Shown: positions 1 through 64,000, counted from the first letter of the stretch. The stretch: DNA of 64,000 bases from Cyanobacteriota bacterium SRBZ.bins.94.201705 (GCA_030549855.1 JAUQQP010000046.1:1-64000), one strand, 5' to 3'. Numbers and translations: made by a program. The notes: a model not told the origin generated them from the letters alone.

Positions 1-1
1 G

Positions 2-136
2 GTAATCCTCATCAAGGGGGTATGTGAATGTCCCTATGATTATGATAGTCTAGGGAGACTGTGTGGAGGTAAGTCTGCCTACAGTCGTCAGGGTGGGGAT
101 AAACCCATTTTTTGTCTGAAAGATAAGTCTAATTAG
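2..136 (+). CDS. C-terminal tail of a small Cys-rich protein (partial)
   Basis: An open frame enters from the left edge and runs 44 codons to a TAG at 134-136. The visible tail contains C-E-C-P-Y-D, then C-G-G-K-S-A-Y-S-R and a final Cys near the end. From memory this spacing (CxCPYD, CGGxSAYSRxGG) ends a family of short cyanobacterial proteins of unknown function. The Cys pattern suggests metal binding or disulfides, which is inference. The last 8 bp overlap the 3' end of menD, which is convergent. The start lies outside the window. Confidence 0.7.
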   Translation, partial: VILIKGVCECPYDYDSLGRLCGGKSAYSRQGGDKPIFCLKDKSN

Positions 137-1922
137 TGTCTTCACCAGTTGGCTGGGGGGAAAGAATATGTTTCAGACGCCAGGCATCTTTTTTCCTATC
201 GGTTTTTATCTCCCATAGGTGAATGCCATTTTGGGGTAAGTTGGATAATAATTCCCTCAGGTGGTCAAGGCTAGAAATAAATTTGTAATTGATGTTGTAA
301 CTTTGAGACAAATGTTGGAAATTAACCGACTGAGGGGTGGCAAAATAGTTTTCAAATATCTCTTGTTTGTATTGGCTTATGGGCAACATTTCAAAAATCC
401 CCCCCCCGTTGTTATTTACCAATAATATCACCAAACAGCCTTGAAAATGTGGGGTAATCAAGAAGCCATTAGTATCATGTAATAAAGCTAAGTCTCCCGT
501 CAGCAATATCGTGGGTTTTTCCTTATAGGCTATGCCCAAGGCAGTAGATAAAGTGCCATCGATGCCATTAGCTCCTCTATTATAGTAAATTCTATATTTA
601 CCACTGTTTTTTTGCCAGAAAAACTCCGCATATCTTACCGGCATGCTGTTAGCAATAAATACAGGGGTTTCTGGTGGTAGATGCTGAGAGATTAGGAAAG
701 GTATTGCGCCTTCAAAAATTTCTCCCGTCTCTTCTATTTGCCTCAACTTATTGCCAATGGTTAACTCTACCCTTTTATCCAACTTTAGCCAGGTTTCGAG
801 GTAGGAGTTTTTTTGGGAATCTAGCCCATTTTTTTTAAGTTGATTCTGGCATGCCTCCAGGAAATGATATAGGGATTTCAGATGAATTCTGAGGTGTTGG
901 GAATTGGAATGTAGGGCATCAAAATTATCGTCTTGTTCAGTAATAATATAGGTAGTTATTTTGTGGGATTCTAACCAAATTCTGAGTTGCTTACTCGTTG
1001 GATATTCCCCCAAGAGAATCACTAGCTGGGGCAACAAATCTTGGGCATATTTTGGGTGTCGGAGAATGGCATCATAGTAAGTTACCAAACGAGGGTTGAG
1101 ATGGGCATAGTTTCGGACAGGGGATAGTGCTTCTGATAAGACGGGAAATGCTAAAATTTCTGAGATAATTCTTACAGTATTGACATACAACTCGGGTGAG
1201 GGATAGGTATCAACGCCAGCAATAATAATCCCTTTTTCTGTCTGTTTCCAGAGGCTGAACCATGCTTCTAAATTTTCTGCCGATTGGCAATATTGAGGTT
1301 TAAAATTCGGGAAGTAGGAGAGTAATTTGTCGTTAATATAACGCCTTTCTGCAGGGGATATTTCTAGTGGATTAACAGGGGCCAATGGCTCGGAAAAAGG
1401 TACATTTATGTGCACTATGCCCTTACTAGGAAATTGACACCTTTCCCAGGCATAAATAATATTTTGTCGTAGGTAAAATAGACTTTCTAACTTCCAGGAG
1501 GGCTCACTCAATTCTACTTGCCAATTGGGATAATTTCCATATAAACCAACCTGATTAATAGTCTGGCCTGCATGACAATGCCTCAGGATAAATGGCCTAT
1601 CCGCCGTGAAAATAATCAGAGGCACATGACTGTATTTAGCCTCAATGACTGCCGGGAAAAAGTTTGCGCCTGCTGTGCCTGATGTACAGACTAAAGCTAC
1701 TGGTTTGTTAGTTTTTTTAGCTAGCCCTAGGGCGAAGAAAGAGGCTGAGCGCTCGTCTAAAATTGGAATAGAATTAACCCCTTTGTTTTCTGCAAAAGCA
1801 ACAGCTAAAGGGCTGGACCTTGACCCAGGACAAATAACTACATTTTCTAATCCCAGCCTTACCAAAGTTTCTACTATTAAGGAACTCCACAGTAAATTAA
1901 CATTCCGAAAGTCTAAGGGCAT
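129..1922 (-). CDS. menD: MenD, SEPHCHC synthase
   Basis: This 597-aa protein is a ThDP- and Mg-dependent enzyme that joins isochorismate and 2-oxoglutarate to give SEPHCHC, the first committed step of naphthoquinone synthesis (phylloquinone, the photosystem I cofactor, in cyanobacteria). The N-terminal isochorismate-side motif CPGSRSSPLA is at residues 31-40. NRGANGIDG is at 448-456. The ThDP/Mg segment starts at GDL (476) and ends at NNNGGGIF (503-510). Length is normal for the family. A 9-bp C run on the plus strand at 399-407 falls in the Gly-Gly-Gly codons of the ThDP motif. No strong Shine-Dalgarno sequence precedes the ATG. The gene is monocistronic as far as visible. Confidence 0.96.
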   Translation of the reverse strand: MPLDFRNVNLLWSSLIVETLVRLGLENVVICPGSRSSPLAVAFAENKGVNSIPILDERSASFFALGLAKKTNKPVALVCTSGTAGANFFPAVIEAKYSHVPLIIFTADRPFILRHCHAGQTINQVGLYGNYPNWQVELSEPSWKLESLFYLRQNIIYAWERCQFPSKGIVHINVPFSEPLAPVNPLEISPAERRYINDKLLSYFPNFKPQYCQSAENLEAWFSLWKQTEKGIIIAGVDTYPSPELYVNTVRIISEILAFPVLSEALSPVRNYAHLNPRLVTYYDAILRHPKYAQDLLPQLVILLGEYPTSKQLRIWLESHKITTYIITEQDDNFDALHSNSQHLRIHLKSLYHFLEACQNQLKKNGLDSQKNSYLETWLKLDKRVELTIGNKLRQIEETGEIFEGAIPFLISQHLPPETPVFIANSMPVRYAEFFWQKNSGKYRIYYNRGANGIDGTLSTALGIAYKEKPTILLTGDLALLHDTNGFLITPHFQGCLVILLVNNNGGGIFEMLPISQYKQEIFENYFATPQSVNFQHLSQSYNINYKFISSLDHLRELLSNLPQNGIHLWEIKTDRKKDAWRLKHILSPQPTGEDTN

Positions 1923-1996
1923 TTATTGCTATGAAAACAAATAATTTTATCCCCTAATATAGGTTAGTAAATATGCCCATATTTTAGCTTATTTAA

Positions 1997-2042
1997 CATA
2001 AAAAATCAAGGGCAAGGGGCAAGTAAGTTATAGCAATGCCCC
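1997..2042 (-). terminator. Possible terminator downstream of flv3
   Basis: On the minus strand GGGGCA pairs perfectly with TGCCCC (plus-strand arms 2016-2021 and 2037-2042, 15-nt loop). The stem is followed by a T-rich stretch ending in six T. It lies 67 bp beyond the flv3 stop. The T run starts about ten bases after the stem, so this is only a fair candidate. Confidence 0.35.
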
Positions 2043-2108
2043 AGGTTAGCAAAAAATTATAATGGTCGGTGCCGTGTCAAGAAAGAGAGGCCGACAAGAG
2101 ATATAATA

Positions 2109-3830
2109 CTAGTAGTAATTGCCTACCTTGCGGTGATGGACAGCGGTGAGGGCATCGGGTTTGGAAACACGACCGTCTGTAACCTGGCTGTAAACAATCC
2201 AATGGTCACCACAGTCCATACGACTGACTACTTGACATTCTAGGTAGGCAAGGGCATCCAGGAGAATGGGTGAACCATTTTTGGCAGTAGTGGTTTTAAC
2301 GCCGGCAAAACGATCAGCACCTGGGGGGAAACGTTTGAGAAAATGTTTCATTAAGGGTTGGTAGTTACCCTCTTCCAACACATTCAACACAAAGGTATCA
2401 TTTACCTGTAGGAGAGATTCAATAGCCCTGTCTTTGGCAACAGCTACAGTAAAACCGGGGGGATTAAAGCTGGCTTGGGCAACCCAGGAGGCTAACATTG
2501 CCCCTTTGGTATCCCCCTTCTTAGCAGTTATTATGTACAAACCCCCGCTAAGACGCCCCATGGCTTTGTCTAAGTCGGTGTTAATGGATTTGCGTTGTTG
2601 GATGGTAGCCTGTTTGGTTAACAGTTGCCCTAAGTCTACCCCTGCCTCCTCACACAGCTGATAGGTAGTCTCCTGGGGGGTTTGTTTGATGCGGATGGGG
2701 GAGAAAGCCTCTGTTAAGCCTAATTCTCTTAGTTTAACCGCTAAGGGGTCAATGGGCTCATCATCCCCACCATAGCATTCATAAAGCCCAAAATACTGTT
2801 TGCTGTTAACAGAAGCCAGGATAGTACCAATTTTATCGTTAAAGGGGGCTTTCATAGGGGGCATTCCTATAACAATCCCCACACTGTGGCTAACTATTTC
2901 CGGAATTTCCTGACTGTCTACCGCCTTCAAATCCACCATGTCTACGGTGACGCCGGTTTTGCTAATCCCCTTGGCTATGGCTTGGGAGAGACGATCACTA
3001 TAACCATAATCAGATACATAAAAGACAGTAACTATCTTATCACTCTTTGTCTGTTCAGTACTCCAACGCTGATAGCGGTCTAATAGCTCTTTTATGTTAT
3101 ACTTAAGGATGGGGCCGTGGCCGTTGGCTACCAAGGAGATTTCCCCCAACTCCTTGATTTTCTTCATGGCAGATAAAACTGAGCGGGCATTAGGCGCCAT
3201 CAAACACTGATAGTAAAAGCGGTAGTCTGCTTCTATGTCTTCCAACCGTTCGTCATACAGTGCGTCACTGCAGTAGTGCAGCCCAAACACGTCGCAGGTG
3301 AACAGAATGTTGGTCTTATGGTCGTAACTTACTATAGTGTCGGGCCAGTGGAGATTGGGGGTGTTGACAAACTCTAACACATGGCCGTTGCCCAAGTCAA
3401 GACGATCACCACTTTTAACTATTATCTTCTGGAAGTCTTGATGGACAAACCCCTCTAAGAATTGGATTGCCACTCTTGAGGCTACCACTGTAATATGAGG
3501 AGCAATTTTCAGTAATTCTTTTACTAGGCCACTGTGGTCCGGTTCGGTGTGGGAGATGATAAGATAGTCAATATGCTGGGGGTTTATCACCTGTTGGAGG
3601 GAATGGAAGTAAAGTTGTTGGAATTTGGCATGGGAGGTGTCTATGAGAGCATTTTTCTCCCCTCCTTTGATAACATAGGAGTTGTAGGTAGTGCCGTTTT
3701 GGAGGCCAAATTCAATATCAAAACGGTCTCTATCCCAGTCTAGACAACGGATGGCGGTAGTGTCGGCGGCAATGGTTTCAATTTGAGTAGTCAGACGGGG
3801 GGGATTTTTCGCCACTACTGTTGCAGTCAT
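2109..3830 (-). CDS. flv3: Flavodiiron protein, Flv3 type
   Basis: This 573-aa class-C flavodiiron protein reduces O2 to water downstream of photosystem I, probably using NADPH/ferredoxin electrons in a heterodimer with Flv1. Domain order is a metallo-beta-lactamase-like diiron domain (about 30-265), a flavodoxin domain (about 270-400) and a C-terminal flavin reductase domain (about 430-573). The canonical ligand motif H-x-E-x-D-H is intact (HTEPDH, about 94-99), with further ligands in HWPD and NGHGP. This fits the Flv3/Flv4 class rather than Flv1/Flv2, which lose these ligands. I favour Flv3, but Flv4 is not excluded because no flv2 or sll0218-like gene lies beside it. The ATG at 3830 is preferred to the in-frame TTG at 3845. 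No flv1 partner is present. Confidence 0.88.
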   Translation of the reverse strand: MTATVVAKNPPRLTTQIETIAADTTAIRCLDWDRDRFDIEFGLQNGTTYNSYVIKGGEKNALIDTSHAKFQQLYFHSLQQVINPQHIDYLIISHTEPDHSGLVKELLKIAPHITVVASRVAIQFLEGFVHQDFQKIIVKSGDRLDLGNGHVLEFVNTPNLHWPDTIVSYDHKTNILFTCDVFGLHYCSDALYDERLEDIEADYRFYYQCLMAPNARSVLSAMKKIKELGEISLVANGHGPILKYNIKELLDRYQRWSTEQTKSDKIVTVFYVSDYGYSDRLSQAIAKGISKTGVTVDMVDLKAVDSQEIPEIVSHSVGIVIGMPPMKAPFNDKIGTILASVNSKQYFGLYECYGGDDEPIDPLAVKLRELGLTEAFSPIRIKQTPQETTYQLCEEAGVDLGQLLTKQATIQQRKSINTDLDKAMGRLSGGLYIITAKKGDTKGAMLASWVAQASFNPPGFTVAVAKDRAIESLLQVNDTFVLNVLEEGNYQPLMKHFLKRFPPGADRFAGVKTTTAKNGSPILLDALAYLECQVVSRMDCGDHWIVYSQVTDGRVSKPDALTAVHHRKVGNYY

Positions 3831-3928
3831 ACTTCTTAAGAACAAATACTCATGGTTTGTTTCCCATTATAAATTCCAGCCATGGCCAATAGGGGTTAGA
3901 ATAGATTATCAGTGGTATAAGCAGAAGA

Positions 3929-4633
3929 TTAAAGATAGGGGGATACGTCTTCCTTACACTCATCGGCAAGGAAAGAAAGGGCACGAAATCTTAGAGCCAC
4001 CAACTGTTCGTATAATGGGTTTAACTTGCACATTGGGGGTATGTGGACGATTTTTTTGCCAAATAGCACAATATCCCTTTCAAAGGGGCATTGGGATGGA
4101 ATCATTTTACAGATAAAACGGGCCAAACGAGCATCTTTAATTTCTATGCCGTCTAGCCAGTGTTTTACCGGTTGTAGCAAGTCTATCCCCTTATCTTTTT
4201 CCTTCGTTTCCTCTTCCCCTTTTTCCGGATGCCACTGAGTTGCCTCCAATGCTTTCAACACCTCTACCTCTAATCCCAACGCTTCCTGAAAACTGTGTAT
4301 AACCTCTGATTCCTCTTTACTGTAAACCCCGTCGGCAATGGCTACCATAACGGCTGTGCGAAGGAAATTCTCTTTTATCTCCCTGTCATTCCCCAAGGCT
4401 TCTGCTAAAAGAGTGGGGGTTAAGGGTTGCAAATCGTCTATCCTAGTATTAGGGGCTAATTCATTCTTAGTTAGATTGGCAATAAATTCCCTCTCCTCCT
4501 CATCAAAGTGGCCATCCGCATAGGCTACAGTCAGTAAGCCTTTTAACCAGGCGGAAATCTGTTCGTCGCTGTATTGATGCCAGGTTTCTTTGGTATTGTT
4601 GTTCATAGGAAGGCTTAGTGTCATCAATAACAT
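3929..4633 (-). CDS. TerB-like plus 'Mo-dependent nitrogenase C-terminal' domain protein
   Basis: This 234-aa protein has two parts. Residues about 20-135 are helical and acidic, with two repeated patterns (AYADGHFDEEERE and AIADGVYSKEESE) typical of the TerB/tellurite-resistance fold, each with an Asp-rich metal-binding-like loop. Residues about 155-234 match the family named for a Mo-nitrogenase C-terminal region, with IPSQCPFERDI and PPMCKLNPLYEQL. That name is historical and no nif gene is in the window. The same C-terminal module occurs alone at 12076-12438. Start choice is open: ATG at 4633 or 4606, neither with a clear ribosome binding site. The molecular role is unknown. Confidence 0.8.
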   Translation of the reverse strand: MLLMTLSLPMNNNTKETWHQYSDEQISAWLKGLLTVAYADGHFDEEEREFIANLTKNELAPNTRIDDLQPLTPTLLAEALGNDREIKENFLRTAVMVAIADGVYSKEESEVIHSFQEALGLEVEVLKALEATQWHPEKGEEETKEKDKGIDLLQPVKHWLDGIEIKDARLARFICKMIPSQCPFERDIVLFGKKIVHIPPMCKLNPLYEQLVALRFRALSFLADECKEDVSPYL

Positions 4634-4671
4634 CCTGACATCATGTTAAATCAATTCCCCCCACTGGCAAT

Positions 4672-4697
4672 AAAAAAACCCACCCCGTAGGATGGGT
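4672..4697 (-). terminator. Rho-independent terminator of the SLH porin gene
   Basis: Reading the minus strand, ACCCATCC - TAC - GGGGTGGGT forms an 8-9 bp stem with a tight loop, followed directly by seven T residues. It sits 28 bp past the porin stop and before the TerB-like gene, so it probably isolates the highly expressed porin message. Confidence 0.85.
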
Positions 4698-4724
4698 AAG
4701 GCCTTGGCACCGTGTGGTATAATC

Positions 4725-6401
4725 CTAGAAGGTGAAGGTAGTCCTCAGAGTGCCAATTACCTGTTCTGCCCTTCCTCCCTGGGTTGTAGAGTTGAGCCAG
4801 ATTATACCAGGGGTGATGGATATGTTGTCATTTAACTTGTACTTGTAAAAAGCCTCCACATGGATGGGCAACTCGTTTCCTCTTACCCTCCTCAAGTCGC
4901 CAAAGTAGGGTTGGACACCAGCAAAAATACCTAATACACTCCCTTCTTTCCCTAAGTCGGGGAAGGCTATCCCTCCACCATAAGTCCAGATGTCAGTACT
5001 ACGTATACCCCGAGCAATACGAACATTCCTGTCCAAATCCACGTCAGTGTAGGCAAAAAAGCCGCTTATGCTAATACTAGGGCTAATACGCCATGCTACT
5101 TGAGCCCCATAAGAGTTGGTACGTCTGTCTCCAAAGGTGATAGGATCTGGATTACCATCCCCATCTAAGTCAAAACCTTCTAATGTCCCTAGGTTAGCAG
5201 AGGGGGTGCCTACTATGCCGCTTGTGCCACCAGCAGCAAATATGCCATTGCCATCCTTATGAAAACCCCGCACATAGGTAAAGCCAAAGGCAAGGGCATC
5301 ATTGGGATTCACGTTTATTTGGGCTAAAACGGAATAGTCGCCGTTAAATAAACCTGCACCTCTTTGGGGAGAGGCGGCATCACCCCCCGCTAAATAGCTT
5401 ACAGTAACAGTGGTAGGACCTAAAATGCTTTCTAGAAAGCCGCTGCGGTAACTGAGGGCAATGCCACTGCCGCCACCAATGCGGTATATTGGACTTTCGG
5501 AAGCAAAGGTGCTAAGGGCACCATTACCACCATCATAATCCTCAAAGAAGGGATTTAGGGTGGGCACATAGTCACTGTGAATGCCTCCAAAGGCGGGAAT
5601 ATAGATTTTTAACTCACTGTTGTCTCCCAGTTTTATCGGTGGGGCGTAGTAGGCTAGCCAGTCTACCTGTGCGTTGTTCCCATCCCCAGGGTACAGGTTA
5701 AAATTCTGAGTTAGAGTGGGGCTTCCCCCTACATAACCAAAATTGTCTATGGTAGTAAAACCATTGGCATTCCCTGCCGCCAGACGCGTAATCAGGCTGT
5801 CTTGCCCACTGAAACTAGTATTTAACACCAAACGCACACGGTTGGCAAAGATGGTTTTATTGCCGTCGTAGCCGGCATGGCTTACCCCAAAAATCGCTTC
5901 CCCTTGTAACTTAGTTGTAGTAGAAAATTGTCGGTCCTCTAAAAAGGCAACACGCCCTTCTAGTTTATCTACTTTTGCCCCCAAAGCAGCCAATTCCGCC
6001 TCAAACTCCCTTGCCAGCCGTTGTAATGTTTCCAAGTCTCCACCAGAAATGCCCCCACCGCCAGCTATTAGCCTTTCTATCGCCTGCATACAGGCATTCA
6101 AACCGGCGGCGAATTCGTAACGGCTTAAAGGGCGATTCCCTCTGAATGTCCTATCTGGATATCCTACTATACACCCATAACGCTCCACTAGATTCCTCAA
6201 AGCCTCAAAAGCCCAATCCGTGGGAGACACATCCCTTAACTGGGAAACACTCGTCACCTGTTGCTGAGTGGGTATCCCCCCCTGGATGGCATATCTCTCC
6301 ACCTCTTCAAGGGTTTGCATCTCTTCTGCCTTCACCCCACCACTGGCTAACACTGTGGCTATCACTGCCAATGGCATTAATAAACTACCTTTTGCTTTCA
6401 T
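4725..6401 (-). CDS. SLH-domain OprB-type outer-membrane porin
   Basis: This 558-aa protein starts with a basic, hydrophobic signal peptide ending near A-S-G-G-V-K-A. An S-layer-homology domain follows (about 45-110; DVSPTDWAFEALRNL, GYPDRTFRG, LSRYEFA), then a short coiled coil (about 115-155), then a beta-rich OprB domain to the C-terminal Phe, the usual outer-membrane barrel ending. The SLH part is thought to bind peptidoglycan-linked polysaccharide, and the barrel conducts small solutes and inorganic ions. Some cyanobacterial members are annotated as iron-uptake porins. The ATG at 6401 has a good GAGGAAAAAG ribosome binding site, so it is preferred to the GTG at 6413. A strong terminator follows the gene. 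Confidence 0.93.
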   Translation of the reverse strand: MKAKGSLLMPLAVIATVLASGGVKAEEMQTLEEVERYAIQGGIPTQQQVTSVSQLRDVSPTDWAFEALRNLVERYGCIVGYPDRTFRGNRPLSRYEFAAGLNACMQAIERLIAGGGGISGGDLETLQRLAREFEAELAALGAKVDKLEGRVAFLEDRQFSTTTKLQGEAIFGVSHAGYDGNKTIFANRVRLVLNTSFSGQDSLITRLAAGNANGFTTIDNFGYVGGSPTLTQNFNLYPGDGNNAQVDWLAYYAPPIKLGDNSELKIYIPAFGGIHSDYVPTLNPFFEDYDGGNGALSTFASESPIYRIGGGSGIALSYRSGFLESILGPTTVTVSYLAGGDAASPQRGAGLFNGDYSVLAQINVNPNDALAFGFTYVRGFHKDGNGIFAAGGTSGIVGTPSANLGTLEGFDLDGDGNPDPITFGDRRTNSYGAQVAWRISPSISISGFFAYTDVDLDRNVRIARGIRSTDIWTYGGGIAFPDLGKEGSVLGIFAGVQPYFGDLRRVRGNELPIHVEAFYKYKLNDNISITPGIIWLNSTTQGGRAEQVIGTLRTTFTF

Positions 6402-6638
6402 CTTTTTCCTCACACCTCATCTCATCCTACGATTGTCCCATACTATTGTCTCCTGTCTCCCTTTTCTGTCCTTTTTGTTACCATTTCTTAACCGTATCAC
6501 AACCTTTTGTTAACCCCCCGGCTAATCCCTCCACCCTCTTGTCTCCCTCTACATGCCCTTGCTTATACTATATACTTAGGATGGGCCCATTCCAGCCTCA
6601 TTCACTGTTTCTTCTTCGTGGCGGACTACTGTTTTATT
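6402..6638. promoter_or_regulatory. Divergent promoter region, porin / repeat protein
   Basis: This gap separates two divergent genes. On the plus strand a -10-like TATACT at 6564-6569 lies 19 bp after TTGTCT at 6539-6544 and is a plausible promoter for the downstream large gene. The region is strikingly C/T-rich on the plus strand. An in-frame upstream extension of the large ORF (from 6507) crosses this promoter and is unlikely to be translated. Confidence 0.45.
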
Positions 6639-9600
6639 ATGGCAAAACCAGAATTTTCCCTCTCCCTCGACAGTCATTTTATTTCTCGTTTTTATCCTTT
6701 TTCCCCTCTTCAGATTTCTACCTTTGTTGAGGCAGTAACTGCTATTATAAAACGGAATTTACCTCAGCTGCCAGATATTTTTTTTCAGAAAAAATTGGCC
6801 GTTTTTATTATCTGTGATGACGGGGGTATCCTGGTAGTCACTATCCCCTCACAACCTCCTCTATTGAAAGTAGTTGATTGTTTTCCTGTTGACAACTTAG
6901 AAACCATAAAACAGTCAATTGCTAACCTTAATCTCTCCATTGAGGATTCTATCAGTGTCTCTGCTTCAAACCCCGGCGTTTCTCTTTCTAAACTTCTCCC
7001 CAATGACATCAATTTATCCCCCGAAAGAATCCAACAAAACCCTAATGACTTCTTCTGTGAATTCGTCGGCTGTCAAGGGGAAATAAAGCCTATAGTAGTC
7101 TCGCCACAACAACAGCAAATACTTCACAAAAACCCTCCTCTACCCACAATTGTAACCGGGGAAAAAGGCAACGGCAAAACTACTACCGCCCTTCTCTCTG
7201 CTATTATCCAAGCTGACAAAATCTCATCTCAATCCGGCGCCAAAATTCTCTATCTTTCCCCCAGCCTAGCCGCCACCAATGCCGCTAAAAAACTAGTTCA
7301 ATATTACGGCTTCGCCCCGCAAATATCTGTTTTTGAATATGTGACACTCTGCCAGAATCTTCTCAGCAAATATCACCTTATCTTGCCTAAAAAATTTCTT
7401 GCCCAAAGACGCGCCACCTATGCTAAGTTTGTAGAATTCTTTTTCAAAGACAAAAAGATTTTCTCCGTCAAACCAGAAGATTTGTGGCAGGAAATTAGAG
7501 GCAACCTCAAGGGTTGTCTTAAGAGTATTGACAGGGAAACACCCCTTATCTCCCTAAACGAATATTTGGCCTTGAAAAACCAAAGTATTTTCCCAAAAAA
7601 CACAGATTTCTCCCTTGTCTATAATCTCGCTACCCAGTATCAAGAATGGTTGGAAACACATAATTATTGGGATGATTTGGATTTAACCCACTATCTGTTG
7701 AGTCAATTACCTAAAACTTTCCAAGGGGAGTATGATGCTATTTACGTAGACAATGTAGAAATCCTGACAGAAATCCAAATAGAGTTTCTCTTAAAACTTC
7801 TCACCAAAAACAACAACGAAGGAGAGAATCTGCCTCGCTTCTTTTTTGTGGCTGATACTAACCACCAGGGAAAAAATGACGGGGTAAATAGGCTTAAAAA
7901 GCTACTCATTGACACCTTCCATAAACTTCCTTCCTGGCAACAAATTAGAAAGTCAATTGAAAATCAGACGCTAAGTGTTAGTTTCCTTGCCCATAAGAAT
8001 CTTGTCGACTTCAAGTCAGTAATAAGGGAAATAAGAGGCATTAAAATTGAATCCTCCTCCTTCATCAATTCCCCCGTTAAACCCCTGGTAATCTCCGATA
8101 TTAGCATGGATTTTCTCAAAAGCCAATCCTCTTTAAATCTTGACTCTGCTATTGTGGTTTTTGATGAGGGAGAAAGAGAAAATCTCATAAGCCTTTTTCC
8201 CCACGACAGCGAAAGAATAATCTCTTTCTCCCAAGCCAAACACCTCCAATTTGAACAAGTCTTGGTATGGAAGTTGTTTGATAATGTTGAACAGTCAGAA
8301 ATCACCGTAAATTCCGAGAAATATCTGCGTCTTTTAACCTGTGCCAATATGGCGCGCCACAGAATATTCTTCTATGACAACACTAACGATTCCCTCTGGG
8401 ATAACCCCAAAATTGCCTCCGTCATAGAAATTGGCTACGAAACAGAATTGACTCCTATTTTTAACAGAAATTATACCCCGGAGGAAGTTGAAACAATCGT
8501 AGACAAATACCTTGAATTCGAAGCCGAAGAGTGTTATAAAATAGCCGAGCAAATCTGCCAAAAAACCGCTAATGAAACCCTGTTAGACAAAGTGTACGCC
8601 TTCTGGGAAGAAACTAAAGGTAATTATGGCAAAGCCGGAGACTTGTGGAATAAACTAGGCTTTTTCCAGAAAGCCATCGACTGTTGGCAGGAAGTTGACG
8701 AAAAATTATGGTTAGCCAAATGGTCAGTTTTAGATAAGGAAGAATGGCAAAAAAGAGGAGAATACTTCGAGGCAATTCAAAATTTGACCTTGGCTAATTT
8801 TTGCTATGAAAAATCCGAGGATTTTGAAGGGAGGTTAAGATGTCTTGAAAAGAACAATCAGTGGGAGATTGCCGGAGATGAATGTTTACAAAAAAACCTG
8901 GAAGAAAGGGCTAATAAATACTACCAAATGGCAGAAGAATATTATCGCCAAAATGACCAAATCAATCTGGCTGTTAAAATGTGGACAAAGTTAAATAAAT
9001 GGGATAAAGTTGCCACCATTTGGGAAGAATTACAACAGTGGGAAAAAGCCGGCAACTGTTGGCAAAAACATGGGGATGTAGCTAAAGCCGCAGTCTGTTG
9101 GCAGAAAGCCAAAAAATGGACAGAAGCCCAAAAATGCTGGCTTGAATTAGGAAACTGGCGAGAATTAGCCTTATCCTACGAATACCAGGAAAATTGGACT
9201 CTTGCAGCCGAAACTTGGCTTAAATTGGGAGAAAAGGAAAAAGCTGCCTTCTGTTACCAAAAAGGCAATCAATGGCAAGCCGCAGAAAATCTCTGGCGAG
9301 AATTGGGATACTGGGGATTCGTCGCCATCTGTCTCCAACAACAGGAAAAATGGCTGGAAGCTGCAGAGGCTTGGAATAATACTAACCCCTACGAGTTACA
9401 AGCCTTGTGTTACGAACGTGCTTCCGCCTGGGATAAGGCAGAAAAAGCCTGGTTGCAGACGAAAAATTGGACTAGAATCATCATCGCCTGCGAAAAACAA
9501 GGAAAATGGCAAGAAGCCGCCGAAAGTTGGGAGAATTTGGGGGAATGGCAAAAAGCTGCCGCCGCCTGGGAAAAAATAGGGCAAATAGAGAAGGCAGCCA

Positions 9601-10544
9601 TTTGTTATGAAGCCGGAGAAAACTGGGATAAAGCCGCCTTATGTTGGCAAAAAATCAATAGAATGGACAATTTTGCCCTTTGTTTACAAAAACAAGAAAA
9701 ATGGGAGGAAGCCGCCGCCATTTGGGAAAAATTAAAACAATGGCAAAACGCCGGCAAAGCCTGGGAAAAAGTGGGTAACCTAGAAAAGGCTGCTACCTGT
9801 TACGAAGAGGGAGGCTACTGGCGGGAGGCGGAAGATTGTTGGTGGAGGTTAGAAAATTGGGATAGGATGGAAATTGCTGCACAACGTCAGGGGAAGTGGC
9901 AAAAAGCCGCCTGTAATTGGTTGCGACTAAAACAGTGGGAAAAAGCCGCCTTATGTTATCAAGAATGTGAAGATTGGGAAAGGGCTGCCAAATACTGGGA
10001 ATTAGCCGGCATTTGGGATAAAAGTGCCCAGGCTTATGAGAGACTAGAAAAATGGGATAAAGCCGCCAGTAATTATTTGAAGGCGGGGGATACTGAAAAA
10101 GCCGCCATCTGTTTTGAAAAATGCCAAGACTGGGAAAAGGCACAACAGTGTTGGCGTAAATTATGGAAATGGGATAGACTCGCCCTAGTGTGTGAATACC
10201 AACAAAAATGGCAGGAAGCCGGTAAAGCCTGGTTATCTGCCGGCAATGTGGAAAAAGCTGCTATTTGTTTTGAAAAATGTCAAGACTGGCAAAAGGCAGA
10301 AGAATGTTGGCGACACCTCAACAACTGGCAAAAACTAGCTGAAGTTTGCGAATACCAAGGAAAATGGGAAGAAGCCGCTTTTTGTTGGCAATTTCTCTCT
10401 CGCTGGGAAAAAGCCGCCTTAGCCTGTCTCAAAATGGATGATTTAGAAACCGCTATCAAATACTACGAAAAAGGTGGTTACCTGGAGGAGGCGGAAAAAT
10501 GTCGACTACAACTTCTGGCAAAACAAGCCAAAGAAACCTCTTGA
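6639..10544 (+). CDS. SF1-helicase-like domain fused to Trp-rich TPR-like repeats
   Basis: This 1301-aa protein has two halves. Residues about 155-590 look like a UvrD/Rep-type NTPase: a Q-rich segment, Walker A GEKGNGKTT (174-182), Walker B-like DAIYVDN (366-372), a motif III-like FFFVAD, a motif V-like SQAKHLQFE (about 531-539) and a motif VI-like LLTCANMARHRIF (about 565-577). Motifs Ia and IV are not obvious and the usual DEAQD is absent. Residues about 655-1295 hold about thirty imperfect 19-20-aa repeats of the form W-x-x-A-A-x-C-W/Y-x-x-x, a helical TPR/SEL1-like solenoid rich in Trp, Lys, Ala and Glu. The ATG at 6639 is preferred over the in-frame codon at 6507. The gene is monocistronic. 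Function is unknown; a nucleic-acid motor or sensor with a protein-binding scaffold is inference. Confidence 0.85.
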   Translation: MAKPEFSLSLDSHFISRFYPFSPLQISTFVEAVTAIIKRNLPQLPDIFFQKKLAVFIICDDGGILVVTIPSQPPLLKVVDCFPVDNLETIKQSIANLNLSIEDSISVSASNPGVSLSKLLPNDINLSPERIQQNPNDFFCEFVGCQGEIKPIVVSPQQQQILHKNPPLPTIVTGEKGNGKTTTALLSAIIQADKISSQSGAKILYLSPSLAATNAAKKLVQYYGFAPQISVFEYVTLCQNLLSKYHLILPKKFLAQRRATYAKFVEFFFKDKKIFSVKPEDLWQEIRGNLKGCLKSIDRETPLISLNEYLALKNQSIFPKNTDFSLVYNLATQYQEWLETHNYWDDLDLTHYLLSQLPKTFQGEYDAIYVDNVEILTEIQIEFLLKLLTKNNNEGENLPRFFFVADTNHQGKNDGVNRLKKLLIDTFHKLPSWQQIRKSIENQTLSVSFLAHKNLVDFKSVIREIRGIKIESSSFINSPVKPLVISDISMDFLKSQSSLNLDSAIVVFDEGERENLISLFPHDSERIISFSQAKHLQFEQVLVWKLFDNVEQSEITVNSEKYLRLLTCANMARHRIFFYDNTNDSLWDNPKIASVIEIGYETELTPIFNRNYTPEEVETIVDKYLEFEAEECYKIAEQICQKTANETLLDKVYAFWEETKGNYGKAGDLWNKLGFFQKAIDCWQEVDEKLWLAKWSVLDKEEWQKRGEYFEAIQNLTLANFCYEKSEDFEGRLRCLEKNNQWEIAGDECLQKNLEERANKYYQMAEEYYRQNDQINLAVKMWTKLNKWDKVATIWEELQQWEKAGNCWQKHGDVAKAAVCWQKAKKWTEAQKCWLELGNWRELALSYEYQENWTLAAETWLKLGEKEKAAFCYQKGNQWQAAENLWRELGYWGFVAICLQQQEKWLEAAEAWNNTNPYELQALCYERASAWDKAEKAWLQTKNWTRIIIACEKQGKWQEAAESWENLGEWQKAAAAWEKIGQIEKAAICYEAGENWDKAALCWQKINRMDNFALCLQKQEKWEEAAAIWEKLKQWQNAGKAWEKVGNLEKAATCYEEGGYWREAEDCWWRLENWDRMEIAAQRQGKWQKAACNWLRLKQWEKAALCYQECEDWERAAKYWELAGIWDKSAQAYERLEKWDKAASNYLKAGDTEKAAICFEKCQDWEKAQQCWRKLWKWDRLALVCEYQQKWQEAGKAWLSAGNVEKAAICFEKCQDWQKAEECWRHLNNWQKLAEVCEYQGKWEEAAFCWQFLSRWEKAALACLKMDDLETAIKYYEKGGYLEEAEKCRLQLLAKQAKETS

Positions 10545-10926
10545 TTCCCCAACAATCCCCTTTAAATTTCTTAACAAACGCCGAAAAAAGGCCGCGTTTT
10601 CTGCTACAATGGGTACGTGGGAGGGCAGGAGAGGTGACTGCCAGGGGCGCACCTGGGCACTTTCTTATTGAGATATAAAATCATCTATTGGAGGTATTTA
10701 TTTGCCAATATATCCTCCCATGGCGACTAGTTCTGAAGCGGGGGGATATTGCTAAAAAATATCAATTGACTATTATAAAAAATTTATAGGATTGATTACA
10801 ATACATGAAGGGAGACAAGACATAAACAGCCGGGGGGAAAGAGGAGATGAAAGTGGATGGAGAGTCAAAGGGGGAATAAAAAAGTAGTCCCGTTTTTGGC
10901 AGAATCGTTTTTGACAAAGAGGAAAA
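10545..10926. other. 382-bp stretch without an assigned gene; possible short RNA or peptide
   Basis: This is the longest non-coding stretch between convergent genes here. It holds a weak AACGC/GCGTT hairpin followed by TTTT near 10578-10601 and a -10-like TACAAT at 10605-10610. A G-rich stretch with a CCAGG/CCTGG hairpin (10641-10656) follows. GGAGG at 10690-10694 is placed 7 bp before a TTG that opens a 17-codon frame (10702-10755). The GGAGG can pair with CCTCC at 10714-10718. The remainder (10756-10926) is AT-rich then G-rich, with no coding signal I can support. Confidence 0.5.
10702..10755 (+). CDS. Possible 17-codon peptide ORF
   Basis: TTG-initiated frame encoding MPIYPPMATSSEAGGYC, preceded by a full GGAGG at 7-bp spacing. 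An internal ATG lies at 10720 and TAA at 10753-10755. A candidate -10 element lies about 95 bp upstream. There is no family I recognise. It may be a leader peptide or chance; the only support is the ribosome binding site and its sequestering hairpin. Confidence 0.25.
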   Translation: MPIYPPMATSSEAGGYC

Positions 10927-11805
10927 CTAGCCGATAACCACTTTAGGTTTGAGGGTGTAGGGTTTTTCCCTTAGTCTCTCACTGATGCCTATAAATTGCC
11001 GCTGGTGATTGTAAGTGCGGAAAATGTTTCCCTCTTTTCCTATTTCCTTTTCCAGTTTTTGTCCTTTTAACCATCTTTCGGCTTCTCGTTTCTCCAGGCA
11101 AATAGCCGGCAAATTTTCCAGGGGTTTGTCTATGTCTATTAACTCCAATATTCCCTGTTTATTTTGCTCATTTATTTCCTCTATAGTGAGGCTATCTTCT
11201 ATTTTCATTCCACAGCTAAGTGTCCTTTTTAAACCGGCTAAAGTAGCTCCACAACCCAGTTTTTCTCCTAAATCCCTAGCAATAGACCTTATATATGTTC
11301 CTGCGTCACATACTATGTTTAAATCTATTTCAGCCTCCTCCTGACGCCATTTCAAAATCTCAATCGACTCAATGAATACCTCTCTCGTAGGCACTTCTAC
11401 TTCTACCCCTTTACGGGCTAAATTATACAACTTTTGGCCGTCTTTTTTGATAGCACTAAAAGCGGGGGGTTTTTGCTGAATAACACCAATAAAATCTTTT
11501 AGGTGGGATTGGATGTCTTCCAAAGAGATATTGACAGTGGCAGCATTTCTTATTACCTCCCCCTCTAAATCATCAGTGGTAGTCACTATCCCGAATTTAA
11601 TAGTAGCTATGTAAGCCTTCCTTGTAGGCAGAAACTGTAAGAGACGAGTCGCCTTGCCAATGGCGATTGGTAATACGCCTGTAGCCAAGGGATCTAAAGT
11701 GCCACCATGCCCTATTTTCCTGGTATTAAGGATTTTCCTCAATTTGGCCACACAATCATGGGAGGTGAAGTTTGCCGGCTTATTCAGGTTAAGGAAACCA
11801 TCCAT
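10927..11805 (-). CDS. truB: tRNA pseudouridine-55 synthase TruB
   Basis: This 292-aa enzyme isomerises U55 in the T-arm of nearly all tRNAs. The N-terminus NLNKPANFTSHD and the catalytic block GHGGTLDPLATGVLPI (about 33-48, catalytic Asp in T-L-D-P) are intact. The RNA-binding KPPAFSAIKKDGQKLY segment is near 112-128 and AGTYIRSIARDLG near 168-180. A C-terminal region of about 60 residues replaces or mimics a PUA-like extension. The gene is convergent with the large repeat protein, separated by the 382-bp stretch. Confidence 0.96.
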   Translation of the reverse strand: MDGFLNLNKPANFTSHDCVAKLRKILNTRKIGHGGTLDPLATGVLPIAIGKATRLLQFLPTRKAYIATIKFGIVTTTDDLEGEVIRNAATVNISLEDIQSHLKDFIGVIQQKPPAFSAIKKDGQKLYNLARKGVEVEVPTREVFIESIEILKWRQEEAEIDLNIVCDAGTYIRSIARDLGEKLGCGATLAGLKRTLSCGMKIEDSLTIEEINEQNKQGILELIDIDKPLENLPAICLEKREAERWLKGQKLEKEIGKEGNIFRTYNHQRQFIGISERLREKPYTLKPKVVIG

Positions 11806-12075
11806 TGGCTTTTCCCCCAGAATATGACTATAAATTCAGTCTTCCGGAATTAGTCTACAGGCAAAACCCCATATGTATAAATCATATAACCTTCGTGTAA
11901 ATATAGGGTAATATTTTCCTTCTCTGGCGTAAAAACCGAATAAAAAATTGCTACCATTTTCTTGTTGAGTTATATAATAAAAGTTGGAGACAAAAATCCC
12001 CCTGGGAAAGGGTGGGAATGGAAGATGGTGGTAGGGGGCTTTGTCTCAAAATCTTGGATAAGGGAGATTTTCCTC

Positions 12076-12438
12076 ATGGGAATCACAGACTATCTCTTTT
12101 CAGAAATATTCCTTCAAAATCCTCATAATCCCAATTATTTCCCCCTAGGAAATAGGGGTTTTTTGCAGCATATAGGCAGAATAATTAGGCGCTTCGACCC
12201 CTTCTTACCTCTGAGGAAATGGATAGATAGTATCCAGATTAAGGATGAAGAAACCGCCAGAAGAATTGACAAACTGATCCCCTCTCAATGTCCTTTTGCT
12301 AGGGAAATTAGGTGTTTTAACCGTACCATCCTGAAAATACCTCCCCTTTGTAAATTAAACCCCCTCTATGAGAATCTTATGGCCTTAAAATTCCGCGCCC
12401 TCTGTTATCTAGAATCTCAAAGAGAGGGGAGACAGTGA
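12076..12438 (+). CDS. Small stand-alone 'Mo-dependent nitrogenase C-terminal' domain protein
   Basis: This 120-aa protein is nearly all one domain. I-P-S-Q-C-P-F-A-R-E-I and P-P-L-C-K-L-N-P-L-Y-E-N match the C-terminal half of the protein at 3929-4633 almost residue for residue, including both Cys. The ATG at 12076 has an AAGGGAGA ribosome binding site at good spacing and is preferred over TTG 11962 or ATG 12025. Despite the family name, I see no nitrogenase context. The conserved Cys pair suggests a metal or redox site, which is inference. Confidence 0.78.
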   Translation: MGITDYLFSEIFLQNPHNPNYFPLGNRGFLQHIGRIIRRFDPFLPLRKWIDSIQIKDEETARRIDKLIPSQCPFAREIRCFNRTILKIPPLCKLNPLYENLMALKFRALCYLESQREGRQ

Positions 12439-12445
12439 CCAGAGG

Positions 12446-12468
12446 CAAAAACGCCCCCGCAAGGGGGC
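12446..12468 (-). terminator. Terminator between the small Cys-pair gene and tkt
   Basis: GCCCCC at 12453-12458 pairs with GGGGGC at 12463-12468. On the minus strand the stem is followed by GTTTTTG, so it serves tkt. The stem could also stall plus-strand transcription but lacks a plus-strand T run. Confidence 0.75.
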
Positions 12469-12481
12469 ACCTAGCATTATT

Positions 12482-14488
12482 CTAGCCTAAAAGGGACTTG
12501 GCTTTGGCATAAACATTGTCCACCGTAAAGCCGAATTTTTCCATCACCACACTGCCTGGTGCGGAAACCCCAAAGCAGTCGATACCGATGGCAATACCCT
12601 CATCCCCAATATAACGCTCCCATCCCCAGGTGACACCTGCTTCCACAGACACCCGTTTTTTCACCGCCTTGGGCAGCACAGACTCCTTGTACTCCTCGTC
12701 TTGGGCTTCAAATAGCTCAATACAGGGCATGGAAACCACTCTTACCTTTACTCCCTCTGCCCTCAACTTTTCGGCTGCCCCCACACACAGGGCCACCTCA
12801 CTGCCAGTACCTATCAAAATAATATCAGGGGTTTCCTCGCCGCCAGAGAGAATATAAGCCCCCTTGGCTACCCCTTCTATAGAGGTACCGGCCAAATTGG
12901 GTACATTTTGACGACTCAAGGCTAACAGGGAGGGTTTGTTTCTGGTTTCGATGGCTACCTTATAGGCGCCAGAGGTTTCATTGCCGTCAGCGGGGCGGAA
13001 TACATACAAGTCGGGTATCAGACGCAAGGACATCAAATGCTCGATGGGTTGGTGGGTGGGGCCATCTTCTCCCAAGGCGATGGAATCATGAGTCATCACC
13101 CAGATTACATGGGCTTGTGATAGGGCTGACAGCCGGATGGCATTCCTCATGTAATCTGTAAATACTAAAAATGTAGCTCCATAGGGAATAAGTCCACTAC
13201 GGTGTAAAGCAATACCATTACAGATAGCGCCCATGGCATGCTCTCTAACGCCGAAGTGGATATTGCGGTTGTGGTAGGCCCCCTTTTGGAAATCCCCTTC
13301 ATGGTGAATCTCTGTGAGGTTGGAGTGGGTTAAATCCGCTGAACCTCCCATTAGTTGGGGCAATACCTTGGCAATGGCATTGAGGCAGATTTCCGAGTGT
13401 TTACGGGTGGCAACGGGTTTATCCTGTGGGGTATAGCGGGGTAGACAGTCTGCCCAGTTTTCAGGGAGTTTACCATGGAGAATATTCTCAAACTCCTCTG
13501 CCTCGGCGGGATACTTAGCCTTGTAGGCGGCAAAGGTTTCTTCCCATTCCGCCTGGAGACGGGCGCCTCTTTCAATGGCCTTGCGGCAGTGCTCATACAC
13601 CTCTTCTGGTACTACAAAAGGCTCGTAATCCCAACCCAGATTCTTGCGAGTAAGGGCTACCTCCTCTGCCCCTAAGGGCGCCCCATGGACTCCGGCTGTG
13701 TTAGCCTTATTGGGGGAACCATAGCCTATGGTAGTGGTAATCTTGATAAGGGAGGGCCTATCGGTGACTGCCTTAGCATTTTCTATCGCCCTAGCAATCC
13801 CCTCCAGGTCTGTATTTCCGTCTGGCACATGTTGTACATGCCACCCATAGGCCTCAAACCGCTTACATACATCCTCTGTGAAGGCTATATCTGTAGACCC
13901 ATCTATCGAAATATGATTGTCGTCATAAAGTGCTATAAGTTTACCTAAGCCCCAGTGGCCGGCGAGGGAGGCCGCCTCACCGGAGATACCTTCCATGTTA
14001 CAACCGTCCCCCAGGAGAACATAAGTGTAGTGGTCTACGATTTTACAGTCCGGTTTGTTGTAGCGGGCAGCCAGGTGGGCTTCTGCCAAGGCCAATCCCA
14101 CCGCATTAGCAATGCCTTGCCCCAAAGGCCCAGTGGTAACCTCTACCCCCGGTGTCATGAAGTTTTCTGGGTGCCCTGGGGTTTTAGACTTCCACTGCCG
14201 GAATTGCTTGATGTCCTCTAGGGTAACACTGTCGTAACCGTACAGATGCAACAAAGAATATAGTAACATGGAGCCATGCCCCGCCGACAGCACAAAACGG
14301 TCACGGTTGAACCAGTTGGGGTTTTTGGGGTTGAACCGCAGGAAACGATCCCATAATACAAAGGCCATAGGTGCCGCACCCATTGGTAGGCCAGGGTGTC
14401 CTGATTTGGCTTTCTCCACTGCGTCTATAGACAGAAAACGAATGGCATTGATGCACAACTGTTGGATTGACTGGGCTGCAACTACCAT
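12482..14488 (-). CDS. tkt: Transketolase
   Basis: This 668-aa ThDP enzyme interconverts ketose and aldose phosphates in the Calvin-Benson and pentose-phosphate cycles. The N-terminal [12 protein letters not shown], the catalytic-His region AGHGSMLLY and the ThDP/Mg motif GDGCNMEG...YDDN (about 157-190) are present. The central pyrimidine domain shows [13 protein letters not shown] and [15 protein letters not shown], followed by a C-terminal domain. Length is typical. A good terminator follows. Confidence 0.97.
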
Positions 14489-14639
14489 AGTCAGTTTGTT
14501 TCTACTTTCTACTGTTAACTGTTTATCTTCTCATTCTTTCGGATGGAGCGCAACTTGTTTCCCCATCACCTTGCTGGATTATTATACGCCCTTCCAACTA
14601 CCACAAAGGGGAACTTTTTCGTCAAATCAGCAACATTTT

Positions 14640-14668
14640 TTTACAAACTCTTAAGCTAGACTTATGGA
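14640..14668 (+). promoter_or_regulatory. Candidate sigma-70 promoter of the cupin gene
   Basis: TTTACA (14640-14645), a 17-bp spacer and TATGGA (14663-14668) lie 37 bp before the cupin ATG. The fit is fair. The rest of the 216-bp divergent gap with tkt shows no other gene. Confidence 0.4.
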
Positions 14669-14704
14669 AAATAACAACTGCAGGGAAAAGGCAAGGCAAA
14701 GAAA

Positions 14705-15145
14705 ATGGGTGTTAAAGGCAACAGGGTGGTAATCCGCCAACTGGAATCCATCCAGGGAGGCATGTCCTATTTTTATACACCTCAATCCAGCCACGAAACC
14801 ATGCTGGTACAAATACCCCCCCATAGTGTGGATGATTTGTTTGTACACCGTTTTCAGACTGATCAGCTACTGGTGGTGAGAGGGAGTTTTGTGTTAGTAG
14901 TATTGGAAAATCGACGCTATGAGTACATCTATTTAAGCGAAGACAAGCCCCAGGTGGTAATAATCCCGCCAAAAATCCCCCATGGCGCCATCAATCCCAG
15001 TGATAAACCCTGTTTTTTGGTTAATGCCGTGTTGCGTCACGGTAAGCCCAATCCCAAAGACTATCAGCCTGTGAAAAAACCTTTCCCCTATGATTTACAG
15101 CAGGTTTTGAAACTCTCCAATTCTCAGACAGTCAGTCTCAGCTAA
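14705..15145 (+). CDS. Cupin-fold protein (RmlC-like)
   Basis: This 146-aa single-domain beta-barrel has the cupin pattern of alternating short strands, with two conserved blocks: QIPPHSVDDLFVHRFQTDQLLVVRGSF (about 37-62) and IPPKIPHGAINPS (about 86-98). It resembles the dTDP-4-dehydrorhamnose 3,5-epimerase-related cupins common in cyanobacteria. Substrate is unknown, and one His pair plus Asp/Glu may bind a metal. The stop overlaps the convergent DUF1823 gene by 8 bp. No sugar-nucleotide operon surrounds it. Confidence 0.75.
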   Translation: MGVKGNRVVIRQLESIQGGMSYFYTPQSSHETMLVQIPPHSVDDLFVHRFQTDQLLVVRGSFVLVVLENRRYEYIYLSEDKPQVVIIPPKIPHGAINPSDKPCFLVNAVLRHGKPNPKDYQPVKKPFPYDLQQVLKLSNSQTVSLS

Positions 15146-15497
15146 TCAAACCCAGTAGCCAGTTAGCAATAGTAGCACGTCTAGCATCTCGGGGGGTAAA
15201 TTCCCCAATTTTATAGCCTTTGAAACCTAGTTTCTCCTTTAACAGTTGCTTCTTTTCGGGGGGGATGGAGCGAGTCAATTTTACCACGGGGGGACGATTA
15301 GCGATAAAATCTGGTGGGGTGGGGTATTCTTTCTGCCAACTCTCTTCTACCATAGTGGTATCCCATTTTCCTGTTTCCTCGTCATAACGATACCCCAAAT
15401 AATACCAAGCCAATTGATTCACCGTTTCGTCGTCTATTTCTTCCTTCAGAATGCCCCAGATAGTCTCTTCTGTGAGTGGTGGCAGGTTTTTTAACAT
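15138..15497 (-). CDS. DUF1823 family protein
   Basis: This 119-aa protein begins LPPLTEETIWGILKEEIDDETVNQL and carries WYYLGYRYD, the block LTRSIPPEKKQLLKE and GFKGYKIGEF. I recognise this as the DUF1823 family of cyanobacteria and plastid-bearing eukaryotes. The function is unknown. It is soluble with no signal peptide. It overlaps the cupin gene tail to tail and is divergent from the RHH gene across a 254-bp regulatory gap. Confidence 0.82.
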   Translation of the reverse strand: MLKNLPPLTEETIWGILKEEIDDETVNQLAWYYLGYRYDEETGKWDTTMVEESWQKEYPTPPDFIANRPPVVKLTRSIPPEKKQLLKEKLGFKGYKIGEFTPRDARRATIANWLLGLIS

Positions 15498-15751
15498 TCC
15501 ATTAACCTCCCTGAAACAAAATCCGAACTATCATTGTAATTGACTTTTGTTTCTGCCAACCAGAAGATTAATGTTACTGCCAACCAGAATAAGACTACTA
15601 ACCACTGTCACCGTGGTGGTGGAGTGGCAGTCTCTCTCTAAAATGTAAAGAATTATTACAAAGATGCCAGAAAAATGGGAAAACGTCTTGACAGGAGAAA
15701 GAAAAAGAGTTAAAGTAGAGACATCGCACCTGGGCAGAACAAACAGCAAAT
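15498..15751. promoter_or_regulatory. Divergent intergenic region with direct repeats
   Basis: This gap lies between DUF1823 and the RHH gene. It contains two perfect 13-bp direct repeats, CTGCCAACCAGAA at 15553-15565 and 15577-15589 (24 bp start to start). An ACCAC/GTGGT inverted repeat is near 15601-15620 and a TGTAA-N7-TTACA palindrome near 15645. The plus-strand promoter is listed separately. A long minus-strand open frame through this region (15531-16151) is a shadow of the RHH gene. Confidence 0.5.
15688..15716 (+). promoter_or_regulatory. Sigma-70-type promoter of the RHH-AAA cluster
   Basis: A perfect -35 TTGACA (15688-15693), a 17-bp spacer and TAAAGT (15711-15716) give a predicted start near 15723, about 30 nt before the RHH ATG. 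The pair is well formed and oriented with the cluster. Confidence 0.6.
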
Positions 15752-16090
15752 ATGCAAGAAAGGCAAAAAGTGACCCTTTATCTACCACCTTCGTTACATC
15801 GCCAACTGAAAATAAAAGCGGCGATAGAAGGGGAGTCCATGTCTGCTTTGGTGGAAAGGGCCATAGGCTTTTACCTCGGACACCCGGAAGTGGTAGAAGA
15901 GGTAGAGGCGGCATATGGCAAGACACACCAAGTGCATATATGCCCCGAATGTAATGCCGCAATGGTATTAAGGGATGGAAAGATGGTATCCCTGAAAAAC
16001 CAGCCCACTGTGGTGGAAGAGGAACTACCACTGTTGGAGAAGGCGAACACTGTTGCCCCAGACGCCTCAGGACAGTTGCTGCCCTGTTAG
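15752..16090 (+). CDS. Ribbon-helix-helix protein with CPxC tail
   Basis: This 112-aa protein has an N-terminal ribbon-helix-helix fold (residues 4-45): a strand KVTLYLPPSL, then helices LHRQLKIKAAIEGESMSALVERAI. This is typical of MetJ/Arc-type DNA-binding dimers. The C-terminal part has H-I-C-P-E-C near 62-67, a single zinc-knuckle-like pair, then an acidic and Pro-rich tail. It probably binds DNA as a dimer, and the 13-bp direct repeats upstream are an obvious autoregulatory candidate (inference). The gap to the AAA ATPase ATG is 87 bp. The layout resembles the Synechocystis slr0373-slr0374 stress-responsive cluster, from memory and unchecked. Confidence 0.75.
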   Translation: MQERQKVTLYLPPSLHRQLKIKAAIEGESMSALVERAIGFYLGHPEVVEEVEAAYGKTHQVHICPECNAAMVLRDGKMVSLKNQPTVVEEELPLLEKANTVAPDASGQLLPC

Positions 16091-16177
16091 CAGCCCCAGA
16101 GGGAGTTGGTTGACAAGGCCAGCCCCATAGGTCCACCGTCTTTTGAACCACTGCCGAATACTGTTGAGGTAGAGCCC

Positions 16178-17701
16178 ATGAAAGAAGAGTTGAGCATCCT
16201 GATAAGAGCCCAATATCCCCTCATCTACTTGATTACGTCGGAGGAGGAGCGCGCCCAGCAGGCAATCGCCGAAATAGTGGCAAGGACGGCAGAGGGGAAA
16301 GCAAGACCAAGGATCTACCTGTGGACGGTGACCAGAGGCATAGTAGAATGGGGTAACAGTGAGCGAGTGTCAGGGCAACATAACACCATCTCCCCAGAAG
16401 CGGCAATTGAGTGGGTGGTAAGACAAAAAGAGCCAGGGATATACATATTCAAGGATTTACATCCCTTCCTGGAATCCCCCACCGTAACCCGTTGGCTTCG
16501 AGATGCCATCGCCAGTTTCAAGGGGACAGAGAAAATCATGATCCTCATGTCTCCCTATCAGAAAACGCCGCCGGAGTTGGAAAAGGACCTGGTGGTGTTG
16601 GACTTCCCCCTACCAGAAGCCGGTGAGTTAGGGGAGGTGCTGGAGAGGGTGCTGAGAAAAAGCCGAGTAAGGCCACCATCACCGGAGGTAAGGGAGAAAC
16701 TGGTGCGGGCGGCTTTGGGTTTGACTCTGGACGAGGCAGAAAAGGTCTATCGCAAGGCCATTGTCCAGTCGGGCAGGCTGAGCGAGGAAGAGGTGGAAAT
16801 TGTCCTGTCAGAGAAAAAACAACTGATCCGCCGCAATGGCATCCTCGAATACCTGGAGGAGGACGAGACTATAGACGAGGTGGGAGGATTAGAGGAGTTG
16901 AAGCGGTGGCTGACCCAACGGGCCGAGGCTTTCAGCGATAAGGCCAGGGAATACGGGCTGCCTCAGCCGAAAGGGATGTTGATTCTGGGTGTCCCCGGGT
17001 GCGGTAAATCCCTGATTGCTAAGACTACCTCTAAACTCTGGGGGTTGCCTCTGTTGAGGTTGGATATGGGCAGGGTTTATGACGGCTCCATGGTAGGGAA
17101 GTCGGAGGCCAATCTCAGAAGTGCCCTGAAGACGGCAGAGTCCATCTCCCCTGCTATCCTGTTTATCGACGAGTTGGACAAGGCTTTTGCAGGCAGTGCG
17201 GGCTCCAGTGACTCGGACGGGGGTACTTCCAGCAGGATTTTTGGCTCCTTCCTCACCTGGATGCAGGAAAAACGGTCACCGGTGTTCGTCATGGCTACGG
17301 CTAACCGGGTAGACAGGTTGCCTGGTGAGTTTCTCCGAAAGGGCCGGTTTGACGAAATCTTCTTCGTAGATCTGCCCACACCCCTGGAAAGAGAGGCAAT
17401 CTTCAGAATTCACCTCAGGAAAAGACGCCGTGACATCAGTCGCTTCGACCTGGAGGAATTGGCAAAGGTTTCCGAAGGTTTTTCCGGGGCAGAGATTGAG
17501 CAGGCGATAGTGGCGGCTATGTACGAGGCCTTCGCCCAAGGAAGAGAGTTCAACCAGCTGGACATCATCGCCGCTATCAAGTCCACTCTACCTCTGTCCC
17601 GTACTATGACTGAACAGGTCACTGCGCTACGAGACTGGGCCAGACAAAGGGCCCGACCTGCTTCAGCCTCCATCGCTGAGTACCAGCGGATGGAGTTTTG
17701 A
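16178..17701 (+). CDS. Ycf46-type AAA ATPase
   Basis: This 507-aa protein has an N-terminal domain (about 1-215) typical of Ycf46 proteins, starting M-K-E-E-L-S-I-L-I-R-A-Q-Y-P. A single AAA module follows with Walker A GVPGCGKS (about 270-277), Walker B AILFIDELDKA (about 325-335), sensor-1 MATANRVDRLP and an arginine-finger region RKGRFDE. The C-terminal helical lid contains GFSGAEIEQAIVAAMYEA. ATG 16178 is preceded by TTGAGGT and is preferred to TTG 16106. Ycf46 is encoded in some algal plastids. The Synechocystis homologue has been linked to inorganic-carbon acclimation (memory, not checked). It probably remodels a protein target as a ring. Confidence 0.88.
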   Translation: MKEELSILIRAQYPLIYLITSEEERAQQAIAEIVARTAEGKARPRIYLWTVTRGIVEWGNSERVSGQHNTISPEAAIEWVVRQKEPGIYIFKDLHPFLESPTVTRWLRDAIASFKGTEKIMILMSPYQKTPPELEKDLVVLDFPLPEAGELGEVLERVLRKSRVRPPSPEVREKLVRAALGLTLDEAEKVYRKAIVQSGRLSEEEVEIVLSEKKQLIRRNGILEYLEEDETIDEVGGLEELKRWLTQRAEAFSDKAREYGLPQPKGMLILGVPGCGKSLIAKTTSKLWGLPLLRLDMGRVYDGSMVGKSEANLRSALKTAESISPAILFIDELDKAFAGSAGSSDSDGGTSSRIFGSFLTWMQEKRSPVFVMATANRVDRLPGEFLRKGRFDEIFFVDLPTPLEREAIFRIHLRKRRRDISRFDLEELAKVSEGFSGAEIEQAIVAAMYEAFAQGREFNQLDIIAAIKSTLPLSRTMTEQVTALRDWARQRARPASASIAEYQRMEF

Positions 17702-17705
17702 CAGG

Positions 17706-17743
17706 CTTTCTCTGTAACGGAGAAAGGTTAGCCTCGCGCTAAC
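17706..17743 (+). promoter_or_regulatory. Two tandem hairpins between AAA and DUF1257 genes
   Basis: CTTTCTC (17706-17712) pairs with GAGAAAG (17720-17726). Directly adjoining, GTTAGC (17727-17732) pairs with GCTAAC (17738-17743). Both stems are perfect, with 7- and 5-nt loops. No T run follows either, so they look more like an mRNA processing or stability element than a terminator. Confidence 0.5.
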
Positions 17744-17800
17744 AGTTCTACTTGCCTTTTAGTTGATTGTTTGTTGTCGTTATAATAGGAGGAAAGTCCC

Positions 17801-18151
17801 ATGTCCCATTTTAGCACACTGCGTACCAAAATCACCGACGCTGAAGTACTCATCAACTCCCTCAAGGATCTCGGCCTGACTGTTAAGCTCAACGCCGATG
17901 TCCGCGGCTACAACAATCAGAGAATCCGTGCTGACATCGTAGCCGTTTTGGAAGGGGAATACGACCTGGGATGGTCTCGGAATGCTGATGGCACTTTCGA
18001 CCTCATCGCTGACCTGTGGGGTGTTGCCAAGAAACACAATCAAACTGAACTTATCAATTCCATCAATCAAAAATACGCTGTTAACAAAACCCTGAAGGAA
18101 GTTAAACAGCGCGGCCTACAAAATGCCAACGTTAAGCTGGTGGTTAAGTAG
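17801..18151 (+). CDS. ycf35: DUF1257 / Ycf35 family protein
   Basis: This 116-aa soluble protein starts MSHFSTLRTKITDAEVL and carries the family core L-E-G-E-Y-D-L-G-W and LIADLWGVAKKHNQ. DUF1257 (Ycf35) occurs across cyanobacteria and in red-lineage plastid genomes, and its function is unknown. It has a strong AGGAGG ribosome binding site 8-13 bp before the ATG. It follows the AAA ATPase by 99 bp across tandem hairpins and is closed by a strong terminator, so it is probably part of the same transcript but separately stabilised. Confidence 0.88.
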   Translation: MSHFSTLRTKITDAEVLINSLKDLGLTVKLNADVRGYNNQRIRADIVAVLEGEYDLGWSRNADGTFDLIADLWGVAKKHNQTELINSINQKYAVNKTLKEVKQRGLQNANVKLVVK

Positions 18152-18184
18152 TGCCGCCCTTTAACTGACCATAAGTGCCTTGTA

Positions 18185-18222
18185 GGGGTTAGTCAACGAG
18201 GAGTTGATTAGCCCTTTTTTTT
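18185..18222 (+). terminator. Strong rho-independent terminator after DUF1257
   Basis: GGGG-TTAGTCAAC pairs with GTTGATTAGCCC (one bulge, two G-U pairs) around a 5-nt loop and is followed at once by eight T residues. Confidence 0.88.
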
Positions 18223-18310
18223 CTCTTTGTGGGGTTTTCGTGGAAAACACGGGGAACTATCCCAGGTTAAAAGCGTTATACTTATTGTGGATGGAGATGT
18301 CAAGAGCCGA

Positions 18311-19831
18311 ATGATTCTGAGCTATTGCCTCAACCCCGACTGCCCCTCTCCCCAAAATCCCCCACATCTGAAATACTGTCAGGCATGTGGCTCCGAGCTT
18401 ATTTTAAGGGGCCGTTATCGTGCTGTCAAGAAAATAGGCAAGGGCGGCTTCGGCTCCACTTTTCTCTGTGTGGATTTGTCCCTCCCAGGTAACCCCCTCT
18501 GTGTGGTTAAACAATTGAAAGTGCCTGCCGATGACAAGGAAGACTTTGAAATGGCCCTGGAATTGTTTGCCAGAGAGGCTAAAACCCTAGGGAAGTTAGA
18601 CCATCCCCAGATTCCCCGTCTGCTGGACTATTTTGAACAGGATAAGCGCTTTTATCTGGTCCAAACCTGGGTTAAAGGGGACAATCTCCAACAGGAAGTC
18701 AAGAAGAACGGTGTTTTTACGGAGAAAAAGCTGAGGGAATTCTTAGAGGAAATTTTACAGGTACTTAAGTATGTCCACTCCCAAAAAATTATTCACCGGG
18801 ACATTAAACCGGCTAATATTATCCGGAGGGAACAGGATGGCAGACTAGTACTGATTGACTTTGGGGCAGTAAAAGATGAGGTAAACAGTCAGTTGGCGGC
18901 CAAATATCACGGGAAAACCGCCCTTACCCAGTTTGCCGTGGGGACCATGGGTTATGCCCCCCCCGAACAGTTAGCCATGCGCCCCTTCTATTCTAGCGAC
19001 ATTTATGCCCTGGGGGCCACCTGTTTGTACCTGTTGACCGGGAAGTCTCCTAAGGACTTTCCAGTAAATGAAAATACAGGGGAGTTGGCCTGGCGAGAAT
19101 CTGTCAACATTAGTAAGGGTTTGGAGAGTATTCTGTCTCGCATGTTGGAGGTGGACATCCGTAACCGCTACAAGTCTGCAGAAGAGGTACTGAGAGATTT
19201 AGAATTGATTGGGGCAGAGGGAGAGTTGAGACAGGGATTGGTGATTCAGTCTTCCCCTCCTCCGGCCAAACCCAAGACAGCTAACGCCGCCGACGACTCC
19301 TCCTCTGATACTAGTTATGCCTCCCCCACCGCCCGTTTGGCTAGGGCTATTAGGGCGAGAAAATCCCGTCAGGGGAAAACTGGCCAGGTGGTTGCCATCC
19401 CCGTCACCGTGGAAACTATCCTCCTCAGTTATGGCAGGGGGAAAAGGGATTTCAGTGGTCAGAATTTAAATGGCTTTGATTTTTCCGGGCAGGAAATACC
19501 GGGAATCAATTTCCACCACTGTCAGCTGAAAGGGGCATCCTTTGAAGGAAGTAATCTAAAAAGGGCCAATTTTTACGCTGCTGACCTAAAAGGCGCTAAT
19601 TTTTACAAAGCTCGTCTTAAATACGGTCATTTTCTTAAAGCCGACCTACAAGGTGCGGATTTGCGGGAGGCTGATTTGCGTCTGGCTAATTTGGAAGGGG
19701 CAATTCTTATGGATACCAACCTGTGTGGGGCTGATCTTACCGGTGCTACAGTCACTGAGGAACAATTGGCACAGGCCATCACCAACTGGAACACCATCTT
19801 CCCCGACGGCAAAAAACGGCTGTTTGGCTAG
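18311..19831 (+). CDS. spkB: Ser/Thr protein kinase with N-terminal Cys motif and pentapeptide repeats (SpkB-like)
   Basis: This 506-aa protein starts with a small Cys cluster (C-L-N-P-D-C ... C-Q-A-C, about 6-27), probably a zinc ribbon or redox site. The Hanks-type kinase domain (about 38-300) has a Gly loop IGKGGFGSTF, catalytic Lys in VVKQLK, HRDIKPANII, DFG in LIDFGAV and GYAPPEQ. After a low-complexity linker, A-(D/N)-L-x-x pentapeptide repeats fill about 410-490. This architecture matches Synechocystis SpkB, linked there to motility and oxidative stress, so the symbol is by architecture only. ATG 18311 is preferred to TTG 18227. The last 4 bp overlap the convergent methyltransferase gene. 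Confidence 0.87.
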   Translation: MILSYCLNPDCPSPQNPPHLKYCQACGSELILRGRYRAVKKIGKGGFGSTFLCVDLSLPGNPLCVVKQLKVPADDKEDFEMALELFAREAKTLGKLDHPQIPRLLDYFEQDKRFYLVQTWVKGDNLQQEVKKNGVFTEKKLREFLEEILQVLKYVHSQKIIHRDIKPANIIRREQDGRLVLIDFGAVKDEVNSQLAAKYHGKTALTQFAVGTMGYAPPEQLAMRPFYSSDIYALGATCLYLLTGKSPKDFPVNENTGELAWRESVNISKGLESILSRMLEVDIRNRYKSAEEVLRDLELIGAEGELRQGLVIQSSPPPAKPKTANAADDSSSDTSYASPTARLARAIRARKSRQGKTGQVVAIPVTVETILLSYGRGKRDFSGQNLNGFDFSGQEIPGINFHHCQLKGASFEGSNLKRANFYAADLKGANFYKARLKYGHFLKADLQGADLREADLRLANLEGAILMDTNLCGADLTGATVTEEQLAQAITNWNTIFPDGKKRLFG

Positions 19832-21027
19832 GGTAGACTTAACATCACTAATTGCCTCTTGACAAGAGAACGTACTTGTGGTAGGCTAAGACTAACCTGG
19901 CCTAGGATGTCTTTGACTGTAAGCTGTTTGTCAGGATTAAGACTACAGAGTTTCATAAAGGCAAACTCGTCGTCGTCCAGGGTAACGGGTTGGAATTGGT
20001 AGTCCAGCAGGCTTTTGCTTTCCCAGCCAAACATGCAGGGGTTGAGTTGGGGGATGGCCTTTTCCAATAACTCGTCTTCCTGCCAGTGGTAGCGAGGCAG
20101 AGGCGGTTTGGCCAGGAAAAACTCATAGTGGGTGATGGCTTCTGGATCTAGCAATTCTATCAGGCGATAACGTTGTTTTTCTGTCAAAGACTGGGCTTTT
20201 TTCATCAACTCTTCGTCTTTCCCCAGCAAACGCTCCAATTGCCACACCTGGGGGTTAGAAAAGCCCACAAATTCCAGTCCTGAGCTGTTGATAAAATCAA
20301 AGAGGGTATTGATGTTAAAGTCTATCTCCTGGGGGTGGACATACATATCGGCAAAACACTCATCCCTTTGATTCTCCCATGCCCAACGCTCTTTTTCTCT
20401 CCTCACTAGACGATTATTCTCTGGCAAGGCAGCAAATATTTTCCTCCCGATTCTTACCCCCTCCTTGTAGTCGTCCTTTTTATCATTTAATAGGGCAATG
20501 GCCTGTTGCATCAACCGAATTTCCCACCTGCCTAACTCCCCATAAACGAAAATATGAAAAATCCCTCCTGGGGCAAGTTTTGAGGCTAATGCCTTTAATC
20601 CCACCTCCGGCTGAGGCAAGTGGTGTAATACTCCCACACAGTTGATAAAATCAAATTCCCCCTCCAACTGGCCTACCGACTCCACTGGCAACTGTTTGAA
20701 GGTAATACTTCCCTGAAAGTCTTTGAGAATTCCCGACTTCTCCAGTCGCCTTTGGGCAATCTCTAAGGCTTTTTCACTAATGTCCACTGCTACTATATCA
20801 GCCTTGGGGTTGTGGAGAAGTAAATACTCTGTACCTGAGCCTGTACCACAACCCGCATCTAAAATGCGAATCCTCTCCCTTTTGGGTTTAATGCCAGTAC
20901 AGAAATTATAGGCCGCCTGATAGTGCCAACGCCAATTATAACCAGTAGGGGGTTCGTCTAAGAGAGGATCTGGTGGAAAGGGATATGTGTTATAAAGTCT
21001 TCTAACCGCTTCTGTTACCTCTGACAT
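19828..21027 (-). CDS. Class I SAM-dependent methyltransferase with C-terminal extension
   Basis: This 399-aa protein has a class I Rossmann methyltransferase domain (about 45-220): SAM-binding motif ILDAGCGTGSGTEY, an acidic end of strand 2 in VAVDISEKAL and the post-motif FDFINCVGVLHHLPQP. The N-terminus has the pattern RRLYNTYPFPPDPLL, found in a group of cyanobacterial methyltransferases. The last 90 residues may form a winged-helix-like lid. The substrate cannot be told from sequence. ATG 21027 is chosen over an upstream TTG at 21081. Confidence 0.82.
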   Translation of the reverse strand: MSEVTEAVRRLYNTYPFPPDPLLDEPPTGYNWRWHYQAAYNFCTGIKPKRERIRILDAGCGTGSGTEYLLLHNPKADIVAVDISEKALEIAQRRLEKSGILKDFQGSITFKQLPVESVGQLEGEFDFINCVGVLHHLPQPEVGLKALASKLAPGGIFHIFVYGELGRWEIRLMQQAIALLNDKKDDYKEGVRIGRKIFAALPENNRLVRREKERWAWENQRDECFADMYVHPQEIDFNINTLFDFINSSGLEFVGFSNPQVWQLERLLGKDEELMKKAQSLTEKQRYRLIELLDPEAITHYEFFLAKPPLPRYHWQEDELLEKAIPQLNPCMFGWESKSLLDYQFQPVTLDDDEFAFMKLCSLNPDKQLTVKDILGQVSLSLPQVRSLVKRQLVMLSLP

Positions 21028-21171
21028 CAACTTTCCTGTTAAACTGTTAACTGTTAAACCCTTAAATGGTTCTCTTACCAAGGCCCCGTCAGATTATATC
21101 ATAAAGCCCCTGCCATGTCATCCCAATAATTGATAAAATCTTATCCCCTGGAGACTATTCCCCGTTTTTGT

Positions 21172-22116
21172 ATGTACCAGAAAGAAAAAGAGATTGCCAT
21201 CGCCGCCGTGCGTCAGGCATCCCAACTATGCGAAAAAGTTAGGACAGCTATACCACCAGCTTTGGCAAAAGAAGACAAAAGCCCGGTAACCGTGGCAGAC
21301 TTCGGCTCACAAGCTATTATATGTAAGGCAATAAGAGAAGCCTTCCCCCACGACCCCATTGTAGCAGAAGAATGCGCCCAGCAGCTACGTCGGCCAGAAG
21401 CTACCCAGACTCTAAGTCAGGTTGCTGAATACGTGCAAGGAATTATCCCTTCTACAACCCCTGGGGAGGTATTGGACTGGATTGACTACGGCAATGGCAC
21501 CGTGGGGGAACGTTTTTGGACCCTAGATCCCATTGATGGCACAAAAGGATTCCTCCGTCAAGACCAATATGCCATCGCCCTGGCATTGATTGAGGGAAAA
21601 GAGGTAAAACTGGGGGTGTTGGGATGTCCTGCTTTGTGGGGAGGCACCCTTTTTGTGGCTGTCAGGGGTGAAGGAAGTTATAAAATGTCCCTCACAGGGG
21701 AAGAAGTCACAAGACTACAGGTGGTTGACAGTCAAACGGGGGAGTATTTCCGCTTGGTGGAAAGTGTAGAATCCAGTCACGGCGACTCGGAAAGACAAAA
21801 TGCCATCGCTAAGGCAATAGGCATCACTTCCCCCTCCCTCCGAGTAGACTCCCAGGCTAAATACGGCATTGTGGCTTCCGGTAAAGCGGCTTTGTATCTC
21901 CGTCTACCTTCCCCCCTCCACCCAGACTACCGGGAGAATATTTGGGATCATGCCGCTGGTGCTATCATTGTGGAAGAAGCCGGTGGCACTGTCACTGACA
22001 TGTTTGGCCAACCCCTTGATTTCTTCTCCTCCCCAAAGATGGTTAATAATCGAGGGGTGATAGCCTCCTGCGGTAGCATACACCAAGCCGTGTTAAAAGC
22101 CTTATCCTCACAATGA
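21172..22116 (+). CDS. CysQ/SAL1-type 3'(2'),5'-bisphosphate nucleotidase
   Basis: This 314-aa Mg-dependent, Li-sensitive phosphatase is probably active on 3'-phosphoadenosine 5'-phosphate (PAP), the by-product of sulfate assimilation. Metal sites are V-A-D-F-G-S-Q near 43, V-A-E-E near 65, the catalytic W-T-L-D-P-I-D-G-T-K-G (about 112-122) and I-W-D-H-A-A-G-A (about 255-262). Inositol monophosphatase activity is an alternative. ATG 21172 fits the family N-terminus better than TTG 21130. The stop overlaps the ktrB ATG (ATGA), so the two are translationally coupled. Confidence 0.87.
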   Translation: MYQKEKEIAIAAVRQASQLCEKVRTAIPPALAKEDKSPVTVADFGSQAIICKAIREAFPHDPIVAEECAQQLRRPEATQTLSQVAEYVQGIIPSTTPGEVLDWIDYGNGTVGERFWTLDPIDGTKGFLRQDQYAIALALIEGKEVKLGVLGCPALWGGTLFVAVRGEGSYKMSLTGEEVTRLQVVDSQTGEYFRLVESVESSHGDSERQNAIAKAIGITSPSLRVDSQAKYGIVASGKAALYLRLPSPLHPDYRENIWDHAAGAIIVEEAGGTVTDMFGQPLDFFSSPKMVNNRGVIASCGSIHQAVLKALSSQ

Positions 22117-23447
22117 CAATAGCCCGAAGTATCTGTCTTGGCTTTGTAGCCGTTATTGCTATTGGCACCTTTCTCCTAACCCTCCCCTGGTGTACAGAAA
22201 CAGGAGAGTGGGGGGATTTGCTAACTGCCCTTTTTACCTCCACCTCGGCGGTATGTGTTACCGGCTTGACTGTTACAGACACTGGCACCTATTTTTCCTT
22301 CCTGGGGGAGTTGGTAATCCTCCTGTTAATTCAAATAGGGGGATTAGGCTACATGACTACCACCACCTTCCTAATACTGTTAATCGGCAAAAAGTTCGAT
22401 TTTAGACAAAAAATTGCCATAAAAGAGTCCTTTGACCGTCCCTTTCTCCAAGGCAGTCGCAATCTGGTAATCTCTATCATTATTACTACCTTTATCCTAG
22501 AATTGGCAGCCACTATCCTCCTTTTCCCCACCTTTGCGGCAGACTATGGCCTATTTGAGGGAATATGGCTGGCTGTATTCCATTCTGTAAGCGCCTGGAA
22601 TAACGCCGGCTTTAGTCTTTTCCCCGATAGCCTCATGAGATACCAGACTTCCCTGCCAGTGAATCTGATTATCACTAGTCTGATTATTTTGGGGGGTATA
22701 GGCTATCAGGTGATCATAGAAGTATGTTTCTGGCTAGTAGATATCCTCCGCCATAATAAACCAGTCCATGAATTTTCCCTCAATTTTAAGGTAGTAACCA
22801 GTACTACGGCAGTGCTTTTAGTAGTAGGCACCATCGCCGTCTATCTCACAGAAGTCAATAACCCCTCCACCCTAGCCTCCCACCCTTTTGAAGAACAGAT
22901 TATGCTAGCCTGGTTTCAATCAGTCACCAGTCGCACCGCCGGCTTCAACTCCATAGACATAGCCGCTATGACTTCCTCCGGCTTGTTTGTCACCATCTGT
23001 CTGATGTTTATCGGCGCCAGTCCCAGTGGTACGGGTGGAGGTATTAAAACTACAACCATAAGAATCCTATACAGCAGTACGAAGGCAGTACTACAAGGGC
23101 AAGAACAGGTGATAATGTTTAAAAGAGAAGTACCGGTATCTCTAATTTTAAAGGCAATGGCAGTGGTTTTCGGCTCCGCCATGACAGTAGTGGTTATAAC
23201 CCTCATTATCTCCCTTCTGGATGGGAAACACGAATTTCTAGCTATTCTATTTGAAGTAGTCTCTGCCTTTGCTACAGTAGGCTTGTCCACGGGAATTACC
23301 CCCCAGTTGCCCCAGTTGGCAAAACTGGCTCTAATATTTACCATGTATCTAGGACGAGTAGGTGTTTTACTGTTTATGGCGGCCATCATTGGTGAAACTC
23401 GTCCAAGTCGCATCGAGTATCCCCAGGAAAATCTATTAGTAGGTTAA
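22113..23447 (+). CDS. ktrB: KtrB/TrkH-type potassium uptake channel subunit
   Basis: This 444-aa integral membrane protein has four M1-P-M2 repeats. The four selectivity-filter loops are visible: S-A-V-C-V-T-G-L (about 43-50), S-A-W-N-N-A-G-F, S-R-T-A-G-F-N-S and S-A-F-A-T-V-G-L. They fit a K+ pathway in the plasma membrane, Na+-dependent in known cyanobacterial Ktr systems. It is followed after 6 bp by ktrA, its regulatory RCK partner. Overlap with the CysQ-like gene suggests a salt-response operon, since PAP phosphatases are salt-sensitive (inference). Confidence 0.92.
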   Translation: MTIARSICLGFVAVIAIGTFLLTLPWCTETGEWGDLLTALFTSTSAVCVTGLTVTDTGTYFSFLGELVILLLIQIGGLGYMTTTTFLILLIGKKFDFRQKIAIKESFDRPFLQGSRNLVISIIITTFILELAATILLFPTFAADYGLFEGIWLAVFHSVSAWNNAGFSLFPDSLMRYQTSLPVNLIITSLIILGGIGYQVIIEVCFWLVDILRHNKPVHEFSLNFKVVTSTTAVLLVVGTIAVYLTEVNNPSTLASHPFEEQIMLAWFQSVTSRTAGFNSIDIAAMTSSGLFVTICLMFIGASPSGTGGGIKTTTIRILYSSTKAVLQGQEQVIMFKREVPVSLILKAMAVVFGSAMTVVVITLIISLLDGKHEFLAILFEVVSAFATVGLSTGITPQLPQLAKLALIFTMYLGRVGVLLFMAAIIGETRPSRIEYPQENLLVG

Positions 23448-23453
23448 ACTACC

Positions 23454-24188
23454 ATGGTAGACAAAAATAATCCTGCTCAGGCCAAAAGCTTTTTTAACCT
23501 AGATTTGGGGGGGATAAAGTTTCTCCAAAACCTCAGAAAAGACACCCGTCAATTCGCAGTCATCGGCTTAGGCAGATTTGGGAGGGCAGTCTGTCAAACT
23601 CTGTATAATATGGGCTATGAGGTTTTGGGCGCCGATGTGGAAGAAAAACTAGTTGCCCAAGCCTTGACAGATAAAATTGCCACCAGTGCCATCCGTTTAG
23701 ATTCTACAGAAGTCAGTGCCCTTAAGGAAGCTGGGATTTTTGAATTGGACACTGTCATTGTCGCCATCGGCAACTACCTGGAAGAAAGCATTGTTACTAC
23801 CCTTAATCTTAAAGAAGGGGGGGTAAAATATGTAGTGGCCAAAGCATCATCGGAAACCCATGGTAAACTCCTCAAAAAAGTGGGTGCTGACTTGGTAGTA
23901 TACCCAGAATACGATGCTGGCAGGGAGTTGGCTTATACCCTCACTAAACCCGGTATTCTAGACCGATTTGAACTAGACCCAGATCATAGTATAGTAGAAA
24001 TCCAAGTGCCTGAAGAATTTGACGGCAAAACCCTGGCTGAGATTAAATTACGCACCCGTTATGGCTTAAATGTCTTGGCAGTAGGCAACGAGGAGAAACT
24101 CACTATTAACCCTCCCCCCCAATATGTCCTCACTAAAGGCCATTATATGGTAGTTATCGGCTCCAATAAAGACATCAACCGCCTTTGA
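23454..24188 (+). CDS. ktrA: KtrA, RCK/TrkA-N regulatory subunit of K+ uptake
   Basis: This 244-aa cytosolic protein has a Rossmann RCK-N domain (about 32-155; nucleotide loop [10 protein letters not shown]) that binds ATP/ADP or NAD(H), and an RCK-C domain (about 165-244; S-I-V-E-I-Q-V-P). It gates KtrB as an octameric ring. The N-terminal 30 residues are an extension beyond the typical KtrA start. It overlaps pdxA tail to tail by 14 bp. Confidence 0.92.
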
Positions 24189-25209
24189 CCTGTAACTTTT
24201 TCCGATTACGACATAGTTCTATCCCCCATTCGATAGCGGCTATCATACTTTTTGGGGAGGCTATTCCTTTCCCCGCAATGTCAAAGGCTGTACCATGGTC
24301 TGGTGAGGTTCTAATAAAGGGTAGTCCTATTGTAGTGTTAACAGCTTCAGAAAAAGCCATGGCCTTGACGGGAATTAAACCCTGGTCATGATACAATGCC
24401 AGGAAGGCAGAAAAGCTGGTAATGCTACTGTCCAGAAACCATGCCTGTGTAGGTTTTACCCACATGGTATCGGGGGGAATCAAACCAGTAAGAGTAATAT
24501 GAGGGTATTTGGCTTTTGCCTTTTCTAACCAGTCACAAAGCCACTGTTTCTCCTCCCAGCCAATTTTCCCATCCTCGCCACTGTGGGGATTCAAACCGGC
24601 GATGGCAATATGAGGATTACTCAAATTAAAATCCTTCTCCAGACTTTCCACCAGTAAAGACAATTTTTCATCCATCAACTGGGGATTGAGAGTGTCAGCT
24701 ACCATTCTTAGGGGGATATGGGTGGTGGCTAACAGAAGACGTAAAATCCACCCGGTGTGGGGAGACTTAGCTACAAACATCATCCCGTATTTCCCCACCC
24801 CACTCATTTCCCCTAATACCTCTGTTTGTCCGGGATAATTATAACCCGCTTCCTGCCACCAATACTTAGCAATAGGTGCAGTCACAATGCCATCAAATTC
24901 CCCCCTTGTTGTCAACCGGATAGCCTCCTTCAAATACAGAAAACTTGCCTCCCCTGTCTCCCGGCTTCCCTTCCCCCAGGTAAAGTCATGGGGATAGTCT
25001 ATGTCTAACACCTCCAGACAATCGGGATTTGCCAGGAAAGTGTTACTAACACCCTGTAGGTGGTTATAAGTTTCCCGTAGGCAGGCTTTAGACCCAACTA
25101 TGGTAATCTGGACATCAGACGGTATTGTTAGCTTCCCTAAGGCTTTTAAAATCACCTCTCCCCCTATCCCCGCCACGTCTCCCATTGTTACTGCCAGTCT
25201 AATAGTCAT
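24175..25209 (-). CDS. pdxA: 4-hydroxythreonine-4-phosphate dehydrogenase PdxA
   Basis: This 344-aa NAD-dependent enzyme belongs to the DXP-dependent pyridoxal-5'-phosphate pathway. Motifs are [11 protein letters not shown] at the N-terminus, the zinc-binding [12 protein letters not shown] (about 205-216) and [10 protein letters not shown] (about 274-283). [13 protein letters not shown] (about 303-315) is the PdxA signature end. Its start overlaps the histidine kinase stop by 11 bp, so it is last in a three-gene operon with an ABC permease and a histidine kinase. Confidence 0.95.
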
Positions 25210-26443
25210 TGCCTTTCTTCTCCTTCCCTTGGGGATTTAGAGGCAACCAGAGGGTAAAGCAACTACCCTTTCCCTTTTCCGAGACTAGAGTAATATCCCC
25301 ACCATGTAGTCTCGCCAACCCCCGGGAGATAACTAACCCCAAACCACTCCCCCTGTGTTTCTTATGAAGGGGTGTATTCAACTGCACAAAAGGCCGGAAT
25401 AATTTTTTTTGTGACTCTTCGTCTATGCCAATCCCTGTGTCTATCACCTTAAACAGCAGCCAATCCCCCTCTCTAGTTACCTTCAAGGTTACTGACCCTT
25501 TTTCTGTGAATTTTACCGCATTTGACAGCAAATTTACTAGTATCTGTTTCAGACGACGTTGATCTCCTTCACAGTATACTATCTCCTCGTCTATCTCCAA
25601 TTTTAACTCCAAATTTTGTTCCTCTGCCTTGGTTTTCACCAGGGACATACTTGCCTCGCATAACTCCCTCACCAGGATTTTTTCTATGAATAATTCTTCC
25701 TTCTTCGCCTCTATTTTTGATAAATCCAACAAGTCGCTGATTAATTCCAACAAATAGGTAGCTGACTGATATATGGCATCTATGTATTGGGCCTGTTTTG
25801 GGTTTAAATCTCCATAAATCCTCTGTTGCAGCATTTTGGAAAAGCCTATAACTGCGGCTATTGGTGTCCTTAATTCGTGATTCATGTAGGATAAATACTC
25901 GCTTTGTCTGCGTAAATTTTCCTCTAACTTGGCCTCTCTTTCCTCTAATTCCCTTTCTCTGTATTCCAATTGGTTTTGATACAGGTAGAGGGAAATAAAC
26001 TTGCTCAAATCTGACAAATACTGGGGCAGATGGATACTAATACTGTCTGTTTCTTTTGTTTTTTCTGTCTCTAGATATAGGTATCCCAGATGTTTTTGTT
26101 TAAAAATTAAAGGGAGTAGATAGACGTTGCCATCCTTCTCTTGTTTCCCCCAATCCTGGAGGCCATTTTCCAAAATCTCCTGTTCAATCCTGCTTACCAC
26201 TGGTAGGACATTTGGCTTTCCCTCTGGAGAAAACTGATACTCCCAGACAATTTTTTCCCCCTCTTCTACTCTAAAAACAAGAAAAGTCTTCACTGATACC
26301 CTCTGAATGATTACCTCTAAACATGCCTGACAAAAATCTTGTACTGTCTTAGCTGTTTCCAGGGAGAAAATGAGAAAATCATAGAAGTTGCCTACAATTT
26401 CTGGATTCACTAGACTTTTTTCCAATGCAAGACGGTGGGACAT
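25199..26443 (-). CDS. Soluble GAF-like sensor histidine kinase
   Basis: This 414-aa protein has no membrane segment. Residues about 25-150 form a GAF-like sensor, followed by a coiled coil (about 155-185). The HisKA box is [10 protein letters not shown] (phospho-His near 192). The HATPase domain follows with N-box [10 protein letters not shown]1 D-T-G-I-G-I and G2 G-S-G-L-G-L. All catalytic residues are present. The ligand is unknown and no response regulator is adjacent. It is co-transcribed with an ABC-2-type permease (29 bp upstream) and pdxA (overlapping). Confidence 0.9.
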
Positions 26444-26472
26444 AATTTTCCTGGCTAGTAGAATAGTTTAAT

Positions 26473-27246
26473 CTAAAATTGTCTTCGGGAAAAAATTAAT
26501 ATTGTAATAGTTAAAAGGAAAATAATGTATAAAAGGGCATAAATTAGGGCACTAAGCAACTCACCAGTGGAAGGTAGAATGTTATAAACCGCCCCGTTTT
26601 TCAAGTTTAGTCTTTCTAAGTCTGGCACAATGGCATACAATACCCTTGTAATTTGTTTTACCCCAGGATTGTCAGTGATTTTACTTAATTGTAATAGATC
26701 TCTACTTAAATGTCCCATAATGTAAACCCCAAAACTAAAAAGGGTGGCCAGGATGGAACTAGTGAAAACACCGAAAGTCATGGCGACGGCTATTAACAAG
26801 GCCAATTCCAAGAGAATAAAGGCGACGGCTATAAGAATACTTCCCAGGTTGTAGGGGATTTTTAACAGACTAAGCAATATTAGATAAAATACCGTCATGG
26901 TACTTAACAATACAAATATAACCGCCGATAAACCCAGGTGTTTGCCAATGATAAATTCTGCCCGAGTCACAGGTTTAGGAATTAAAACCAAAACCGTCCT
27001 TTTTTCTATTTCTTTATTGATTAACCCTGTGCCTACAAAAATGGCAACAATAGCCCCCACTAGACTAATGGCACTTATTCCCAAATCCAGGAATATTTTT
27101 TGATCTGCCCCTACGGAAATTGGCGGCAACAATATCGCTCCCAGGATTAGAATTAGGATAAATAAACCAACAATGTAGAGAATTTTATCCCTTAGCACCT
27201 CCTGAAAACCATTCCTCGCTACGGCTAAAATCCTACCTATATTCAT
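26473..27246 (-). CDS. ABC-2-type transporter permease
   Basis: This 257-aa membrane protein has about six hydrophobic segments. The cytosolic N-terminus NIGRILAVARNGFQEVLRDKILY is typical of NosY/ABC-2 permeases, with the inter-helix motif N-K-E-I-E-K-R-T-V-L-V-L-I-P-K-P. The ATG at 27246 has AAAAGGGGA at proper spacing and is preferred to 27273. No ATPase gene is next to it, so the nucleotide-binding partner is encoded elsewhere. The substrate is unknown. Confidence 0.86.
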   Translation of the reverse strand: MNIGRILAVARNGFQEVLRDKILYIVGLFILILILGAILLPPISVGADQKIFLDLGISAISLVGAIVAIFVGTGLINKEIEKRTVLVLIPKPVTRAEFIIGKHLGLSAVIFVLLSTMTVFYLILLSLLKIPYNLGSILIAVAFILLELALLIAVAMTFGVFTSSILATLFSFGVYIMGHLSRDLLQLSKITDNPGVKQITRVLYAIVPDLERLNLKNGAVYNILPSTGELLSALIYALLYIIFLLTITILIFSRRQF

Positions 27247-27596
27247 ATTTTTTCCCCTTTTCTCTGTTTCCAATTGTCTATTTTACTCTCTATTTGCTCT
27301 CCCGTAAATCCCCTTTTCTATCCTTTCCCTTTTAGGAATCTTTCTCAGATTTTTCACCTATTTTCTGTAGCTTTTACTACTTTTTGTTTTCCCTTCTCAG
27401 TGGGCGACGATAAAAAAACTCTAACTTTTGTAAAAAAATATAAAGAGTTACGGGGGTTTTCCTGAGAAAAAATACGAAAGAAATTTAAATATTACAAAAA
27501 AAAAGAGAAAAAGAAAAGAATAACTCTAAAAGAAAAAAAGGTGAAAATATGAGAGAATAAAATAAAAGGAAGAGATGAGAGAGAAAATAGGAAAAA
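27247..27596. other. Divergent gap with purine-rich leaders on both sides
   Basis: This 350-bp gap between the ABC permease and glgP has no gene I can support. Bases 27466-27596 are almost only A and G on the plus strand, the glgP leader. Bases 27274-27345 are pyrimidine-rich on the plus strand, so the permease leader is also purine-rich. The glgP ribosome binding site is TAGGA, 5 bp before ATG. No clear -35/-10 pair is visible. Confidence 0.5.
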
Positions 27597-30119
27597 ATGC
27601 TTAAAAGGACATCTCAGTTGTTTGGTAACACGGCAAAGACAGAAGAGTGTGTCAAAATAGAGGTAGAAGACGATCGCACGGGGATGAGTCCAGAAACCCT
27701 GAAGCGAGCGTTTTTGGATAACCTGTTTTATATCCAGGGGGTTAGTTTTACAGATGCAACTAAGTATGATTATTATGTAGCACTGGCCTATACGGTAAGG
27801 GATAGGTTGTTACAACGCTTCCTTAAAACCATCGAAACCTACAAGAAAAACCGCCCCAAAATTGTCTGCTATCTGTCGGCAGAATTTTTGATGGGTAGAC
27901 ATTTGGGCAACAATCTGGTAAACTTGGGCATATATGAGCGAGTAGAACAGGTTTTAAGGGAATTAGGGCTAGAATTAGAGGAAATACTGGAAGAAGAGCC
28001 TGATCCAGGCCTAGGAAACGGGGGTTTGGGCAGGCTGGCGGCCTGTTTCTTGGATTCTCTCGCCACTTTGGAAATACCAGCCATAGGCTACGGTATCCGT
28101 TATGAGTTTGGCATCTTCCACCAGCTGATTAAAGACGGCTGGCAAGCAGAAGTGCCCGACAACTGGCTACGTTTCGGCAACCCCTGGGAAATCCCTCGCC
28201 CCGATGAAACAGTAGAGGTGAAGCTGGGAGGCCACACGGAAACCTATTATGATAGTAAGGGAAGACAACGAGTCTCATGGGTGCCGGAAAGGACAGTTAT
28301 CGCTATACCCCATGATACACCTGTGCCGGGATATAAAACTAACACCGTAAACCCCCTCCGCCTTTGGAAGGCAGAAGCCAGTGAAGCCTTTAACTTTGAG
28401 GCTTTTAACGCTGGCAACTATGATAGGGCGGTAGAAGAAAAAATCAACTCCGAAACCATCTCTAAGGTGTTGTACCCCAATGATAACACGCCGGCAGGTA
28501 AGGAATTAAGACTGGCACAACAATACTTTTTCGTCTCTGCCTCCCTACAGGACTTGATACGTCTCCATCTACGCAATAATAACCGTTTGGACGACTTCCA
28601 TGAACACTTTGCCATTCAACTGAATGACACCCACCCCGCCATCGCCATCGCCGAGTTGATGCGAATATTGGTAGATGAACATGGGATGGATTGGAATCAG
28701 GCTTGGGACATTACCCAGAAAACCTTTGCCTATACCAATCATACCCTAATGCCAGAGGCTTTGGAAAAATGGTCGGTTAGCCTTATTCAAAAACTCCTTC
28801 CTCGCCACATGGAAATTATCTATCTCATCAACCATCTTTTCCTGGAACAAGTACGTTCGTGGTATCCTGGTAATGAGCAACTGGTAAGAGAGGTATCCCT
28901 TATCGAGGAGGGAGAAGACAAAAAGGTAAGGATGGCACATTTAGCCTGTGTCGGCAGTCATGCTGTCAACGGAGTGGCAGCCTTACACACAGAATTGTTG
29001 AAAAGAGACACCCTCCGCGCCTTCGCCTTCCTCTGGCCCCATAAATTCTACAATAAAACTAATGGGGTTACCCCCCGTCGCTGGCTATTGTTGAGTAATC
29101 CTCTCCTGTCACAGCTGATTACTAGTAAAATAGGTGATGGTTGGTTAAGAGATCTCCATCAGCTGCGAAAATTAGAAAAATACGTTTCTGATCAGCAGTT
29201 TCGCCAACAGTGGCGGGAAATCAAACATAAGAATAAAATCCGCCTCGCCGATTATATCCACAAGAAGCTGGGGGTAGAGGTGGATGTTAACTCTATCTTT
29301 GATGTACAGGTGAAGAGAATCCACGAGTATAAGCGACAACACTTGATGGTGTTACACATCATCACCCTCTATAACCGCATCAAACGCAATCCTAACATAG
29401 ACATCCATCCCCGGACTTTTATCTTTGGCGGTAAGGCGGCGCCAGGCTACTTCATGGCCAAACTAATCATCAAACTTATTAACAGTGTAGCAGAAGTAAT
29501 AAACAGTGACCCGGATGTGCGTGGGCGTCTGAAAGTCATTTTCCTCCCCAATTTTAACGTCTCTTTAGGACAAATTATTTATCCAGCCGCGGATTTATCT
29601 GAACAAATTTCTACCGCTGGCAAAGAGGCTTCTGGTACTGGTAATATGAAATTTGCCATGAATGGGGCGGTTACCATTGGCACCCTGGACGGTGCTAACA
29701 TAGAAATACGAGACGAGGCTGGCCATGAAAACTTCTTCCTCTTTGGCTTGACTGCCGACGAAGTCTACCGCCTTAAAGCCTCCGGTTATAACCCCTACCA
29801 GTATTATGAACAGAATCAAGAGTTACGGGAGGTAATCGACCGTATTGCAGACGGCACCTTCAGTCACGGTGACAAGGAGTTATTCAAGCCGCTGGTAAAT
29901 CATCTTCTCTACGAGGATACCTATATGCTGATGGCTGACTATCAATCCTATGTGGAATGCCAAAAACAAGTAGCCGCCGCCTATAAGGATAAGGAAAAAT
30001 GGACTACCATGTCCATCCTCAACAGTGTTAGAATGGGTAAATTCTCTAGTGATCGCACTGTAAAGGAATATTGCGACGAAATCTGGAAGGTATCCCCCGT
30101 GAGAATTACATTAGAATAA
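27597..30119 (+). CDS. glgP: Glycogen phosphorylase
   Basis: This 840-aa PLP enzyme releases glucose-1-phosphate from glycogen. N-terminal [10 protein letters not shown], the active-site loop [21 protein letters not shown], the substrate motif Q-L-N-D-T-H-P-A and the C-terminal PLP-Lys motif A-S-G-T-G-N-M-K-F are all intact. Length is normal. It supplies hexose in the dark. It has a purine-rich leader and is followed by the slipin gene 75 bp on. Confidence 0.97.
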
Positions 30120-30194
30120 CTGGTAGAAGGGTTTAGTTGGGGAATGCCGGGGGTGGCGCCAATCTACTCCCGCTTTCCCCCACGGAGGTGTTTT

Positions 30195-30986
30195 ATGGAT
30201 TGGATAGTTGGTGCCATTGGGGCAGCCGTCGTTATTCTCCTCTCCTCCTTGAAAGTAGACAAGGAATATCAGCGAGGGGTGGTATACCGTTTTGGACGAA
30301 TTAAGGGAATAAGAGGACCTGGTCTATACTGGATTATACCTCTTATAGAACAAAGAACCCCTATTGACCTGCGCACCAAAACCGTGGATATTGAATCTCA
30401 GGAGACTATCACCGCCGATAGTGTTACCGTAAGGGTTAATGCAGTCTTGTACTACAGAGTGTTAGACCCAGTAAAGGCTATTAACAACATCGAAAACTAC
30501 GAGTTTGCCGTATACCAAGCCGCTATGACTACCCTACGGAATGTAGTAGGGCAGAATGCATTAGATGACATCCTCAAAAATCGAGATAAAATTAACCATC
30601 AAATCCAAGAAATAGTAGATGAAATCACCGAACCCTGGGGTATACTCATAGAAAGGGTGGAGATGAAGGACGTAGAAATCCCTCAGTCCATGCAACGGGC
30701 AATGGCACAAGAGGCGGAGGCTATTCGCGAAAAAAGGGCGCGTCTTATCAAAGCCTCTGCCGAAAAAGAAGCCGCCCAAATGTTGCAAGAGGCTAGTCAG
30801 ATTATTGCCTCCAATCCCCTTGCCCTAGAATTGAGAAGACTACAAACCCTCACGGAAATTGGCGCCGAAAATAATACTACCACCATTGTCCTTATCCCCA
30901 GTGAGTTAGTTACCCTAGCTAAACAAATTACAGAAAAGACACAAAAAGAGCTACAGGAATTTCCCCAATGGGAGAAGAAAGTCTGA
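30195..30986 (+). CDS. Slipin/stomatin-like SPFH protein
   Basis: This 263-aa protein has one N-terminal membrane anchor (about 2-20) and a band-7/SPFH domain: V-D-K-E-Y-Q-R-G-V-V-Y-R-F-G-R, then I-D-L-R-T-K-T-V-D-I, then the helical A-M-A-Q-E-A-E-A-I-R-E-K-R-A-R. Such proteins oligomerise on membranes and organise proteases or microdomains. ATG 30195 has a strong CGGAGG ribosome binding site at 7-bp spacing, so the longer frame from 30144 is rejected. No NfeD partner is adjacent. Its end overlaps the DUF1997 start by 19 bp. Confidence 0.9.
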   Translation: MDWIVGAIGAAVVILLSSLKVDKEYQRGVVYRFGRIKGIRGPGLYWIIPLIEQRTPIDLRTKTVDIESQETITADSVTVRVNAVLYYRVLDPVKAINNIENYEFAVYQAAMTTLRNVVGQNALDDILKNRDKINHQIQEIVDEITEPWGILIERVEMKDVEIPQSMQRAMAQEAEAIREKRARLIKASAEKEAAQMLQEASQIIASNPLALELRRLQTLTEIGAENNTTTIVLIPSELVTLAKQITEKTQKELQEFPQWEKKV

Positions 30987-31651
30987 ATCGCACCACTGTG
31001 GAAAAAGCAGGGGATGCCTTTGACAGTCTTACCCCCGTAGAATTCCAAACATCCTTTGTGGGGATGATGGAGATGTACAGTGATATAGAGACGGTAAGGG
31101 ATTATCTGCGTAACCACCGGGGATGGTTTGTCCGTTGTGCCCAACCCATGAAGGCTACCCCCCTAGGCGACAACGGTTATACTATCACCATCGGTAATTA
31201 TGGCGCCTTGGGTTACTATTTGCAACCTACCATGAGTGTTGTCTTAGAACCCCCTATTAATGACCACTATATCATGTATTCGGTGGCTGATGACTCCCCC
31301 TCATCCCCTTATACCATAAACTATCGTGCAGAAATGGACTTGGAAACTATCCCCTTGTCTGCAGCTGCCAAGGGCATTGAAACTGTCTTCCGTCGTCATG
31401 GCATTTCTCCCCTCCCCCCCACTATTACTCGTATTAACTGGCATCTGGATTTGACTGTGACTATCACTTTCCCCCCTTTCATCTACAAATTCCCCCTTTC
31501 TGTTATCCAGGAGACAGGCAACTCTCTGTTAAGGCAAATCATCAAACACCTATCCCCCCGTTTTAGCTATAAAGTACAAAAAGACTTCCATGAAAGTCTC
31601 TCCCTCCCCACCCCCCCCCCCCCCCCCCCGGTTTGCTATCCCGTAGAATAA
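30968..31651 (+). CDS. DUF1997 family protein with homopolymeric Pro tail
   Basis: This 227-aa protein is of the DUF1997 family common to cyanobacteria and plastids. The start overlaps the slipin stop by 19 bp, with AGGAA 7 bp upstream. The domain spans about 20-205 with a beta-rich core (V-R-C-A-Q-P-M-K, I-T-I-G-N-Y-G-A-L-G-Y-Y-L). The function is unknown. The C-terminus is odd: an uninterrupted 19-C tract (31611-31629) encodes T-P-P-P-P-P-P before V-C-Y-P-V-E. A change of one C would replace the tail or extend it into fmt. Confidence 0.82.
   Translation: MGEESLNRTTVEKAGDAFDSLTPVEFQTSFVGMMEMYSDIETVRDYLRNHRGWFVRCAQPMKATPLGDNGYTITIGNYGALGYYLQPTMSVVLEPPINDHYIMYSVADDSPSSPYTINYRAEMDLETIPLSAAAKGIETVFRRHGISPLPPTITRINWHLDLTVTITFPPFIYKFPLSVIQETGNSLLRQIIKHLSPRFSYKVQKDFHESLSLPTPPPPPPVCYPVE
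31611..31629 (+). repeat. 19-bp homopolymeric C tract in the DUF1997 gene
   Basis: Nineteen consecutive C residues lie within the last 45 bp of the coding sequence. Length change of +1 opens a 49-codon extension that ends at 31782 inside fmt; a change of -1 gives a near-immediate stop. The exact length should be treated as uncertain because such tracts are hard to sequence. Confidence 0.9.
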
Positions 31652-31678
31652 TTTTTGCCTACACATTTTGTCTCTACT

Positions 31679-32656
31679 ATGAGGATAGTATTTTTTGGCA
31701 CCCCCTCCTTCGCATTACCTACCCTGGAAAAACTACTAGCCACAGAAAAACATACCCTGGTAGCAGTGGTAACCCAGCCTGACAAACCCAGGGGAAGGGG
31801 TAATCAACTGTCTTTCTCCCCAGTTAAACAATTGGCCCTACAATATAATCTACCCGTTTGGCAACCAAAACGTCTCAGAAAAGATGAGGAAACCCTGACA
31901 AAACTGAAGGATAGCCAAGGGGATGTGTTTGTGGTGGTGGCCTATGGACAAATCTTACCCCCCGAAGTGTTAAAAATGCCCCGTCTGGGTTGTATTAATG
32001 TCCATGCCTCCCTTTTACCAGAATACCGCGGCGCCGCACCCATTCAATGGTGTCTTTATGATGGCAAGACGGAAACCGGCGTTACCACCATGTTGATGGA
32101 TGAGGGATTAGACACCGGTGATATTCTCCTCCAAGCCTCTACCCCCATTAGCCTTCTTACCACTTATCCAGAATTGTCCCAAAAATTGGCCTTCATGGGG
32201 GCAGACTTGTTGCTGGAAACCCTAGACAAGTGGGAAAAAGGTGAAATTACCCCCATCCCTCAAGACGACAACAAAGCTACCTATGCCCCCCTTATCCGTA
32301 AGGAGGATTATCTCATAAATTGGCACCAGCCGGCAATAAAAATCCATAACCAGATTCGCGCCTTCTCCCCTGACTGTTATACCACTTTCCGAGGACAAAT
32401 TCTCAAAATTAGCCGTAGTCTTCCCCTGGTAGACAATATTCCTCTTCCCCCCCCTTACCAACATCTTTCTTCTCTTGATATACCCCAGGGAAAGATGGGC
32501 GAAATCGTTAAAATCGTCAAAAATCAGGGTTTTGTGGTGCAAACGGCAGAAGGCTGGTTGTTGATTTTGGAAGTGCAATTGGCTGGCAAGAAACTGCAAC
32601 CCGCAGCCTCCTTCGTCAATGGCATGCGCTTACAGGCAGGGGAAGCCCTACAATAA
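31679..32656 (+). CDS. fmt: Methionyl-tRNA formyltransferase
   Basis: This 325-aa enzyme formylates initiator Met-tRNA. The N-terminus R-I-V-F-F-G-T-P-S-F-A, the formyl-THF-binding N-V-H-A-S-L-L-P-E-Y-R-G-A-A-P-I-Q-W (about 104-121) and the catalytic Asp region M-D-E-G-L-D-T-G-D-I (about 139-148) are intact. A C-terminal OB-like domain follows. ATG 31679 is preferred to 31655. An 8-C run lies at 32447-32454. Confidence 0.96.
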   Translation: MRIVFFGTPSFALPTLEKLLATEKHTLVAVVTQPDKPRGRGNQLSFSPVKQLALQYNLPVWQPKRLRKDEETLTKLKDSQGDVFVVVAYGQILPPEVLKMPRLGCINVHASLLPEYRGAAPIQWCLYDGKTETGVTTMLMDEGLDTGDILLQASTPISLLTTYPELSQKLAFMGADLLLETLDKWEKGEITPIPQDDNKATYAPLIRKEDYLINWHQPAIKIHNQIRAFSPDCYTTFRGQILKISRSLPLVDNIPLPPPYQHLSSLDIPQGKMGEIVKIVKNQGFVVQTAEGWLLILEVQLAGKKLQPAASFVNGMRLQAGEALQ

Positions 32657-32689
32657 ATCTTACCCTCCCAATACAGGAAAAGGACAAAA

Positions 32690-35314
32690 ATGAGAGAAGA
32701 GTCTGTAGTTAAAGGCACAAAAAACTGCCCCCACGATGACTATCGTCAGGTGAATATTGCCGATTTGAGCCCCATGTATCAACACTACGTGGAGGTGAAA
32801 CAACAGTATCCCAACGCCCTGTTGTTATACCGAGTGGGGGATTTCTTTGAATGCTTCTTCCAAGACGCTGTTACCGTTGCCCGAGAATTGGAATTGGTAA
32901 TCACCAGTAAGGAAGGCGGGGTTAATGTGGGGCGAATCGCTATGACAGGAGTGCCACACCATGCCCTTGAACGCTATGCTAGACAATTGGTAGAAAAGGG
33001 TTACGCTGTGGTAGTATGTGACCAGGTAGAGGATTCCGCTACCGCCGCTGCCGAAAAAAGAATGGTGAAACGGGCTATCACTAAACTCCTCACCCCTGGC
33101 ACCATTACAGATGATGAGATGCTACCGGCTAAACGCAATAACTTCCTGGCAGCAGTGGTGGTAGCAAAGGATTATTGGGGATTGGCCTATGCTGACATCT
33201 CCACCGGCGAGTTTTTTACCACCCAAAACCAAGACTTAAATGCCCTCACCACGGAGTTATTACGTCTCCAGCCGGCAGAAGTGCTTATCCCTGTCAATGC
33301 CCCCGATTTTAACACCCTCATCCGCCCCGGGCAAAAATCTGAACATATCCCCCCCTTCCTCCCCGACTGCTTCTGCTATACCCTTCGCCCCCAAAAAGCC
33401 TTTGAACTTCACGAGGCTAGGACAAGACTGCTGTTGGAGTTTAAACTCAAATCCCTAGAAGGAGTCGGCTGTGAACATCTCCCTCTTGCTATCCGTGCTG
33501 CCGGTGGTCTGCTAGAATATGTTCAGGATACCCAAAAAGCTCACCAAGTTCCATTGCAACTTCTTCGCACTTACCAGGTGAGCGATTATCTCATCCTAGA
33601 CCATAGTACCCGTCGCAACCTCGAAATTACCCAAACTGTCCGGGATAACACCTTCCACGGGTCTCTCCTTTGGGCTTTAGACAACACTTGTACTGCCATG
33701 GGAGCCCGGGCTTTAAGACGGTGGTTATTGCAACCGCTTATCAATAAAGAGGGAATAATAGCCCGGCAGGATACCATAGAAGAATTGGTGGCAAATCCCA
33801 GTCTGAGGGATGAGTTAAGACGGGTTTTCAGAAGTCTATACGATTTGGAAAGGATTGCAGGCAGGGTAGGGGCAGGCACAGCAAATCCTAAAGAATTGTT
33901 AAATCTGGCTGACTCCCTCCTCCGTCTAAGTTATTTGGCTGTTTTGGCTAAGCAGGGGAAATCTCCCTATTTTAAGGCTTTACAGCAAATACCACCCGAA
34001 TTAGAGGCTTTGGGGCGAAAGGTGGTAGACTGTCTGGTAGAATCCCCCCCGCAACAGATTAAGGAAGGTGGTATTATCCGGGATGGGGTTAACCCCCAGT
34101 TGGATGAGATGCGTCGTCTGGTGGAAGGGGATAAGGAATGGCTAGCTAACCTGGAGGCTACTGAAAGACAACGGACTGGTATCCCTACTCTTAAGGTGGG
34201 CTACAATAAGACCTTTGGCTATTATATCAGTATTCCTCGTTCTAAGGCTTCCCTCGCCCCCAAACACTACCAACGAAAACAGACTCTCATTAATGAGGAA
34301 AGATATATTACTGCTGAGTTGAAAGAAAGAGAAAATCGAATCCTAAATGCCAAGGATGAAATCGCTAAGTTGGAATACGAAATATTTGTCCAATTACGCG
34401 CCGAGGTAGCGGAAAAAACCGAGGAAATCAGAAAGATTGCTAAAGCTATAGCTGCCATGGATGTGTTGGCGGGGTTGGCTGAAATCGCCGTATATCAAAA
34501 TTATTGTCGCCCCACTATCACCGATAAAAGGATAATTAAAATCAAAAATGGCCGACACCCAGTGGTAGAAAAACTCCTCGGTTTCGGCATGTATGTGCCT
34601 AATTCTACTTATCTAGGAGATGGAAATTATCCCGATTTAATCATTCTAACAGGACCTAACGCCAGTGGTAAGAGTTGTTATCTGCGACAGGTGGGATTGA
34701 TTCAAATTATGGCTCAAATTGGTAGCTTTGTCCCCGCCGAAAGTGCTACCCTGGGTATATGTGACCGTATCTTTACCCGTGTTGGTGCGGTGGATGACAT
34801 TGGCACTGGCCAGTCCACCTTTATGGTAGAAATGAATGAGACTGCCAATATCCTTAACCATGCCACTGCCAAATCTCTTGTACTACTAGATGAAATAGGA
34901 CGTGGCACAGCTACTTTTGACGGGTTGTCCATAGCTTGGGCGGTGGCTGAATATATAGCTCTTCAAATACGTTGTATGACAATCTTTGCCACTCACTATC
35001 ATGAATTAAACGAATTAGCCTCCATTTTGGACAATGTAGCCAATTATCAGGTAACCGTGAGGGAGTTGGAAAATGAAATTGTATTCTTACATGAGGTGAA
35101 ACCGGGTGGTGCGGATAAATCCTATGGTATTGAGGTAGCTAGACTGGCAGGCTTACCCCCTGTCGTTATCCATCGCGCCAAACAGGTGATGAAGCAGATT
35201 GAAAAACATAGTAAAATTGCCGTTGGTTTGCGCAAAAATCTAGGCAAAATTTCTCCCCCCTCCCGGGAAAACCACACCCCCCCTCTTCTCCCTCAATTAG
35301 ACATATTTGAATAA
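32690..35314 (+). CDS. mutS: DNA mismatch repair protein MutS
   Basis: This 874-aa MutS1 recognises base mismatches. The N-terminal mismatch-binding motif is R-V-G-D-F-F-E-C-F, with the conserved Phe-x-Glu replaced by F-F-E. A connector, core and clamp follow. The ATPase has Walker A G-P-N-A-S-G-K-S (about 647-654), a motif S-T-F-M-V-E-M, Walker [12 protein letters not shown] and a Q/signature T-H-Y-H-E-L. Length is normal. Its stop directly abuts the stop of the convergent HD-like gene with no spacer. Confidence 0.97.
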
Positions 35315-36676
35315 TTAGGATTTATTTATTTGTTTCCCCTTTCCCCCCATAAACAACCCCAAAGCCTCTTCTAAAAGCTGGACTAACTCCCCTGGGAAAC
35401 TATTTAACAACTCTTTCTCTCCTATTTTTTCTTCCCAATAAAGGCTACATTTATACTCAATGTCACCCAGAGTTTCCGGGGGAATGTGCCTGAGCATAAA
35501 AACTACGAAACTCCCTAGTTTCCGGGAGGGAAGAAATGAGGTTAGCCTATCTTCCTGTAAAAGGTTAAGTATTTCCTTTAAGTAGGGATTGGTGGGAATT
35601 TCAAGGGGGTTATTCAGAGGAAGATAGTCAAGGAAACAGTCATATTTAGCAAAAGGAAAGCCTACATCTGGAAATAAGAAGGATAGGGGAAGGGAGAAGG
35701 TAAATCTGGCAATCAAAGCCTGTAAAATTGACAAGCTGACTATTTGGCAAGACAGAAAAAATTTCCCCAGGGAGATGTTATAAACAACCCTATCAGCCAG
35801 TATTTTATATTCCCTTTCGGGAGGCTCATTTTTGTAACGGAGGAGAATCATCTCGGGGGATAACTCGGATAAAAGTTTATGTGGGGCAAGTAAAGCCTGA
35901 CAATAGTCTTTTACAGTATAAAAACGGTCATCTTGGAGAAAAGTATTCCCCTCCCGTAGCACCAACCAGGTATTCCTTATAAACTCCTCAAAGTCTGTGG
36001 CGGCAAAGCCACTAACATCAATGTTGGCTAATTTTACTCCCTCAGTGATGGTGTCAACAATCTCCTTATCTGTAAAACCTAAACCAAATTCTGCATTCAC
36101 CCTCCCCAGACGATTATATAATTCCTCTGGTGGGGTTTTTTCTTTGAGCTTCCTAAACGGAATAGTTAGTTCAATTATAGTCATCAGGCGTGTTAGAATT
36201 TTGAGAGGCAAATAAGGCCGAAGAATCTTGGCCATTACCAGGGCGCTTAAAAACTCGTTTTTGCCCCGAAATTTGCTCAAATTTTGCCCCTCTTTTAGAC
36301 CAAATAAACCTAAACATATACCCAGAATTTTATCCTGACTGGCCACATTGTTTCTAAGCCAAAAATCTCCATTTTTTTCCTTGAGATAGGGAGACAGGTA
36401 GGTGGTGAGATTAAAAGGAATTTTCCCGTCTACCTGAAGGTATATTAAATCATGAAATAAGGCTGCGATAATAATAAACGGATCATCCTGATTACTGAAG
36501 GTTAAAAGATGCTCAAAATTGTGATAATAACGACGCCTCCCCCCCATTGTGTCTACAATCAACTCACAAATCCCCGCCATCTCCTCCTCCCCCACAAACG
36601 CCCCCAATTTCTCCAAGGCACCAGCTAAAATTTGTCTACACCGCTTAACACACTCCCTCTCCCTCTTTTGTTCCAC
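35315..36676 (-). CDS. HD-like predicted metal-dependent hydrolase with extra C-terminal domain
   Basis: This 453-aa protein starts at a GTG (36676) with a strong GGAGG ribosome binding site. Residues about 1-215 carry an HD-like pattern: R-R-Y-Y-H-N-F-E-H, then A-A-L-F-H-D-L-I-Y, as in the predicted N-methyl-D-aspartate receptor NMDAR2C-like HD group. Residues about 230-453 are not recognised and are hydrophobic in places. The substrate is unknown. The HD His-Asp pair is present but the full metal set cannot be confirmed. Confidence 0.7.
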   Translation of the reverse strand: MEQKRERECVKRCRQILAGALEKLGAFVGEEEMAGICELIVDTMGGRRRYYHNFEHLLTFSNQDDPFIIIAALFHDLIYLQVDGKIPFNLTTYLSPYLKEKNGDFWLRNNVASQDKILGICLGLFGLKEGQNLSKFRGKNEFLSALVMAKILRPYLPLKILTRLMTIIELTIPFRKLKEKTPPEELYNRLGRVNAEFGLGFTDKEIVDTITEGVKLANIDVSGFAATDFEEFIRNTWLVLREGNTFLQDDRFYTVKDYCQALLAPHKLLSELSPEMILLRYKNEPPEREYKILADRVVYNISLGKFFLSCQIVSLSILQALIARFTFSLPLSFLFPDVGFPFAKYDCFLDYLPLNNPLEIPTNPYLKEILNLLQEDRLTSFLPSRKLGSFVVFMLRHIPPETLGDIEYKCSLYWEEKIGEKELLNSFPGELVQLLEEALGLFMGGKGKQINKS

Positions 36677-36926
36677 CTTTACACCCTCCTGGCGCCTCTT
36701 GGCTCATTATAACACCTTTTTCCTCTCCCCCACCTGGTGGAGACTAACCCCACTCCTACTTGATAATTAATCTCTACAAAAAAATTGCCAGCCCAAACTT
36801 CTCGGCAGTCCCTATGCCTGCCTTTTAACTCTCCCCCCTATCCTAACACGGCGACCTGGGCTGTGTCAAGTGGGAATTTTGAATAACAGGCCCACCTACA
36901 ACAAGCCCACAGGGGGGAGAAGAACA
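36677..36926. other. Leader gap of the HD-like gene; no further gene
   Basis: This 250-bp stretch holds the GGAGG ribosome binding site of the HD-like gene and a GCCCAC direct repeat (about 36890-36912). I see no promoter pair or terminator that stands out. Confidence 0.4.
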
Positions 36927-37310
36927 CTATTCCTCGAAGAGGACTTTCTCAAAACAGGCCTCCCCAACCTCCCGTAACTGGTTAGCCACCTTTTTGTCCC
37001 TCTGGGAGCGTCTTGTCAAGTCCCTAAATTTTTCCGGGCTGTATTTTTGTCTAAATTCTTTTATAGTACAATCACAAACACTCTTGGCAGAAAGGGGGGG
37101 TAATCCTTCTTTTTGTGCCCGCAATAGGCATTCTTGCTCATAATTACACCAGACGGCGGCTTGGTCATTTTTTAGCCCCTCCCTAGCCATGCGTTGTAAA
37201 CACTCCTGACGGTTGAAGGAGGGGGTGGTAGAGTTGGATGGGGCGGTGGCTAAAGAGGCAAGGGGAAGGAGGGAAACCACCCCAACAGCAGTAAGTATTG
37301 GCTTCCACAT
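36927..37310 (-). CDS. Secreted six-cysteine protein, function unknown
   Basis: This 127-aa protein has a clear signal peptide (hydrophobic core T-A-V-G-V-V-S-L-L-P-L-A-S-L with A-T-A cleavage near 22). The mature part is about 105 aa with six Cys (Q-E-C, V-W-C, Q-E-C, V-C-D-C, E-A-C), enough for three disulfides in the periplasm. I recognise no family. It is helical and charged. It stands alone between the HD-like gene and lpdA, both on the same strand. Confidence 0.65.
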   Translation of the reverse strand: MWKPILTAVGVVSLLPLASLATAPSNSTTPSFNRQECLQRMAREGLKNDQAAVWCNYEQECLLRAQKEGLPPLSAKSVCDCTIKEFRQKYSPEKFRDLTRRSQRDKKVANQLREVGEACFEKVLFEE

Positions 37311-37402
37311 GACAATTATAACAGGAAATCTACTCCCACAATAGGACGGAAACTGGTAAAAAAAGTTCGACTTGTGGGGGGAAAAATCCCCCGGTTGTGG
37401 GT

Positions 37403-38827
37403 TTAGCAGGCGCGTTTGTAGGCTTCGTCTAGGATTTCCGATAAGGTGGGATGGGTATGAATATTAAAGGCTAAATCCCTCACTGACTGACGACAGGCAA
37501 TGGCATTAGCCGCCTCCTGTATCAAGTCGGAGGCATGGGGGCCTATTATATGAACACCAAGTAATTCACCTGTATCTTGTCTGTAGATGATTTTGGCCAT
37601 ACCCTCCGTTTCCCCGTCAGCAAGGGCTTTTGAATTACCTTTGAAGTAGGTCTTGGTGGTGGCAATGGCAAAACCCTCTTTTTCCCCTAACTGTTTAGCC
37701 TGGGATTCATTTAAACCTACATAGCTGATTTCGGGGTGGGTAAAAGCCGCAGCAGGGATACTGCGATAGTCAATAACCCTGTCTCTGCCACAGATGTTTT
37801 CCACCGCCACCATGCCCTGTCCAGAGGCAGCATGTGCTAACATCATCTTACCAGTGGCATCCCCCACCGCCCAAAGATGAGGCACAACAAACCCGTCTTT
37901 TAACACCTGCATCCTGTCATTGACGGGAATGAAGCCACGACTGTCTGTTTCTACCCCCACATTCTCCAACCCCAGATTCTTGGTAGCCGGAATCCTCCCT
38001 GTCGCCACCAAACAGGCATCCACTTCCAACACGTCTACTACCTCTTTCGTCTTTGCTGATGTTAATTCGATTCTTACCGGAGTACCGGGGGTTACTTTTG
38101 TAGCGAAAACGCCAGTGTAGGTTTCAATGTCTCGGTTATGGATTAAAATCCTCTCGGCTATTTTAGCAATGTCTGGGTCAAAGGTGGGCATGAGGCGGTC
38201 TAATGCTTCTATCATAGTCACCTCTGCCCCCAAGGCGGTATAAATATCAGCAAATTCTAGGCCGATGTAACCACTGCCAATAATCGCCACCCATTGGGGT
38301 AACCATTCTAGTTTTACTGCGGTGTCGCTGGTATAAACAGTCTTGCCGTCTACCTCAATGCCCTTGGGGACAAAAGGCACCGAGCCGGGGCAGAGTATAA
38401 TATCCTTGGCGGTGTATATCCTTTCCTCCCCTTCCGGGGTGATTACTTCTACCTTTTGCTGTCCAGCCAGTTTACCCCACCCTCTTATGACGTCTATTTT
38501 CAAACGTTTTAGACTGTTTGTCAAGTCTGATTGGATTTTTTGCACCAGGTTGTTGGCATGGGAGGCAATGGCCTTTAAATCATAGGATACCCCGTTGACT
38601 TGTATGCCGAGGGATTGTAGGTGTTGACGGTGGGATAATTCTCTTACCTTACCCGCCGCCGCTAATAAAGCCTTGGAGGGAATACAGCCGCGATTTACAC
38701 AAGTCCCTCCCATTTCTGCGGCTTCTATGATTGCCGTTTTTAAGCCGCATCTGCTGGCGTGTAAAGCGGCACCATGTCCGCCTACTCCTGCGCCTATGAT
38801 AATTAAATCATAATCGAAGTTGCTCAT
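37403..38827 (-). CDS. lpdA: Dihydrolipoyl dehydrogenase
   Basis: This 474-aa FAD flavoprotein reoxidises dihydrolipoamide in pyruvate dehydrogenase and glycine cleavage complexes. It has the FAD loop [12 protein letters not shown], the redox disulfide [13 protein letters not shown] (about 42-54), the NAD loop [10 protein letters not shown] (about 190-199) and the C-terminal H-I-I-G-P-H-A-S and H-T-H-P-T-L-S-E catalytic His. Length and motifs are typical of cyanobacterial Lpd. Confidence 0.96.
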
Positions 38828-38900
38828 ATCCTTCTTTCTTTCCCTATCCGTTTTACTTAGGGGGTTACTGTGGCAGAAACAATATTACCCCCTTTTTCTG

Positions 38901-39239
38901 CTATGATGACTTAGTAAAGGTTAAGCCGTGTTCTTCAGCGTAGCGTTCCATAAAACGCATAAAACGATCCCATTCTTCTGGACTTCTCATGATGTAAACG
39001 GCTTCTATCACCTTAGGCTCACCGTTAACAAACTTACATTTTACCTCCCTGGTGACCAATTCCCCCTCTTCGTCTATCATGTACATTCCTGTTATCTCCT
39101 GGGTGTTGCCGCTTTCTAGGATTTTGGTGTTTTCAAAACGAAAAGTAGCCGTCCCATTGCTGCCGTCGCGAGAACGTGTTAATCTAACCTCAGGGATGGA
39201 CTCCTCTACTATGCCACGTGCGAATTCGATTCTTGCCAT
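38901..39239 (-). CDS. psb28: Photosystem II assembly protein Psb28
   Basis: This 112-aa soluble protein associates transiently with PSII assembly intermediates on the cytosolic side, with CP47. Its core [19 protein letters not shown] and [12 protein letters not shown] are diagnostic. A -10-like TATAGT on the minus strand near 39280 is a plausible promoter. It is divergent from the helicase-like gene across 101 bp. Confidence 0.95.
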
Positions 39240-39340
39240 GAACTTTTTTCCCTATCGGACTATACTAGGCATCTATACTATAATCGCATATCCTTGCCCC
39301 CAATAGCTAGAATTTAAATTGGACTGTCATCTCCTCCCCT

Positions 39341-40903
39341 ATGTTAGAAGCAAAAGTCCATAATCTTCTAAAGAGTCTATGCCAGCAACGTAAATTCCAC
39401 TGTGACTGGCTACACTCTTTTACCATGGCAAGGATGGTTGCCCGTGGCTTAAGACTAAAAGACTCTACTATCATTCAAACTGGGGTTTCTCATTCCCACT
39501 ATTGCCTCAGTTACCTGATTCCCCTTCTCTTGTCTGAGGATTCCGAAATTCTCGTTGCCTCCACCCCCCTCTGCCAGACTCTTTTCCACCAGCAAATCCC
39601 TCTACTCCAACAACACTTAAATTCTTCTAAACAGATTTCCCCTCATAAACCCGCCACCCCGGAAAAAAAAACACTTTATCTTCTCAATTATGACTCCTGG
39701 TTGGATTACATCTTCTCTTTTCCCTCCTTCCAAAATGATAGACAGTCTACCTCCTTCCCCACTACTATTCTGGTGGAGGCGGAGAGGCTACCTGACATTC
39801 TTTCCTCTTATTTTACTCGGCAAATTAGTCCTAGCGATTGGTATTTTATTATCCCACAACTTCCCCCCTCCCAACAGGAATACTTCCGCCAAAATCTTGT
39901 CCAACTAACTAAGTCTATTCTCTCCCATCCTCTCAACCGTTATAACAGTTATCTTCTAGAAGAGGATGAGATTTATCTTCTCTTGAGACTTGGGGAAATC
40001 CTAAGAGATAACAACATTTTTATTCCAGAAAATGTAGCCCAATTTTTTCAGACTTTCCACAGCAGAGAAGGAGAATATGTCCACTATTTTTCTTTTAGTA
40101 GACAAGAGGGATATTTCTATCTGAAAGCCACTCCCATAAATTTGAAAACTATCTTCGGACAGGTTTGGCCAAGGGGTAAATTTATCATCATAGGTAGTCA
40201 TCTGGATTCAGAAAAAACTCCCAGGGATTATGGAAGAAAAATAGGCCTAAACCCCGAAGATTTTACCTGTCTAAAATTCCCGCCCCCTCGCCAAAGTAAA
40301 CCTCTGAAATTGTACATCCCCAGTCACTTTCCCCTGCCTAACACTCCCATTTTCGCCACAAAAACTAGTCAAGAAATTACCTCCTTGATAAATACAACAA
40401 GAGTCAACCATTGCCCTATTGTGGTTATAATAGATGACATTCCTCTTCAAAGTCAAATTACAGCCAGTTTGGCAGCTTCCTTTGGCTCAAGGGTAAGATT
40501 AAATGAGACTATTCTAGCTGAAAATAGCATCATTGTTTGCTCTACTAGTTATTGGCTAAAACACCAAGAAGAATTCTCCAACCCCCAATACAACCCCCGA
40601 CTCATTATAATGCCAACTCTGCCTATTCCCTCTGTGGAAAATCCCTTAGTTGCTGCACAAGTTAATCTGTTAAAAAAACAGAAAAAAGACTGGTTTCGCC
40701 TCTATCTGTTACCCACTGCTATCCAAAGTCTACAAAGAATAACACAACCTCTTCGTCAATACGGAGGAGTATTAGTCTTGCTAGACGGCAGGGTAAACTG
40801 TCGCGGTTATGGTAATACTATTCTACAGGCTCTTGAGCCTTATATCAGAATCCAAGACTACACCCATCAAAACCTGGGCAAAGCTATGATAGATGGTATT
40901 TGA
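39341..40903 (+). CDS. DinG/XPD-like helicase with degenerate motifs
   Basis: This 520-aa protein matches a group of cyanobacterial DinG-like proteins by layout: N-terminal L-T-M-A-R-x-V-A-R-like region (here F-T-M-A-R-M-V-A-R-G-L), then I-I-Q-T-G-V-S in the Walker A position. There is no GKT/GKS. The DEAH position reads V-E-A-E-R. A C-terminal motif VI-like G-V-L-V-L-L-D-G-R-V resembles the final motif of XPD/DinG. ATPase activity is therefore doubtful. Only the relation to the family is supported; helicase function is not. Confidence 0.6.
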   Translation: MLEAKVHNLLKSLCQQRKFHCDWLHSFTMARMVARGLRLKDSTIIQTGVSHSHYCLSYLIPLLLSEDSEILVASTPLCQTLFHQQIPLLQQHLNSSKQISPHKPATPEKKTLYLLNYDSWLDYIFSFPSFQNDRQSTSFPTTILVEAERLPDILSSYFTRQISPSDWYFIIPQLPPSQQEYFRQNLVQLTKSILSHPLNRYNSYLLEEDEIYLLLRLGEILRDNNIFIPENVAQFFQTFHSREGEYVHYFSFSRQEGYFYLKATPINLKTIFGQVWPRGKFIIIGSHLDSEKTPRDYGRKIGLNPEDFTCLKFPPPRQSKPLKLYIPSHFPLPNTPIFATKTSQEITSLINTTRVNHCPIVVIIDDIPLQSQITASLAASFGSRVRLNETILAENSIIVCSTSYWLKHQEEFSNPQYNPRLIIMPTLPIPSVENPLVAAQVNLLKKQKKDWFRLYLLPTAIQSLQRITQPLRQYGGVLVLLDGRVNCRGYGNTILQALEPYIRIQDYTHQNLGKAMIDGI

Positions 40904-40915
40904 CTGTCTCCTCAT

Positions 40916-41425
40916 CTACCGGCGACAGTCATGACAGTAATTCCACCTCAATAGGGTAACAGCTAAGGTATATTTTAACCCCTCCACTAGCCAATAACCA
41001 CCATGCCAAAGAATCATGTTGACAGATAGAGGCTTACTGGTGCTAAACTGGTCTAAACACAATCCCCAGGCGGTTAGATTGGGGGTGAATACATAGGTAT
41101 AAGCCAGAGAGATTAGTAACAGGATGATGGCGAAAATCACCGCCAGATTCTGTTTTCTTGCCGTAAAATAGTGTTGTGTACCTTCTACTAGAGTAGCAGT
41201 TAGAATCAGAGAGGCACAAATCATTTCCACCCTGTTGAATATGCCGAATAAAACAAACCCCACATAGGCAAACTCGTCACTATTCATCATTCCTGTGAGG
41301 GAAAGAGAAGGGATTAGTACAAAATCTAAAATAAAACTACCACTCAGCCAAAAACCAAGAGTGAAAAGGATTACTGTATGCCAGTCTATTTCCCTATGAT
41401 GACGAGAAAATACTATGTTTAACAT
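40916..41425 (-). CDS. Four-helix membrane protein of unknown function
   Basis: This 169-aa protein has about four transmembrane segments (about 20-40, 52-75, 92-112, 138-158), short loops and a His/Arg-rich N-terminus. The C-terminus ends C-H-D-C-R-R. It is somewhat like DUF4149-type proteins, but I cannot confirm a family. It is convergent with the helicase-like gene, 12 bp apart. Confidence 0.55.
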   Translation of the reverse strand: MLNIVFSRHHREIDWHTVILFTLGFWLSGSFILDFVLIPSLSLTGMMNSDEFAYVGFVLFGIFNRVEMICASLILTATLVEGTQHYFTARKQNLAVIFAIILLLISLAYTYVFTPNLTAWGLCLDQFSTSKPLSVNMILWHGGYWLVEGLKYTLAVTLLRWNYCHDCRR

Positions 41426-41726
41426 AGGCCAATTATCCCCTCTTGACTGTAGTTCTATTTCTAAGTTAGCCTATTTCCCTCCCTTCTTCTGTTAAGTATT
41501 TTTACAGCTTTTTATTAAGGAAAATTAAGTAATTGTTTTAGGAGTTTATACCCAATAAAATTTTCAGAGTATTCGGGAGTAATTTAAGAGAAATTACCGA
41601 AGAATTTCATTAGGGCAATCCTATCGGAATTTGGCAGTAGAATGATATAATTGTCCAGGGCAAGGTATGGGAATATATTTCTCTATATGACGCCGAAAAG
41701 GTGACCAGATGAAGGGGGGAATGACT
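41426..41726. promoter_or_regulatory. Divergent gap with palindrome and extended -10
   Basis: GTAATTT (41579-41585) and AAATTAC (41591-41597) form a perfect 7-bp inverted repeat with 5-nt spacing, a candidate operator. TGATATAAT (41643-41651) is an extended -10 giving a start near 41658 for the downstream gene. AAGGGGGG lies 7 bp before the ATG at 41727. The rest of this AT-rich stretch shows no gene. Confidence 0.5.
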
Positions 41727-42245
41727 ATGACTAGGAGAAAGGGAAGTAACAGGATGGTTGCAATAGAGGAGGGGAAGTGGCAAAGATTTAAACAATGGTG
41801 TGTTGAGAGAAATTTGGATGTATCCTTGGTTATAGAAAGCCTAATAGATGCCTGCCTAAATGAAGAAAAGGCGGTGTTGGAAATAGTGATAAACGGGGGT
41901 AAACCCCTAGGAAACCGGGATAACCTTGAAGAAAAATTTGAGCAATCCCTGGAGGAGATTATAAGAAGAATAGAAAGACTCGAAGCCAGTTTGTCTGTTA
42001 CCCCCCAACAGCCACTAACACCACCTTCCTCTTCACCAGTATCTCTGTCTCACAAAGAAGAGGAAATTGTCTACATCTCCCGTCAGGAAGTGTGGCAAAT
42101 TCTCAAAAAAACGGATTATGTCAAATATGCAGGCTATGACAGTTTTCTGAAGGCAAAAGGACATGAATTCGCTGACTATGGGATATTCTATGATACAGAG
42201 AAAAAACGCTTTTATGTCCTGAGGGAAGAAAACAACAACAAATAG
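41727..42245 (+). CDS. Unknown protein with helical N-terminus and Pro/Ser linker
   Basis: This 172-aa protein (from ATG 41727; ATGs at 41709 and 41721 are alternatives) has a helix-rich, basic N-terminal part (about 10-45, W-Q-R-F-K-Q-W-C-V-E-R-N-L-D-V-S) reminiscent of ribbon-helix-helix proteins. A coiled coil (about 65-90), a Pro/Ser/Thr linker (about 90-110) and a compact C-terminal domain with Y-I-S-R-Q-E-V-W-Q-I-L-K-K-T follow. I do not recognise the family. A DNA-binding role is only suggested by the N-terminus and the upstream palindrome. Confidence 0.6.
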   Translation: MTRRKGSNRMVAIEEGKWQRFKQWCVERNLDVSLVIESLIDACLNEEKAVLEIVINGGKPLGNRDNLEEKFEQSLEEIIRRIERLEASLSVTPQQPLTPPSSSPVSLSHKEEEIVYISRQEVWQILKKTDYVKYAGYDSFLKAKGHEFADYGIFYDTEKKRFYVLREENNNK

Positions 42246-42321
42246 TAAAACATGGTCACGCTATGATTTTCGGACTGAGTGTGATATAAGAATAGTCAGT
42301 AAAAGAGACACAATAGCCACT

Positions 42322-42672
42322 ATGCCATTAATAAAAGTACAGACATCAGTATCTCGCCCACAAGAGGAAAAGATTAATAGCCTTTTGAAGACTCTGTCGG
42401 CAAAACTGGCAAGTCATCTGGGGAAGTCGGAATCCTATGTAATGACAATTTTTGAATCAGATACCCCCATGACTTTTGCAGGCACCTTCGACCCAGTATG
42501 CTATATTGAGGTGAAGAGCATCGGAAATATGACTCCCAATCAAACAAAGGCCATGAGTCAAGATTTCTGTAGTATAATAAACCAGGAATTGGGAGTCCCC
42601 CAAAACCGCATCTACATAGAATTCACCGATGCCAAGGGGTATCTGTGGGGTTGGAATGGTAGTACATTCTAG
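42322..42672 (+). CDS. MIF/tautomerase-superfamily protein
   Basis: This 116-aa protein keeps the N-terminal Pro (M-P-L-I-K-V-Q-T-S) that serves as catalytic base after Met removal in the tautomerase fold. It also has the S-K-L-x-L-L-G-K-like region (here A-S-H-L-G-K-S-E-S-Y-V-M-T) and the C-terminal W-G-W-N-G-S-T-F ending of MIF homologues. It may tautomerise phenylpyruvate-like enols. It overlaps cinA tail to tail by 4 bp. Confidence 0.9.
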   Translation: MPLIKVQTSVSRPQEEKINSLLKTLSAKLASHLGKSESYVMTIFESDTPMTFAGTFDPVCYIEVKSIGNMTPNQTKAMSQDFCSIINQELGVPQNRIYIEFTDAKGYLWGWNGSTF

Positions 42673-43943
42673 CCTTTGAGGAGATGACGGCGGAGTTTAT
42701 CCAAGGCTTCGCCACAGGTAAGCTGACGAATCACGTCGCGACTGCGATTTTCCCCAAACCGGAATTCATAGGCTACCACATCCCCATCCGGCTGGGCAAT
42801 TCCTACATATACTAACCCCACTGGCTTATTTTCACTGCCACCGCCTGGGCCTGCAATACCTGTAACACCTATACCCCAACTTGTGCCCAGTCTTTCTTTA
42901 ACCCCCCATGCCATCTGTTTTGCCACCGTCTCGGAAACCGCACCAAATTTTTCTATGGCTGTCACCTCAACCCCTAACTGTCTTATCTTCACCTCGTTGC
43001 TGTAGGCTATTATCCCCCCACAGAAATAGGCTGAACTTCCAGGTACACTTGTAATCATGTGTCCTATACCGCCACCAGTACAGGATTCGGCAACGCTGAC
43101 TGTTTCCCCCCTCTGTTGCAACAATTTCCCTACTACCCTTTCTAGGGTATCATCGTCTGAGCCTACATAATCTTCCCCGGCAATGGCCTTAATTTCCTCT
43201 ACAATAGGATTCATGATTTTACGCGCTTCCTCTACACTCGTTGCCTTGGCAGACACCCTTAATTTCACCTCCCCTGGGGAGGCATAAGGTGCTACCGTAG
43301 GGTTAGTAAGGGAAAAAAGATGGTTTACCTTCGTGGCTAAGGCTGACTCTCCTATTCCCCTAAACCTCATCATCTCGCTGTAAATTTTTTCCTTCCCCCA
43401 CCCCTGACTTTCTAGGAAGGCTATTACCGTTTCCTCCCACATTCTCTTCATTTCCGATGGCACTCCTGGCAATGTGACAATTGTTAATTTTTGTTGCGGA
43501 TGATTGACAATATCCTTGTAGGGTTGGAGGATAAAGCCGGGGGCAGTGCCAGTGGGGTTAGGTATTACCCGGGCGCCGGCAGGAATTAGTGCCTGTTTTC
43601 TGTTGTTTTCTGGCATTATTTGGCCTCTAGCTGCGAATTTTCCGGCTATTTCTTCAATTATTTCTCTTTTCTCCTCCAGGGGGATTTGGAAGAAAGAGGC
43701 CACTGCTTCTGTGGTAAGATCATCCGGTGTAGGGCCTAAGCCGCCGGTAAAGATGAGGATTTCTGCCCTTTTTAAGGCTATGTCTATTACCTGGTGGATT
43801 CTCTGTAAATTATCTCCTACCACGGTTTGGAAGTAGTGAGGGATTCCCAAACTAGCCAGTTGTTGTGCCAAATATTGGGCATTGGTATTTAGGGTATTTC
43901 CTAGTAGTAATTCTGTGCCTACACAGATTATTTCCGCCGTCAT
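42669..43943 (-). CDS. cinA: CinA-type competence/damage-inducible protein
   Basis: This 424-aa protein has an N-terminal MoCF-like domain (about 1-170, with G-T-E-L-L-L-G-N and F-T-G-G-L-G-P-T-P-D-D) that has ADP-ribose pyrophosphatase activity in family members. The C-terminal CinA/PncC domain (about 260-420, A-E-S-C-T-G-G-G-I and G-V-T-G-I-A-G-P-G-G-G) deamidates NMN. This is a pyridine-nucleotide salvage role. Its ATG overlaps the stop of the phytase-like gene by 4 bp (ATGA), last in a four-gene operon. Confidence 0.94.
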   Translation of the reverse strand: MTAEIICVGTELLLGNTLNTNAQYLAQQLASLGIPHYFQTVVGDNLQRIHQVIDIALKRAEILIFTGGLGPTPDDLTTEAVASFFQIPLEEKREIIEEIAGKFAARGQIMPENNRKQALIPAGARVIPNPTGTAPGFILQPYKDIVNHPQQKLTIVTLPGVPSEMKRMWEETVIAFLESQGWGKEKIYSEMMRFRGIGESALATKVNHLFSLTNPTVAPYASPGEVKLRVSAKATSVEEARKIMNPIVEEIKAIAGEDYVGSDDDTLERVVGKLLQQRGETVSVAESCTGGGIGHMITSVPGSSAYFCGGIIAYSNEVKIRQLGVEVTAIEKFGAVSETVAKQMAWGVKERLGTSWGIGVTGIAGPGGGSENKPVGLVYVGIAQPDGDVVAYEFRFGENRSRDVIRQLTCGEALDKLRRHLLKG

Positions 43944-45091
43944 GACTTCCTCAGTTTAAACAGGAGAAATTGATTCTTTTGTCGTTCATTTGGGGCAAAA
44001 TTGTTATCACTGACGACAATCAAACTTTGACTGCCATCAGCAAGCCTAGGCCCCAGGGCCATGCCTTCTACGTTATCTAATTTTATTCCCAATTGACCCA
44101 AATCTAACAACAATTTTTTCCTAATAGGTGTCAGGTTGTTATTCTTGTTTAGGGATTCTTGGGAAGTAATATCACTGGCATTGCCTATTAGAATCTGAAA
44201 AATTTTTGCCCCATAACCCTTCATCCCAAAAGTCCTTTCTAAACTTAGTAAATAACCCTCTTCTGGTAGGGCTAATAAATCACATACCCCATTGTATAAG
44301 GTAGTGGGGCCAGCCGGGTCAATTTTGTACAAGTATTCGCCTAGTAAGATGGGATTATTATTAACAAGATAGTGCAAAAAACGGGCATTTAAATTTGTCT
44401 GGGGATTGTTTATTAAGTCTACATCCTGACTTAAGGCGGCTTCTGTGGCTGTGAAGAGACGGAATGATGGTTGGGGGGAAAAGCCGTCAGCCTTGATAGC
44501 TAAAGACTCGAATCCCAAATTATTCTGTATCCCCTTTTTCCCATCTGTAGGGATGTATTTAGGGGGGATTGGCAGTTGGCTGATAAGATTGCCTTGTAAG
44601 TCATATTCGTTGATGAAGGGGGGGATTTTTCTGTCTGCCACCCCCTCACTACTAACAAACAATGTCTGACGGGGGGAGTAGGCAATCCCCTCGGCGTCAA
44701 TAGTGTTTTCGGGGTAGAAATTCCCGTTTTCATCTCTCAAAAAGACGACGTCTTCTAGAATCACATCACTGATTTTTTGGCCATCAATTTTAATTTTTGC
44801 CTTATAAAACCTGGCAGGAGAATATTGTGAACGATCATCGGAAATGATATAATAGCTATCCTCCGGGGGACTGTAGGTTATCCCGGAAAATCCGCCTACC
44901 ACTGTGTCTTTATACCGACTCTCCTGCAACTGGTATTCGTCTAAAAACTCCAGGGTGAGGGGGAGAAACAGCCTCTCATCCGCTGCTAATGCTAACCCCC
45001 CCACTTTACCCAAACACAAAGTCAAAAATAGGGATAAACCTAAACAGAGGCAAAACGCCACCATTTTTAATTCCCTTTTTCTCCTTGCCAT
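43940..45091 (-). CDS. Secreted esterase-like phytase family protein
   Basis: This 383-aa protein has a signal peptide (hydrophobic F-C-L-C-L-G-L-S-L-F-L-T-L-C-L-G, cleavage near A-L-A). The beta-propeller-like domain has G-F-S-G-I-T-Y, S-Y-Y-I-I-S-D-D-R-S and D-A-E-G-I-A-Y, plus a final D-N-V-E-G-M-A-L-G. These are typical of 'esterase-like activity of phytase' proteins. The enzymatic substrate is unknown and periplasmic location is likely. It is third in the DUF2993-GerMN-phytase-cinA operon. Confidence 0.82.
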   Translation of the reverse strand: MARRKRELKMVAFCLCLGLSLFLTLCLGKVGGLALAADERLFLPLTLEFLDEYQLQESRYKDTVVGGFSGITYSPPEDSYYIISDDRSQYSPARFYKAKIKIDGQKISDVILEDVVFLRDENGNFYPENTIDAEGIAYSPRQTLFVSSEGVADRKIPPFINEYDLQGNLISQLPIPPKYIPTDGKKGIQNNLGFESLAIKADGFSPQPSFRLFTATEAALSQDVDLINNPQTNLNARFLHYLVNNNPILLGEYLYKIDPAGPTTLYNGVCDLLALPEEGYLLSLERTFGMKGYGAKIFQILIGNASDITSQESLNKNNNLTPIRKKLLLDLGQLGIKLDNVEGMALGPRLADGSQSLIVVSDNNFAPNERQKNQFLLFKLRKS

Positions 45092-45129
45092 GGGTATAAT
45101 ACTGCCCTTAAAAGTAACTGTTTACTAGA

Positions 45130-45774
45130 CTATTGACTGACACCGGTAAAGGATTGTTGGAATGACTCCCTTGTCATAGGTTGGTCTACCATTAATCCTT
45201 CTTCTCCTAAAATTTCTAATGGTTTCCCCTCTACGTTTATCCAAACCTTTGCCTTGGCATCCAAACTAGTAGCAGTATAAATTACCTGTCCCAAACGGGC
45301 AATCATACTACTACTGCCACCACCACTGGTAAATTCCTTTGACAAGTCTATGTGAATCCCATCTGCTTTTACTTGTAGACTGAGTAGTTTGGTATTGGGG
45401 GGGATTGCCGTGTCGGTGTTTTTGACATTGGTGAGAAGATAGTTAAACGCTGCTGTTAGAATTGACTGGGGGTTGGGATTTTCTCCTTTCCCTACCGCCA
45501 CCTCTTTGGGTGTTAGATTTAAATTGTCATCCAGAAGGTATACCTCTACCTCTTGTTGCTGTCGTGTTGGTTGTGTTGGTTGTGTTGGTTGTGTTGGTTG
45601 TGTTGGTTGTGTTGGCTGTTGTGTGGGAAGTTGCGTTGGGGTAACCCTATTGGCGGATTGGAGTTTTGTATAGGTATACCATGCCGCCAATACGCCACAG
45701 GCAAGAATAGCAGTGGCAAAGGAGGCAAGTAGTTTAAAGGATACAGGGGAATGGGATTTATTCTCTTCTGTCAT
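45130..45774 (-). CDS. GerMN-domain envelope protein with Q-P-T repeats
   Basis: This 214-aa protein has one N-terminal membrane anchor (about 13-33) or signal peptide, a repeated Gln-Pro-Thr linker (about 47-69) and a GerMN domain (about 75-205) with V-Y-L-L-D-D and F-N-Y-L-L-T. In Bacillus GerM-like domains function in the envelope; in cyanobacteria the role is unknown. The 9-bp DNA repeat (45565-45618) may vary in length. The start overlaps the DUF2993 stop by 17 bp. Confidence 0.82.
   Translation of the reverse strand: MTEENKSHSPVSFKLLASFATAILACGVLAAWYTYTKLQSANRVTPTQLPTQQPTQPTQPTQPTQPTQPTRQQQEVEVYLLDDNLNLTPKEVAVGKGENPNPQSILTAAFNYLLTNVKNTDTAIPPNTKLLSLQVKADGIHIDLSKEFTSGGGSSSMIARLGQVIYTATSLDAKAKVWINVEGKPLEILGEEGLMVDQPMTRESFQQSFTGVSQ
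45565..45618 (-). repeat. 9-bp minisatellite encoding Gln-Pro-Thr
   Basis: Five perfect copies of TGTTGGTTG (plus strand) followed by one variant TGTTGGCTG. Each unit encodes one Q-P-T in the GerMN gene. It is in frame, so copy-number change would lengthen the linker without frameshift. Confidence 0.85.
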
Positions 45775-46546
45775 AGTCTTGTCTAGTTTTCTTGTTGTCT
45801 ATGTGAATAAAACCGGCTATTTCCAGTTGATTCTCATTAGTATTTAATCTCAAGAGTCTGGCGGCAATACCCTCTTTCTCCCATTGTCTCAAAGTCAATC
45901 TATCATTGATACTCTCTACCAACTCATTCAACAGTTTAGAGGACAATGGCCTATTATTTAAAGTTCCAGCTATATTTTTAATTTCCAGTTTATGCCCCTT
46001 TGCTACTGTTAGGGTGAATTCTAAACTAACATTTAACAATTCCTCTCCTCTGATGGGGAGTTTGGCTTTGCTGTCGATACGAATCCGGTTATTTGCCTGT
46101 AAGTCTACATTCAAGTCTGCGATTTTTATCCTTTCTCCCATCCTCCCTATCAGAGACTCTACCTCTGGCGATTTCAACAGGCGATTGAGGTTGTCTTGGG
46201 TGATAATAACCCTCCCGGCTACATTTACTGGTGTCTCTAACAGTTGTCGCCAATTTCCCTGCTGATTTGTTACGGCTGAGAGATTCAGTTGAATCCCATC
46301 TGTTTCCAACTCCACCAAGTCGAATACTATCGACTTTCTCGGTTGCCACTGTTTTATACTCATCTGCAGTGAGTCTATCTTTCCCCCCAACAGTTGATAG
46401 GTGGGGATACTATTCACCCTCATTTGTATTTCCCCTACCTGTTGGGAATTCTTTTTGATGTTGTTGATTAACAAATTATTAACCACGTACCCCCCCACTC
46501 CCAGGGTTGAGATTATAATGGTAAGTAGCGTAGACAACAATTCCAT
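45758..46546 (-). CDS. DUF2993 (LmeA-like) lipid-binding protein
   Basis: This 262-aa protein has one N-terminal membrane anchor (about 4-28) and a DUF2993 domain with the signature G-E-I-Q-M-R-V-N-S-I-P and later I-D-S-K-A-K-L-P-I-R-G. These domains bind lipids in the periplasmic space. It is first of the DUF2993-GerMN-phytase-cinA operon and divergent from the REC-GGDEF gene. Confidence 0.85.
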   Translation of the reverse strand: MELLSTLLTIIISTLGVGGYVVNNLLINNIKKNSQQVGEIQMRVNSIPTYQLLGGKIDSLQMSIKQWQPRKSIVFDLVELETDGIQLNLSAVTNQQGNWRQLLETPVNVAGRVIITQDNLNRLLKSPEVESLIGRMGERIKIADLNVDLQANNRIRIDSKAKLPIRGEELLNVSLEFTLTVAKGHKLEIKNIAGTLNNRPLSSKLLNELVESINDRLTLRQWEKEGIAARLLRLNTNENQLEIAGFIHIDNKKTRQDYDRRE

Positions 46547-46709
46547 AGTCGCCTTTTTAAAATCTTCTCAAGTGTGGGTTTAGAGTGTCTCATGTTGCCG
46601 TCACCCTTGTGGTGACAGATAGGCGTCACCCCCGGGGGGTTTTCTTTCCTTGTCTTCTCATTCTAACACTCCTTTCCCTCTCTCCCCCTTTTTTTGGGTT
46701 TTTGGCAAG

Positions 46710-49187
46710 ATGAACTTCTCCCCTACCAGTGTATCATCCACCATGTCATTTTCCCGTCAACCCCCCTACTTGATTTATATCATAGATGATGACAAGACTA
46801 ACCTGGAGATTCTCAGTCTTTTTTTAAAAAAAAACGGTTTTAGGGTTATAGCAGAAACTGAGATTGTTAAGGGAATCCAGGAGATATTTGAGGTTGTCCC
46901 GGATTTAATTATACTAGACATCCTCATGCCCGAGTTGAACGGTTTTAGGGCTTGTTCGATTCTCAAAAAATCTCCTAAAACTAGAGACATCCCCATCATT
47001 TTTCTTACTGCCCTAAAAGACACAGAAGACAAGGTAAAGGGTTTAGAGTTGGGCGCCTATGATTATATCACAAAACCGGTACAATATCCTGAACTTCTTT
47101 CCCGTATCAATTCCTGTCTTAAAATTAGTCAACTTACCAAAAAACTAAAGGCACAAAATAAACGCCTTTTGGCAGAGGTAAAGGCGAGAAAAGAGGCAGA
47201 AATACAGCTAAAAGAAACCGAGGAAAAACTCAAAACCATCATCAACAACAGTCTTCAGGGAATGGTGGTGGTTGACTTGGAGGGTAAGATAATTTTTATT
47301 AACCAACAGGCGGAAAAACTTTTTAATCGGCCTCGTCATAGTCTTCTGGGTGAAACTTTAGGCATACCCGCAGAATTAAATACCATTAGCGAGTTGGAAA
47401 TACCTCGGAAAAAGGGAGAAGTAATTACCGTAGAAATGCGGGCGGTGCCTATAATTTGGAATAGTAGAGGCGCCTATTTAATCTCTCTTATTGACATCAC
47501 GGAGAGGAAAAAAATGGAGCAGGAGTTGAGGATATTATACCAAGCATCTGAACAAAGTCCTGCTTCCATTGTTATCACTGATGTCCACGGAAATATCCAG
47601 TATGTAAACGCTAAGTTTGAGGCTATATCTGGATACAAAAGAGAGGAGGTTATTGGCAAGAATCCTCGCATTCTTAAGTCAGGTTATACTAGTCCCGAAG
47701 AGTACAAAAAATTGTGGCAAACTATCACTAGTGGTAAAGAGTGGCGAGGGGAATTCCATAACAAAAGAAAAAACGGGGAATTATACTGGGAAAGAGCCTT
47801 AATTTCGCCTATTTTTAACTCGGCTGGTGTAATTACGAATTATGTGGCAATCAAAGAAGATATTACTGAACAAAAAAAACAAGAAATTATCCTAAAATAC
47901 CAGGCGATATATGACAACCTGACAAAAATTCCCAATCGCAACTATGCCCTCCAAAAAATAGGGGAGATTTTAGAAGAAGCGAGGGAGAAAAAGAGTAGTG
48001 TGGGACTGCTATTCATCGATTTAGACCATTTTAAAGAAGTCAATGATACCTTTGGACATGATTATGGGGATGAATTATTAATACAAGCCACTGAGAGGAT
48101 GAAAAAAGCCCTCCGTAGCACCGATTTAATCGCCCGTATGGGGGGAGACGAATTTTTTGTGGCTATTCCCATGGTAACCAATCCCCTACAACTGCAGATT
48201 ATAGCAGAAAAAATTATTTCTGTCCTCAGTGAGCCTTTTGAAATTTTGAAAAAAAAAGTCAACATTTCTGCTAGTATAGGAATTGCTATTTTTCCACAAG
48301 ATGGGGAGGATTTAAAACAACTAATCCGGCGGGCAGATTTGGCTATGTATCAGGCAAAAAGAAACGGACGGCATCAGTTTCAATTTTATCATGACGAACT
48401 GGATGATCCTGATGAGGAGCAGTCTTCGTGGGAGAAAAATTTTTTCGAGGCAATCCACAACAATCAGTTAAAGTTTCTCTATCAGCCAGTGGTAGATTTA
48501 GCTACAGAGAAAGTGGTATCTGCGGAAATTTTAGTGCGGTGGCAACATCCTAAAGTAGGCTTGATATATCCAGAAGAGTTTATTCCCCCGCTGGAGAAGA
48601 ATGGGCTAATTTATGTTTTTGAAGACTATCTGGTAAGTACCCTGATAAATGACCTGAGGAATTGGCCAATTCTCAAGACAATACCTATTAGCATAAATTT
48701 GTCAGAATATCAGTTGAAAAGTAGAGATACTCTCAAAACGATTCAGGAATATATTGGGAAAAATGAGATTAATCCCGGGAAATTACAGTTTGAGATAAAG
48801 GAGGAAAGCCTGCAAAAAAATATCTCCACTGGGAGTATAATTATTAGAGGATTAGACCAGCTGGGGATTCAGTTGTGTTTGGATGATTTTGGCCAAGGGA
48901 CATCCTGCATTTCCCACCTACAAAAATTTCCCTTCAAGTTTGTAAAAATAGCTCAGAATTGCGTGGGAAGAATAGAAACAGACAAGGAAATTAAAACATT
49001 CATCCAGGCGATAATAGCAGCATGTAAAGTGTTAAATGTAAGGACAATTGCCAAGGGGATAGAAAAGGAGAAACAAAAGGAGATATTACGGAAAATAAAC
49101 TGCGATTATGGGCAGGGATATTTGTTTTCTCACCCACTGACGGCACCAGATTTTGCTAGCTATTTGAATGGTAAGAGTAAAGAATGA
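46710..49187 (+). CDS. REC-PAS-PAS-GGDEF-EAL c-di-GMP signalling protein
   Basis: This 825-aa protein (ATG 46710 or 46743; no clear ribosome binding site for either) has a receiver with phospho-Asp in L-I-I-L-D-I-L-M-P, a coiled coil and two PAS domains (about 175-275 and 275-385). Its GGDEF domain is intact (M-G-G-D-E-F) with an I-site R-S-T-D five residues before it. Its EAL domain is altered: E-I-L for E-A-L, F-V-K-I-A for L-K-I-D and A-K-G-I-E for A-E-G-V-E. It is probably a diguanylate cyclase with reduced or no phosphodiesterase activity (inference). Confidence 0.86.
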   Translation: MNFSPTSVSSTMSFSRQPPYLIYIIDDDKTNLEILSLFLKKNGFRVIAETEIVKGIQEIFEVVPDLIILDILMPELNGFRACSILKKSPKTRDIPIIFLTALKDTEDKVKGLELGAYDYITKPVQYPELLSRINSCLKISQLTKKLKAQNKRLLAEVKARKEAEIQLKETEEKLKTIINNSLQGMVVVDLEGKIIFINQQAEKLFNRPRHSLLGETLGIPAELNTISELEIPRKKGEVITVEMRAVPIIWNSRGAYLISLIDITERKKMEQELRILYQASEQSPASIVITDVHGNIQYVNAKFEAISGYKREEVIGKNPRILKSGYTSPEEYKKLWQTITSGKEWRGEFHNKRKNGELYWERALISPIFNSAGVITNYVAIKEDITEQKKQEIILKYQAIYDNLTKIPNRNYALQKIGEILEEAREKKSSVGLLFIDLDHFKEVNDTFGHDYGDELLIQATERMKKALRSTDLIARMGGDEFFVAIPMVTNPLQLQIIAEKIISVLSEPFEILKKKVNISASIGIAIFPQDGEDLKQLIRRADLAMYQAKRNGRHQFQFYHDELDDPDEEQSSWEKNFFEAIHNNQLKFLYQPVVDLATEKVVSAEILVRWQHPKVGLIYPEEFIPPLEKNGLIYVFEDYLVSTLINDLRNWPILKTIPISINLSEYQLKSRDTLKTIQEYIGKNEINPGKLQFEIKEESLQKNISTGSIIIRGLDQLGIQLCLDDFGQGTSCISHLQKFPFKFVKIAQNCVGRIETDKEIKTFIQAIIAACKVLNVRTIAKGIEKEKQKEILRKINCDYGQGYLFSHPLTAPDFASYLNGKSKE

Positions 49188-49257
49188 TAAATATTTGCCC
49201 CTGAAGGGGAGAAATGGTCTAAATTAATAAATAACCACCCACACAGCAGGAGGTTGT

Positions 49258-51768
49258 ATGCGTGCCGTCTTGATGGCGGGGGGCTCAGGGACCAGACTAC
49301 GCCCGCTTACATGTAACTTACCAAAGCCCATGGTGCCAGTGCTAAACCGACCTATAGCCGAGCATATCATAAATCTTCTCAAACGTCATGGATTGAAGGA
49401 AATTATCGCCACCCTCCACTACCTCCCCGATGTAATGCGAGATTACTTCCAAGATGGCAGAGAATTCGGCGTCAAAATCAACTACTGTGTGGAGGATGAA
49501 CAACCTCTGGGTACTGCGGGGTGTGTCAAGAATGTTGAAGCCATGCTGGATGACACCTTCCTGGTAATCAGTGGGGATAGCATAGCGGATTTTAACCTGA
49601 CAGAGGCTATCGCCTTCCACAAACAAAAAAAAGCGAAGGCTACTATCATCCTCACCCGTGTGGCTAACCCTCTGGAATTTGGTGTCGTAATTACAGATAA
49701 AGACGGTCGTATTCAGAAATTTTTGGAAAAACCGGCTATTAGTGAAATCATCTCGGATACCGTAAATACTGGTACGTATATTCTCGAACCAGAAGTACTG
49801 CAGTACCTCCCCCCCCACGAGGAGAGTGACTTTTCCACTGACTTGTTTCCCCTCCTTTTAGAAAAAGGTGAGCCTATTTATGGTTATATTGCTGATGCCT
49901 ACTGGTGCGACGTGGGACACCTGGAGTCTTACCGAGAAGCCCATTACGCCGCCTTGGAGAAGAGGGTTAAACTGGAATTCGCCTATCAGGAGATTGACAA
50001 CGGGATTTGGATAGGAGAAAACACCTACGTACATCCTACGGCGAAAATAGAAGCCCCGGTGTTAATAGGACATAACTGCAGAATCGGGCAGGGGGCGAAA
50101 ATCCTAGGAGGTACCATCATCGGGGACAATGTAGTGGTGGGGGACTATGCGGAATTGAACCGTCCCATCATCTGGAATGGTGTTATCATCGGTGAGGAAT
50201 GTTCCCTTTCTGGATGTGTAGTAGCAAGGGGGACAAGGATAGATCGCAGATCCCAAATCCTAGAGGGGGCGGTAGTGGGCTCTCTTTGTAGTATAGGGGA
50301 GGAAGCATGTATTAATACAGGGGTAAGGGTATGGCCAAACAAGAGAATCGAACCAGGGGCAGTGCTTAATATTAACCTGATTTGGGGGAATATCGCCCAT
50401 AGTACCCTATTTGGACAAAGGGGGGTTACTGGTTTGGCTAATATTGACATCACCCCTGAATTCGCCGTTAAACTAGGGGCAGCCTATGGTTCAACTCTTA
50501 AACAGGGTAGTAGTGTTGTAGTCTCCAGGGATCAACGGGCTGTATCTCGTATGGTAACACGCTCTCTTATTGCTGGCTTGATGTCTGTAGGTATTGATGT
50601 TCACAATCTGGAGGCTACTGCCATCCCTATTACCCGCACTATGACTCCCAAATTGGGTGTAGCCGGTGGTGTTCATGTTCGCCTACATCCTGAACGTCAT
50701 GATTATATACTCATCGAGTTTTTTGATACCAATGGGATTAACATCTCCAAGGCTAAGGAGAAGAAGATAGAAGGGGCCTATTTTAAGGAGGATTTGAGAA
50801 GGGTACCTGCTATGGATATAGGGGATATGTCTTACCCTTCCCAGGTGGTGGAGACTTATCGCAAGGCTTTTGAAAATCATCTTAATCTGGAGGCCCTCCG
50901 TAACAGCAATGCTAAAATTGTCATCGACTATGTTTATTCTGTGTCTGGTGCTATTTTGCCCCAACTGCTGGCCAACTTTGGTTGCGATGCCGTAGTTTTG
51001 AATGCTAGTTTACGACAAAGGCCTATATCTTCTGTAGAAAAGGAAAACCTCCTCTCCCAACTGGGGCGTGTAGTGGAGGCTTTAAAGGCTAATTTTGGTG
51101 TCCAAGTTTCCGCTAATGGGGAGTTGCTTATCCTGGTGGATGAATCCGGTAGCCCCATCCGTGGCGAGGAATTGACTGCCCTCATGGTGCATGTTATCCT
51201 CAGTGCTAATCCCCGTGGTACTGTTGTCGTGCCTATCAATGCCTCGTCGGCAGTGGAAAAAATAGCCCGCCTCCACGACGGCAAGGTAATTCGCACTAAA
51301 GCTAGTCCTACCTCCCTCATGCAGGCAAGTCAAAATCCTCAGGTGGTTTTAGGGGGTAGTGGGGATATGGGCTTCATCTTCCCCCAACTGCATCCTGGCT
51401 TTGATGCCATGTTTACCATTGCTAAGCTTATTGAAATTCTAACAATACAGGAACGTTCCCTTGCCCAAATCCGTAGCGAGTTACCCCTAGTCTGTCACAA
51501 GTCTATCACCCTCCGTTGCCCCTCTAAAATTCAGGGCGCCTTAATGCGTTATCTTATTGAAACTGAACCCCCAGAAAGACTAGAATTGATAGATGGGGTG
51601 AAAATCAAAGAGTATTATACCGACAACTGGGTGCTCATTCTTCCTGATGGGGGTGAGCCCCTTGTTCACATTTATGCTAATAGTGATAGCAAAGATTGGG
51701 TGGAAGAACACCTACAAATGTACCGTGAGAAGGTACAAAATTTTATCCTCCAACAACAAGGTTTTTAA
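49258..51768 (+). CDS. Sugar-1-phosphate nucleotidyltransferase fused to a degenerate phosphomutase
   Basis: This 836-aa protein is annotated in related genomes as mannose-1-phosphate guanylyltransferase. Residues about 1-235 are a nucleotidyltransferase with M-A-G-G-S-G-T-R-L-R-P-L-T and L-P-K-P-M. Residues about 250-370 are left-handed beta-helix hexapeptides. Residues about 380-830 align in layout with alpha-D-phosphohexomutase, but the Ser of T-A-S-H-N-P is replaced (V-H-V-R-L-H-P), the D-G-D-x-D-R metal loop reads S-A-N-G-E-L and the G-E-x-S-G loop reads G-G-S-G-D-M-G. A strong GGAGG ribosome binding site precedes the ATG. The mutase half is probably structural or regulatory. An 8-C run is at 49809-49816. 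Confidence 0.86.
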   Translation: MRAVLMAGGSGTRLRPLTCNLPKPMVPVLNRPIAEHIINLLKRHGLKEIIATLHYLPDVMRDYFQDGREFGVKINYCVEDEQPLGTAGCVKNVEAMLDDTFLVISGDSIADFNLTEAIAFHKQKKAKATIILTRVANPLEFGVVITDKDGRIQKFLEKPAISEIISDTVNTGTYILEPEVLQYLPPHEESDFSTDLFPLLLEKGEPIYGYIADAYWCDVGHLESYREAHYAALEKRVKLEFAYQEIDNGIWIGENTYVHPTAKIEAPVLIGHNCRIGQGAKILGGTIIGDNVVVGDYAELNRPIIWNGVIIGEECSLSGCVVARGTRIDRRSQILEGAVVGSLCSIGEEACINTGVRVWPNKRIEPGAVLNINLIWGNIAHSTLFGQRGVTGLANIDITPEFAVKLGAAYGSTLKQGSSVVVSRDQRAVSRMVTRSLIAGLMSVGIDVHNLEATAIPITRTMTPKLGVAGGVHVRLHPERHDYILIEFFDTNGINISKAKEKKIEGAYFKEDLRRVPAMDIGDMSYPSQVVETYRKAFENHLNLEALRNSNAKIVIDYVYSVSGAILPQLLANFGCDAVVLNASLRQRPISSVEKENLLSQLGRVVEALKANFGVQVSANGELLILVDESGSPIRGEELTALMVHVILSANPRGTVVVPINASSAVEKIARLHDGKVIRTKASPTSLMQASQNPQVVLGGSGDMGFIFPQLHPGFDAMFTIAKLIEILTIQERSLAQIRSELPLVCHKSITLRCPSKIQGALMRYLIETEPPERLELIDGVKIKEYYTDNWVLILPDGGEPLVHIYANSDSKDWVEEHLQMYREKVQNFILQQQGF

Positions 51769-51794
51769 TCCCTATTCCCTAATCCCTATTCCCT
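51767..51794. repeat. 14-bp tandem duplication at the 3' ends of two convergent genes
   Basis: AATCCCTATTCCCT occurs twice in direct succession, partly inside the last codons of the HlyD gene. There is no further copy nearby. Confidence 0.8.
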
Positions 51795-53216
51795 AACCCC
51801 CCTTTTCCGGTTTTCCGGCAGATTGATAAACACCCTCTCCCCCGGAGATAAACCACTGAGTATCTGTGTCTTATCCTCCACAGTTATCCCTATGGTTACC
51901 GGTTTGAATTTGGGTTTTCCTCTCTCATCGGGTATCATCACCCCCGTTTGTCCTTTTTCTGTTACTATGGCCACTGTGGGTAGGACTATTGTATCTTGAG
52001 GTTGACCCAGAAACTGCACCTCTACATTCATCCCTGACAATAACTTCTCCTTGCCTGTGAGAATATCAATTTTTACCTCAAAAGAGGTCACATTCTGCTC
52101 TACAATAGCAGCTGGGGCAATGCGTTTTACTACCCCCCTAAATGTCTCCGTGGGATAAGCGTCGGCTATGATTTCCACCGGTTGCCCTACTCTAATCTGT
52201 TTTAAGTCTATTTCTGGCACTTTGGCCACTATTTCTAACCCCCTGGCCAATGCTACTATGGAGGTAGATGTGGCTGAGGCTGTACTAGACGCTGAAGTTG
52301 TAGGGGTTACAAAAGAGCCCTCCGTGGCAAACCGTTGGGTGACAATACCGTCAAAAGGTGCTACAATAAAACTGTCCTGATACTGGATTTTGGCTAACTC
52401 CAGATTGGCTTGGGCGGCTTTGACACTGGCTTTTAGTCTTTCTATCTCCGCCTTGCCACGCACCTGTCTCTCCTGAAGGGCAATCTGTATCTCCCTCACT
52501 GTGGCTTCCAAACGTCTGATGGTAGGCTGTGCTGTCCTCTTTAATTCTTCTAGTCTCTGTTGTATCTGTTGGACGTTTGCTTTGGCTACTAGATACTGAT
52601 TTGCCAGCTGGTCAAATTGAGATTGCGTTATTACCCCGTCTTTCAAAAGTTGTTCATTTCGGTTTAACTCAGTCTCCGCCAACAAAAGCCTAGACTCTGC
52701 CTCTTTTAACTGGGAGGCTACCTGTTCAATCTGTCGGGGAATCCTCTCCCTTGTTTCTTCCAGGTTGGCGGTGGCTTGTGCCAGTTGTGCCGCCAGTCTT
52801 TGTATCTCCCCCTGAATGGCTATATCTCTTTCCTTTAATGCGGCTTCTGCCTCTCTTAGGGTTGCCTCTGCCTTTGCCCCCTGAGCATACAACTCCCCAT
52901 TCTCCATTATAGCAATGAGCTGTCCTTTTTTTACCACTGTCCCCTGGTCTACCAATAGGCGGGCAATTTTTCCAGGGTTTTTGGGACTAATATTCACACT
53001 GTCTATGGCTTCTACCTTGCCGCTAGCCCTTATTCTGGGATTGATAGTCTCCTGTCTTACCACTACTGTATACTTCTGCCAGTCATTTTCCGACTTGGCA
53101 AAGCGATTCCAGGATACCCAATTCCACCCTACTAGTAATAAAATCCCCCCCACTGCCAGCCCAAATATCCAAGGCAACGGGTTACTCTGTTTTTCTATCT
53201 CACTCCCTTTCATCAT
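51786..53216 (-). CDS. HlyD/RND-type periplasmic adaptor protein
   Basis: This 476-aa protein has one N-terminal membrane segment (about 14-32), then a lipoyl/barrel-sandwich segment (R-A-S-G-K-V-E-A, G-T-V-V-K-K-G-Q), a long alpha-helical hairpin (about 110-290) and a closing barrel with V-A-P-F-D-G-I-V. A beta-domain and membrane-proximal segment follow (G-T-L... in H-x-like order). It bridges an inner-membrane transporter to the outer membrane. The transporter is not in the window. A GCCCCC/GGGGGC hairpin lies immediately upstream of the ATG. Confidence 0.9.
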   Translation of the reverse strand: MMKGSEIEKQSNPLPWIFGLAVGGILLLVGWNWVSWNRFAKSENDWQKYTVVVRQETINPRIRASGKVEAIDSVNISPKNPGKIARLLVDQGTVVKKGQLIAIMENGELYAQGAKAEATLREAEAALKERDIAIQGEIQRLAAQLAQATANLEETRERIPRQIEQVASQLKEAESRLLLAETELNRNEQLLKDGVITQSQFDQLANQYLVAKANVQQIQQRLEELKRTAQPTIRRLEATVREIQIALQERQVRGKAEIERLKASVKAAQANLELAKIQYQDSFIVAPFDGIVTQRFATEGSFVTPTTSASSTASATSTSIVALARGLEIVAKVPEIDLKQIRVGQPVEIIADAYPTETFRGVVKRIAPAAIVEQNVTSFEVKIDILTGKEKLLSGMNVEVQFLGQPQDTIVLPTVAIVTEKGQTGVMIPDERGKPKFKPVTIGITVEDKTQILSGLSPGERVFINLPENRKRGVRE

Positions 53217-53224
53217 AAACGATA

Positions 53225-53240
53225 GCCCCCTGTTGGGGGC
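53225..53240 (-). promoter_or_regulatory. Hairpin covering the HlyD ribosome binding site
   Basis: GCCCCC (53225-53230) pairs with GGGGGC (53235-53240), loop TGTT. On the minus strand the GGGGGC arm ends 8 bp before the HlyD ATG, so the only Shine-Dalgarno-like G run is inside the stem. There is no T run, so it is not a standard terminator. Confidence 0.4.
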
Positions 53241-53261
53241 AAATTTACTTACTGACAGGAT

Positions 53262-53399
53262 TTAAAGACGTTTATCCCTTTCCCGACGACGTCTATCCCG
53301 CCACTGAAGACTGGTGAGGTAAACAACCCCGCCACTCACGAATAACAACAACCCCACCGCTATTACAAATAAGATGTTGTATACAAACTCCAACTCCAC
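53262..53399 (-). CDS. 45-aa single-helix membrane protein downstream of petN
   Basis: GTG-initiated ORF, 3 bp after the petN stop, with TAGGGGA at good spacing. Residues about 5-30 form one hydrophobic helix (F-V-Y-N-I-L-F-V-I-A-V-G-L-L-L-F-V), followed by a basic cytosolic tail (W-R-D-R-R-R-R-E-R-D-K-R). The layout is that of small subunits of thylakoid complexes, such as NdhP of NDH-1. I cannot confirm identity by sequence. It is missing from any length-limited ORF list. Confidence 0.6.
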   Translation of the reverse strand: MELEFVYNILFVIAVGLLLFVSGGVVYLTSLQWRDRRRRERDKRL

Positions 53400-53402
53400 T
53401 GC

Positions 53403-53492
53403 TTAAAATCCCCTACGTCCCCATACTACCATAGCAATGGACCAAGAAAACAATGCCAGAATCCCAACCCAACCTAGTGTTAGAATGTCCAT
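53403..53492 (-). CDS. petN: Cytochrome b6f complex subunit PetN
   Basis: This 29-aa single-helix protein starts M-D-I-L-T-L-G-W-V and ends [13 protein letters not shown]. This is diagnostic of PetN (subunit VIII), essential for cytochrome b6f assembly in the thylakoid. It is too short for most ORF filters. A 45-aa membrane ORF follows after 3 bp and is likely co-transcribed. Confidence 0.93.
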
Positions 53493-53581
53493 AACCTTTA
53501 CCTTATCGACCATCCAGTGCTGTAGAATCATCCGCTTCCTATCATACCATCATGGGGGTTGGGCTAACAACTGCAAAAGGC

Positions 53582-54475
53582 CTATTTTTTCGGATGGAAA
53601 CGAATCCCCAGGAAGACATCGTAGAGGAATTCCCAAAAATTCCTTCCATTCCACAAATCCAGAGTTTGGGCACATCCCTTGGCATCTAATAGGGGTTTAG
53701 TGGCATAATAGGCGTCTTGGTATTTATACCAGGGAATAGAAGGCCAGAGGTGATGGATGAGATGATAATTTTGCCCGAAAATCAAAATGTTTAGAATCCG
53801 ACTGGGATACACCCTCGCATTTTTCCAACGATCAGTTTCCTTAAATGGCCTATGGGGCAGATAATCAAAAAATAACCCCAAGGCAATACCCACCACCAAC
53901 GCCGGCACAAACCAATAATTCATCAGATAATCTATAAAACCATATTTAATTCCCAAAAAGACAATTGTAAACACCAATAACCGACTCAAAAACCACTCCA
54001 ACAACTCCCAATTCCGCCATAGTCTTCTTTGGAAAAAGAATACCTCATGATAGAAAAATCTAGCTGCTATCATCCATAATGGTCCCCCTGTGGATACAAA
54101 ATGGTCTGGATCATTTTTTGGGTCATTTACATGGGCATGATGTTGCAAATGCACCCTGGTGAATACTGGGAAAGCAAACCCCAACATCAACGCACTTCCA
54201 TGCCCCATGATAGCATTTATTATCCTATTACTGTGGGCACTATTATGGGAAGCATCATGAATTACTGTCCCAGACATATGCAATGCTAGCACATTGGCCA
54301 GAAAACAATACCAGTTGGGTAAGTGCCAGCAAAAGTGCCCACACACCGAGCTTATTACCAGTAATATTGCTGTTATAAACATTATTACATTGGGATTCCA
54401 CCCGCCGGGCGCCTTTAGATACTCCTTAGGCACCGATGGCAATGGCATTCCCTCTTTCTCCAATACTGACTCCAT
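53582..54475 (-). CDS. crtR: Beta-carotene hydroxylase CrtR
   Basis: This 297-aa di-iron membrane hydroxylase makes zeaxanthin from beta-carotene. Three His boxes are present: H-D-A-S-H-N, H-L-Q-H-H-A-H and H-L-I-H-H-L-W-P (about 78-245), plus several hydrophobic segments. ATG 54475, with AAGGAG 12 bp upstream, gives the usual N-terminus leading to G-G-W-N-P; a GTG at 54505 is the alternative. It is divergent from the pentulose kinase gene, with the start codons about 80 bp apart. Confidence 0.94.
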   Translation of the reverse strand: MESVLEKEGMPLPSVPKEYLKAPGGWNPNVIMFITAILLVISSVCGHFCWHLPNWYCFLANVLALHMSGTVIHDASHNSAHSNRIINAIMGHGSALMLGFAFPVFTRVHLQHHAHVNDPKNDPDHFVSTGGPLWMIAARFFYHEVFFFQRRLWRNWELLEWFLSRLLVFTIVFLGIKYGFIDYLMNYWFVPALVVGIALGLFFDYLPHRPFKETDRWKNARVYPSRILNILIFGQNYHLIHHLWPSIPWYKYQDAYYATKPLLDAKGCAQTLDLWNGRNFWEFLYDVFLGIRFHPKK

Positions 54476-54555
54476 GGGCTTGTTTTGCTCCTTGCTCGCA
54501 CTCACATGTGGTAGTTTACAATATTTTGCTAACTTGGTAAAGTTTTGTAAATAGA

Positions 54556-55791
54556 ATGAGTTACTATCTGGGGATAGACTTTGGCACCACTTCCGCCCGA
54601 GCTGTTATTATCAATCAAGACAGGGAAATTCTCTTCTCTTACACCACTTCCCCTTTCCCCAGTCAGTCTCCCCAACACTGGCAAGATGCCCTTTTTTCTA
54701 TCCTTTCTCATCTTCCCCCTTTTCTTGCCAAAAATTTGCAGGCCATTGCCCTTGACGCTACCTCCAGTACCATGTTATTATCGGGGGAGGATGGGGTAAT
54801 CTGTGCTCCTGTTCTTTGGTATAGTGACGGCAGAGGCCAAAAATACCTGGAAGAAATAGCCAGAATGGCCCCAGAGGAAAGCATTGTGGTGAGTGCCACT
54901 TCCAGTTTTGCTAAGGTTTACTGGTGGTATCGTGAGGGTTTTCTGGGGGAGGGTTTTCATGTCCTTCATCAGGCGGACTGGCTAGCCTACCTTCTCCACG
55001 GCAATCTTGGTGTCAGCGACTATCACAATGCCCTGAAACTGGGATATGATCCTGCTATAGAAGACTATCCTCGTTGGCTGCAGGATTTGCCCTTTTTCTC
55101 CTCCCTGCCTCAGGTAAAGACTCCCGGGGAGGCAGTTGCCCCTGTTTTGCCTTCTATTAGTCGTCAATTTGGCATTAATCCCCACTGTTTAGTCAAAGCC
55201 GGTACTACTGACAGTATTGCCGCCTTCCTTGCCAGTGGTGCCAACAAACCTGGGGAGGCGGTTACTTCTCTTGGTTCAACCCTTGTTTTAAAATTACTTT
55301 CCACCAGGCGGGTTGACGATGCCCGTTATGGCATTTACAGTCATCGCCTTGGTGACTTGTGGCTTGCCGGTGGGGCTTCTAACACTGGTGGTGCCGTTTT
55401 AACCCACTTCTTCTCCCTTGATGAGATTGTTTCCCTTAGCCAGCAAATCGATCCTTCCATCCCTTCTCCCCTCCAATATTATCCCCTTTTGAGTAAAGGT
55501 GAGCGTTTCCCCATCAACAATCCTCATCTCGAGCCTAAAATTTCCCCTCGTCCTGACAATCCCGTCCAATTTCTCCATGCCCTTCTTGAAGGCATTGCTG
55601 CTATTGAGGCTATGGGCTATCAACTACTAGTACAACTTGGCGCCAATCCCCTTTCCCTTGTTTATACTGCTGGTGGTGGCGCCCACAATCCCACCTGGCT
55701 TGCCATCCGACAACGACATCTAAAAGTCCCTGTCTTCCCCTCTCCCAATACCTCCGCCGCCTTTGGGTCTGCCCTTCTTGCCTCCCTATAG
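54556..55791 (+). CDS. FGGY-family pentulose kinase
   Basis: This 411-aa two-domain actin-fold kinase has phosphate-1 loop Y-L-G-I-D-F-G-T-T-S-A-R and D-A-T-S-S-T near 76. The C-terminal G-G-G-A-H-N-P-T-W is the adenosine loop. It is shorter than glycerol kinases and similar in layout to Synechococcus SePSK, a D-ribulose kinase. D-ribulokinase or D-xylulokinase activity is likely; the sequence alone does not decide. Confidence 0.88.
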   Translation: MSYYLGIDFGTTSARAVIINQDREILFSYTTSPFPSQSPQHWQDALFSILSHLPPFLAKNLQAIALDATSSTMLLSGEDGVICAPVLWYSDGRGQKYLEEIARMAPEESIVVSATSSFAKVYWWYREGFLGEGFHVLHQADWLAYLLHGNLGVSDYHNALKLGYDPAIEDYPRWLQDLPFFSSLPQVKTPGEAVAPVLPSISRQFGINPHCLVKAGTTDSIAAFLASGANKPGEAVTSLGSTLVLKLLSTRRVDDARYGIYSHRLGDLWLAGGASNTGGAVLTHFFSLDEIVSLSQQIDPSIPSPLQYYPLLSKGERFPINNPHLEPKISPRPDNPVQFLHALLEGIAAIEAMGYQLLVQLGANPLSLVYTAGGGAHNPTWLAIRQRHLKVPVFPSPNTSAAFGSALLASL

Positions 55792-55825
55792 AGCCAACCC
55801 CCAGTCCCACACCCCCTCACCCCTC

Positions 55826-55855
55826 TTGACATTTTTTTGGGCCGTTTGCTAGGAT
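55826..55855 (+). promoter_or_regulatory. Sigma-70-type promoter of mnmE
   Basis: TTGACA (55826-55831), an 18-bp spacer and TAGGAT (55850-55855) give a start near 55862, with a 126-nt leader. Confidence 0.6.
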
Positions 55856-55872
55856 GGAGGTAATAGAATTGC

Positions 55873-55976
55873 GGCGGGGGTGAGAGACCGCCAAGACATT
55901 TGTCCCGGATTTTTTTTATATGCAAAAAATTTTCAAAAATTCCGGAAGTAGGGGTGGGGCTTGTACCTACCCCCTA
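55873..55976 (+). promoter_or_regulatory. Structured mnmE leader with three hairpins
   Basis: GGCGG/CCGCC (55873-55877/55888-55892). CCGGA-T5 with A5-T-TCCGG (55905-55914/55935-55945). TAGGGG/CCCCTA (55949-55954/55971-55976), with an alternative GTAGG/CCTAC pairing. The last stem ends just before the AGGAAGGGG ribosome binding site, so it could compete for access. No known riboswitch consensus was recognised. Confidence 0.4.
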
Positions 55977-55987
55977 GGAAGGGGAAA

Positions 55988-57418
55988 ATGGAAAAAAAAG
56001 AGGATTATAGAGAAAGGGCAAAGGAAAATTGCAGAGGTAGGGGTTGTCCCCACCCTCAAGACACGATAGTAGCAATAGCAACAGCAGTAGTGCCCCAACA
56101 GGGAAGCATAGGGGTAGTGAGGATGAGTGGGGATAGGGCAGTAGAGATAGCCAAGAGGGTATTTAAACCCAAAGGGAAGGCGGTGTGGGAGTCGCACAGA
56201 GTGTTATACGGATATGTACAAGATCCCAAGAAAAACAAAATAATAGATGAAGCCCTATTGTTGCTGATGTTGTCGCCAAGGTCATATACGAGGGAAGATG
56301 TGGTAGAATTCCACTGTCATGGGGGGATAATGCCAGTACAACAGGTATTAGAGGTATGTTTGCAAGAAGGGGCAAGACTGGCGAAACCGGGAGAATTTAC
56401 CCTAAGAGCCTTTTTAAATGGTAGAATAGACCTGACGCAGGCGGAGGGTGTAGCGGAGATGGTAGGGGCAACCTCAGAAGCAGCCGCCGAGATTGCCCTA
56501 GCGGGAATCCGTGGTTTCCTGGCACAACCGATTAGGGAAATCCGCAGTCAGTTGGTGGATATATTGGCAGAGGTGGAAGCCAGAATCGATTTTGAGGAGG
56601 ATTTACCTCCACTGGATGAAGATAAGATAGTTGAACAGATAAAGGGGAGTTTGGCAAAGATTGAAACCATCCTGGCGACTAAAGAGAGGGGGGAATTATT
56701 GCGCAGTGGCGTAAAAGTTGCTATAATAGGGCGCCCTAACGTAGGCAAGTCTAGTCTTCTCAACGCCTGGAGTAAGACGGATAGGGCTATTGTTACTGAT
56801 TTACCTGGTACTACTAGAGACGTGGTAGAATCCCAACTGGTAGTCCAGGGTATACCTATCCGGGTGTTAGACACTGCTGGTATCCGAAAGACTGAAGATA
56901 TTGTAGAGAAAATTGGGGTGGAAAGGTCGTTAAAGGCTACACAAGAGGCTGATTTGATTTTGTTTATAGTGTCTGCTAGTGAGGGGTGGACGCCGGAAGA
57001 TGAGGAGATTTACCATAAAATTAAACAACGTAATCTAATTTTGGTCATCAATAAGATTGACATTGCACCTCCCACCAGTGTAAAATACCCCCCGGAAATA
57101 ACTAACGTGGTGGCTACTGCCGCCGCCAAAAATCAGGGCATTGAGCAACTGGAGTCGGCTATTGTGCAAACCGTCTATCAGGGGAAGACTATTGCCAAAA
57201 ACCTGGATATTGCTATCAACCAAAGACAAGCCGCCTCCCTCACCCAGGCTAAGGTTGCCCTGGAAAACGTGTTACAAACTGTGGCAAATCAACTCCCCCT
57301 GGATTTTTGGACTATTGACTTGCGTAGTGCCATTGTCTCCCTGGGGGAGATTACCGGTGAGGATGTTAGCGAGTCGGTATTAGACCGTATTTTTAGTCGT
57401 TTTTGTATTGGTAAGTAA
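55988..57418 (+). CDS. mnmE: tRNA modification GTPase MnmE
   Basis: This 476-aa protein, with MnmG, installs cmnm5 on U34 of certain tRNAs. It has an N-terminal formyl-THF-binding domain (about 20-140), helical parts and an inserted G domain (about 240-400). The G domain carries G1 G-R-P-N-V-G-K-S, the D-L-P-G-T-T-R-D switch, G3 D-T-A-G-I-R and G4 N-K-I-D. The C-terminal zinc-like motif C-I-G-K ends the protein as in all MnmE. ATG 55988 preferred over TTG 55961. Tail-to-tail with metH, 2 bp apart. Confidence 0.96.
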
Positions 57419-57420
57419 TA

Positions 57421-60400
57421 CTAGGTGCTGAAGTACTTAGCTGCCGGGTGATAGCATATAATAGCACTAGTGGACTGTTCTGGGTATATTTGCTCAGACT
57501 CGTCCATATACATGCCAATCCGCTCACACCCCAGCAATTCTAATTGTACATACTGGTCTTGGATGTTGGGACAGGCCGGATAACCGAAACTATAACGGGA
57601 ACCTTGGTATCTTTGTTGTAACACATCTCGAATATTATCAGGGTCCAGATGTCCGAAACCCAACTCCCTCCGGATTAGGGCATGACACCATTCTGCCAAG
57701 GCTTCTGCCGTTTGCACTGCCAAGCCGTGGTAATATAGGTAGTCGGTATATTGGTTGTCTTGGAATAGTTTTTGGGCGTAGGTAGTAGCGATTTCTCCCA
57801 CAGTCACTGCTTGCATGGGGATTACATCGATTATGTTGCTATCTTTGCTGGCAAAAAAGTCGGCAATACATAGTCTTTTGCCTCCCTTTTGACGGGGGAA
57901 TTCAAAGGTGGCGATTACTTCTCTTTTTTCTGGGTTTTCTGGGTTGTAAATATACAGAGTGTTGCCCTCTGACTGACAGGGGAAATAACCGTAAACCACG
58001 GTTGGGTGTAGGAGTTTTTCCCGTTTAATTTTCTCTTTCCATTCTTCCAAAATAGGGTACACTTTCTCTTTTAAGAATATGTCATATTCCTCCCGCTTTT
58101 GACCTTTTTGTCTGCGAAATTGCCACTGGCCCACAAAAAGTGCCTGTAAATCCAAATACCAGAATATCTCGTCTAAGTTTAGGTCATCAGGGTAGAGAAT
58201 TTTAGTGCCCCAGAAGGGAGGTTTTGGCCTAGGAATATTTGCCTCTACAAACTCGCTTCTTCTAGTATCTTTATCCCCCTCAAAACCAGCAGATTTTTCC
58301 CCTTTAACTTTCTCGGATGTAGCTTCATTTTCGCTTACATTTCCCCCTAGGAATATTTTATTTTCCTCAGCGAATTCATCTAAAAAACCCTGGATGTCAT
58401 CCCATTTATTTTGCTGTTTAGCCGCCATTAGTTTATCCATGAAGTGCAAGTCGGCAAAGGCATCTTTCCCATAAACCACCTTTCCTTTGTAGGTTTTACG
58501 GCAGTCCTCATAGACAAATTTGGGGGTAAGGGCAGCACCTCCCAGGATAACTGGCACAGTAATTCCTTCCTCGTTAAACACCTCTAAATTCTCCTTCATG
58601 AAGGCAGTGGATTTTACCAGTAGGCCACTCATAGCAATACAATCCGCCTTGTGTTGTCGGTAGGCTTGGATAATATTTTCAACAGGTTGTTTGATGCCCA
58701 AATTGATAACCTTATAGCCGTTATTAGAGAGGATAATATCTACTAAATTTTTGCCAATATCATGGACATCTCCCTTAACAGTAGCGATAATAAAAGTGCC
58801 TTTAGTAGTGCCATTAGTTTCCGCTTTATCCATGTAGGGCTCAAGAAATGCCACAGCTGCCTTCATAGTTTGGGCAGACTGTAAAACGAAGGGTAATTGC
58901 ATTTTGCCACTGCCAAACAAATCCCCCACAATCTTCATGCCTTCTAGGAGGAAAACATTAATAATATCCAGGGCAGAATATTTTTCTAAGGCGGCTTTTA
59001 GGGTATCTTCCAGGCCAATTCTTTCCCCCTCAATGATGTGTCTTTTTAGTCTTTCTTCTATGGGTAAATCAGCGATAGTATTCTTACTAGTTTTAGTGGT
59101 TTTCCCTTCAAATAGAGCAGTTAATTTAGCAAGAGGATCATAGACACAGACATCTCCATCAAACTGTCTTCCATCATAAATCAGATCAAGACAGACTTGG
59201 ATAGCCTCTTCCTCAATCTTAGCCAGGGGTAGAATTTTACTAGGGGAAACGATGGCACCATCCAAACCGGCAGCAATAGCCTCGTGGAGGAAGACGGAAT
59301 TTAAAACCTGACGCGCGGCTGGATTTAAACCGAAAGAGACATTAGAAATCCCCAACATGAAGTGACAATGGGGAAACTCCGCCTTAATCATCCTGATAGC
59401 CTCGATGGTAGCCTTGGCATTGCCCCTATCTTCCTCAATACCGGTAGAGATAGGCAATACTAGGGTATCAAAGAAGATTTCATGGGGTGGAATGCCAAAA
59501 TTAGTGGCATCGCGATAGGCGCGTTTAGCAATTTGATACTTTTTCTCAGCAGTGCGCGCCATGCCTTCCTCATCGATGGTGCCAATAACCACACCGGCGC
59601 CATATTTTTTAGCCAACTGTAATACCTTAAAGAATCTCTCCTCCCCGTCTTCATAGTTAGTGGAGTTGAGAATACACTTGCCACCAGCCACCTTCAAACC
59701 GGCTTCCATTTTCTGCCAGTCGGTGGAATCCAACATAAGGGGGAGATTAACATTATTCACCAGGCGGGAGACTAACTGACGCATGTCTGAGACACCGTCT
59801 CTCCCCACATAGTCTACGTTGACATCGAGGATATGGGCGCCTTCCTTTGCCTGGGCTTTAGCCAGGGAGACTAAACCATCCCAGTCAGAGGAGGTAAGCA
59901 AATCACGACATTTTTTCGAGCCACTGGCATTAAGTCTTTCCCCTACAATAAGAAAAGAGTTTTCCTGTTTATAGGGTACACTAGTGTAGATAGAGGCGGC
60001 TGCCGGTTCAAACCCTTGTGTTATTACCCTGTCACCAGTGAGACTATTTCTGACGACACGGGGTTTTGGGGTGAGGGTACTAGTAATTTCCACCAAAGCC
60101 TTGATATGATCGGGACGAGTACCACAACAGCCGCCTATAACTTGTACCCCCAAGTCTTCTACGAAGTGCATCAGATGCATCCGTAGTTCTATTGGAGTAA
60201 GCCTGTAGTGAGCCCTTCCCCCAATATTTTCAGGGAGTCCAGCATTTGGAATACAAGAAATTACAAAAGGAGAATGTTCACTGAGGAATTTGATGTGGGG
60301 TTTCATCAAGTCGGGGCCGGTGGCGCAGTTTAGGCCTAGAATATCAATAGGGAAGGGTTCGAGGATGGTAAGGACAGCACTGATGTCTGTGCCGATTAGC

Positions 60401-61008
60401 ATGGTGCCGGTAGTTTCCATGGTAACAGACACCATGATGGGGAGGCGTTCTCCCTTTTCCGCAAAAACCTCCTCGATGGCATTAAGTCCTGCCTTTATTT
60501 GTAGTACATCCTGACAAGTCTCTAATAGCAGTAAATCCACGCCCCCATCGTATAAGCCTCTTATTTGGGGCAGGTATGCCTGTTTAAGGGTATCGAAGTC
60601 CACATGGCCGAGGGTAGGTAATTTGGTGCCTGGGCCGATGCTCCCCGCGACAAAACGAGGTTTTTCTGGGGTAGAATATTCTTGGGCCAGTCTTTTTGCT
60701 AATTGGGCGGCTTTTTTGTTGATATAATAGGCTTGGTCTGCCAGGTTGTATTCTGCTAGGACTAAGGTTGACCCTCCGAAGGTGTTAGTTTCTATTACAT
60801 CTGCACCTGCTTCTAAAAAGTCTCGGTGTACCTTTTCTACTGCTTCTGGTTTGCTAACTACCAGGTATTCATTGCATCCCTCGTAGGAGGCGCCACCGAA
60901 GTCTGCGGCGGTAAGATTTTGGGCTTGTAGATTAGTACCCATTGCCCCATCAAATACTATCACGGGGCGTTGGGGGCTATGTAATCTTTCCAGGAATTTG
61001 CTCTTCAT
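57421..61008 (-). CDS. metH: Cobalamin-dependent methionine synthase
   Basis: This 1195-aa enzyme makes methionine from homocysteine with 5-methyl-THF. Domain order is homocysteine-binding with zinc Cys G-G-C-C-G-T-R-P (about 290), pterin-binding (about 350-620), B12 cap and B12 domain with D-V-H-D-I-G (about 755-760) and G-x-S-G-L (about 805) and reactivation domain (about 890-1195; G-Y-P-A-C-P). No cobalamin riboswitch is visible in the 56-bp gap upstream. Length is normal. Confidence 0.97.
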
Positions 61009-61064
61009 TTATTATCTCTTACCAGCGGTGTTTTTTCTCATTTTAAACCCTAGGTATTATCTTA

Positions 61065-61949
61065 TCAAATCCTATAGCTGATGCAGGGGTTTAACCACCT
61101 ATAAATTTCCCTATAGAGGGTTTCAAAATCCTTGGCCACATTTTCTTTCACCCATTGTCCTACCATTCCTACTTGGTTGAGGAAATCCTCGGCAATACCC
61201 TTGTTTAAATCTGGGCCTAGGGGAGTTAAGTGGTTACCTGGCAGGAGCAAAGTAGAAATCATTTCTGGGTATTTCCCTTTTAAAATTTCCTGTAAATCTT
61301 CCGTTTGATCTATGGTATCATTATCAAATTTTATCAGCAAATTGCGCCTAATTTTGTAATGATTTTTAATAATTTCCTGAGTCTGGGTGGGGGAGGGATT
61401 GAATTCCAAATCCGGTTGTTGTGGGGGAGGGAGGAAAGAGAAAAAGTCGGAGAGGGGAAGGGAATTTTTGATATTTTGGAAGGAGGATAATAGGGAGGAG
61501 AGTTGTTTAATATTACCCTGAATATTGTCAATAATATTTTCAGCAAAGGGGATAGCCTTTTTAAAGGGGAAATTGTTAAAGGAAATGAGAATATTGCCAG
61601 CCCTTTCTACTTCTAGTAAACTACCTATTAACAGGTGTAATTTACAACCCATACTGTGGCCAATTCCGTAAATGGGGAGGGCAGTCAAATCGATTCTTTC
61701 TTGGTATTCTAGGCGGAATAAAACATGTTCAAAACGGTTTTGGACACTAACAGCAATGGCTTTATGGTTGAGGGTATTGAAAAAGGGAGTAGCAACAATA
61801 AGAAAACCATCGGCAGCCAATTTTTCTAACAACCAGCGGTAGGTGATTTGAGGGGCAGTTGCTACAAAGGCGCCGCCGAGAAAGTGGACAATGCCGACGG
61901 GATAAGGGGGAATTAAAACCCAGCTACCAGCTAATTCTTGCCATTGCAT
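61065..61949 (-). CDS. DUF1350 family, predicted alpha/beta hydrolase
   Basis: This 294-aa protein starts M-Q-W-Q-E-L-A-G-S-W-V-L and has the nucleophile-elbow-like G-I-G-H-S-M-G-C-K (about 98-106) and late G-N-H-L-T-P-L-G-P (about 228-236, possible catalytic His). DUF1350 is found in cyanobacteria and plants. No substrate is known. A Pro-rich loop about 165-180 is specific to this protein. Confidence 0.85.
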   Translation of the reverse strand: MQWQELAGSWVLIPPYPVGIVHFLGGAFVATAPQITYRWLLEKLAADGFLIVATPFFNTLNHKAIAVSVQNRFEHVLFRLEYQERIDLTALPIYGIGHSMGCKLHLLIGSLLEVERAGNILISFNNFPFKKAIPFAENIIDNIQGNIKQLSSLLSSFQNIKNSLPLSDFFSFLPPPQQPDLEFNPSPTQTQEIIKNHYKIRRNLLIKFDNDTIDQTEDLQEILKGKYPEMISTLLLPGNHLTPLGPDLNKGIAEDFLNQVGMVGQWVKENVAKDFETLYREIYRWLNPCISYRI

Positions 61950-62064
61950 AGTAGGAAAAGGTAACTACAAAGTCTAATTTAAACACCCATTGTAAAAGAC
62001 AAAAAGGCAAAAAGGGGCACAATAGATTACAATAGGCTCATTGACGCCACTTAAGCCGAGAAAA

Positions 62065-63378
62065 ATGAACTCCCAGTTGTTGATAAAAGAGGCACTGATG
62101 GTACTTTCCCAGGGGGAAATGCTAGTGGGGGATTTATTGGTAAGGGAAGGGAAAATAGCAGCCATTGGCACTGATTTGGTGTCGGACTGTGGTAGGATTA
62201 TAGATGCTAGGGGTTTAGTACTATTACCAGGTGTAATTGACCCTCAAGTACATTTTAGAGAGCCTGGACTGGAGCATAAGGAAGATTTATTTACGGCTAC
62301 CTGTGCCTGTGCCAAGGGAGGAGTAACATCCTTTCTAGAGATGCCTAATACCATCCCTCCCACCACCACCCAAGAGGCTTTGAATGAAAAGTTGGAGTTG
62401 GCAAGACAGAAATGCCTAGTAAATTACGGCTTTTTCCTAGGCGCCACGCCAGAGAATTCAGAGGATTTACGCACTGCTAATCCCGTCTGTGGCATTAAGG
62501 TGTTTATGGGCTCAGGCCATGGTAGTCTATTAGTAAGTAAGGAGGAGGACTTAGAAAGGATTTTTGCCACCAATAACCGCCTCATTGCGGTGCATGCGGA
62601 GAATCAAGAAAGGATACTACAGAGGAGAAAACTGTTTGCCGGTAACACCAATCCCGCTGTCCATTCCCAAATCCAAGATGAAGAAACCGCCCTAATAGCC
62701 ACCAAACTGGCGGTTAAACTATCCCATAAATACCAACGTCGTCTACATATACTGCATTTGAGCACAGGGGTGGAAGCGGAATACCTGCGCCTCCATAAAA
62801 CTCCCCTAATTACAACTGAAGTTACCCCGCAACACCTATTGTTGAACACGACGGCCTATGAGAAACTAGGCACATTAGCACAGATGAATCCGCCGTTGCG
62901 ATCGCCAGAAAACAATGAGATGTTATGGAGGGCGTTGAAGGACGGTGTAATCGATTGTATAGCGACTGACCATGCGCCTCATACCCTCCAGGAGAAGGCC
63001 AAACCTTATCCGGAAAGTCCATCGGGGATGCCGGGGGTGGAAACCAGTCTGCCATTGATGTTAACCCAAGCCAAACAAGGACGTTGTAGCCTTGCCGAGG
63101 TAGTAAAATGGATGTGTACCAATCCCGCCAAAATCTATAAAATCCCCAACAAGGGGGAGTTAAAAGTAGGCTATGATGCAGACTTAGTGTTAGTAGATTG
63201 GGAAAACTGGCGCCCTGTATTACGGGAGAATCTGGCTACCAAGTGTGGTTGGAGTCCTTTTGAAGGATGGAATCTTACCGGCTGGCCAGTCTATACCATA
63301 GTCAATGGGGAGGTAGTGTTGGACAATGGCAGAATCAACACCCAGGTAAGGGGTAAACCACTTTTCTTTTCCCCCTGA
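62065..63378 (+). CDS. pyrC: Dihydroorotase
   Basis: This 437-aa metallo-amidohydrolase is the third step of pyrimidine synthesis. Zinc motif is D-P-Q-V-H-F-R-E-P-G, followed by the metal ligands H-A-E-N, H-I-L-H-L-S-T and D-H-A-P-H. ATG 62065 is preferred to TTG 62041. The HIP1 octamer GCGATCGC occurs at 62898-62905 within it. Its stop is 2 bp from rbfA. Confidence 0.95.
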   Translation: MNSQLLIKEALMVLSQGEMLVGDLLVREGKIAAIGTDLVSDCGRIIDARGLVLLPGVIDPQVHFREPGLEHKEDLFTATCACAKGGVTSFLEMPNTIPPTTTQEALNEKLELARQKCLVNYGFFLGATPENSEDLRTANPVCGIKVFMGSGHGSLLVSKEEDLERIFATNNRLIAVHAENQERILQRRKLFAGNTNPAVHSQIQDEETALIATKLAVKLSHKYQRRLHILHLSTGVEAEYLRLHKTPLITTEVTPQHLLLNTTAYEKLGTLAQMNPPLRSPENNEMLWRALKDGVIDCIATDHAPHTLQEKAKPYPESPSGMPGVETSLPLMLTQAKQGRCSLAEVVKWMCTNPAKIYKIPNKGELKVGYDADLVLVDWENWRPVLRENLATKCGWSPFEGWNLTGWPVYTIVNGEVVLDNGRINTQVRGKPLFFSP

Positions 63379-63380
63379 GG

Positions 63381-63812
63381 TTATTCCTCCTCCTCGCCAC
63401 TGACTTCTATTTCTGTTTCCTCTTCCGTGTCTTCCCCCCCTTGTTGAGATTTTCTGGCACTTTCCGCGGAAAGCCTATTGATTAGACTTATCACTCTATC
63501 TCCCTTTTCCAGAGACGGGTCATAGATAAACTGTATTTCAGGAGTATGACGAAGACGAATCCGTTGTCCTAATTCCCGTCTTACAAAGGGAGTACAGGCT
63601 TTAAGGCCTTCCATAGTCTCGGCTTTAGCTTCCTCTGTGCCATAGATGCTGACAAACACCTTGGCATGTTGCAAATCCCTTGACATCTCCACATCTACCA
63701 CACTCACCATCCCCGCACCTACTCTATCATCTTTAATGCCATTGATAAGCATTTGACTTATTTCCCGGCGAATTAGGGATGATACCCTTTCCACACGACG
63801 ACTGCTGGCCAT
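63381..63812 (-). CDS. rbfA: Ribosome-binding factor A
   Basis: This 143-aa KH-like protein matures the 16S rRNA 5' end and is needed at low temperature. Motifs are [22 protein letters not shown] and [10 protein letters not shown]. The C-terminus has an acidic tail ([12 protein letters not shown]). ATG 63812 preferred to 63860. Confidence 0.95.
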
Positions 63813-63881
63813 AATATTATCATTCCTCCTTATACCACTAGTTTTTTTAAAACAGCCCATTTATTCTGGTTTTATTATTAG

Positions 63882-64000
63882 TTAAAAGAGGGGCAATCCC
63901 AACATAGCCCTTATGGTAAAATAGAAAAAGGCAATCATCCCCAGGATAAAAACAATTAAAATGGTGGCGGTGAGGGGGTTATTAAGGAGGGGTTTTACTG
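63882..64000 (-). CDS. ycf33: DUF751/Ycf33 family protein (partial)
   Basis: Frame open at the right edge, encoding 38 C-terminal residues of a small membrane protein: L-T-A-T-I-L-I-V-F-I-L-G, then F-Y-F-T-I-R-A-M-L-G-L, the ending of the DUF751 family of phototrophs. It is located just upstream of rbfA on the same strand, the arrangement I recall from other cyanobacteria. Function is unknown. Confidence 0.72.
   Translation of the reverse strand, partial: VKPLLNNPLTATILIVFILGMIAFFYFTIRAMLGLPLF

Follow-up and report, generated by a model that had tools for sequence, protein, structure and literature searches.

The locus and its gene

The window (the whole stretch of DNA analysed, 64,000 nucleotides at JAUQQP010000046.1:1-64000 in assembly GCA_030549855.1 of Cyanobacteriota bacterium SRBZ.bins.94.201705) is part of contig C4 of a 2.87-Mb genome, and the window gene is the sole copy there. 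We distinguish three parts in its product: a probable degraded RelE/YoeB-like domain, a predicted UvrD-type core and a long predicted solenoid of 13-residue Trp-rich helices (Table 1). The preliminary description of this gene had joined a motor-like domain to a repeat scaffold, an arrangement that we also find, but it had missed the third part, the N-terminal ~110 residues. An ordinary UvrD/PcrA of the same genome is encoded on contig C48, which rules out the gene as the cell's main UvrD.

The gene has a porin gene on one side and truB on the other, each on the opposite strand and named from reading its translation. Neighbours change from genus to genus: the porin gene and truB, a gene of AarF type, dnaJ and rsgA, or a gene for a Ser/Thr kinase (names from sequences). 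Comparison of the flanks of window-type copies revealed no neighbour conserved across genera, and an operon partner was rejected for this reason. There were no evident defence genes among the neighbours and no phage match. A scan of the genome contigs with the single protein returned one weak locus, Rfam had no match within positions 1-20000 of the window and NCBIfam none on the window protein. No PADLOC model matched over the whole protein; the best match was GajB (1.6e-4 over 59 residues). In agreement with the initial statement that no function is assigned, we found no dedicated role for the protein, nor did the literature searched contain a description of a RelE-UvrD-solenoid architecture. 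Two related ORFs, at 3929-4633 (-) and 11962-12438 (+), also flank the gene; both end in an SQCPF...PP.CKLNPLYE domain, which we take to be like the Mo-dependent nitrogenase C-terminus, and further members of their cluster occur close to two longer degenerate copies (L050 and L055).

Table 1. Features of the window gene, with positions counted from the first nucleotide of the window. Degenerate copies, n = 22; canonical relatives, n = 18.
Feature	Position	Strand	Basis or conservation
Whole gene, 1301 aa	6639..10544	+	Single open frame, ATG 6639 to stop 10544
Alternative start GTG, eight codons upstream of ATG	6615	+	
Probable degraded RelE/YoeB-like domain, N-terminal ~105-110 aa	6639..6953	+	Model topology, profile links
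UvrD/PcrA-type SF1A core, about aa 148-600	7080..8440	+	PF00580, profile to PcrA, Foldseek
Walker A GEKGNGKT, aa 174-181	7158..7181	+	G174, G179, K180 kept in 22/22 degenerate
Motif II DNVEI, aa 371-375	7749..7763	+	Walker B D371 kept in 22/22 degenerate
Motif III ADTNH for GDPxQ, aa 405-409	7851..7865	+	Q409 in 2/22 degenerate, 18/18 canonical
Leu450 at the arginine position of motif IV	7986..7988	+	Arg in 0/22 degenerate, 18/18 canonical
Motif V KHLQF for KGLEF, aa 534-538	8238..8252	+	Aligned motif
Met571 at the arginine position of motif VI	8349..8351	+	Arg in 0/22 degenerate, 18/18 canonical
Solenoid section with less regular helices, about aa 614-787	8478..8999	+	Helices in both models; strongly conserved among orthologues
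39 indel-free 13-residue units, aa 788-1294	9000..10520	+	Self-identity, unit alignment, model

The head has a predicted SF1A helicase fold

When the head was searched alone, the Pfam UvrD-helicase family (PF00580) matched residues 156-408 (E 2e-5). The preliminary description had set SF1 similarity beyond the P-loop as a test, and a profile of 27 relatives matches PcrA (6e-11) and UvrD1 (5e-10) over several stretches, outside the P-loop too. Structure prediction, likewise proposed there, gave a model of residues 1-654 with a pLDDT of 87 and a pTM of 0.87, with which Foldseek retrieved HelD, UvrD1, UvrD, Rep and PcrA (TM-scores 0.3-0.47, lowest E 4e-12). Membership of the head in SF1A is well supported by this predicted fold. 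The protein shares with UvrD, Rep and PcrA the fold of residues 150-600, Walker A, the Walker B Asp and the order of the motifs. Unlike them, it lacks the catalytic Glu, the arginine fingers, the motif III Gln and motif V, and it adds the N-terminal domain and a giant solenoid.

Selective decay of the helicase motifs

We compared the motifs of 22 degenerate copies, 12 of them of the window type and 10 of a longer type, with those of 18 canonical relatives. The Walker A sequence is good, as had been reported from the start, and G174, G179, K180 and D371 are present in all 18 canonical copies as well. Seven further residues (W283, I286, K291, G292, Y309, D345 and D348) are likewise invariant in the degenerate copies. 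Motif II, in which the canonical DEAQD had rightly been found wanting, has decayed around its Asp: the degenerate copies retain E372 in 1/22, Q374 in 2/22 and D375 in 0/22, whereas all three residues are present in 18/18 canonical copies. The window protein has N, E and H at the positions of the motif II Glu, the motif II Gln and the motif III Gln, respectively. Parts of motif II survive in two window-type copies, L054 (DELHK) and L034 (DDVQE). Motifs V and VI, described earlier as plausible SF1 motifs, are in the right places but are degenerate, and motif V is mostly lost among the 22 degenerate copies.

These residues mark the head as a degraded helicase, with its binding residues kept and its coupling residues lost. 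The Walker A motif and the Walker B Asp (4-5 residues) suggest that it can probably bind nucleotide with Mg2+. Because the catalytic Glu, both arginine fingers, the motif III Gln and motif V are gone, the head probably has neither a useful rate of hydrolysis nor movement on nucleic acid. The label 'motor-like' therefore suits the UvrD/PcrA-type fold but not the residues for hydrolysis and translocation. The core has a dN/dS of 0.10, indicative of purifying selection, so residual or unusual activity is possible.

A probable RelE-derived N-terminal domain

The N-terminal part of the head model opens with a beta-alpha-alpha arrangement, after which come three strands and one helix; this is the order of elements in RelE/ParE toxins. 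In hhalign, the N-terminus of the window type matches that of the canonical relatives with 97% probability (E 1e-11), and that of the longer type does so with 93%. The best PDB sequence match of the canonical N-terminal profile is 1wmi_A, matched along nearly all of its length with a weak E of 0.016; we take 1wmi to be the archaeal RelE-RelB complex (aRelE). Pfam YoeB_toxin (PF06769) matches the relatives L058 (4e-4) and L057 (1.5e-3), both below the curated cut-off. Single-sequence phmmer matches to YoeB were mixed with triosephosphate isomerase and were excluded as proof. RelE ancestry of the domain is probable. What the domain has in common with RelE/ParE/YoeB toxins is the predicted topology of residues 1-110 and the profile link through the canonical relatives. 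It differs in being fused, in having kept neither of the positions at which an Arg and a His are conserved in the canonical RelE-like domains, and in that no antitoxin-like gene is seen adjoining the window gene. A search of the same genome with the RelE-like profile returned nothing, missing even the window's own decayed domain, and so says nothing about other RelE copies. The RelE-like domain of the longer degenerate type looks better preserved than that of the window type.

A predicted solenoid of 13-residue helices

The motif W-x-x-A-A-x-C-W/Y originally recognized in the C-terminal half is present, but its period is 13 residues rather than the 19-20 first given. Self-identity peaks at lags 13, 26, 39 and 52 (z 10-17, being about 12 at 13, 14 at 26 and 17 at 52) and z is about 2 at lags 19-20, so the longer period is rejected by autocorrelation; a spacing of 19-20 equals 13 plus the internal W1-W8 spacing. 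There is no peak at 34, the length of a TPR unit. Instead of about thirty repeats we count 39 indel-free units with the consensus W-E/D-K-A-A-x-C-W-E-K-L-G-x. They contain 51 Trp in 507 residues, with Trp at unit position 1 in 29/39 and at position 8 in 20/39.

A model of residues 590-1301 (pLDDT 88) consists of 10-residue helices joined by 3-residue turns, about 50 helices in all; its pTM is 0.45, a low value of the sort that long rods can give. According to this model the region is an alpha-helical solenoid with a presumed packing direction. The head and the solenoid were modelled separately, and their mutual packing lies outside either model. The chain of short helices with small/aromatic packing resembles the solenoids of TPR, clathrin repeat and IFT-A/WDR35 proteins, and the repeat sequences match TPR_2 (E 5e-11) and IFT144 (E 4e-7). 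Unlike TPRs, the units have 13 residues (26 per hairpin) rather than 34, run to 39 without indels and contain about 10% Trp. The repeats of the canonical cyanobacterial UvrD-helicase relatives are shorter and less regular than those of the window protein, with spacings of 13/26/30/43 residues, or are ordinary 34-residue TPRs. Beyond the family, G038 alone among the sampled relatives has a solenoid match with E < 1e-10, and there too the head is of UvrD type.

Distribution, descent and selection

The window type is present in 15/15 sampled genomes of the family, although the copy is split or cut by contig ends in G010 and G013 and has in-frame stops in G002 (G002:C177). The longer type occurs in 11 genomes of the family and the canonical type in 3. 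The longer type is broken in G007 (G007:C1:1142577-1143488), where it is cut to about 304 aa. Elsewhere (L035, L038, L040, L047, L049, L050, L053 and L055) it measures about 1660-1790 aa and has up to 79 13-residue units.

In a tree of the core, all 22 degenerate copies of both types form one clade (support 95/98), which lies beside canonical paralogues of G004, G006, G007 and G038. The tree thus supports descent of the window protein by duplication from a canonical RelE-UvrD-solenoid protein. Two such relatives, WP_146297469 (Euhalothece pEu1) and WP_015205634 (Crinalium pCRI9333.06), have the same order of RelE/YoeB-like domain, UvrD core and helical repeats and are annotated as 'UvrD-helicase domain-containing protein'. 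Unlike the window gene, both are plasmid-borne, lying beside ParA, and on the Euhalothece plasmid also near ParB, a VapC-type toxin and a 3'-5' exonuclease; WP_146297469 keeps the canonical motifs that the window protein has lost. In a further cyanobacterial branch (L060-L070, from G016-G052), the proteins measure about 820-1600 aa, their DEAQD-type motifs are intact, and they have an N-terminus of another kind, which may also be RelE-like.

Compared with orthologues outside the genus, the window protein is 34-48% identical over the core and 55-65% over the solenoid. Canonical pairs, for which the comparison comprises four sequences, have 63-65% in the core and 50-51% in the solenoid, or 43-45% and 33%; a close pair (L045/L037) has 94% and 96%. 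The solenoid is therefore far better conserved than the head in the degenerate copies, whereas in the canonical ones the relation is the opposite or near parity. Relative to the same-genus copy, dN/dS is 0.46 for the RelE-like domain, 0.10 for the core and 0.05 for the solenoid, ratios that are approximate because dS is near 1 and close to saturation. A pseudogene is rejected by the values of 0.05-0.10 together with the presence of the gene in all 15 genomes. The solenoid units are also fixed in position, with 38/39 best matching their own position in the orthologue within the genus and 23-29/39 in those further out, which rejects variable, recombining repeats.

A proposed nucleotide-gated scaffold and its alternatives

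We propose, with a probability of about 0.58, that the window protein has evolved from a RelE-UvrD-solenoid protein into a scaffold that binds ATP, is deficient in hydrolysis, is gated by ATP or GTP and holds its partner or partners on the solenoid. After duplication of the canonical protein, hydrolysis would have been lost and nucleotide binding kept. Binding of ATP or GTP would close the two RecA-like lobes and set the geometry between head and solenoid, and the solenoid would hold one or more specific partners. The strongest selection now falls on the solenoid, with each unit fixed in place. The fold, the motif loss, the reversed conservation and the distribution are supported by computation; nucleotide binding, absence of hydrolysis, gating and partner binding are inferred. 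AddB and RecC are likewise inactivated helicase subunits whose fold is kept for binding after loss of the motor. These act in a heteromer with nuclease domains, of which we found none here; ADDB_N is a sub-threshold Pfam match of the window protein.

The same conservation could arise if the solenoid worked alone, for example in assembling a large complex, with the head as a folded cap or dimerization module and its Walker residues kept for stability. The solenoid is indeed the best-conserved part, and the nearest structural and sequence neighbours of its repeats are scaffolds, with IFT-A, Ski3, Ctr9 and clathrin as PDB matches. However, the TM-scores of 0.05-0.27 mean that these matches indicate an 'alpha-solenoid' only, and no close PDB relative was found. 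K180 and D371 are moreover invariant in 22 widely diverged heads in which the catalytic neighbours changed freely, a pattern that structure alone explains poorly. We consider nucleotide-independent action unlikely.

Still less probable is an active but unusual NTPase motor with substitute residues, perhaps acting on RNA polymerase or ribosomes as HelD does. HelD is described as an RNA polymerase recycling NTPase with an SF1-type core that works on a protein machine and with two long arms (PMC7749165, PMC7749167). It was the first fold match of the head, with which it shares a helicase-like SF1-type core, and the kept P-loop and Walker B Asp and the purifying selection on the core would suit a motor. 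However, the rmsd to HelD across the aligned segment is 18.9 A, no closer than the match to UvrD, no HelD-type arms were identified in the head, HelD has no such solenoid, and there is no evidence that the window protein binds RNA polymerase. The catalytic Glu and both arginine fingers have also been lost without one consistent replacement: residue 372 is N, G or D, and positions 450 and 571 hold mixed residues.

The 'sensing or conflict-type machine' of the preliminary description, or more specifically a defence effector with the RelE-like end as a ribosome-dependent RNase, the head as trigger and the solenoid as sensor, is the least probable reading, for although the Arg and His of the canonical domain, the plasmid sites beside ParA/ParB and VapC and the PADLOC matches (mostly to GajB-type and other UvrD domains, in the window protein and its relatives) speak for it, the window type has lost both residues, occurs in every genome of the family with ordinary, non-conserved neighbours and units free of recombinational variation, and the GajB matches reflect the shared UvrD fold. 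A conflict flavour fits the ancestry better, given that the canonical relatives have a RelE/YoeB-like domain and that some are plasmid-borne, with ParA/ParB and a VapC-type toxin next to them.

If the nucleotide-gated scaffold is the correct reading, the protein would be a clear-cut example from nature of an SF1 motor that lost hydrolysis and has kept nucleotide binding, and canonical sister genes in some of the same genomes would allow direct comparison. It would also mean that a toxin-like, partly plasmid-borne architecture gave rise to a gene retained throughout a cyanobacterial family. The solenoid would, in addition, supply a very long 13-residue helical repeat, minimal and free of indels, of use in repeat-protein design. 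More tentatively, and with more doubt than confidence, there may be a lineage-wide class of nucleotide-gated pseudo-helicase scaffolds from a toxin-motor fusion, whose two degenerate branches, one of about 1300 aa and the other of about 1770 aa, would after duplication have kept nucleotide binding, lost hydrolysis, acquired fixed solenoids with as many as about 79 13-residue helices of equal length and become a core cellular structure in the family.

TRANK1-type eukaryotic proteins resemble the window protein in domain layout, combining a UvrD-like core with helical repeats (TPR/ankyrin) in one long chain. UvrD-helicase/ankyrin proteins of Shigella and E. coli plasmids match the helicase part, aligning with about 70% of the query at 25-27% identity.
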